31,146 nt of DNA from a virus, in IMG/VR virus record IMGVR_UViG_3300035698_016129, positions 1 through 31,146 of that record. One strand, given 5' to 3'. This document shows, one piece after another, positions 1 to 31,146 of the stretch (its first letter is position 1; the number at the start of each line of letters is the position of its first letter). Position numbers and translations under genes: made by a program. The notes under the pieces are model-generated. The model searched no databases, was not told the origin of the DNA, and saw only the letters and a list, made by a program, of their open reading frames with translations.

Positions 1-65
1 CTATGGAGGCGAGGCTCAATGAAACTAATTAGTGACCCGATACCGCCATTTGTTGCTACAAATGT

Positions 66-380
66 GTGAGAGTTATTGGCGGGCGATATTATTCTTATAT
101 GCACTCGATTATTGGTAAATGGTCAATAGAGTATGTTATTGGGTTAACGATTACAAATAAGAATTGCTTTGTATTCACAAATAGAAGAAACGCAATACAA
201 TTTTGTGAAGTAACCGATCGCCAGAAGGTATTAATTTGTTCTGGAATCTTGGAACCAATTACAAAATGTGTATCTTTGTGGGATGACACTGAGGAACGTA
301 TTACAGTATTCTGGGACAAATCGAAAATTGATTTTTTCCAACAAGGTATTAGTACCAGATACAACAGCAATTTGCAATAA
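66..380 (+). CDS. hypothetical protein, left copy of a tandem paralogous pair
   Basis: A 104-residue product using a GTG start, not recognised. Its body resembles the next gene: both contain a (S/T)I(E/K)Y-x-(I/L)G stretch, a hydrophobic FxF(T/S) segment, an LIC segment and a W-x-x-(S/P)-x-K-(I/V) end. The similarity continues upstream of the GTG: frame 0 reads PDTAICCYKC and the neighbour reads PDTTAIC...CYKA. An ATG at 19-21 with a good ribosome-binding site (GGAGG at 5-9) opens a reading frame that closes at 69. One missing base near 34-39 would join that start to this body, so the gene may be frameshifted or use a rare start. Function unknown. Confidence 0.5.
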   Translation: MRVIGGRYYSYMHSIIGKWSIEYVIGLTITNKNCFVFTNRRNAIQFCEVTDRQKVLICSGILEPITKCVSLWDDTEERITVFWDKSKIDFFQQGISTRYNSNLQ

Positions 381-390
381 TTTAATCGTT

Positions 391-747
391 ATGGGATTAT
401 ATAAGAGAGGCTGCTATAAAGCAGTTAAAGTGGTTGCTGGGGAGTTCCTTTCATATTTTTATAAGTCATATCCAACCGAATATACAATTAAGTATGAGCT
501 TGGTGCGCCAATTATCGGGAAGCATGCTTTCATATTCAGTACACTAGAGGCAGCAAGACATTTTACACGCATAGCGTGCATAGCGTGGACAGACTCAAGA
601 ATCCTGATTTGTGAATCAACTAAGACTACAAAAATTAGTGGTTGTGCAGTATTGTGTTTCAATAATGATTTTAATGGGTTCCGATACTGGAAGGATCCCG
701 ATAAAGTATATGCATTTATCTCTGAGCATTTATCTCTGAGCATTTAA
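391..747 (+). CDS. hypothetical protein, right copy of a tandem paralogous pair
   Basis: A 118-residue product starting at ATG 391, 10 bases after the stop of its paralogue. Similarity to the upstream product covers the central and C-terminal parts. The frame is open further upstream (TTG at 322, ATG at 268), and the PDTTAIC stretch conserved with the neighbour lies before ATG 391, so the true start may be earlier and overlap gene 1. No strong Shine-Dalgarno sequence precedes ATG 391. The 3' end carries a 14-bp direct repeat (712-745), giving a duplicated SEHLS-type ending. Function unknown. Confidence 0.5.
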   Translation: MGLYKRGCYKAVKVVAGEFLSYFYKSYPTEYTIKYELGAPIIGKHAFIFSTLEAARHFTRIACIAWTDSRILICESTKTTKISGCAVLCFNNDFNGFRYWKDPDKVYAFISEHLSLSI

Positions 748-765
748 CACCCCTGGAGGTAATTA

Positions 766-873
766 ATGTATGTAAGAATAGTTATTATTCTTTGTTTGGT
801 GACCGATTCACGTATTGTTGTTGGGATCAATGAGGTGTGCAATACTTTCACTATCAGAGCAAGGAGAGAGTAA
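766..873 (+). CDS. small hydrophobic peptide, 35 aa
   Basis: A short frame with a very good start signal: GGAGGT at 755-760 and ATG at 766. The product begins MYVRIVIILCLV, a short hydrophobic stretch followed by a polar, basic tail ending RARRE. It ends at a TAA one base before the next gene's ATG, and the next gene's ribosome-binding site (AAGGAG) lies inside it, as in a translationally coupled pair. It could be a small membrane peptide or a leader peptide. No family was recognised. Confidence 0.5.
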   Translation: MYVRIVIILCLVTDSRIVVGINEVCNTFTIRARRE

Positions 874-874
874 A

Positions 875-1153
875 ATGAGAGACGGTTGCTATCACTGTGT
901 TATGAAGCATTTAGGTGCTGCCTCGGTGTTGATGGATGAGGCAATGTTGGGTTACCCATTACATAAATGGTTAGCAGTGGGACATATGGTTGAGGCAGAA
1001 GCTGAAATGTTGCAATTTGATTCAGCAATGGCGATGATGATTCGAGATGCGAGGCTAAGGTATATTAACGGCGGTCCAGGTAATGAGATAATTACGTTAC
1101 TGGCTCAAGTTGAAAGGATGATGCGTGATGATACTAGTGAAACTGACGATTAG
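875..1153 (+). CDS. hypothetical protein, 92 aa, helical
   Basis: Starts at ATG 875 behind AAGGAGAG (861-868); this is preferred over the in-frame upstream start at 815 because of that ribosome-binding site. The product begins MRDGCYHCVMKHLG, with a CxxC pair near the N terminus, and continues as a mostly helical, Met- and Ala-rich protein with an acidic tail. It overlaps the next gene. CxxC followed by helices could be a small metal-binding protein, but no family was recognised. Confidence 0.6.
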   Translation: MRDGCYHCVMKHLGAASVLMDEAMLGYPLHKWLAVGHMVEAEAEMLQFDSAMAMMIRDARLRYINGGPGNEIITLLAQVERMMRDDTSETDD

Positions 1154-1547
1154 TAAGGATGTGGGAGTGTGGGTACAGAATCCTATTCTTAATGGTGACG
1201 GCTGGATGCTTGAGTTTTCAGAAGGGGCATATCCAGAATTAAGTGTGTTATTAACTCGGAAGGATACCAAGGAGAAAGGGATAGGTCGAAAATGTTTTGC
1301 TATTTTGAAAAAATGGGGAATTGAATTAGAAGGAGGGCTGACGAATATAGGAAAATGTAAGAAGCCAGTACCTCCACACTATAGGTTCAAAATGTGTGGG
1401 ACGGCTAATATTATGATTAGTGGAATCATTCCGATGGTATCCTTTGTTGGCAATGTAATGGGAGAAATGACTGACCAAGATGCGTTAAGGATCAGTGATC
1501 AATATGATGTGTGGGGATTGAAAAATGATTTGATTCTTGATTCTTGA
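1128..1547 (+). CDS. hypothetical protein, 139 aa
   Basis: Starts at ATG 1128 (a GTG at 1125 is the alternative), overlapping the end of the preceding gene, with AAAGG ten bases upstream. The product has a beta-rich N-terminal half and a lysine/cysteine-rich middle (KCFAILKKWG, KCKKPVPPHYRFKMCG). It is the last recognisable rightward gene before a long non-coding stretch with tandem palindromic elements. No known family was identified. Confidence 0.55.
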   Translation: MILVKLTISKDVGVWVQNPILNGDGWMLEFSEGAYPELSVLLTRKDTKEKGIGRKCFAILKKWGIELEGGLTNIGKCKKPVPPHYRFKMCGTANIMISGIIPMVSFVGNVMGEMTDQDALRISDQYDVWGLKNDLILDS

Positions 1548-1558
1548 ATCTGGAGACT

Positions 1559-1660
1559 TGATTCGTGATTCCCGGCACAAAACCGAATCACAGTGATTCA
1601 CGATTCCCGGCATAAAAACGAATCACAGTGATTCACGATTCCCGGCATAAAAACGAATCA
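1559..1660 (+). repeat. three tandem copies of a 32-bp partly palindromic element
   Basis: Three copies at 1559-1590, 1594-1625 and 1629-1660, with a 35-bp period. On this strand each reads TGATTC-N4-TTCCCG-N10-GAATCA. On the other strand it reads TGATTC-N10-CGGGAA-N4-GAATCA. Copies 2 and 3 are identical; copy 1 differs at a few internal bases. The outer hexamers are inverted repeats. Two further full copies in the opposite orientation lie at 1910-1941 and 5387-5418 with exactly the same spacing. They sit just after the last rightward gene of the left cluster. Candidate operator array or transcript-end hairpins. Confidence 0.75.
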
Positions 1661-1741
1661 CAGTGAGCAACTGAGTTTTGGGTTTTTGGGGGCCCCATTT
1701 TGTTGTAAGCCCTTTTCGGGGAACGAGTTACGGGAAAAGAG

Positions 1742-1824
1742 TTACTATCCGGTTTTAAGTACTTCTATATATCTCTCTCTCTCTTTTACTTAAAATGATA
1801 AAGGTACTTTAAAAGAGATAGTAA
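1742..1824. other. large stem-loop with two alternative inner pairings
   Basis: Outer arms TTACTATC (1742-1749) and GATAGTAA (1817-1824) are perfect complements. The inner arm TTTTAAGTAC (1753-1762) can pair either with GTACTTTAAAA (1804-1814, one bulge) or with TACTTAAAA (1787-1795). The loop contains a CT dinucleotide run. It could be a regulatory RNA structure or a cruciform. No reading frame covers it. Confidence 0.4.
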
Positions 1825-1906
1825 GGGTTGTTGTAAGTTGAGTTTCTATTAGACTTATGACAAAAAGACTGACTAATAGTAGTAAGTGTCACAAGTGTTG
1901 ACGTAG

Positions 1907-1952
1907 CAATGATTTATAAAAATGTCGGGAAACACGAATCATTGTCTTTTTT
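1907..1952 (+). terminator. single 32-bp element inside a long-loop hairpin followed by a T run
   Basis: CAATGATT (1907-1914) and AATCATTG (1937-1944) are perfect complements and are followed by TCTTTTTT. The core at 1910-1941 is TGATTT-N10-CGGGAA-N4-GAATCA, the same geometry as the tandem copies at 1559-1660 but in the opposite orientation. The loop of about 22 nt is long for an intrinsic terminator, so this may instead be a regulatory element that happens to precede a T run. Confidence 0.45.
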
Positions 1953-2160
1953 AAGGGCTATATGAAATAAGATAACAAGATCAGATAATCGTTTTTGGGT
2001 ACGGCATAGCTTGATTCAAGGTGCCTGATTTTGTCTCAAGACACAAGGCTCCTGAGCCCTTAAAAAGGCGCCTTAATGTGTTATTTTTTGCCTCTTTGAA
2101 AAGTGCCCACGTTTATTAAATGGGCGGTTAAATCACGACCAAAAAACGGTGGTTAAATAA

Positions 2161-2197
2161 AAAAGGGAGACTCCCCATTAAGGAGAGCCTCCCTTTT
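2161..2197. terminator. bidirectional intrinsic terminator
   Basis: AAAAGGGAG (2161-2169) pairs perfectly with CTCCCTTTT (2189-2197), and CTC/GAG inside extends the stem after a small internal loop. An A run on one side and a T run on the other give a U tract on both strands. It lies between the rightward left-edge genes and the leftward block, where a shared terminator is expected. The end of a candidate small leftward gene overlaps it. Confidence 0.75.
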
Positions 2198-2306
2198 CTA
2201 TTTCATCGCACAGAGCCTGGAGCCTTGCAACACGACCATGGAACAAACGCGACGGTTTGCAGGCCGGACACCGATGTGATGCTACCATAAATGTTAACCC
2301 AATCAA
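2178..2306 (-). CDS. candidate small protein with a CPAC motif, 36-42 aa
   Basis: Minus-strand frame ending at 2178. ATG at 2288 gives 36 residues; an in-frame TTG at 2306 gives 42. The product contains HRCPACKPSRLFHGR and an amphipathic helix (ARLQALCDEIEKG), which reads like a genuine small zinc-binding protein. A competing overlapping frame (2203-2313, GTG start) has a better placed ribosome-binding site (AAAGGA), so which frame is used is uncertain. It would be the last gene of the leftward block, running into the terminator. Confidence 0.35.
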   Translation of the reverse strand: MIGLTFMVASHRCPACKPSRLFHGRVARLQALCDEIEKGGSP

Positions 2307-2357
2307 AGTTCACGGTCGTATCCTTTCTTGATTTTGTAATCCTGACTCTGAGACACC

Positions 2358-2515
2358 GGAGCCTTGAGCCTGGTTAACGATAAGCTTCACAAATTATCTT
2401 AGTGAAGACCCAATTTGATGGCGCGGCGATTTAATCGCTCTGTCTCACGGATACGGCCGCGAATTATCCGAATGTTTGCCGTCAAGGACCATGATTATTC
2501 CTTTCTCAAGGCTCC
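2358..2515. repeat. inverted repeat IR0 (11 bp) around a tiny leftward frame
   Basis: GGAGCCTTGAG at 2358-2368 and its exact reverse complement CTCAAGGCTCC at 2505-2515. The pair encloses the candidate 28-aa frame at 2399-2485. The right arm touches the left arm of the next, longer inverted repeat (2514-2540), the same back-to-back arrangement seen for the three larger pairs to the right. Confidence 0.5.
2399..2485 (-). CDS. candidate very small basic protein, 28 aa
   Basis: Minus-strand frame from TTG 2485 to TAA at 2399. The product begins MTANIRIIRGRIRETERLN and continues as a basic, Arg-rich putative helix. Support is weak: the start is TTG, the nearest ribosome-binding-like sequence (AAAGG) is about 14 bases away, and an ATG in another frame at 2494 gives only 15 residues. 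It is listed because the stretch is bracketed by an inverted repeat like its larger neighbours. Confidence 0.25.
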   Translation of the reverse strand: MTANIRIIRGRIRETERLNRRAIKLGLH

Positions 2516-3745
2516 TGACTCCGGGACTTGTGGTCCCTCAACCATGATACGGTTGATTATTTAACCGGCAGCCTTCGCGAGCCGAGCAGCACGATCCAAG
2601 AGGATCGTCTGGACGGTGGAGAGATTGCCTTGCTCAATTTGATAGACAAGCTCATTCAGAGCTTGGACAATTGCCTCCTCGTGAACGGCTTCCAGCCGCG
2701 CACGATCGGCATCCGTATCCTCCTTCAGAATGGTACGCTGTTCGGAAACGAGGAACACAATATCCTCAACACCTTTTCGAGTGGAGAGTTCACCGCGAGT
2801 CAACATTGTTGACTCTTTTTTGGCTCCCTTCTTGGCGAACTCCTGAACTTCAGCGACCAGAGCGGGCATTTGCTCAGATGTTGCGCTTTCAGCACGATGC
2901 CAAAGCGCACGGCTTGTCTCCTTGTCCAAAGAGGCGAACGCACAGATGCCTTTCTGAACCATGCCCAAGAGATCGACATCCGGAACCTTGATGTGCAGCA
3001 TCGCGGCACCGAATATCTTTTGAGCTGCATAACGGCTGTTTGCCAGACCCAAGCGGACAAGGTCACTTTCCTTGAGCTTGTCCCTTTTGATCATCCGAAC
3101 GGCGATGGCCAGAAGATGCTCAGGCTTGACTCGTGTAACACCGATGTTACGCAGAGTGTTCTCAGTGATGTTCGCGTCTCGCATTTCGCGCGAGGAACTG
3201 AACTTGTGCACTGAGAACACGATTGGGCCAAGCTTCGCCATGTCGCGCTTGGCCCGAATGATGGCCATGAACGGATAGGCCAAGTAACGATGGAAACCAG
3301 CAACCGTATTAACGGTTGGCTGCGCATCATCGCCCCTGTGGTCACGCAGCCAGAGTTCCAACTCTGCTGCGGACACGGTGACTTGTGCCTCTGCATCAGT
3401 CAGCGTGCACTTGAACTCGCGTTCCCGCAACGCATCCAAAACCACTTGCCACTGTGTTGCGGTATGTTCGACCAGTTTCGATCCCTCAGTCTTTGCGGGG
3501 GCGGTCCCGATCGGATGGCCTTCCGGATAGATGAATCCGTGAGTCACGCCGGAAACGACCAACTTTCGGAACTCTGGCGCGTGAGGTGTGAAGCCATACG
3601 GCCTTGCGGCATTCATTCCAGTCCAATCGACACGAACATTGCCGTGGTCGAAAGGCTGAAGATTGATGCCGGAATCGACCAGTATTGAGCTTGTTCCCAC
3701 AACGATGCTCCTTGAATGTGAGGGACCACAAGTCCCAGAGTCAGG
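2514..3745. repeat. inverted repeat IR1 (27 bp, 26 matched) bracketing the 379-aa gene
   Basis: Left arm 2514-2540, right arm 3719-3745; the right arm is the reverse complement of the left at 26 of 27 positions. Each arm can itself fold as GGGAC-TTGTG-GTCCC. The pair tightly encloses the minus-strand gene at 2561-3700: the right arm lies in its 5' untranslated region, just upstream of the ribosome-binding site, and the left arm lies about 20 bases after its stop. Confidence 0.8.
2561..3700 (-). CDS. hypothetical protein, 379 aa, possible DNA-binding
   Basis: Largest gene of the leftward block. It starts at GTG 3700 behind AAGGAG (7-base spacing). No family was recognised. The N-terminal half is mixed alpha/beta. 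Residues about 175-245 are helical and include a stretch near 210-230 (KESDLVRLGLANSRYAAQKI) that could be a helix-turn-helix. The C-terminal third is charged and helical (QEFAKKGAKKES, then a long Glu/Ala-rich segment). There is one cysteine in the middle (FKC) and one in KGICAF. GC content is clearly higher than in the structural genes. The gene is enclosed by a 27-bp inverted repeat. A regulatory or replication role is possible but not shown. Confidence 0.75.
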   Translation of the reverse strand: MGTSSILVDSGINLQPFDHGNVRVDWTGMNAARPYGFTPHAPEFRKLVVSGVTHGFIYPEGHPIGTAPAKTEGSKLVEHTATQWQVVLDALREREFKCTLTDAEAQVTVSAAELELWLRDHRGDDAQPTVNTVAGFHRYLAYPFMAIIRAKRDMAKLGPIVFSVHKFSSSREMRDANITENTLRNIGVTRVKPEHLLAIAVRMIKRDKLKESDLVRLGLANSRYAAQKIFGAAMLHIKVPDVDLLGMVQKGICAFASLDKETSRALWHRAESATSEQMPALVAEVQEFAKKGAKKESTMLTRGELSTRKGVEDIVFLVSEQRTILKEDTDADRARLEAVHEEAIVQALNELVYQIEQGNLSTVQTILLDRAARLAKAAG

Positions 3746-3779
3746 TGACAGGCAGGGACTCAGACACGATGTCTCACGA

Positions 3780-3980
3780 CTAGTCGATTAAGTAATCTTG
3801 TACTCGGTTATCACACGATGTAACAGCTTTCTGCAGATTATTGAACCGCGCAACTTCTGACCGAATGGCGGATATCGTGTCCCACTGTATGCGGTTTGTG
3901 GCGATAATGCGGCCGATATTGCCAAGAAATTTCACCTCCAAACGGTGAAGCACAGAGTCTTCTGAAATTTTTTCTGGCAT
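3780..3980 (-). CDS. hypothetical protein, 66 aa, possible regulator
   Basis: Starts at ATG 3980 with GAGG six bases upstream; longer in-frame starts (TTG 4037) would read through the palindromic repeats and are less likely. The product is helical and charged (PEKISEDSVLHRLEVKFLG, then IRSEVARFNNLQKAV). No family was recognised. The three evenly spaced palindromes directly upstream look like operator sites, so it may encode a small self-regulating DNA-binding protein, but no clear helix-turn-helix can be claimed. It is enclosed by inverted repeat IR2. Confidence 0.65.
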   Translation of the reverse strand: MPEKISEDSVLHRLEVKFLGNIGRIIATNRIQWDTISAIRSEVARFNNLQKAVTSCDNRVQDYLID

Positions 3981-3997
3981 TTTGTCCTCTTTTTTGG

Positions 3998-4054
3998 GTC
4001 CAGGAAATTGGACTAACTTGTCCAGGAAATTGGACAAGTTCCAAAAATTTGGAC
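3998..4054. promoter_or_regulatory. three operator-like palindromes at about 20-bp spacing
   Basis: Two identical 16-mers GTCCAGGAAATTGGAC at 3998-4013 and 4020-4035, and a variant TTCCAAAAATTTGGAC at 4039-4054. Each has the dyad (G/T)(T)CCA...TGGA(A/C). The spacing of 22 and about 19-21 bp, near two helical turns, would place bound dimers on one face of the DNA. They lie just upstream of the start of the 66-aa leftward gene and would sit in its promoter or leader. Confidence 0.65.
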
Positions 4055-4092
4055 ATCGTGTCTGTGTCTCTGCCTGTCACAGTGTCAAGGCG

Positions 4093-4126
4093 CAAGATAA
4101 GCGCCCTTGCTTGGGCGCTTATCTTG
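4093..4126. terminator. perfect 14-bp hairpin after the 100-aa gene
   Basis: CAAGATAAGCGCCC (4093-4106) and GGGCGCTTATCTTG (4113-4126) with a 6-base loop. It lies just beyond the 3' end of the 100-aa leftward gene. No T run follows on the minus strand, so it may be an RNA-stabilising or factor-dependent end rather than a classical terminator. It shares bases with the left arm of IR3, so the two structures compete. Confidence 0.45.
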
Positions 4127-4137
4127 TAGAAAGTTTC

Positions 4138-4440
4138 TTAGCCTGTCCAGTCTGAGAAATGCCGAACGTAGAGCGCCCGCGCCTGCTGGCGTTCAATTGT
4201 TCGCGCTTCTGCCAGCTCTGCTGCATGCCGGGACAGGGTGCGTAAAATGCGTCGCGCTGGCCCCGTTGTTGGTAGGTCGGGAGCAAACAGAATAGCGCGT
4301 TTTTCTCTGCGCGTCAGGTCGGGAGCTGCCGTAGCCTGTAGCGCTGCCACTTCTGTCCTGGTCTTATTAGTTCGGATGTAGAGCTTCCGAACTGTCGCGC
4401 AGTTGTGTAAGACGTTGCCATTCTTGGTTCTGATGTCCAT
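4138..4440 (-). CDS. hypothetical protein, 100 aa, basic and helical
   Basis: Starts at ATG 4440, one base after the stop of the upstream 64-aa gene; GGAG in that gene's last codons can serve as ribosome-binding site. The product begins MDIRTKNGNVLHNCATVRKL, then has a Thr/Ala/Pro-rich middle and a long Arg/Ala-rich helix ending YVRHFSDWTG. Strongly basic, so nucleic-acid binding is possible. No family recognised. The in-frame upstream extension to 4539 is less likely because it would overlap the 64-aa gene. Confidence 0.6.
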   Translation of the reverse strand: MDIRTKNGNVLHNCATVRKLYIRTNKTRTEVAALQATAAPDLTRREKRAILFAPDLPTTGPARRILRTLSRHAAELAEARTIERQQARALYVRHFSDWTG

Positions 4441-4441
4441 G

Positions 4442-4636
4442 TTAGAACCACTCCACAATGCGCGGTGCCCGAGTCTCGACCCATGCCAGTAACAATGTTG
4501 GGCCAGTAGGGCCGACATGGGGCATGGCAACTTCTGCACATTCTACAGCAGTGGGGGTTGCACGGGATATTTTTCCCGTTAGCACCACGCTGCCGTTGTG
4601 ATAATGTTTTGCTAACATACCGGGACCAATGACCAT
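4442..4636 (-). CDS. hypothetical protein, 64 aa, beta-rich
   Basis: First gene downstream of the leftward promoter. ATG at 4636 has GGAG eight bases upstream. The product begins MVIGPGMLAKHYHNGSVVLTG and looks like a compact beta protein ending VETRAPRIVEWF. It appears translationally coupled to the next gene (TAA, one base, ATG). An alternative frame starting at 4645 also has a nearby GGAG, but its composition is less protein-like. No family recognised. Confidence 0.55.
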   Translation of the reverse strand: MVIGPGMLAKHYHNGSVVLTGKISRATPTAVECAEVAMPHVGPTGPTLLLAWVETRAPRIVEWF

Positions 4637-4823
4637 TGGACATACTCCATAGGGCGCTTATCTTGCGCCTTGACTTCTGACCTCGCATTAATGGGTCTTG
4701 TTGACCTTGCCTGTCTTTCGCAGACTCATGCGAGTAATAGTACCTCTAGCCACAACCCCTTGGGCTGCCCTTTAGTTTTTTAATCCTGTTCCTTTCGTTC
4801 CGTGTTCGTTGCTTTCATGTGTA

Positions 4824-4852
4824 ATAATACCACGTATCATGCGGCCCGTCAA
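4824..4852 (-). promoter_or_regulatory. sigma70-type promoter for the leftward block
   Basis: On the minus strand, TTGACG (4852-4847), a 17-base spacer and TATTAT (4829-4824). This is a close match to the bacterial housekeeping consensus at the optimal spacing. Transcription would run left through the 64-, 100-, 66- and 379-aa genes to the terminator at 2161-2197. The leader of about 150 bases before the first gene contains only very short frames, for example a basic 21-codon frame with a GTG start. Confidence 0.7.
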
Positions 4853-4998
4853 GCGCTAATTGAGAAATATTCCAGATACTTTATGTTTGGCCATGGGTGC
4901 CCTTGGGTAAGCGATTTACTCTATTTCATGGGATATAGTGCCCCTTATACTGTAGCGTGTACTGTGCGTGCTCTATGATACCTTAATCATCAAATAGG

Positions 4999-5076
4999 CC
5001 TGGGGCCTGGGGCCTGGGGCCTGGGGCCTGGGGCCTGGGGCCTGGGGCCTGGGGGCCTGGGGCCTGGGGCCTGGGG
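4999..5076. repeat. 11 tandem copies of a 7-bp unit
   Basis: CCTGGGG repeated eleven times; the eighth copy has one extra G. Very G-rich on the plus strand (runs of four to five G every seven bases), so it could form G-quadruplex-like structure. It lies in the divergent control region and touches the 19-bp direct repeats. Confidence 0.9.
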
Positions 5077-5116
5077 CAGTGGTAGAATATACTAGTGCAG
5101 TGGTAGAATATACTAG
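5077..5116. repeat. 19-bp direct repeat, two copies
   Basis: CAGTGGTAGAATATACTAG at 5077-5095 and 5098-5116, with a 21-bp period. The end ATATACTAGC has an inverted partner GCTAGTATAT about 55 bp to the right. The period of two helical turns fits protein-binding sites such as iterons or operators. Confidence 0.8.
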
Positions 5117-5336
5117 CATGTATTAATCTAGCAAAGGGGTGCGGGGTTAAAAAACTAATGAAGGTGGCTTGCTAGTATATAGGCTCCCACTCTAGATCGA
5201 TTCTCAAATCTTAAAAAATTAAATTCACGATCAAAGCCAGGAGCCTTGTTACAAAAATAAAATCAAAATCAAAAATAAAATCAAAATACAAAATGAATGA
5301 TTCGCGAAACCCGACAGAAAAAATAAATATTTTTCA

Positions 5337-5366
5337 TTGGAGTTTTAGCAAAATTAGCCGTATAAT
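5337..5366 (+). promoter_or_regulatory. rightward sigma70-type promoter for the assembly operon
   Basis: TTGGAG (5337-5342), an 18-base spacer and a perfect TATAAT (5361-5366). A-rich repeats lie upstream. The expected start point near 5373 is followed within about 15 bases by a 32-bp element that ends on the first start codon of the operon. Confidence 0.6.
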
Positions 5367-5386
5367 AGAATGGCGAAGCGTCATGG

Positions 5387-5418
5387 TGATTCATAAATCA
5401 GACGGGAATTACGAATCA
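5387..5418 (+). promoter_or_regulatory. 32-bp element over the operon's first start codon
   Basis: TGATTC-N10-CGGGAA-N4-GAATCA with exactly the geometry of the copies at 1559-1660 and 1910-1941. The final A is the first base of the ATG at 5418. It replaces a normal ribosome-binding region and lies between the promoter and the gene, so it could be a DNA operator or an mRNA hairpin controlling translation. Confidence 0.6.
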
Positions 5419-5984
5419 TGGTCGGAAAAGAATCTGGGATTACAAAAGTTAATAGGCCTGATCATCCAGATCGTTGCCAGGGACGCGTCGCCAGGGGTAA
5501 AAGTGGCCAGTGTTGGAATACAAAAGTACCTGGTTCTAATTTTTGTCTATCTTGCAAGGGCGTGGATAACGGGCCAGAATTACGACTCAATAACTATCGC
5601 TTATCCAAGGCAAAATGGCAACAAGAGTTAATACACCAAGCAAATAGTTCTGGCATCAAAAGCTTACGTGACGAAATAGCTATCCTTAGAGTAATTATGC
5701 AGGAACGTCTCAATACACTAGAGAATGAAAATGACTTGATTCTTCAATCAGGAGCAATTTCTGATCTTGTCGGGAAGATTGAAAGAATTGTTGTCTCTTG
5801 CCACAAACTTGAGGGCTCTATGGGTCAACTAGTTGACAAAAGTGCCTTACTACAGTTTGCTGGTGAAGTAGTTGGGATTGTTGCAAACGAATTAGCTGAA
5901 GTACCAAATAGTGAAAAGATTCTTGATGCAATAGCGAATCAAATGACAGAATCAATTGCGAGGGATAAAGCAGATGAAATGTAA
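5418..5984 (+). CDS. Cys-containing protein before terminase; possible small terminase subunit
   Basis: A 188-residue product. The N terminus has a Cys/His-containing stretch (HPDRCQG, QCWNTK, FCLSCKG) that could be a small zinc ribbon. The middle is a long helical segment (SLRDEIAILRVIMQERLN), followed by conserved-looking SGAISDLVGKIERIV-SCHKLEG and a helical C terminus. Its place directly before the large terminase is where small terminase subunits (DNA recognition for packaging) are found, and the helical oligomer-like architecture fits, but no signature is certain. A later role in DNA binding or transcription is the alternative. The start is ATG 5418; upstream the frame is closed by a TAA at 5394. 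Confidence 0.6.
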   Translation: MVGKESGITKVNRPDHPDRCQGRVARGKSGQCWNTKVPGSNFCLSCKGVDNGPELRLNNYRLSKAKWQQELIHQANSSGIKSLRDEIAILRVIMQERLNTLENENDLILQSGAISDLVGKIERIVVSCHKLEGSMGQLVDKSALLQFAGEVVGIVANELAEVPNSEKILDAIANQMTESIARDKADEM

Positions 5985-6237
5985 GTTCGTCACACCAACA
6001 GTTGCCGCACAGTCTATTTTTGTGTTACTTGGCAGTTCTGCAGAACACAGAATTTGTAATGGAATGGTTCTCCAGGCACCTACAACTAATACCGGTACGA
6101 TTAATTTTGGAGATGAAGCTGTTCAGCCTTTTACACTTATTGCTGGGGCCAATGGCCCAGTCAATGACTCAAACCCGAAAAATGTTCATGTTCGTGGTAA
6201 TGGTACAGACACTGTTGCAATAGGTATCTTGCATTGA
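5974..6237 (+). CDS. small beta-rich protein, 87 aa, possible capsid accessory
   Basis: Starts at ATG 5974 inside the end of the preceding gene, with GAGGG (5960-5964) upstream, and overlaps the TTG start of the terminase gene. The product (VAAQSIFVLLGSSAEHRICNG... ending VHVRGNGTDTVAIGILH) looks like a compact beta-sandwich with Asn/Gly turns. Such small beta proteins near terminase genes are often decoration or head-associated proteins, but no family was identified. Confidence 0.55.
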   Translation: MKCKFVTPTVAAQSIFVLLGSSAEHRICNGMVLQAPTTNTGTINFGDEAVQPFTLIAGANGPVNDSNPKNVHVRGNGTDTVAIGILH

Positions 6238-7925
6238 CCCAATTAGCACAACTAGAACACCCGCTATTTACCCAACTTAGGGAACGTATTGGCATGGGGC
6301 TTAAACGTGCCACTATTACTCGTTGTGCTAAGTGGTCAGAAACATACCGTATAATGGGTCAACCTTTTCCTGGTGCTTGGAAATTTGATCACCATCCTTG
6401 GCTCCGAGAAATGCACGATTGTGATTCAGAGATCATGGTCGGAATGAAAAGTGCCCAGATGGGTTATACGGAGACAGGCCTTAATAAATCATTTTTTGGT
6501 ATCGATGTAAAACGCATTAGTGTCTTGTATGTGTTGCCCGCCTCAACACCCGATGCCAGCGATTTTTCAACATCAAGATTTGATCCCGCACTAGAGCTTT
6601 CTCCACACTTAAGCAAACTGTTTTCGGACGTAAAGAATATTGGGCACAAAAGGGCGGGCAGCGCTAATTTCTTCTTGCGAGGCAGTCGTAGTCGCTCGCA
6701 GATGAAATCACTACCAGTGGCGCTTATTATCTTTGACGAAGTAGACGAGATGGTTCAAGAGAATATAACATTAGCTTTTGAGCGCGTATCAGGACAATCT
6801 GAACATCAAATCTTCCTTTTATCCACACCAACAATTGAAAAGTACGGTATTCATAAGTTTCACTTAGTCAGTACCCAAGAAACATACACATTTCGCTGCC
6901 CCCATTGTGGGCGTTACACTTCCTTAGAATTCCCAGAATGTCTTGTTATAACTGGAGACACAGTAACAGATCCAAAAATTATTGATTCTTATATCATATG
7001 TAAAGAATGCAAAGTTAAATTAGACCATGCCGCTAAAATAGAATTTTTAAAAAATAAATTTAGTGGTGGGTCGGGTGTCTGGGTTCCTGCTTTCCGAGAT
7101 AGGGCCAGTAGAAGTTTTTCAATTAATCAACTTTATTCAATGACAGTTCATCCACATGATTTTGCAATCTCATACCTTAATTCACAGAATAACCCCACGG
7201 ACGAACAAGAATTCTATAATTCAAAAGTTGGTTCTACGCATACAGTTTCTGGTGCCAAGATATCAGATGATGATATTGATAATGTTACACATGCCCACCA
7301 TATGTCTAAAATATCGTCGTCAAATGCTTTTACAACAATGGGCGTAGATGTTGGTAAGTTCCTACACTATGAAATTGCAGAATGGTTATTTGATGATACA
7401 CAAATTGGAACAAATGATATAAATCTTATGGCTGTACCTAAGGTCATAGCTATTGGAAAGGTATTAACATTTTCAGAGATAGCACAATTAATCATGGCTT
7501 TTTATCCAAGAGCCGTAGTTGTTGATGCTCAGCCCGAACGACGTAAAGTGCAAGAACTTGCACGTAGTTTCTGGGGCGTTGTAAAAGGCTGTTTTTATGG
7601 TCGGACAAACACCGGGCGAGACATATCCATCTCAGCAGAGGAAGATCACTTAATAACAGCACATCGGACCTCCTGGATGGATGTGTCTCTAGGACGTTTC
7701 CATACTGGTAATATTAGGTTGCCCGTTGATACTCCATTAGAATATAGAGATCAAATAAAAGCACCAACACGTATCTACATAAAGGATGCTGATGGCAACC
7801 CAGTTGGTAGATACGTTATTGGCGAAGCACAAGATCATTATGCTCATGCTAGAACATATTGTGAAATAGCACTTAAGTTAGCATCTGGGTCCATGTCCTC
7901 AGAAGATATCCCTGACGAGGTATAA
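6234..7925 (+). CDS. terL: terminase large subunit, gpA-like
   Basis: DNA-packaging motor of 563 residues. The ATPase half has a deviant Walker A (GMKSAQMGYTE, residues about 70-80), Walker B (ALIIFDEVDE, 163-172) and a coupling motif (LLSTPT, 195-200). Two CxxC pairs (CPHCG at 222 and CKEC at 256) form the zinc-binding insert typical of the lambda gpA type. The nuclease half has acidic strands at TMGVDVG (D372) and VVVDAQP (D431) and a late acidic/His region (EAQDHYAHAR). It uses a TTG start overlapping the TGA of the previous gene. Length is normal for the family. It packages DNA through the portal encoded next. Confidence 0.93.
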   Translation: MTQLAQLEHPLFTQLRERIGMGLKRATITRCAKWSETYRIMGQPFPGAWKFDHHPWLREMHDCDSEIMVGMKSAQMGYTETGLNKSFFGIDVKRISVLYVLPASTPDASDFSTSRFDPALELSPHLSKLFSDVKNIGHKRAGSANFFLRGSRSRSQMKSLPVALIIFDEVDEMVQENITLAFERVSGQSEHQIFLLSTPTIEKYGIHKFHLVSTQETYTFRCPHCGRYTSLEFPECLVITGDTVTDPKIIDSYIICKECKVKLDHAAKIEFLKNKFSGGSGVWVPAFRDRASRSFSINQLYSMTVHPHDFAISYLNSQNNPTDEQEFYNSKVGSTHTVSGAKISDDDIDNVTHAHHMSKISSSNAFTTMGVDVGKFLHYEIAEWLFDDTQIGTNDINLMAVPKVIAIGKVLTFSEIAQLIMAFYPRAVVVDAQPERRKVQELARSFWGVVKGCFYGRTNTGRDISISAEEDHLITAHRTSWMDVSLGRFHTGNIRLPVDTPLEYRDQIKAPTRIYIKDADGNPVGRYVIGEAQDHYAHARTYCEIALKLASGSMSSEDIPDEV

Positions 7926-7927
7926 CG

Positions 7928-9640
7928 ATGGCCGAACAGCAAATAGAAGTACAAAATATTACTCACCCAGAATATGATGCTATGGATACACAGTGGTCCA
8001 AGTTTCGGTCTGCATATACTGGTGGCCGTAATTTTATTGATGAGTACCTCGTTACATTTTCACAGCGGGAAGATCCAGTTGATTTCTCGAATCGCAAGGC
8101 TATTACTTATTGTCCTGCACATGCAAAATCTGCAGTGAACGAGATCAAGAATGCAATTTATCAACGCATGGCAGACATTTCAAGAGAAGGTGGACCCTCA
8201 TCGTATAACGAGGCAATGAAAGGGCAGGATCGCGGCATCGACCTGAAGAAGAATACAATGTCAAGCTTCATTGGTCGCCGCATCCTGCCCGAATTACTAA
8301 CACTAGGACGTGTTGGTGTGTTTGTCGACAAGCCAGAACAACCTAAAGATGCAACAAAGGCTGATACACTTGGCAGTCGTCCTTATCTTTATGTGTATGC
8401 TGCAGAAGATATTAGAGATTGGGCCTATGACGCTGAGGAACGATTATCTTCTTTATTATTACGTGACCACATTGATAAAGTGGATGAGGAAACGGGGCTT
8501 GTGACGGATACAGTAGAAGCATTTCGCCTGCTTAAAGTGAATAATGAAATAGTCAATATTACATTTTATGATAAAGATGGCAAGGAAACAGATTCGTCTA
8601 CTTTAGACTTAACTGAAATACCATTTGTTTTATTCGAGATTTCACAATCTTTATTGACGGATGTTGCTGATTATCAGATTGCGCTATTAAATTTAGAATC
8701 AGCCGATCTCAATTATGCACTAAAGGCAAATTACCCATTTTATACTGAACAATATGATTTGCGAGCTGATGCCACTAAATTTATGCGCCGATCGGCTGAA
8801 AAAGAGACAGAAGCTGATGCTGGTGAAGCCTTAGAAGCTAAGATTGCAAAAGAAAATGAGATTGCAACAGGCGTATCGAAAGGTAGAAGGTATCCACGCG
8901 ACTTAGAGCGTCCTGCTTTCATTCATCCTTCTCCTGAGCCACTTAGAGTGAGCATGGAGAAAGAAGAAAAAATCAAAAGCGATATTCGCAGATTAGTTAA
9001 TCTTGCTGTAGTAGAATTAGAGCCACGTACTGCTTCTGCAGAGAGTAAGCAATTTGATGAACATACTTTAGAGGCTGGATTATCTTATATTGGACTAGAA
9101 TTAGCCTATGGTGAAAATAAAATTGGTCGGTTCTGGGCTATGTATGAAGGCGGTACAGAGCCAACTATCCTGTACCCTACAAATTATAGTCTTAAATCAG
9201 ATAATGAACGACGGGTAGAAGCAAAAGAAAATCTTGAGCTTATGACTGTTATCCCATCAACCACATATCAGAAAGCAATAGCGAAAGAAGTTGCCAGGAT
9301 TATGGTTGGTACGGTTCTGTCTAAGGAAGATTTTGAAAGGGTAATAGGTGAAATAGAAGCAGCAGCAGTTGTAAATACTGATTCTGAAACTTTGCGCGAA
9401 GATCATGAATCAGGATTCGTAAGTACAGAACTAGCTAGTACACTACGTGGTTATCCGGCAGGCGAGGTTGAAAAGGCCAAACTCGATCATGCTGAAAGAG
9501 CTGGTCGCATTGCTGCTGCTCAGGGTGAGGTAGGTGGACAGGCACGCGGTGTAGATGATATTGATATAAGCAACCAATCAGGTGAGAAGGAAAAGGAACT
9601 TGCGGCTTCAAAAGATTTAGAGGCCCCTAATCAGAGGTAA
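7928..9640 (+). CDS. portal protein
   Basis: A 570-residue product directly after the large terminase, starting at ATG 7928 behind GAGGT. The N-terminal region has a portal-like layout: YxGGxxFIDEYL, then ILPELLTLGRVGVFVDKP (about residues 120-140), and the stem/crown region with IPFVLFEISQSLLTDVADYQ and LNLESADLNYALKANYPFYTEQ. A Glu/Lys/Ala-rich C-terminal tail follows. It forms the ring at one capsid vertex through which DNA enters and leaves. Assignment rests on these segments and on gene position. Confidence 0.88.
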   Translation: MAEQQIEVQNITHPEYDAMDTQWSKFRSAYTGGRNFIDEYLVTFSQREDPVDFSNRKAITYCPAHAKSAVNEIKNAIYQRMADISREGGPSSYNEAMKGQDRGIDLKKNTMSSFIGRRILPELLTLGRVGVFVDKPEQPKDATKADTLGSRPYLYVYAAEDIRDWAYDAEERLSSLLLRDHIDKVDEETGLVTDTVEAFRLLKVNNEIVNITFYDKDGKETDSSTLDLTEIPFVLFEISQSLLTDVADYQIALLNLESADLNYALKANYPFYTEQYDLRADATKFMRRSAEKETEADAGEALEAKIAKENEIATGVSKGRRYPRDLERPAFIHPSPEPLRVSMEKEEKIKSDIRRLVNLAVVELEPRTASAESKQFDEHTLEAGLSYIGLELAYGENKIGRFWAMYEGGTEPTILYPTNYSLKSDNERRVEAKENLELMTVIPSTTYQKAIAKEVARIMVGTVLSKEDFERVIGEIEAAAVVNTDSETLREDHESGFVSTELASTLRGYPAGEVEKAKLDHAERAGRIAAAQGEVGGQARGVDDIDISNQSGEKEKELAASKDLEAPNQR

Positions 9641-9642
9641 TC

Positions 9643-9768
9643 ATGAGTAGAACAGTGCGCGGGAATCGTGATGGTAGTGGACCGTATAAGGGTTCTGCAC
9701 GAAGTGGCGTTGGTCGCAGACAAGCAGCCGGTGTCAAGTGTCCTAATAAGGGTAAAAGAACCAAATGA
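9643..9768 (+). CDS. small basic protein, 41 aa
   Basis: A short gene starting at ATG 9643 behind GAGGTAATC. The product is very basic and Gly/Arg/Lys-rich, starting MSRTVRGNRDGSGPYKG and ending CPNKGKRTK. Its stop overlaps the next start (ATGATG around 9765), so it is part of the coupled operon. No family recognised; a minor virion or nucleic-acid-contacting role is possible. Confidence 0.6.
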   Translation: MSRTVRGNRDGSGPYKGSARSGVGRRQAAGVKCPNKGKRTK

Positions 9769-10193
9769 TGGGATTCATAGAAGAACCAGATGAAACAGTA
9801 ACAGTACACCCACGACCCATACATTTTCTTATTGTGGGCGACGAGGATTTAGATACTCATGTACATTTTCAGATTCAAATTGATGATGCAGACGATTTCT
9901 CAGATCCAGTCGTGGATGTTGAGAGCAAGACTACTCAAACAAATTGGTATTATTCCGATGGTTCGGCTTGGCAATCTGTACCTATTGCTGGTGTCTCATC
10001 TTACAAACAATATGTACAAGACTTGTATGGTCAGCAAATTTTAACTGATAAGGGCAATGCTGGTTACTCGGCACGATATGATGTTCAGTCAGGGTTACTG
10101 GCTGCAACACTATATTATGTGCGTATCAGGCATTGGGATATTGAAGGAAATGTATACGGTGATTGGAAACTATTGGCACCCTTTATTTTGTAG
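9765..10193 (+). CDS. fibronectin-III-like structural protein
   Basis: A 142-residue product overlapping the previous stop. It is beta-rich with a fibronectin type III flavour: VTVHPRPIHFLIVGDEDLDTHVHFQIQID, then SARYDVQSG, and LLAATLYYVRIRHWDIEGN near the C terminus. Such Ig-like domains decorate phage heads or tails. Start is ATG 9765 or the adjacent ATG 9768. Confidence 0.6.
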   Translation: MMGFIEEPDETVTVHPRPIHFLIVGDEDLDTHVHFQIQIDDADDFSDPVVDVESKTTQTNWYYSDGSAWQSVPIAGVSSYKQYVQDLYGQQILTDKGNAGYSARYDVQSGLLAATLYYVRIRHWDIEGNVYGDWKLLAPFIL

Positions 10194-10220
10194 GAGGTTT
10201 TACAGTAGGAGGTTTTACAG
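10191..10220 (+). repeat. tandem 15-bp duplication carrying a ribosome-binding-like AGGAGG
   Basis: TAGGAGGTTTTACAG occurs twice in tandem at 10191-10205 and 10206-10220 and is followed by another TAGGA. The first copy includes the stop of the fibronectin-like gene. The AGGAGG boxes do not precede a start codon at usable spacing; the following gene has its own AAAAGGAG. It looks like a recent slippage duplication. Confidence 0.8.
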
Positions 10221-10258
10221 TAGGACCGGTAGTTGGCCACTAGGAAAAGGAGAATCAG

Positions 10259-11059
10259 ATGTTCAAATATGTGATTTTGTTACTGGCTGTTTGCGCGGTT
10301 GCTTTTGCTGGCCTTGATGAGACTGTGCTTACAGAGAAAAGTGCCGCATATACAACTGCTAGTGCCGCAGTGAAGACCGCGCAAAATGAGATCAAGACTG
10401 TACGCATGGAAAAGGTCGTTATTCTTCGTGCCGCATTACGCGATTTGATTGATACTGCTGCTGTTCAGGTTAAAACGATCAAGTCAGTTGATGAGTTAGA
10501 CGCTGCTTATGCTTCTCTTACAAAGATCATTGGCGATCAAGATTTGGCCGCTAAAGTAATGTATCGTGCCAATGTTCCGTATGCCGTAAAGGTGCAAAAG
10601 ATGGAGCAATGGATTGGCGACAGACTCCGCGCAAATAAGGTGATAGATCGTGGGTTGATCTACTTGGCGCTAAGGATGGGAATTTATGGTAAGGAAAGTG
10701 TCAAGGGTATTGCGCGAAGAATATATCTAAGTTACCATAAGAGGGTCGGTGGCTCCACTGTTATATGGAAGTTGCTCAAAAACTTTGAGGGTGAGGAGCG
10801 TCTTGAAGTTATGCGAGCCATGTACGATAACTTTAAGACTTTCGCGGATTGCAAGGCTGCTTTTTTACCCATGAAGAAGTCTAAGTCTTACGTGCAAACA
10901 GTTGTTGAGTGCTATGTTAGGAAGCCTGCCGATGCTAATGAGGCTTTTGAGCCTATTAAGAAAACGCTTATAATCGAGTTGACTGGAGAGAATGCAGCAG
11001 AAGCACAGGCGGTGCTTACGAAGTTGTTCACCATCATGGATGCACTGGCCACTAGGTAA
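10259..11059 (+). CDS. exported protein, first of a paralogous pair
   Basis: A 266-residue product with a textbook Sec signal peptide: MFKYVILLLAVCAVAFA, then GLDE, with cleavage expected after AFA. The mature part is helical. A conserved segment matches its neighbour: RLEV-(M/L)-(R/A)AM(Y/F)D-(N/G)FKTF-(A/G)DCK, then SYVQT(V/I)V-x-CY, then (T/S)LI/ASEL-(T/M)GENAAEAQ at the C terminus. Two cysteines are conserved in the pair, which fits a disulphide outside the cytoplasm. Location inside a head-tail operon is unusual. No family recognised. AAAAGGAG lies upstream of ATG 10259. Confidence 0.75.
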   Translation: MFKYVILLLAVCAVAFAGLDETVLTEKSAAYTTASAAVKTAQNEIKTVRMEKVVILRAALRDLIDTAAVQVKTIKSVDELDAAYASLTKIIGDQDLAAKVMYRANVPYAVKVQKMEQWIGDRLRANKVIDRGLIYLALRMGIYGKESVKGIARRIYLSYHKRVGGSTVIWKLLKNFEGEERLEVMRAMYDNFKTFADCKAAFLPMKKSKSYVQTVVECYVRKPADANEAFEPIKKTLIIELTGENAAEAQAVLTKLFTIMDALATR

Positions 11060-11069
11060 GGAAGTAAAA

Positions 11070-11837
11070 ATGCTCAAGTACGTGATTTTGTTGCTGGCTA
11101 TTTGTGGAGTTGCTTTTGCTGATCTCGATCTGGATGTACTGACTACCAAGAAGGCCACGCTGGATAGTGCGATTAAGGTATATGATGCAAGCACGAACGC
11201 AAAGGATAAGGAAGCGGCACATGCCGTAAGACGCAAGGCCCATTTAGATTTTGTTGGATATATTCGAGCAGAAGCAAAGTTAATTGGTACTGCGGAAAAG
11301 TTGGTAGCTGCTCGAAAAGCAATTCTAAGCGTGTGGGATAATGAGGAAAGGGTAGCGTTATATTTACTTGGTCCTTCTACCGTGTCTATGGAGATTAAGA
11401 TTAAGAAATTTGATGAGTGGCTTGGCGCAAAGGTCAAGAACGGCACATTTACTGACCCCTCTGTGATGTATTGGGGTATGAAAAAGGGTATTTTCTCAAA
11501 GAAGGGTGTTCTGGGTGTAATTAGGAAGCTGTATAATCAATACCCAAATAATCCGGCAGCGCGGACAAAGATTGTGCGTGCTGTATCTGCTAGATTTGGG
11601 GGCAAAGATCGCTTAGAAGTTTTGGCGGCTATGTTTGATGGGTTTAAGACTTTTGGGGATTGTAAGACCGCTTTTCAGACGGTGCGCGGAATGAATTCTT
11701 ATGTTCAAACGATTGTTCGTTGCTATGCGCCAATTAGAAAGACGCTCGCCAGTGAACTAATGGGCGAGAATGCGGCGGAAGCACAGATATTACTTACGCA
11801 GCTTTTAACTGCGATTGACGCGTTAGCCGCTAGGTAA
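11070..11837 (+). CDS. exported protein, second of a paralogous pair
   Basis: A 255-residue product starting at ATG 11070 with AAGGAAG upstream; an in-frame upstream extension into the preceding gene is rejected because the signal peptide starts at this ATG. It begins MLKYVILLLAICGVAFA, almost the same signal peptide as its neighbour, and shares the FKTFGDCKTAF and SYVQTIVRCY segments and the GENAAEAQ C terminus. The DNA around the signal sequence is also clearly similar, so the pair comes from a tandem duplication. Function unknown; a periplasmic or cell-surface role such as superinfection exclusion or host-envelope modification is a guess. Confidence 0.75.
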   Translation: MLKYVILLLAICGVAFADLDLDVLTTKKATLDSAIKVYDASTNAKDKEAAHAVRRKAHLDFVGYIRAEAKLIGTAEKLVAARKAILSVWDNEERVALYLLGPSTVSMEIKIKKFDEWLGAKVKNGTFTDPSVMYWGMKKGIFSKKGVLGVIRKLYNQYPNNPAARTKIVRAVSARFGGKDRLEVLAAMFDGFKTFGDCKTAFQTVRGMNSYVQTIVRCYAPIRKTLASELMGENAAEAQILLTQLLTAIDALAAR

Positions 11838-11871
11838 CTGTTACGTAACGTTGTGGTGATTGAGGAATCTA

Positions 11872-13041
11872 ATGAACACAAGAAACAAAATTATTGCCGG
11901 GTCCGCTGCTGCTGTGCTAGCAGTTGCCACAGCGTTAGGAATGGTGCCAAGTGAAGAAGCGGGTGTGGTGGATCAATTGATTACAGAAGTTTTATTTGAT
12001 CCACCACATGCTTTTCCTAAGAACTTTAAGTCTGGTTCCACAAAAGCTGATGTAATCTTTGGCCACACATTTTCACAGAAAGGTAATGATTTTGGGAATG
12101 TTTTTGGTATTAGACGTAAAAGTAAAACTAGCTTTAGTGCTGAATTTGGTAATGGCTTTGATACTACACGAAAGCCAGAAGTTAAGTTTGCTAGTATGTA
12201 TACACAAACTCCTAGACATAGAGTACGTGGACGGGCTTTTGTAAAAGATACTGGTACATTTGACGGTACATTTGATAAGGACTTTATAATTTCAGATACG
12301 GTGATTGCCACAGCAGGAGCAGAAATAGCAAAAGTATTCAACCTTGCAAATTTCTGGCGGAATGTTGTGACAGGTGAGTCAGAACTGAAATCTGCTACAT
12401 ATCTGGGATTAGTTGATGGTATAGAGGTTGCGGTGAATGCCCTCCCTGGATACTTTAATGTTACACTGACTCAGGGAGCAAATATTCTAGCACCAAAGGG
12501 CCATCAAGAAATATGCCACGCAGGAGATTTAACGAAGCAGTGTGACAAAGATACTATAATCATTATTGATGAGTTTGGGGCATTAGCCGAGACACTATTA
12601 AGTATGCAACGCCTGCGCACAAAGCAATGTGTTGTTTGCTGGGGTTACTACAATAATATTGATAGAACACTGAGTGAGTTCCAAGTTATTAGTAACAAAG
12701 TTCAGACTACCATTAAAATGATTCACAAGTATTCACCTAGAACATTTGTGTGGGTAACAACCTGTTTTGCAGCACCCAATACTAGAGAATGGTATGCTGC
12801 AATCGGAAAGTATGGAGACGGTATTGCATTGTGGGGGCCGAATTTCTTTCCTGCGGTTGAATTATTTCCACAAGTAAAGCGATTGGCAACAAGATTATTT
12901 GGAGATAGGCCAATTATGCTTAGTGGATTCTTTGGTGTGAAACCCCGTACGCCTATAGCAAGTAATGATAAGTACGCTCATGCAAGTGCAGAAGCACGTA
13001 AAGCTGGCTTTGCTGGATTTATTCGGATTGATTACAAATGA
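11872..13041 (+). CDS. exported or membrane-anchored protein with barrel-like C-terminal domain
   Basis: A 389-residue product starting at ATG 11872 with GAGG six bases upstream (a TTG at 11860 is in frame but less likely). The N terminus MNTRNKIIAGSAAAVLAVATALGMV is a signal peptide or signal anchor. The middle has Phe/Gly-rich beta repeats (FGHTF, FGNVFG, FGNGFD). From about residue 215 on, hydrophobic strands alternate with helices (TIIIIDEFG, CVVCWGYYN, TFVWVTTCF, GIALWGPNFF, IMLSGFFGV, GFIRIDYK), as in TIM-barrel glycosidase-like folds. A glycan- or peptidoglycan-cleaving role is possible, and a lytic role would fit the holin-like genes downstream, but no catalytic pair can be named. Confidence 0.55.
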   Translation: MNTRNKIIAGSAAAVLAVATALGMVPSEEAGVVDQLITEVLFDPPHAFPKNFKSGSTKADVIFGHTFSQKGNDFGNVFGIRRKSKTSFSAEFGNGFDTTRKPEVKFASMYTQTPRHRVRGRAFVKDTGTFDGTFDKDFIISDTVIATAGAEIAKVFNLANFWRNVVTGESELKSATYLGLVDGIEVAVNALPGYFNVTLTQGANILAPKGHQEICHAGDLTKQCDKDTIIIIDEFGALAETLLSMQRLRTKQCVVCWGYYNNIDRTLSEFQVISNKVQTTIKMIHKYSPRTFVWVTTCFAAPNTREWYAAIGKYGDGIALWGPNFFPAVELFPQVKRLATRLFGDRPIMLSGFFGVKPRTPIASNDKYAHASAEARKAGFAGFIRIDYK

Positions 13042-13832
13042 TGAAAATCTTAGCAGTATTGCTAATAGGCTGGTTACTCAGTGTGCCCCCAAAGGGACAT
13101 CTTGAGACAGTTACTAATGCTGATGGTAAAATCTATGCCTATAGTACAACAACTGTTTCAAATTTACTGGGCACAGCACACAATGGTGGCTCAAATCAAA
13201 TAGAAGCAGATAGTAGAGGGATTGTCTATACCATTTACGGGTGGCGTGATATTAATCGAAATAGTGCGGCAGATGCTGGTGATGAGCCGATTGGATCCAC
13301 GACGCTTAGTGGTGGTATCAATGATTCTATAACCACAATGACATTAACATCAGCAACTTTCTTTCTTGAGTCAGGATTCATAAAGATTGGCTCAGAAGTT
13401 ATTAAATATACCGGGAAAACTGGATCATCGTTGACTGGTTGTACTCGTGGATACAATGAATCATCTACAGCCGCCCATCTTGATGGTGCTGCTGTGGCGG
13501 CTTTACAAGTTTGGGAGAATCTTTTAACGGTAACTTGTGATGGTTCCCCCTACAGTGTTCTGGGTTGGGATGCTGGTCAAGGCAATGATGATGGTACTGA
13601 GGGGGATCTCCTTCAAAGTGGGACAGTAACAGTATCAGAAGGACAGTATTGGTTATGGAAGATTCGCGTTGTTGACTTGAATGGTAATACAAATAACGAA
13701 GTAGTTTCTGTAGATGTATTTGCAACATATAGCACTAATGCCTATGTGGGTGCAAATGGTGATGCAGCTTTAGGTCTTGAGGATAATGAAGTTTGGCAGT
13801 TTCGCATCAACAAGCGACCAGGAGCAAGATGA
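13038..13832 (+). CDS. fibre-like protein with N-terminal hydrophobic segment
   Basis: A 264-residue product overlapping the previous stop (ATGATG). It begins with a short hydrophobic, signal-like stretch (MMKILAVLLIGWLLSV). Around residues 95-150 it has the phage structural motif of repeated beta strands: FLESGFIKIGSEVIKYTG, then GSSLTGCTRGYN and AAHLDGAAV. This occurs in many tail-fibre and virion-surface proteins. A further beta domain follows. A hydrophobic N terminus on a virion protein is unusual and suggests membrane contact or export like its upstream neighbours. Confidence 0.6.
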   Translation: MMKILAVLLIGWLLSVPPKGHLETVTNADGKIYAYSTTTVSNLLGTAHNGGSNQIEADSRGIVYTIYGWRDINRNSAADAGDEPIGSTTLSGGINDSITTMTLTSATFFLESGFIKIGSEVIKYTGKTGSSLTGCTRGYNESSTAAHLDGAAVAALQVWENLLTVTCDGSPYSVLGWDAGQGNDDGTEGDLLQSGTVTVSEGQYWLWKIRVVDLNGNTNNEVVSVDVFATYSTNAYVGANGDAALGLEDNEVWQFRINKRPGAR

Positions 13833-14011
13833 TGGGAAAGCTTTTAGCTCGGCTTAAAGGAAATAAGACATATGCAACTGCCATTACTATTTTGATTGTT
13901 GTTGGATTAAAGTCACAGGGTCTCACTGTGCCCAATGAAGTATGGGTTACATTATTTGCTCTTGGTCTTGGATTCTTAAGGGCTGGTGTAAAGAAGGATA
14001 ATAATGACTGA
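13829..14011 (+). CDS. small membrane protein, holin-like, 60 aa
   Basis: Starts at ATG 13829 overlapping the previous TGA (ATG 13832 is the alternative). The product has two hydrophobic segments, roughly TAITILIVVGLKSQG and VWVTLFALGLGFLRAG, separated by a short turn, with a basic N terminus (KLLARLKGNK) and charged C terminus (KKDNND). Size and topology fit a small holin or a membrane protein partner of the next gene. Overlap with the next start is 8 bases. Confidence 0.6.
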   Translation: MMGKLLARLKGNKTYATAITILIVVGLKSQGLTVPNEVWVTLFALGLGFLRAGVKKDNND

Positions 14012-14360
14012 AAAAGAAAGACCATGTGCGCGACTTTTGGATACGGTAGAATTAGTTGGTGGATTAGTGCAGAGTGAGAGAGAGCGTAAAGATCAAGTTA
14101 CCAGGATATTTCAAAAATTGGATATTCTACCAGGGCAAATAAAAGAAGCCATAAAAGAAGCATTATCACCACTACAAGAATGGAAAACTGGTGTAGATGT
14201 GGACGTAGTAACACTTAAAATACAATTAGATGAATTAAAGGATAAATTACGTACAGTTTGGACGCGCGTTGCAGTGTTATGGATTATTGCATCTTTTATG
14301 GGTGTTGTATTGGCTCACTATTGTCCTAAAATAATTGGTAAATTAATTGGTAACTTATAA
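14004..14360 (+). CDS. coiled-coil protein with C-terminal membrane anchor, holin/XhlA-like
   Basis: A 118-residue product with a long charged helix (ERERKDQVTRIFQKLD..., LKIQLDELKDKLRTVWTR) followed by one C-terminal membrane segment (VAVLWIIASFMGVVLAHY) and a short tail. This layout, helix then C-terminal anchor, is that of XhlA-type haemolysin/holin accessory proteins. With the preceding two-segment membrane protein it could form the lysis membrane pair. The stop overlaps the next start (TAATG). Confidence 0.55.
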   Translation: MTEKERPCARLLDTVELVGGLVQSERERKDQVTRIFQKLDILPGQIKEAIKEALSPLQEWKTGVDVDVVTLKIQLDELKDKLRTVWTRVAVLWIIASFMGVVLAHYCPKIIGKLIGNL

Positions 14361-14806
14361 TGGCATATACAACATACGCAGAAGGTGATACTTATTTTGC
14401 AGGCAGATTGGGTAATGCTGCTGTTGCGTGGGTCGCATCAGAAGATGCGGATAAAACTAAAGCCCTTACACATGCAACAGACATTATTGATCAATTAAAT
14501 TTCCAAGGCGAAATGTCTGAGGATGATCAAGATAATCAATTTCCACGTGGTGATGATACTGTTGTGCCTCAAGCAATTAAAGATGCTTGTTGTGATATTG
14601 CTGCAACTTTACTTGATGGCGCTGATCCAGATGTTGAAGGTGAAAACTTGAGAATGGTTTCTCAAGGTTATGGAAATATCCGGTCTACCTACAACCCGGA
14701 TATTTCAGCGATCCACCATGTAGCAGGGGTACCAAGCAGGACTGCTTGGTTGAAACTATTACCCTTTCTACGTGATGTAGATCAGGTACATGTTAGTAGG
14801 GCATAG
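14360..14806 (+). CDS. head-completion adaptor (DnaT-like / gp6-type)
   Basis: A 148-residue product with the layout of head-tail adaptor proteins: YTTYAEGDTYFAGRLGNAAVAWV at the N terminus, then KTKALTHATDIIDQLNFQGE, FPRGDD-x-VVPQAIKDACCDIAATLLDG, the family's conserved (F)PR...VP..IK.A stretch. It would bind under the portal and close the filled head. Its place before the scaffold and capsid genes, rather than after, is less common. Confidence 0.7.
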   Translation: MAYTTYAEGDTYFAGRLGNAAVAWVASEDADKTKALTHATDIIDQLNFQGEMSEDDQDNQFPRGDDTVVPQAIKDACCDIAATLLDGADPDVEGENLRMVSQGYGNIRSTYNPDISAIHHVAGVPSRTAWLKLLPFLRDVDQVHVSRA

Positions 14807-14816
14807 GAGAAGTATA

Positions 14817-15623
14817 ATGTACGGTATTTTTAGTAGTCCGTGGAAACTTGTCTATGAAGATGATCCTGATGCCGTTAAGGCGGCTGCTGATGCTAAGGTG
14901 GCTGCTGATGCTGAGGTGGTTGCTGCCGGGGGCGTAACAAAGACTTTTACGCAAGATGAGGTTAATTCGTTCTTGGCCGCGGACAAGCGCAAGAGTAAGG
15001 AAGCTATGGATAAGGCTCTGACAGAGGTTCAGGCGCTACAGAAGCGTGCAGGATTAACTAAGACAGAGCGGGACGAACTAGAGCGGCGTGTACAGGATAT
15101 GCAATCACAGTTGTTAACTAAGGAAGAACTTGCTGAACAAGAGAAGGACAAATTAAAAAAGGCGCATGACGAAGCTATTACAAATATTACTGCGGAACGG
15201 GATGATTGGGCTAAGCGTTTTACAGTTTCCACAATCACACGTGAGATATTAGATGCGGCTGTTGAGCACACTGCTTACTCTCCCAAGCAACTTGTGCCAA
15301 TTTTACAGCCGGTTACTCGGTTGACCGAGGTGACGGATGAGGAGGGCAAACCTAATGGGTCTTTTGAGGTAAAAGTTGCTTTCCTCGACAAAGACACAAA
15401 GGGTAAGCCCGTTACTCTTGATCTTTCAGTCTCTGAGGCGGTTAAGAGGATGAGTGAGATGGACGATTACCTGAATCTTTTCAAGGATGAGGGTACTGGT
15501 GGTGTAGGGCGTATGTCCCGACAAGGAACTGGTGGGAGCAAGAATATGGTTGAATTGGCCAAAGATCCCGCCAAATATCGAGCGGAACGAAGGAAGCAAA
15601 TGGCAGCTTCTGGTGCAAAATAG
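14817..15623 (+). CDS. scaffolding protein
   Basis: A 268-residue product starting at ATG 14817 with AGGAGAAG upstream. It has an Ala/Asp-rich N-terminal third, then a long coiled coil (about residues 50-135: KRKSKEAMDKALTEVQAL..., TKEELAEQEKDKLKKAHDEA), and a C-terminal domain ending in a basic tail (AKYRAERRKQMAASG), the usual capsid-binding end. Directly before the major capsid gene. The N terminus carries PWKLVYEDDP, related to PWTPIYDDP at the start of the capsid protein. Confidence 0.8.
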   Translation: MYGIFSSPWKLVYEDDPDAVKAAADAKVAADAEVVAAGGVTKTFTQDEVNSFLAADKRKSKEAMDKALTEVQALQKRAGLTKTERDELERRVQDMQSQLLTKEELAEQEKDKLKKAHDEAITNITAERDDWAKRFTVSTITREILDAAVEHTAYSPKQLVPILQPVTRLTEVTDEEGKPNGSFEVKVAFLDKDTKGKPVTLDLSVSEAVKRMSEMDDYLNLFKDEGTGGVGRMSRQGTGGSKNMVELAKDPAKYRAERRKQMAASGAK

Positions 15624-15633
15624 GAGTGATTCA

Positions 15634-17031
15634 ATGAGGTTAACCGTAGGAAATAGGCCGTGGACACCTATTTACGATGATCCCGCTAACACCCTTGATC
15701 CTTTTTCGCCTGAGGTTTGGGCGCAAGAGTCATTGATGGTGTTAGAGGAAAACATGATCATTGCGAATATGGTCCACCGCGATTTCTCAACTCAGATCGC
15801 TAAGTTTGGTGACACGGTTAATACCCGTCGTCCAGCAGAGTTTGAAATGAAGCGTAAGGTGGATCGGGATGAGGTGACTGTGCAGGCCGCATCGGCAACG
15901 AATGTTGCTGTTGTTCTTAATATGTGGCCCCATGTGTCCTTCATTATTGGCGACGGTGAGGAAAGTCTCGGATTCGTGAATCTGCGTGACACGTATTTGG
16001 TTCCGGCACTTGTCGCAATGGCTCGTGGTATTGATCAGATGCTCTTATATCAGGTCTATGCTTTTCTCGCCAACCAAATTGGTGCTTTGGGCACAGATTT
16101 GACTAAGAGTAGCATTACTGCGTTACGTGCGAAGATGAACACTAACAAGGTCCCCCAGCCGGGCCGTAATGTAATTATTACGCCCAATTCTGAGGCATCT
16201 CTCTTGAATGTTAGTGAACTCATTAATGCCAATACGCGTGGTGATGATGGATCGGCGCAGAGAGAGGCTCACCTTGGCCGAATGCTTGGTTTTGACTGGT
16301 ATATGTGTCAGAATACTCCGAGTATTCCGGCTGGTAGCACAACGGAAGCGGCTGCTGTCAATAATGGCGATGGTTATGCCATTGGTAGCACGTCGATTGC
16401 CATTGATGGTACCAGTGAAGATTTGACAGCAGGATCATGGTGCACAATCGCCGGGGATATGACGCCGCAGAAGATTACTTCGGCTACGGGTTCTCCCACT
16501 ACGTTGATTGTGATCAGCCCTGGTCTCAAGACTGCTGTTGTGGATGATGCTGTTGTTACAGTGTACACACCGGGCGCCATTGATCTTACTGCCGGTTATG
16601 CTGCCGGTTACAGTAAGGCAATGGTTGTTGATGGTTTCGATATTGCACCTAATGATGGGCAGCTTGCCAGTATTGGCACTGGTAACTACCTTGCATATAA
16701 CTATGGTGCAATGCCCACTCCTACTACTACTGAGCTTCTGGTTTCTCATGCTCTTGAGGCATTAGTTGCTAATGATGCTGTAGTGGGTCTTGGTCCGGCT
16801 GGTGAGTACAATCTGGCGTTCAACGGTAATGCGATTTCGTTCGTCTCTCGTCCGTTAGCGGCTCCGGCGCCTGGAACTGGTGCTCTTTCGTATGTTGCCC
16901 AGTATCGAGGCTTAGGTATTCGTGTCACGATTACCTATGAGGGTCGTGGACAGGGTCACCTTGTTACTGTTGACTTGCTTTGTGGTACTAAGGTTCTTGA
17001 TACTGACCTTGGCGCCGTTTTGCTTGCGTAG
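15634..17031 (+). CDS. major capsid protein, P22 coat-like
   Basis: A 465-residue product starting at ATG 15634 behind AGGAG; the longer in-frame start would overlap most of the scaffold tail. P22-type coat features: FSPEVWAQESLMVLEENMIIANMVHRDF, then FGDTVNTRRPAEF near the N terminus, VNLRDTYLVPALVAMARGIDQMLLYQVY (about 115-145), VPQPGRNVIITPNSEASLL, and an inserted beta region (GSWCTIAGDMTPQKIT...). The C terminus returns to the HK97-like core (YRGLGIRVTITYEG). It forms the icosahedral head. A strong hairpin follows the gene. Confidence 0.88.
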   Translation: MRLTVGNRPWTPIYDDPANTLDPFSPEVWAQESLMVLEENMIIANMVHRDFSTQIAKFGDTVNTRRPAEFEMKRKVDRDEVTVQAASATNVAVVLNMWPHVSFIIGDGEESLGFVNLRDTYLVPALVAMARGIDQMLLYQVYAFLANQIGALGTDLTKSSITALRAKMNTNKVPQPGRNVIITPNSEASLLNVSELINANTRGDDGSAQREAHLGRMLGFDWYMCQNTPSIPAGSTTEAAAVNNGDGYAIGSTSIAIDGTSEDLTAGSWCTIAGDMTPQKITSATGSPTTLIVISPGLKTAVVDDAVVTVYTPGAIDLTAGYAAGYSKAMVVDGFDIAPNDGQLASIGTGNYLAYNYGAMPTPTTTELLVSHALEALVANDAVVGLGPAGEYNLAFNGNAISFVSRPLAAPAPGTGALSYVAQYRGLGIRVTITYEGRGQGHLVTVDLLCGTKVLDTDLGAVLLA

Positions 17032-17044
17032 TAACAATGGCTAT

Positions 17045-17070
17045 GGGGAGAGGCAATTCGGCCTCTCCCC
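17045..17070 (+). terminator. strong hairpin after the capsid gene
   Basis: GGGGAGAGGC (17045-17054) and GCCTCTCCCC (17061-17070), a perfect 10-bp stem with a 6-base AATTCG loop. No T run follows, so it may be a partial terminator or an mRNA 3'-end stabiliser that sets capsid mRNA high relative to downstream tail genes. Confidence 0.7.
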
Positions 17071-17084
17071 AATAGGCAACAAAA

Positions 17085-17492
17085 ATGAACAATGCATTAA
17101 AACATATCAGACATATAGTATATAAATTAAAGCGCGAGCAAGGTGTTACTATTATATTAGTAAATACGACATACTCTGCTCAGAATCTTGAGACTGGTGT
17201 TATAACAAAAAGTAATCAAAATATCACTATAAAACGAGCAGTAATGTTACCCTATATGCAAGTAAAACAAGTTTTTGCCTCTGGTGCGCCATTTGATTTT
17301 GGTGGTATTATTAATACTTCAACACGTTTTGTGATAATAGATAAGATTGATTTACCGGCTGATTTTGAGATCACAACTGCTATGCATATTATTTATGATA
17401 GTAGACAATATGAAATTGAACAAGTACAAAGAACAGTAGAAGGATATGGTTGGCTACTTCGAGTCAGGGATATTCAGAATACAAGGACATAA
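17085..17492 (+). CDS. head-closure / connector-type protein
   Basis: A 135-residue product just after the capsid hairpin. The N-terminal part is basic and helical (KHIRHIVYKLKREQG); the rest is beta-rich (VTIILVNTTYSAQ, FVIIDKIDLPADFEITT, YDSRQYEIEQVQRTVEGYGWLLRVRD). This layout and position fit a head-closure protein of the SPP1 gp16 / HK97 connector type. Its stop overlaps the next start (TAATG). Confidence 0.6.
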   Translation: MNNALKHIRHIVYKLKREQGVTIILVNTTYSAQNLETGVITKSNQNITIKRAVMLPYMQVKQVFASGAPFDFGGIINTSTRFVIIDKIDLPADFEITTAMHIIYDSRQYEIEQVQRTVEGYGWLLRVRDIQNTRT

Positions 17493-17962
17493 TGAGTAAC
17501 CCAAATGCAAATTGGACGCGTTGGATTTTAGCATCAATATCTAAGCATATTGATGCGCGCAAAGAAGGCTTGAATCTATTTATAGAAGGCCAGCACCGCA
17601 AGACTGAGGGTGAGACATCATACCTTGAATTGCGGTACCAAGGCCCCAACCTTGCAGAAGTTAGCAAGGGCTATTGGCAAGTGAATGTGTCAGTTAATAT
17701 GTTAATCGTTACCATCATGGATGATGAGAACTGGCACGATCATGTTACTAATGTTGGTATCGCACAGGCTGCCTTTACAACTATTTTTGTCTATAAGTAT
17801 GGCTCAAAGGCTGGCGACGATTCATCATTACTTGGTTGCTTAAAGTTGGTGGATGCCGGGAGAGAACCTATTGAGACAAGTAACTTTGGACAAATTGACC
17901 CCAACGTAAAGGTACAAGAAACGACCGTAGAGGGTCACTACGAACTAGAACTTTCTGTGTAG
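17492..17962 (+). CDS. tail-terminator-like protein
   Basis: A 156-residue product starting at ATG 17492; the in-frame upstream extension overlaps the previous gene and is rejected. It begins MSNPNANWTRWILASISKHID and has mixed alpha/beta content with a strand-rich middle (GYWQVNVSVNMLIVTI). Position between the head-closure gene and the tail-tube gene, and size, fit a tail terminator that caps the tube at the head end. No diagnostic motif was seen. Confidence 0.55.
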   Translation: MSNPNANWTRWILASISKHIDARKEGLNLFIEGQHRKTEGETSYLELRYQGPNLAEVSKGYWQVNVSVNMLIVTIMDDENWHDHVTNVGIAQAAFTTIFVYKYGSKAGDDSSLLGCLKLVDAGREPIETSNFGQIDPNVKVQETTVEGHYELELSV

Positions 17963-17972
17963 GAGTGCAATA

Positions 17973-18509
17973 ATGAAGTGGACTGGCTCGATTAGTAAGC
18001 CGTGGACACCAATTTATGCACAGATTGATCTCAAAGACTGTGTTGTTAAGATTAAAGACGGAGCAACACCAGCAAATGAGATTACTGTCAAGGTTGGTGA
18101 GGGAAACTTAACATATTCTGAGCGTAGGAATATCGAATATGTTAAGGATCGTGGAAATTTAGACGTTGTTCGTGAAGGTGATGAGGAGCAGCTTGAGGTT
18201 CGCATTGATGCAGTTTGGGAGTATATCGAAGAAGATTCAGGACAGACCCCGACAATTGAAGATGCTCTCAAGAGGCGCGGTGGTGCATATGATTGGGAAT
18301 CGTCTAGCGCTGATGCATGTGAGCCCTTCGCTGTTGATATCGAGGTCACGCACACTCCTGACTGTACAACTGGTGACATTGAGACACTTACTTTTCCTGA
18401 TTTCCGGCATGAGCAGCTTGATCATGACCTGAGAGCTGGCACAATTTCTGTCTCTGGTCACTGTAACATCAAGGAACCTACTTCGTCTCGTGTTTCACAG
18501 AGTAGCTAG
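17973..18509 (+). CDS. major tail tube protein
   Basis: A 178-residue product starting at ATG 17973 behind AGGAG. Beta-rich tail-tube features: ITVKVGEGNLTYSERRNIEYVKDRG, REGDEEQLEVRIDAVWEYIE, and a C-terminal TGDIETLTFPDFRHEQLDHDLRAGTISVSG. Its N terminus (SISKPWTPIYAQID) shares PWTPIY with the capsid protein. Followed by the chaperone gene, as expected for siphovirus tails. Confidence 0.8.
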   Translation: MKWTGSISKPWTPIYAQIDLKDCVVKIKDGATPANEITVKVGEGNLTYSERRNIEYVKDRGNLDVVREGDEEQLEVRIDAVWEYIEEDSGQTPTIEDALKRRGGAYDWESSSADACEPFAVDIEVTHTPDCTTGDIETLTFPDFRHEQLDHDLRAGTISVSGHCNIKEPTSSRVSQSS

Positions 18510-18565
18510 TGTGTAGCTAGCTCAATTACCCACTTATCGGGGTTACTAGATAAGGAGAAGTCACA

Positions 18566-19096
18566 ATGTTGATCAAGGGCGTAAAAATCACACCGCCTAA
18601 AGATCGGGTCGTTGTTTTCCCGCGCGAGGATCAAGAGGATATTGTCTTGACGATTCGTGCGGTGTTGGATTACTCTCGGTTTGAGGAACTGTGCCCTGTT
18701 CCGAGACCTCCAACAACTCGTCGCCCAAATCAAGCACCTGTTTCAAATACTGAGGCACCTAAGTTTTTAGCGGCTTTAGATGCACACTCGCTAAAACGGT
18801 CACACTGGATGATTATCCAATCACTAAGTGCCACAGATGGTATTGAGTGGGAGATAGTTGATCACAATGATCCCGAAACTTGGCATTTGTACGATCAGGA
18901 ACTACGCACAAGTGGCTTCTCCTTAGGTGAGATTGGTAGGATTTTCGAGGAAGTTAATGCTGTCTCTGGTATTGATCAGGAAAGGGTCGATGAAGCCACC
19001 AGAGCTTTTTTAGCTACGCGGGAGGAACAGCGAAGCAGCGGCTCTTCCCAAACGGAAGAACAAACGAGTACACCGTCTGGAGGGCCTGCGAGTTAA
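18566..19096 (+). CDS. tail assembly chaperone, short form
   Basis: A 176-residue product, start ATG 18566 behind AAGGAG. It lies between tail tube and tape measure, where the gpG-type chaperone is found. The middle has HWMIIQSLSATDGIEWEIVDHNDPETW and LRTSGFSLGEIGRIFEEVNAVSGID; the tail is Ser/Thr/Gln-rich. At 19006-19012 the zero frame contains the slippery heptamer T TTT TTA. Most ribosomes would continue to the TAA at 19094. Confidence 0.75.
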   Translation: MLIKGVKITPPKDRVVVFPREDQEDIVLTIRAVLDYSRFEELCPVPRPPTTRRPNQAPVSNTEAPKFLAALDAHSLKRSHWMIIQSLSATDGIEWEIVDHNDPETWHLYDQELRTSGFSLGEIGRIFEEVNAVSGIDQERVDEATRAFLATREEQRSSGSSQTEEQTSTPSGGPAS

Positions 19097-19245
19097 TGGG
19101 TGTCAAGCCTCCTGGCGTTATGGAGACTTGGGACAAGTGCAATTTTTGGATACAGGCTAAGTTATTGGCATACTGGCAATTACGTGATTATGAAAACCAA
19201 GAGGAAACAGTGGCTACTCAAAAACTACTTGCCGGTAGAATGTAA
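18566..19245 (+). CDS. tail assembly chaperone, long form by -1 frameshift
   Basis: A slip of one base back at T TTT TTA (19006-19012) puts ribosomes in a frame that is open from there to TAA at 19245. The added 77 residues are protein-like: AGGTAKQRLFPNGR, then TVWRACELMGVKPPGVMET and NFWIQAKLLAYWQLRDYE. The total is about 226 residues. This is the gpG/gpGT arrangement of lambda-like tails, in which the frameshifted form guides tape-measure folding. An ATG at 19096 overlapping the short form's stop could also give a free 49-residue product. No downstream pseudoknot was established. Confidence 0.8.
19006..19012 (+). promoter_or_regulatory. -1 ribosomal frameshift site, T TTT TTA
   Basis: Zero-frame codons are GCT TTT TTA GCT. 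The last T of GCT plus TTT TTA gives the canonical X XXY YYZ heptamer. The -1 frame from here is open to 19245, over the gap between chaperone and tape measure, where such sites are conserved. Confidence 0.8.
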
Positions 19246-19247
19246 CT

Positions 19248-19286
19248 GAGATGGGCGGTCTGGCCTACCGTCAGATCGCCCATCTC
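19248..19286 (+). terminator. 15-bp stem hairpin after the chaperone
   Basis: GAGATGGGCGGTCTG (19248-19262) and CAGATCGCCCATCTC (19272-19286), 14 of 15 pairs standard and one G-T/U wobble, loop of nine bases, followed by TTT. It lies between the frameshifted chaperone and the next gene and could attenuate transcription. A frame starting at ATG 19251 would begin inside the stem and is probably not used. Confidence 0.6.
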
Positions 19287-19298
19287 TTTGGGAAGATA

Positions 19299-19943
19299 AT
19301 GCAAGCTCAAATATCCACAAATATGAAATTACAACGAGATAAGCATACTCGTAGAGCCTATGATACTTTTAATACAGAACTGTATAGAAAAACCCTAAAA
19401 CCAATATGGCGAAAATGCGTTACTGCATATATTGAAGAATTAGTAAAAAATATTCATGTTGATACTGGAATGTCACTTGCATCAATTCAACCACTTGCAA
19501 AATTTGTAGGACAAAAAACTGCTTTAATCGCATCGTTACGGGGTTTGGGCCCAAGAATTAAACCAGGCCACAGACACGCATATGGCAGATTTGCTAATAA
19601 TACTGGTAAATATAAGTCAAGAGCTTTTGGTGAGCGATTAGGTAATCAAGCCGTAAGAAACAAACGATATGTTGTTGGTTTTGGTACCAGGAAACGACCA
19701 ATCTTTAGGTTTAAGTTTGAAATTGCCGTATTGCAATATTTTTTAAATGAGTCTAGATTTATTATACCCACAGAAAAAGGTGGAAAGACTCGTATGACTA
19801 GTGGTTGGAATACGTTAGGCAAAGCTTATCTTAGATTTATGGTTGTATGGGAACAAGAGACCAGTAAAAGTAAAAAATTAAAAGAATCATTTATTGGTTG
19901 GCTGGTGACCGGTAAAATTGCTGGCCTAGATGTAGTTGATTAA
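19299..19943 (+). CDS. tail-completion-like protein (gp10-like)
   Basis: A 214-residue product. ATG 19299 behind GGGAAG is preferred to ATG 19251, which lies in the hairpin. The sequence is basic (KLQRDKHTRRAYDTFNTELYRKTLKPIWRK, RKRPIFRFKF). It has the layout of HK97 gp10-type tail-completion proteins: an N-terminal helix, VDTGMSLASIQ (the DTG...L motif) and a C-terminal W-x-TLGKA-x-L-RF segment. Its location after the chaperone instead of before the tube is atypical, so the call is tentative. Confidence 0.45.
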   Translation: MQAQISTNMKLQRDKHTRRAYDTFNTELYRKTLKPIWRKCVTAYIEELVKNIHVDTGMSLASIQPLAKFVGQKTALIASLRGLGPRIKPGHRHAYGRFANNTGKYKSRAFGERLGNQAVRNKRYVVGFGTRKRPIFRFKFEIAVLQYFLNESRFIIPTEKGGKTRMTSGWNTLGKAYLRFMVVWEQETSKSKKLKESFIGWLVTGKIAGLDVVD

Positions 19944-19956
19944 ATAGGGAAAGATA

Positions 19957-21624
19957 ATGTCAGAAGATCTTAACCTAACAGGTAATGCGACTAGTCTACT
20001 TGATGCACTTACTAAAGCAACAACTGCTTGGAATACTTACCAAAAAGCTGTTGTAACTGCATCTAATGCCCAGGCTGCATCGCTTAAAAAATCAACCGAA
20101 TTAATTAGAGAATTGAATCGCGCTGCTACAGCTTCTAATAAGCGTCTTGCTACTCTAAATACTACTAGTAGGGCAATTGATCGTAATACGAAAGCTACAC
20201 GCAAATATGCTCTTGAGACACGTAGTCTTAGTAAGCAATCAAGAGACCATTTAAGGCATATTAAATCTGGAATTGGTGTGAGTAATAGACGTTTTAATAT
20301 TATGATTAAATTGCTTAATGCCATTAATAAAAGTATACGAGGACTTGGTCGACTTAATCAAGTAATACAACATCAAACTGTTGTAGCAGGGGTTAATAAT
20401 AAAACTTTACTCAGAACTATTAGTCTACAAGCTAGGCACAATCGCTCTATCTTAAGAACAGTACAATTATTAACAAGGCAAAATGCTGCGCTTAGGGCGG
20501 CTAATGCGGTAACAAATAAAGCAGGGAAAAAAACTAAAAACCTAGCATTATCCTGGGGCAGTATGACAAAACTGCTTGCCACACAAATTATCCACAGAGC
20601 CATGACGGCTCTTGTAAGTGGATTAACTGAAGCAGTAAAGCAAGCAATAAAATTAGAGATGCGTATCGCAGAAATTCAAACAATTGCACAAGACCAACCT
20701 CTCGGGTTTGATACTTGGATTACAGAACTACGCAAATTATCCGATGCTTGGGGTCTTGATATTGTTGATCAGGCAGAGGGTGCTTATCAAACACTATCAA
20801 ATCAAGTTGCAAAGGGGGCAGATGCACTTGAATTCATGTCTAAAGCTAATCAATTTGCAGTAACTACACTATCTAGGGTTGAAGATGCCGTTAATCTTGG
20901 TACTGCAGCTATTAATTCCTTTAGATTATCTGCAAAAGATGCAGAAGAAATATTTGGAATATTCTTTAAGACCATTGAGTTAGGTCGTGTACGTTCTGCC
21001 GATATGGCAAACCATTTTGGGCGTGTAGGTGTGCCTGCTGCTCAACTAGGGGCAACACTTAAAGAAACTGCTGCCGCAATTGCTACCATGACAATTCGCG
21101 GTATCCGATTCCAAGAATCATCAACTTTCTTACGCAATATGCTGATAAAATTATTGCGTCCCACAGATAAGATGCGAGAGCTTTTTGCTAAGATTGGTGT
21201 TGAATCGGGCACGGCTGCAATACAAGCATACGGATTTAGTGGGACACTTGCAAAAGTAGAGGAACACGCTCATGGTAGTTCAGAAATATTAGGTGAACTA
21301 TACGGGCGCATTAGAGCCATTACTGGTGGTATGTTATTTTCTGGTCAGGGATTACGCGACTATGATGACGCAATAAGGAAAATGACTGTAGCCCAAGAAA
21401 CTTATGCTAAAGGTACACAACTCACACTCGAAAATGCTGGTAAGCAGTTCGAGATACTGTCATTCAAAATTAAAAATGCCTTTATTGTGGGGTGGGGCGA
21501 AAACGTTATAAAAGTTATAAATATGGCTAATAAGTTTGTGGATCTTTCTGCAATGGCCAAGGCTTTTGCTCAGGTAATAAGTATACTTGTTTTACCCGCT
21601 CTTGCCTTAATGGGCGGCCTTTGA
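19957..21624 (+). CDS. tape measure protein, N-terminal part (interrupted by TGA)
   Basis: A 555-residue N-terminal part of the tail-length ruler. The N-terminal third is a helical, Ser/Thr/Arg-rich coil (ASNAQAASLKKSTELIRELN...). From about residue 220 it has the TP901-type core: ELRKLSDAWGLDIVDQAEGAYQTLSNQ, EFMSKANQFAVTTLSRVEDAVNLG and AQLGATLKETAAAIATMT. It ends in a hydrophobic segment (VISILVLPALALMGGL) at a TGA (21622-21624). The next codons continue the same frame and the same hydrophobic region, so the two parts look like one protein of about 1466 residues cut by one stop. Confidence 0.8.
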   Translation: MSEDLNLTGNATSLLDALTKATTAWNTYQKAVVTASNAQAASLKKSTELIRELNRAATASNKRLATLNTTSRAIDRNTKATRKYALETRSLSKQSRDHLRHIKSGIGVSNRRFNIMIKLLNAINKSIRGLGRLNQVIQHQTVVAGVNNKTLLRTISLQARHNRSILRTVQLLTRQNAALRAANAVTNKAGKKTKNLALSWGSMTKLLATQIIHRAMTALVSGLTEAVKQAIKLEMRIAEIQTIAQDQPLGFDTWITELRKLSDAWGLDIVDQAEGAYQTLSNQVAKGADALEFMSKANQFAVTTLSRVEDAVNLGTAAINSFRLSAKDAEEIFGIFFKTIELGRVRSADMANHFGRVGVPAAQLGATLKETAAAIATMTIRGIRFQESSTFLRNMLIKLLRPTDKMRELFAKIGVESGTAAIQAYGFSGTLAKVEEHAHGSSEILGELYGRIRAITGGMLFSGQGLRDYDDAIRKMTVAQETYAKGTQLTLENAGKQFEILSFKIKNAFIVGWGENVIKVINMANKFVDLSAMAKAFAQVISILVLPALALMGGL

Positions 21625-24357
21625 GTGGGGATTGCAGTCATTAATCCTTTTATTGGGATCCCAGTAGTTTTAACAGCAATTGGTACGGCTTTAGTTTTGC
21701 TAAATAATCGTCTTGCAAAAACAAGAGAAGAATTTTTAAAAACCTTAACACTAAAAGGGGTCGGTAAAGCGGCTGATTCTTTATCATTGATTGAAACTAG
21801 ATTCAAAGATATGTCAAAGGTTCTTAATGCGTTAGCAAAAAAGAATGCATCAGCTATTGCCGAGCTCAGTACGACACTGCGTAAAATGTCAATAGAAGGC
21901 GCCGATTATCTTGCATCTGCAATAGCATCAAGTAAAAAACAATATGAAGCTGTAATTACGAGCACTAAAAATGCTGTTAAAAATCTCAAAAAACTTATAA
22001 AGGAAACAGAAAAAGATATTAAAACATTAGCAACTTCGATAAATACTGTTGATACTTTAATCAAGTCGCTTACAAGACAAAAAAGTAAAACACTATTTGA
22101 GTGGTCACTTGATGATAAAACAATACAGCAACAATTTAACCTAATTGAGGGTAGAATTGCAGAATTACGTAATGCTGCTGAGGAAGTGCAATTAAAGATT
22201 GTAGCAGAAAAAGCAAAAGATAAGCCATCACAAGAACTGCTTGAGGAATCAATAGCTACTTATAATCGATTATCCGAAGATGCAGATAAATTATCCTCGA
22301 AACAAATACAAACGTATAAAAAATTAAAGCAAGATATTACAGAACTTGGTAAAACGCAAAGTAAAAATGATGAAAACAGGCTAAGTGAATTAAATAAATA
22401 TGCTGATCAGATGCGGAAACTACAGCAGCAAGAACTAGAAGGGAAAAAAAGCCAAGTTGAGGCAACTGGCGATTATCACAAGGCTAGAAAAAAGTTGCAT
22501 CTTAGTGCCGATGAAGATTATCGGAAACAATTTAAACGCATTTTGGCTGCTGAGAAAGCAGAAGGTAAAGCATGGCGTAGTAGCAAAAATAATTATAATG
22601 AAATAAGTAGATTACAAAGTAGAGCAGAACAAGAGCGAGCTAAAGTACCCTCAAACCTGCTTAACGAGATGCGAAAATATGAAACACAACGTATTGCCGC
22701 ATTAAAAAAGAGTAAGGGAGCAGCGGAAGAACAAAGTGCAGTACAGAAACAAATGAATAAGTTGCGTGTTGAGCACAATAAAAAGATGGCTGAGTATACT
22801 ATACAAATGGAAAAAAATGAAAAAATTATTGAATCGTTTGAGACTGTTACTGCTAGTATTGTTGAATTGCAAGAAAAATGGACAGCACAAATTGAGGCCA
22901 GAATAGAAGCAAATAAAAAGTATATGGAAGATGCTGTAGATGGCCAAAAAGAATTGGAAATACTCAGAACCGCGCAGCTTAAAAAAGAAATAAAGATGCG
23001 TATGCAGTTATTTGATTTGGAACAAGCATATACAACATACCATAAATTTAACTTAGCAGAAATACAAAAATTACAAGATCCGGCGGCAATCAAACAGGCA
23101 TTAAGTGAATTTCTGGCTGCTACTAACAAGATTACAGAAATTAGAAGTGACTTAGGTTTTGACCCCGAATCACAAACCAAAGAACAAATTAGTGACTATT
23201 TAAAACTTACAGCTATTGTTAAAAGGATAAAGGAATTACAACTTGCAGGTGTTGACAAGCACCAAGAAGAAATCAGAAAATTAGTTAATGCTGCCAATAT
23301 ACTAAATACCGATGCCTCTAAAAACATAGATGAAAATAATGAAGCAACAAAAATAAAAATGGCTGCACTTATTGCAGAAGAAATAGTAACCAAACAAATT
23401 ATCCAAACGCGTATAAAGGGCTCACAAGAAGAATTGGATAAAGCCAAAAAGAGAATTGAATTAGAGGCAGAGAATGTAAAAAGAATATATGTGGAACGGC
23501 AAACAAAAGAGAATGAAATACTTAAAAAGCTCAATGAGTCTGTAGCCCATGCAAAAAGTAAAATATGGAATGACCTTACTTCTGGTGGCCAAACCAGGCT
23601 CGAAGAAGCAGGGAATGCGTTTGTAGAAAGTGGTACAGTAGAAAATTATGAGCGGCTATTGAGAATTATACGCGAATTAAAAGCAAATAAAGACACCCTT
23701 AGTCCAACTAGAAAAGATTTTCTAGATCAATTTTTCGTGGCCGCCAGATATGAAAGTGCACTTAAAGGCTTAGAACATGATGCTGTCACAACAGCCTTGC
23801 GCGAATACAATAAAGCACAAGCCGAAACTAAAAAAATATATGAGGAATACCTTAAAGTTGCAGCTAGGGTGGCCGCGATAAAAGATCCCGTAACAGCAAG
23901 CACTAGTGTTGCAGCTAAGAATCTAGAACTTGTTAAAACCAGCGTTAAAGAAATAGTTGATCAGTTTGATAGATTAGCGATTGCTACTAGTAAAATATCG
24001 GCTGATCTGGCAGCCCAAACTAAAAATATTGCTGACTCAAGGTTGACTCCAATCGTTAAGGCATCTGGTGGCTATATAACAGCAGCGGAAGGGAAGCACG
24101 TTAGTGGATATGGTCGTGACACAGTACCCGCTATGCTGACGCCAGGTGAATTTGTAATGAATCCTAGAGCAACAGGACGATTCTATTCTCAACTTGTTGC
24201 TATGAATAGTGGTACATCAGCATTTGGTAGTGGTGGTGATGTAAATGTTGGGGATGTAAATGTTAATCTAAATAGTGTAACTCCTGATTACGATGCAAGA
24301 GCATTTGGCAAGGCCCTTGTTCGCGAGGTTCGTAGAGGAAGGTTAAAATTGACATGA
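21625..24357 (+). CDS. tape measure protein, C-terminal part
   Basis: Same frame as the upstream part, starting with GTG directly after its TGA. It begins VGIAVINPFIGIPVVLTAIGT, the second half of a hydrophobic tape-measure segment, followed by about 700 residues of Lys/Glu/Gln-rich helical coil. The C terminus is typical: KASGGYITAAEGKHVSGYGRDTVPAMLTPGEFVMNPRATGRF, then VNVGDVNVNLNSV. If translated alone it needs the GTG, which has only a weak upstream ribosome-binding sequence. The alternatives are readthrough, a natural nonsense mutation or a sequencing error. Confidence 0.75.
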   Translation: MGIAVINPFIGIPVVLTAIGTALVLLNNRLAKTREEFLKTLTLKGVGKAADSLSLIETRFKDMSKVLNALAKKNASAIAELSTTLRKMSIEGADYLASAIASSKKQYEAVITSTKNAVKNLKKLIKETEKDIKTLATSINTVDTLIKSLTRQKSKTLFEWSLDDKTIQQQFNLIEGRIAELRNAAEEVQLKIVAEKAKDKPSQELLEESIATYNRLSEDADKLSSKQIQTYKKLKQDITELGKTQSKNDENRLSELNKYADQMRKLQQQELEGKKSQVEATGDYHKARKKLHLSADEDYRKQFKRILAAEKAEGKAWRSSKNNYNEISRLQSRAEQERAKVPSNLLNEMRKYETQRIAALKKSKGAAEEQSAVQKQMNKLRVEHNKKMAEYTIQMEKNEKIIESFETVTASIVELQEKWTAQIEARIEANKKYMEDAVDGQKELEILRTAQLKKEIKMRMQLFDLEQAYTTYHKFNLAEIQKLQDPAAIKQALSEFLAATNKITEIRSDLGFDPESQTKEQISDYLKLTAIVKRIKELQLAGVDKHQEEIRKLVNAANILNTDASKNIDENNEATKIKMAALIAEEIVTKQIIQTRIKGSQEELDKAKKRIELEAENVKRIYVERQTKENEILKKLNESVAHAKSKIWNDLTSGGQTRLEEAGNAFVESGTVENYERLLRIIRELKANKDTLSPTRKDFLDQFFVAARYESALKGLEHDAVTTALREYNKAQAETKKIYEEYLKVAARVAAIKDPVTASTSVAAKNLELVKTSVKEIVDQFDRLAIATSKISADLAAQTKNIADSRLTPIVKASGGYITAAEGKHVSGYGRDTVPAMLTPGEFVMNPRATGRFYSQLVAMNSGTSAFGSGGDVNVGDVNVNLNSVTPDYDARAFGKALVREVRRGRLKLT

Positions 24358-24731
24358 GTTTTATTGTAAAATATCCTGTTGTAGCCCCAACAAGTATAGT
24401 TATATTGCCTAATCCAGAATTAGGTAATTCACAGAAGATTAGTGGCAATCGAGTTATTCACCGTAACCGAACTCAAGTAGTTAAAGCCATACAAATAACT
24501 TCATGGCCCAATGTGATAAGCGACCTATATAAATTTAAAATCAAAGATGCTTTAACATTATCAGATTTTGAGGTCTTTCTTGAGGCTGCAGCCGGTGACG
24601 AGATCCAGATCATAGACCATGACGGAGAAACAAGAGAAGGTTACATTACTAATAATACGGTGGACATTATAACATTAAAAGATGGTTGCTTGTATGATCT
24701 TCAAATCGAGTTCGAGAGGACAGTTACATGA
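24354..24731 (+). CDS. distal tail protein, first of a paralogous pair
   Basis: A 125-residue product starting at ATG 24354 (ATGA overlap). Beta-rich: YPVVAPTSIVILPNPELGNSQKI at the N terminus, EIQIIDHDGETREGYITNN near the C terminus. The segment (L-x-N/S)PELG(N/D)S, and the (D/V)HDG/DHNG turn followed by W/R-x-GY-(I/V), recur in the next gene. It lies between tape measure and tail hub, where minor tail and baseplate proteins are found. Confidence 0.6.
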   Translation: MSFIVKYPVVAPTSIVILPNPELGNSQKISGNRVIHRNRTQVVKAIQITSWPNVISDLYKFKIKDALTLSDFEVFLEAAAGDEIQIIDHDGETREGYITNNTVDIITLKDGCLYDLQIEFERTVT

Positions 24732-25096
24732 GCCTAAAACTTGATTATCCGCCTACCATACCATCTGATACTGTAACATTAAATAGTCCAGAGTTAGGTG
24801 ACTCTAAGCAGTATGATCAAAGAATTATCTTTATGCGTAGTATGAATGGGGCATTATCTAGTTACAAAAGAACGCCATCAAAGAGAACGTTTCTTTGGGG
24901 AATTAATAATATTACTGATGCTACTATTATAACCTTACGAGCTTTCTTTATAACTTCAAATGGTAAAGAAATCCGCGTAACAGATCACAATGGCAACAAA
25001 TGGGATGGATATGTATTAAATAATCCGTTTGAAGATATGGACCATGGGCTCTGTAAAAATAGTACAACCATACAATTTGTAGGTGAGTTAGTATAG
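24728..25096 (+). CDS. distal tail protein, second of a paralogous pair
   Basis: A 122-residue product, ATG 24728 overlapping the previous TGA. Similar layout to its neighbour: PPTIPSDTVTLNSPELGDSKQY, then EIRVTDHNGNKWDGYVLNN. Probably a copy from tandem duplication that has diverged; the two may form a hetero-oligomeric ring at the tail tip. The next gene starts at the GTG in TAGTG. Confidence 0.6.
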   Translation: MSLKLDYPPTIPSDTVTLNSPELGDSKQYDQRIIFMRSMNGALSSYKRTPSKRTFLWGINNITDATIITLRAFFITSNGKEIRVTDHNGNKWDGYVLNNPFEDMDHGLCKNSTTIQFVGELV

Positions 25097-28000
25097 TGGT
25101 ACGAGAACTTACAGCTAATGCGGTAACAAAAGCTGCAACACAAAATGCTACTGAACCATTTATTGTTCTAAAAATAGAGTGGGGAAGTGGTACTAAATAC
25201 TATGGTGACAAAGATATAGTTGATTGGGGCGGGAGTCCAGTTGTTGGATCTGTAGTAGATGCAGGACAACTTGCTGCAGATATTAAAGAAGTTAATTCAT
25301 CTGAAATAAGTTCTTTTAGTGTAAAATTATCAGACACAGACGAAACCTTAAAAACTATTGTTGATGTGGATGTTATTGAACACACAGTGGCTGTTGTATA
25401 TTTGCAACATCAATCCCTCACAGCAACGGATAAAATTGAATTACTTTATGGGCGTATTTCTGGTGATATTATTTGGAGTGAAGGGGATCGATCGCTCGTG
25501 TTTGAAGTTGAGACAACCCTTGATTCCAATGAAGTTGGCTATGCCTCAGCCGAAGGGGATATGGAAGATTTAAGCGATGATGCAGAAGATGTAGTTTGGC
25601 CACTGTGTTTTGGAACTGTTTTACGTGTTCCAGCAGTAAAAATATCGGCGCAAAAAACAGGGAAAACTATTAATTGGGTATATGGTTCAGGACACGATGT
25701 TTCATTACTCCCTATTGTATTTGATGATGGAACAAATTTTACCCAGGCACCAATCATTATTACACTTGAAGCTATCTATTACGTAAATACTGGACTCAAT
25801 AAATATGATCAAACGGTAAAGATACCAATTAAGATTCTTTATAGCGGGGCAGTAACCAATAATATTTTTATATATTCAAAAGAAAATGTAGAGTATCATA
25901 CAGATATAGAGTGTGCTGCGCGAGACATAGCAGATGATGATTATCTTGATTCAAGTGTCTGTTGGTTAGCTGATAGTGATATTGATTTAAAATATAAATT
26001 CGTTAAAGTAACCGGGCCTTTAAATGAAGTAGTTATTAATTGGTGTACGTCGCAAGAAGGAACTAAATGTACATTTAAATCCCCATTTATTGGGACAATG
26101 GCAAACATTGTTTTAAATGATGGTGACACTATAGATGCTGTTGCTGGATTCCCGAAAGCAGCATGGGGCGGAACTTTTGAGATTGGCGCTGACTCATACC
26201 ACCCCAATATGCCAGGGGTATGGACACCTGTAAATAAAGGCAACATAGTTGCCCCAGATTGGTGGTACCAGCTTGCAAATGACTCATATGCAATAACTCT
26301 TGGTGCTACATGGACCCAACTACAGGAATACGATGATTTATATGTTTGTAATCTTATTGAAAGTACAGAAATACATGAAGTAGTGGCGCATAGAGATTAT
26401 TGTGGTGAAGATGTTCTTGCTCAAGTACCCAGTAGCTACTATACTGCTACTTTAGCAAAATCAGTTTCTGGGCAAACTGCAACAACTATTGAATTTACAA
26501 AACCACTATCAGAATATGTATGTGACAAATGGTCAGACCCAATTTATGTATCATTGACATCATCAGAGGGGCCTAATGTTGCCGATGTTATTGATTATAT
26601 TATTACAACATATACTGATCTCAGTGTAGATGCTACATCTTTTGCTAGTGTGCATACGAAGGTAGAAAACTATCCAGTAGGTTTTGCATTATTTGATCTT
26701 AAAGATGCAATGGATTTGTGCGAAACTATTGCTTGGCAAGCACGCTGTGCACTTATTATCCGCAATGGTGTGATCTATATTAAATATTTATCGGAAGATC
26801 CCACTTCCGATTATACATTAACAACAGATGATGTATTAGAAAAAACACTTGGGTTACGTTTTACGCCAATAGAAGATATTGTTACCAAACTTATTGGCAA
26901 ATGGAAACGTAGTTATTCAGACGAGAAAGATGCTAAAGGTGACATTAAAGACGAAAAAGAGAACACGTATAAAAACAATGTTTCTACTTATGGTTTGCAT
27001 GAAGAAGAATATGATTTCTTTATCTACAATATTGAGTCACTAGTACAACTGTCTTTAGCGTTTTGGGGCTATAGGTATTCTAATGTTTGGCGACAAGCTA
27101 AAGGTAGCACTAATCTTAGGACACTGTCATTAGAACCATTTGACTGCGTTACACAGAACCTATCTATTTTAAGCAGTAACACAATCAAAGGCATTTTACA
27201 ATCCCACCAACACGATACAGATGGGTCTAAAATAGATTTTAATTTGATTTTTGCATCAAAAGCCGGAGATGTAGATGGCAGTAATAATCCTTCAGAAGAT
27301 TTAGGTTACTTTGACGGTGATGGCCAGATCAATGGTAACTCGATGCCTGCTGATGTGGCTAATGGATTAGATGAAGTAGATTATACTGTGCCTTGTTGCG
27401 AAGAAGAAACTAATGAAGATAATTACGGGGATCGGGATCAAAAAGACGATGAAGAAGATTGGGCACCAGAAGATGCTGAAACTATTGCACCAACTATTGC
27501 ACCAACTATTGCACCAACGACGCCAGCACCCGGGACACCAACATCTTGGTATTGTTTGCAACACTCGACATGGGTTATAAGTGATTTATGCGACAAAACC
27601 TCAGAACCATACGAGGTGGAATATGTTTGCGTTGATAATTTATCGTTACCGGCATTAGATACTTGTATTGATTTAGGTGCCACAAGTGAAATATATGAAA
27701 CGGTACAAATATTTGATAATGAACTAGATTGTGAGGGTATTTGTGATAGAGAAAGATATTTTTGTGTTAAAAAAATAACATATACAAATGAAGTTGATTG
27801 CACTGGAGATACAACTATAGAGTATATTTGTTTTGCTAAGGCATATTTACCAGTAATAACTTATTGTCATGTATCAGATGATGGTATATCAAGTTTCAAA
27901 TATACTATAGAATCTATACATTATACTTCTGATGAGTGTGAACTTAATTGTAGCGGTGCGCCGCCATCACCACCATTGGGAGAGTGGTTGTGCTTGAAGC

Positions 28001-29286
28001 ATGATGTATTTGATTCAGAAAGTGACTGTAATTATGGGGTTCTTTTTGGGTCACAATTAGAATGTTGGTGGACTGAAGATGTTGATTTGCCTGTTTTAGG
28101 TAGTTGTGAAACAGAGGGTGGCCAAGTACACAGATGGACACGAGTTAAAATGTACACAACCGAGGACCTATGTATAGCTGCTTGTGGGGATACAGATAAA
28201 ATTTATTGTGTGCAAACTGTATATTATACCAGTGATAATTTTGATATTATGGATATTACGGATAGTTCTATGGTTGATTGCTTTAGTGATTCTGAATTCA
28301 AGGCTATAGTATTAAATGTTGAATTAACGGTTGGTAGTTCCTATCAAAAATATTATTTACTTGGTGTATATGACAATATGCATGATTGTATGGTTTCATG
28401 CTATGTACAATATTATGTATGTCTCAGAGAAGATGTTTGGATTCCAAGTGGTTGTAGTGTAGCCCCTGCAAACTTTGCTGGTAAATCTTGCTGGGCCCTT
28501 GGTACTGAGCCAGCACAAGATACATGTATAGATGAAGGTGGTTGGAGTCATAGATATACTTTATTGGGCACCTATCCCAATGAATCTGAATGTGGTGTTA
28601 TTTGTCTTTATCTTAATTATATGTGTATTAAGGTAACTAATTCAGCCACAACAACTAATTGCTCATCCGATTTAATAGTCACATATGAATGTATGCACAC
28701 AGACGATGTACCAGAATTGAATTGGTGCACAGATAATGGTAATGGCACAAGTAGCTTGTATGAACCTATTGGGTTTTATTATTCGGAATCAAGCTGTACT
28801 GCTGCTTGCCTTGCACCAGTCACACAAGCACCAACGACGCCAGCACCTACACAAGCACCAACGACGCCAGCACCAACGACGCCAGCACCATCTTACAATG
28901 ATTGTAATGAGTGTAAATCTGTTCATGGTGATGGATTCCCCGATATTTTATATTACAAAATTGAGGGTTGTACTGATGGATGTGCTTGTCTAAATAATAC
29001 TAATGGTGTACTTGAGTGGACAGCTGAGTGTGACTGGTGGGACCCAATAATCGGTTATGAGTTTGAGATAACTGAGTATTGGTGGTACGCCAATACGTGG
29101 AAAACTGGCGGTGAATTTTGTGTTATACAATGGCGAGGTAGCATGGCTTCGCCATATTGCTTAACTGAATTACTTGATCCGGGTACTAGTACAAGTATAT
29201 ATGAATGCGTTACTCGTGATATGTCAATTTGTGTGAATCAACCCGTAAATGGATTTTCCATAGGAACTACTCCCTGGGGGCCTTAA
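25096..29286 (+). CDS. tail hub/fibre protein with Thr/Pro linkers and six Cys-rich repeats
   Basis: A 1396-residue product with GTG start overlapping the previous TAG. Residues 1 to about 700 form a tail-hub-like body: ADIKEVNSSEISSFSVKLSD, KIELLYGRISGDIIWSEGD, a YTLTTDDVLEKTLGLRFTP segment and DTDGSKIDFNLIFASK. After an acidic region comes a TIAP/TTPAP linker (796-817), six cysteine-rich repeats of about 65-75 residues (818-1239), a second PTTPAP linker (1240-1265) and a final Cys/Trp-rich domain (1266-1396). About 44 cysteines lie in the last 580 residues. It probably sits at the tail tip, with the Cys-rich region contacting the host. Confidence 0.8.
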   Translation: MVRELTANAVTKAATQNATEPFIVLKIEWGSGTKYYGDKDIVDWGGSPVVGSVVDAGQLAADIKEVNSSEISSFSVKLSDTDETLKTIVDVDVIEHTVAVVYLQHQSLTATDKIELLYGRISGDIIWSEGDRSLVFEVETTLDSNEVGYASAEGDMEDLSDDAEDVVWPLCFGTVLRVPAVKISAQKTGKTINWVYGSGHDVSLLPIVFDDGTNFTQAPIIITLEAIYYVNTGLNKYDQTVKIPIKILYSGAVTNNIFIYSKENVEYHTDIECAARDIADDDYLDSSVCWLADSDIDLKYKFVKVTGPLNEVVINWCTSQEGTKCTFKSPFIGTMANIVLNDGDTIDAVAGFPKAAWGGTFEIGADSYHPNMPGVWTPVNKGNIVAPDWWYQLANDSYAITLGATWTQLQEYDDLYVCNLIESTEIHEVVAHRDYCGEDVLAQVPSSYYTATLAKSVSGQTATTIEFTKPLSEYVCDKWSDPIYVSLTSSEGPNVADVIDYIITTYTDLSVDATSFASVHTKVENYPVGFALFDLKDAMDLCETIAWQARCALIIRNGVIYIKYLSEDPTSDYTLTTDDVLEKTLGLRFTPIEDIVTKLIGKWKRSYSDEKDAKGDIKDEKENTYKNNVSTYGLHEEEYDFFIYNIESLVQLSLAFWGYRYSNVWRQAKGSTNLRTLSLEPFDCVTQNLSILSSNTIKGILQSHQHDTDGSKIDFNLIFASKAGDVDGSNNPSEDLGYFDGDGQINGNSMPADVANGLDEVDYTVPCCEEETNEDNYGDRDQKDDEEDWAPEDAETIAPTIAPTIAPTTPAPGTPTSWYCLQHSTWVISDLCDKTSEPYEVEYVCVDNLSLPALDTCIDLGATSEIYETVQIFDNELDCEGICDRERYFCVKKITYTNEVDCTGDTTIEYICFAKAYLPVITYCHVSDDGISSFKYTIESIHYTSDECELNCSGAPPSPPLGEWLCLKHDVFDSESDCNYGVLFGSQLECWWTEDVDLPVLGSCETEGGQVHRWTRVKMYTTEDLCIAACGDTDKIYCVQTVYYTSDNFDIMDITDSSMVDCFSDSEFKAIVLNVELTVGSSYQKYYLLGVYDNMHDCMVSCYVQYYVCLREDVWIPSGCSVAPANFAGKSCWALGTEPAQDTCIDEGGWSHRYTLLGTYPNESECGVICLYLNYMCIKVTNSATTTNCSSDLIVTYECMHTDDVPELNWCTDNGNGTSSLYEPIGFYYSESSCTAACLAPVTQAPTTPAPTQAPTTPAPTTPAPSYNDCNECKSVHGDGFPDILYYKIEGCTDGCACLNNTNGVLEWTAECDWWDPIIGYEFEITEYWWYANTWKTGGEFCVIQWRGSMASPYCLTELLDPGTSTSIYECVTRDMSICVNQPVNGFSIGTTPWGP
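27481..27546 (+). repeat. Thr/Pro/Ala linker 1 (TIAP, TTPAP repeats)
   Basis: Codes for TIAP repeated three times followed by TTPAP and GTPTS (residues 796-817). DNA-level repeat of about 12 bp (ACTATTGCACCA). Mucin-like composition, with Thr next to Pro. It separates the hub-like body from the cysteine-rich repeats. Confidence 0.8.
27547..28812 (+). other. six tandem cysteine-rich repeats in the tail protein
   Basis: Residues 818-1239. Each unit begins Y/L-C-(V/L/I), then about 12-20 residues to a second C, an (E)(Y/C)xC, an LP-x-(L/I)-xx-C segment and ends in C-xxx-C. Units 1, 2, 3, 5 and 6 have six cysteines; unit 4 has four. Unit starts are WYCL, YFCV, WLCL, IYCV, YVCL and YMCI. Sequence identity between units is low outside cysteines and aromatics, so the duplication is old. 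No known domain was recognised. Confidence 0.7.
28813..28890 (+). repeat. Thr/Pro/Ala linker 2 (QAPTTPAP repeats)
   Basis: Codes for residues 1240-1265: PTTPAP three times, with QAP and PTQAP between. The 15-bp DNA unit GCACCAACGACGCCA is repeated. Composition and the PTTPAP motif resemble mammalian mucin glycosylation sequences. It links the last Cys-rich repeat to the C-terminal domain. Confidence 0.8.
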
Positions 29287-29688
29287 ATGCCTAAAGAAAA
29301 GAAACAGGAACTTAAAGATTTTGATCATCGGAAACAGCACGAAGAAAAATATGATGATAAAAATCTAAGGTGGAAAACCCAACCAAAAATACCAAAATGT
29401 TGGAGAGGTGATCACCAACAATGGCATATGCACAATGGGCACTACCAAAGTCAGTTATACTGCAATTATTGGGAAAAGTATATTAATCCAAGTGGTTTTA
29501 CATGTAAAATATGTGCTGCACAGATCTGGCCCACTATTGAAAATATGCGTACAAATATACTACCAAAACTGATTGAAGATGGTAAAATAGATCAAGCACA
29601 AGAATTATTAATTGGTGCCGTTAAAGTTAAAAGATTGACACAACAGGAAGGATTGACTCTTGCCCAAGAATTTTTCGGAACTGACTAA
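29287..29688 (+). CDS. small Cys/His-rich protein, 133 aa
   Basis: Starts at ATG 29287, directly after the previous TAA. The N terminus is very charged (PKEKKQELKDFDHRKQHEEK). The middle has Cys and His at regular distances: CWRGDHQQWHMHNGHY, YCNYWEKY, then FTCKICAAQIW, which would fit a small zinc-binding fold. The C terminus is helical. It overlaps the glycosyltransferase start. It may be a partner or substrate of that enzyme or a tail accessory; no family recognised. Confidence 0.6.
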   Translation: MPKEKKQELKDFDHRKQHEEKYDDKNLRWKTQPKIPKCWRGDHQQWHMHNGHYQSQLYCNYWEKYINPSGFTCKICAAQIWPTIENMRTNILPKLIEDGKIDQAQELLIGAVKVKRLTQQEGLTLAQEFFGTD

Positions 29689-31146
29689 GGCTATTGAAGA
29701 AGCAGCTATTGAAGAAGCAGCTATTGAAGAAGCAGGTAAAGTAATCCCCAAAAAAGTTGGGCAATTCCCTAGACACAAAAATAAGCATAAAGGCAAACGT
29801 AACCCAACAATCTTACAATGGCGTGAAGTAGATGGCGTCAAAGTCCGGATACTAGAATCATGCAAATACCGTAGTATTACCATAGATACTATTGATAAAA
29901 AATGTTGTGGTGGAACTATTAAGCGGGAAGAATTTTTTACTTGCACCCACTCAGAACCAAAAAAAGTATGTGGCAGCACTTGCCAAATATGCAAACTAGT
30001 TACTAATCCGCATACAATAGCATTACCAGCAATACACAGTCACTTGCCAGAAGTGGGCATATTAATTAATACTTATAATGAGGGGCCACGTATTAAGGCA
30101 ACTTGTGTGAATTTCCATGAACATTTAGAAAAACATAAAATTAGGCATGAAATCATTGTTGGTGATGATGGTACTACTGATGGGTGTTGCCAGAATCTAC
30201 CAGATTACGTTAAAGTTATTAGGCACGGTGAACCAAAAGGGTGCGGGAAAACAAAATTAGTAACTACGGCAGCCTCAATAGCTAATACTTATTTATGGGT
30301 TGATGCCCATCAAGCAGTTTTTACTGGTGAAATAGGCGAAATGGTTGAAGCTGCTATGTCCGAACAAATTATTATTTGCCCAAAGACAGGTAGACTAACG
30401 TTTGACATGGAAACTTGGGAACCTAAAAAACTTGAAGAAAAAGCTTTTATACCTAATCCAGTTGGATTATTGTTCCCACCCAATACTTATGTCTATGAAG
30501 GTGATGGCGCTGAGTATATAGATACCAACAATGTATTAATAGTCTCAGTTGGTCTATGTATGAGTCGTGCAACATATCAACGAGTTGGTGGTTGGAATAA
30601 CTATATGGCCTCACACGGGTCACAAGAACGCGGTATGGGTTTAAAGGCATTTATGTCCAATACCCCTATACGTGTGCTAATGAATGTTGAATTTGGGCAC
30701 GAGTTTTGTGAATATACCAATCCAAGTAGAAACAAAGAGACACGACCATATAAGCGCGCGCACGGTAAAAAAAATTGGAATCTTGGTCATGCTTTTATGG
30801 CTGTTTGTACACCAGAAACATTTGAGGATTACTTTAAGCCATTGTTGCAGGCCGATAAAACATTTGCTAATGCTATCCAAGCTAAAACATTAATTGAAGC
30901 AGTAAATGATCGTAGGTATTTTGCAAGACACTCTAAATGTATGACAGATCAAGATCTTATTAATTTAATGGAAACATTATTTGCGTACCAAAAAATGATT
31001 CCAGATCATAAGCAAAAAATGCTAGAATCAGCAGCCCAAAGAATCATAGCAGCCCAGGCACATGGAAGGTGCCTTGAACTTGGTACTGGTTCTGGTGCCG
31101 GTACAAAAGCCTTACTTACTGGTGCTTATAGTGTTGTTAGTATTGA
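29660..31146 (+). CDS. glycosyltransferase, GalNAc-transferase-like, fused to a methyltransferase (partial)
   Basis: A frame of at least 495 residues, open to the window end. It starts at TTG 29660 with AGGAAGGA seven bases upstream; the frame is closed before that. After a repeat of AIEEA (three times) comes a Cys-rich stretch (about 75-120: KKCCGGTIKREEFFTCTHS, VCGSTCQICK). From residue 132 there is a GT-A-type glycosyltransferase: GILINTYNEGPRIK, VGDDGTTDG (167-175), a DAH triad (215-217), IIICP, then VGGWNNYMASHGSQERG and GHEF (346-349). Order and spacing resemble polypeptide GalNAc-transferases, whose metal-binding motif is DxH. From about 460 a class I methyltransferase begins: LELGTGSGAGT (472-482). 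Substrate unproven. Confidence 0.75.
   Translation, partial: MPKNFSELTKAIEEAAIEEAAIEEAGKVIPKKVGQFPRHKNKHKGKRNPTILQWREVDGVKVRILESCKYRSITIDTIDKKCCGGTIKREEFFTCTHSEPKKVCGSTCQICKLVTNPHTIALPAIHSHLPEVGILINTYNEGPRIKATCVNFHEHLEKHKIRHEIIVGDDGTTDGCCQNLPDYVKVIRHGEPKGCGKTKLVTTAASIANTYLWVDAHQAVFTGEIGEMVEAAMSEQIIICPKTGRLTFDMETWEPKKLEEKAFIPNPVGLLFPPNTYVYEGDGAEYIDTNNVLIVSVGLCMSRATYQRVGGWNNYMASHGSQERGMGLKAFMSNTPIRVLMNVEFGHEFCEYTNPSRNKETRPYKRAHGKKNWNLGHAFMAVCTPETFEDYFKPLLQADKTFANAIQAKTLIEAVNDRRYFARHSKCMTDQDLINLMETLFAYQKMIPDHKQKMLESAAQRIIAAQAHGRCLELGTGSGAGTKALLTGAYSVVSI
29690..29734 (+). repeat. three tandem 15-bp units coding AIEEA
   Basis: GCTATTGAAGAAGCA three times in a row near the N terminus of the glycosyltransferase. 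It gives three AIEEA units, an acidic helix. It looks like recent slippage expansion and may vary between isolates. Confidence 0.9.

Follow-up and report, generated by a model that had tools for sequence, protein, structure and literature searches.

The window, the whole stretch of DNA that was analysed, is a 31,146-base IMG/VR virus record with a siphophage-type gene order across it (Table 1). The phage is uncultured and, judged from sequence, probably infects a planctomycete: two MAG contigs assigned to Pirellulales contain relatives of the tail protein, which makes a planctomycete host likely, not proven. A tblastn search of 50,697 phage records with the tail protein and the enzyme described below revealed no relative. 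The tape-measure gene is interrupted by one in-frame TGA (21622-21624) with a GTG in the same frame immediately after it. Since TAA, TAG and TGA all serve as stops in the other genes of the window a recoded genome is unlikely; possible explanations are a natural split, readthrough or an assembly error. Between the portal and coat genes (10259-11837) are two similar tandem ORFs of 266 and 281 residues that begin with a signal-peptide-like sequence (MxKYVILLLAxCxVAFA) and for which a Pfam search returned no match.

The product of the gene at 25096 is probably a tail-tip or hub-like protein based on its position after the tape-measure genes. Residues 1 to ~790 are conserved within a phage group, with homologues in 9 of 23 TerL-related records and at 76 viral loci; the C-terminal half is found in this phage only. 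That half contains a Cys-rich region built of repeats of ~65-70 residues with six Cys each, five of them full repeats by pattern, for which no match was found in the other loci compared. A reading of the sequence alone had placed a Thr/Pro/Ala linker on either side of this region, and both linkers were confirmed. Together they contain four TTPAP-type (T-P-x-P) sites, although they are short and only modestly Thr-rich, with 10 Thr in 50 residues, a value within the range of the controls. The TTPAPTT of linker 2 is the core of EA2 (PTTDSTTPAPTTK), a test peptide for GalNAc-T2 (PMC6202839).

Downstream of the tail gene is a small ORF with Cys motifs that overlaps the following enzyme gene by 29 bases and has a homologue (E 2e-10) at the equivalent position in the enzyme-bearing phage L243. 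The enzyme gene has a TTG start preceded by a good ribosome-binding-like sequence, and runs off the contig end so that the ORF is incomplete with 495 residues present. The product consists of an N-terminal Cys module followed by a glycosyltransferase domain with a DAH motif, the same layout as in L249, L377, L378, L380, L381 and L384, several of which encode enzymes extending to 820-890 residues. The Gly-rich end resembles the start of a methyltransferase by motif, with no Pfam match to it in the 495 residues present. A ricin-type lectin domain was likewise not matched in these 495 residues, which close with the Gly-rich motif instead; as the contig ends there, such a domain may lie further on. 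The enzyme contains no hydrophobic segment that could serve as a membrane anchor (maximum 19-residue Kyte-Doolittle value of 1.0); a type II membrane anchor, a feature of the secretory pathway, is not expected in a phage enzyme.

Table 1. Coordinates of genes and features in the window.
Feature	Position	Strand	Residues and remarks
gpA-type terminase	6234-7925		
Portal	7928-9640		
P22-like coat protein	15532-17031		
Tape measure	19957-24357		
Probable tail-tip/hub-like protein	25096-29286	+	1396 aa
Linker 1, TIAPTIAPTIAPTTPAP	27481-27531	+	aa 796-812; one T-P-x-P site
Cys-rich repeat region between linkers	27553-28809	+	aa 820-1238
Linker 2, TQAPTTPAPTQAPTTPAPTTPAP	28822-28890	+	aa 1243-1265; three T-P-x-P sites
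Small ORF	29287-29688	+	133 aa; Cys motifs (INPSGFTCKIC)
GT27-like glycosyltransferase ORF	29660-31146	+	TTG start; AGGAAGG upstream
N-terminal Cys module of enzyme	29861-29992	+	aa 68-111; CKYR..CCGG..C..C..C..C
GT-A catalytic domain	30041-30958	+	aa ~128-433
DxH metal motif (DAH)	30302-30310	+	D215-A-H217; aligns with DSH of GalNAc-T2
C-terminal His motif (GHEF)	30695-30706	+	aa 346-349 (H347); aligns with GHVF of GalNAc-T2
Possible SAM-methyltransferase start (LELGTGSGAG)	31067-31146	+	GTGSGAG at aa 475; sequence only; cut by contig end

Relation of the enzyme to polypeptide GalNAc-transferases

Polypeptide GalNAc-transferases contain a DxH metal motif and glycosylate Thr or Ser in linkers of this type with a preference for Thr next to Pro. 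The sequence-only reading had recognized, two genes past the tail gene, a glycosyltransferase with motifs in the order of this family (GT27), an observation borne out here: DD is at residue 169 and IICP at residues 238-241, with DAH and GHEF as listed in Table 1. The order is beyond chance: neither the DxH nor the His of GHxF varies across 20 domains of the phage family (alignment A5) or across nine domains taken from Planctomycetota genomes and the window (alignment A3). In the WGGE-type block before the C-terminal His the window aligns HGSQE and most phages WG[FY]xE; the Gly and Glu are kept and the window is without the Trp. A published GT-A survey lists GT27 and GT60, both of which O-glycosylate Ser or Thr of polypeptides, as having DxH instead of DxD (PMC7185993).

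The window enzyme alone matched Pfam PF00535 (Glycos_transf_2) with an E value of 1.5e-7 and 32.0 bits against a gathering cut-off of 23.3, as did all 20 family members at E ≤ 0.01. Matches of the single sequence to the PDB were weak (E 0.15 for the top row, which was a polypeptide GalNAc-transferase). Genomes from the order to which a Pirellulales MAG belongs encode proteins of the GT2 type with D[AG]H, and with a five-sequence profile including these the fourteen best PDB matches were GalNAc-transferases (T4, 5e-33). Two viral profile scans identified 17 other phage contigs encoding the enzyme family. With a profile made of phage sequences only, the fifteen best PDB chains were again GalNAc-transferases (T2, E 1.1e-27 over ~230 positions), followed by chondroitin synthase at 67 bits versus 100 bits for GT27; generic GT2s aligned mostly over the N-terminal half. 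Against the profile of the other phages the window protein scored 145 bits (E 1.7e-42), in a match that took in the Cys module. A DNA pattern search for GDDGxxDGxC returned noise only.

A single-sequence AF2 model of the glycosyltransferase had a pLDDT of 31 and was replaced with a model based on the 20-sequence phage alignment A5, in which the core exceeded 90 over most of model residues 80-180 (mean 73.7). The best 50 matches of this model in a Foldseek search of the PDB were all GalNAc-transferases, and VIA-align superposed it on GalNAc-T2 with a Z score of 22.7 over 253 residues at 3.5 Å. Thus, by profile, Foldseek and VIA-align the best structural match was to polypeptide GalNAc-transferases and not to a DNA-modifying or unrelated enzyme. 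Computation shows a phage family of GT27-like enzymes with these motifs and this predicted fold, although the window enzyme is not filed as GT27 since the lectin domain and anchor are absent from the 495 residues present and its activity is a prediction; the GT-A fold itself leaves donor and acceptor unfixed.

In L245 and L253 the DxH domain occurs twice in tandem in one protein, and in L253 the pair lies behind a radical-SAM-like domain. Among relatives of the tail protein, a small Cys-module gene adjoins, or is fused with, genes for glycosyltransferases or methyltransferases. A recurring small protein (..FAPxRGKPPAxPxGY....CxxR....CCG...C...C..C) is encoded beyond the tail gene, in many cases immediately ahead of a GT2 gene (L116 16473, L117 15542, L123 13530, L124 12253, L125 10651, L129 12366, L142 12789 and L160 10130), and is fused with methyltransferase-like or glycosyltransferase-like sequence in L120, L121, L122 and the window. 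It is possibly a targeting module shared by modification enzymes. In the relatives L050-L057 and L116-L129 the tail gene is often followed by a variable cassette of glycosyltransferase, methyltransferase, radical-SAM-like and GxGPSL-motif genes, the last DUF115-like by motif only.

Association of the enzyme family with Ser/Thr-rich linkers

A linker was defined as a stretch of 20 residues, of which 18 or more are S/T/P/A/G and 8 or more are S/T, in an ORF on the same strand no more than 9 kb upstream. By this rule 14 of the 17 enzyme-bearing phages other than the window have a linker, compared with none of 13 phages with a GT2 lacking DxH and one of 64 with the tail family of the window in which the enzyme was not found. 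The Fisher p values of 5e-6 and 5e-12, respectively, overstate independence since seven of the 17 phages belong to one tail family and many are from related or overlapping sample sets; the enzyme-bearing set, drawn from pattern scans, is also incomplete. The contrast was weaker (p 6e-4) against random viral loci, 19 of 57 of which contained a linker when all ORFs on both strands were counted, spurious GC-rich ORFs included. An earlier, looser metric had given 13/17 versus 5/14 and 21/64, with true tail genes lost to overlapping ORFs. The strict rule was set after that result and has a forking-path risk, partly offset by a separate measure of Thr density: at least 16 Thr in 50 residues were present in 13 of the 17 enzyme-bearing phages and in none of the 13 and 64 controls. 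Relatives of the tail protein reached through TerL or the tail N-terminus, and having neither linker nor enzyme, had been read as counter-evidence; they became a control once the profile had found enzyme-bearing phages. Overall, the comparisons show a statistical association, at the level of sequence, of the enzyme family with Ser/Thr-rich linkers encoded upstream.

As examples, L244 has the linker PTTTSTAAPTTTTTTPGP, L246 has APTTTTTVAPTTTTTTVAP and L251 has long arrays of TTTTTAAP; the linkers are found in tail proteins of several groups unrelated by BLAST, one with seven members. L246 has the tail type of the window (37% over 789 residues) together with the enzyme and a linker near the place of the first linker of the window. 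L243 fails the linker rule, yet its genes are arranged as in the window, with Thr-repeat tail proteins, then the homologue of the small ORF, then the enzyme. The two tail-region proteins of Thr-rich repeats in this phage (L243:4796-7514; for example TVTDEFTVT, 20 Thr in 50 residues) are of a different design. In L253, L387 and L384 the enzyme is present and the proteins encoded upstream are not Thr-dense.

The converse does not hold. No GT2 was found near the TTTTxAPTTTT linker at any of 80 loci, and no clear member of the enzyme family in 40 whole linker-bearing records, a search in which two positive controls were detected. Thr/Pro linkers are thus general spacers, to which the enzyme is seemingly added where linkers exist. 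The sequence-only proposal of phage-encoded mucin-type O-glycosylation of the tail is partly supported: it survived the two tests that it had named as able to refute it, by the match of the enzyme to GalNAc-transferases and by the co-occurrence of enzyme and linker, L246 with the window tail type included. A linker is insufficient to predict the enzyme.

Proposed function and comparison with known systems

The explanation we favour, with modest confidence, is that the product of the gene at 29660 is a soluble GT27-like enzyme that adds sugar to Thr or Ser of the tail protein encoded nearby, within its Thr/Pro linkers. The sugar, most likely GalNAc or another HexNAc, would be added in the cytoplasm of the host, either ahead of virion assembly or while it proceeds. 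The Cys-rich module at the N terminus may aid recognition of the tail protein, and the domain following the glycosyltransferase may lengthen the glycan or add methyl groups to it. Spacers between tail modules would be stiffer and better protected with such glycans, or the contact of the tip with the host surface would be altered. We infer the linker as acceptor, HexNAc as sugar, the purpose, targeting by the Cys module and methylation by the trailing domain. The broader proposal, that phages with several unrelated tail proteins perform a mucin-type-like O-glycosylation in which a cytosolic GT27-like enzyme with a Cys targeting module turns Thr/Pro fibre spacers into small mucins, is put forward more tentatively, as a possibility slightly short of even.

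An enzyme of GT27- or chondroitin-synthase-like fold could act instead on a polysaccharide or a host surface glycan, for receptor masking or superinfection exclusion, with the linkers plain spacers of elaborate tails. Consistent with this, chondroitin synthase is the next-best relative, 17 of the 20 family members match weakly the PHROG 'GtrB-like O-antigen conversion', linkers without the enzyme are common (0/80 loci and 0/40 records), and relatives that lack linkers have clusters of other glycosyltransferase, methyltransferase and DUF115-like genes behind the tail gene, indicating that such cassettes need no linker. However, the enzyme has no membrane segment of the GtrB-type kind, the DxH and a match along the full length point to GT27 rather than to chondroitin synthase, and linkers were found in 0 of 13 phages with ordinary GT2s, which together leave this explanation unlikely. 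We consider it more unlikely still that a virion protein is glycosylated elsewhere than at the linkers, for example at Thr or Ser in the Cys repeats or on another virion protein. Capsid and tail tube of mycobacteriophages are reported to be glycosylated by phage-encoded glycosyltransferases (Freeman 2023, as cited in PMC12363180 and PMC12619734), and the window, like the proteins upstream of the enzyme in L253, L387 and L384, is not Thr-dense; against this stand the strong association with linkers across several tail families and the Thr/Pro type of the known acceptor EA2. Modification of phage DNA bases by a second-tier sugar transfer is very improbable. Viral glycosyltransferases that hypermodify DNA are reported (Pyle 2024, as cited in PMC12619734), but the gene lies after tail genes, structural matches were to polypeptide GalNAc-transferases throughout, and no base-modifying gene was found among the window proteins scanned, in a genome of which the window is an incomplete part.

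Mucin-type O-glycosylation is generally regarded as eukaryotic. If the favoured reading of linker glycosylation is true, a GT27-like phage family travelling with Thr-rich tail spacers would be a prokaryotic counterpart, would bear on the origin of GT27, would explain the role of the spacers in at least some phages, and would be a source of soluble enzymes with which proteins could be O-glycosylated in the bacterial cytosol. The closest solved relatives of the enzyme are the animal enzymes that add the first sugar to mucins; together with the linkers upstream of it in 14 of the 17 other phage contigs, this suggests, and does not prove, that these tails are sugar-coated. The papers searched included none on GT27 in phages.

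The chromosomal DxH GT2s of Planctomycetota (for example L193, L195, L197 and L214) share with the window the signature D[AG]H ... GxED ... GHxF, and a profile of four such proteins matched the window with 84 bits; unlike the window enzyme they are mostly stand-alone genes without the Cys module. High-scoring members are rare (4/296) in the order to which the Pirellulales MAG belongs. In L197 (1486-3525) the glycosyltransferase is followed within one ORF by a stretch rich in Ser and Pro and by Ig-like sequence. Che8 gp108-gp110 are also phage-encoded glycosyltransferases, at least one reported to act on virion proteins, and gp108 reads as a GT2 with a methyltransferase-like half. None of the three showed homology to the phage profiles (best E 0.2), and unlike the window family they lack DxH, are located at the genome end and have reported targets in the capsid and the tail tube instead of in Thr/Pro linkers. 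The GalNAc-transferase domain of bacterial chondroitin synthase (GT2-CHS, K4CP) is the next-best full-length match (Z ~19, 67 bits), differing in its polysaccharide acceptor and in a match weaker than that to GT27. Cytosolic O-glycosylation has been obtained in E. coli with human GalNAc-T2 and an epimerase, with glycosylation of a mucin-10-derived protein in the cells and of EA2 by GalNAc-T2 in vitro (PMC6202839). With GT27 itself (GalNAc-T2 and Toxoplasma GalNAc-T3), for which the known acceptors are of the Thr/Pro type, the enzyme shares ~250 residues of GT-A fold (Z 20-23), the DxH, the C-terminal His, the Pro of the ICP strand, the acidic residue of the WGGE-like block and the order of the motifs. 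The sequence identity is 15-18%, and the window enzyme differs in having no lectin domain in the 495 residues present and no membrane anchor, and in the addition of an N-terminal Cys module and a possible methyltransferase.
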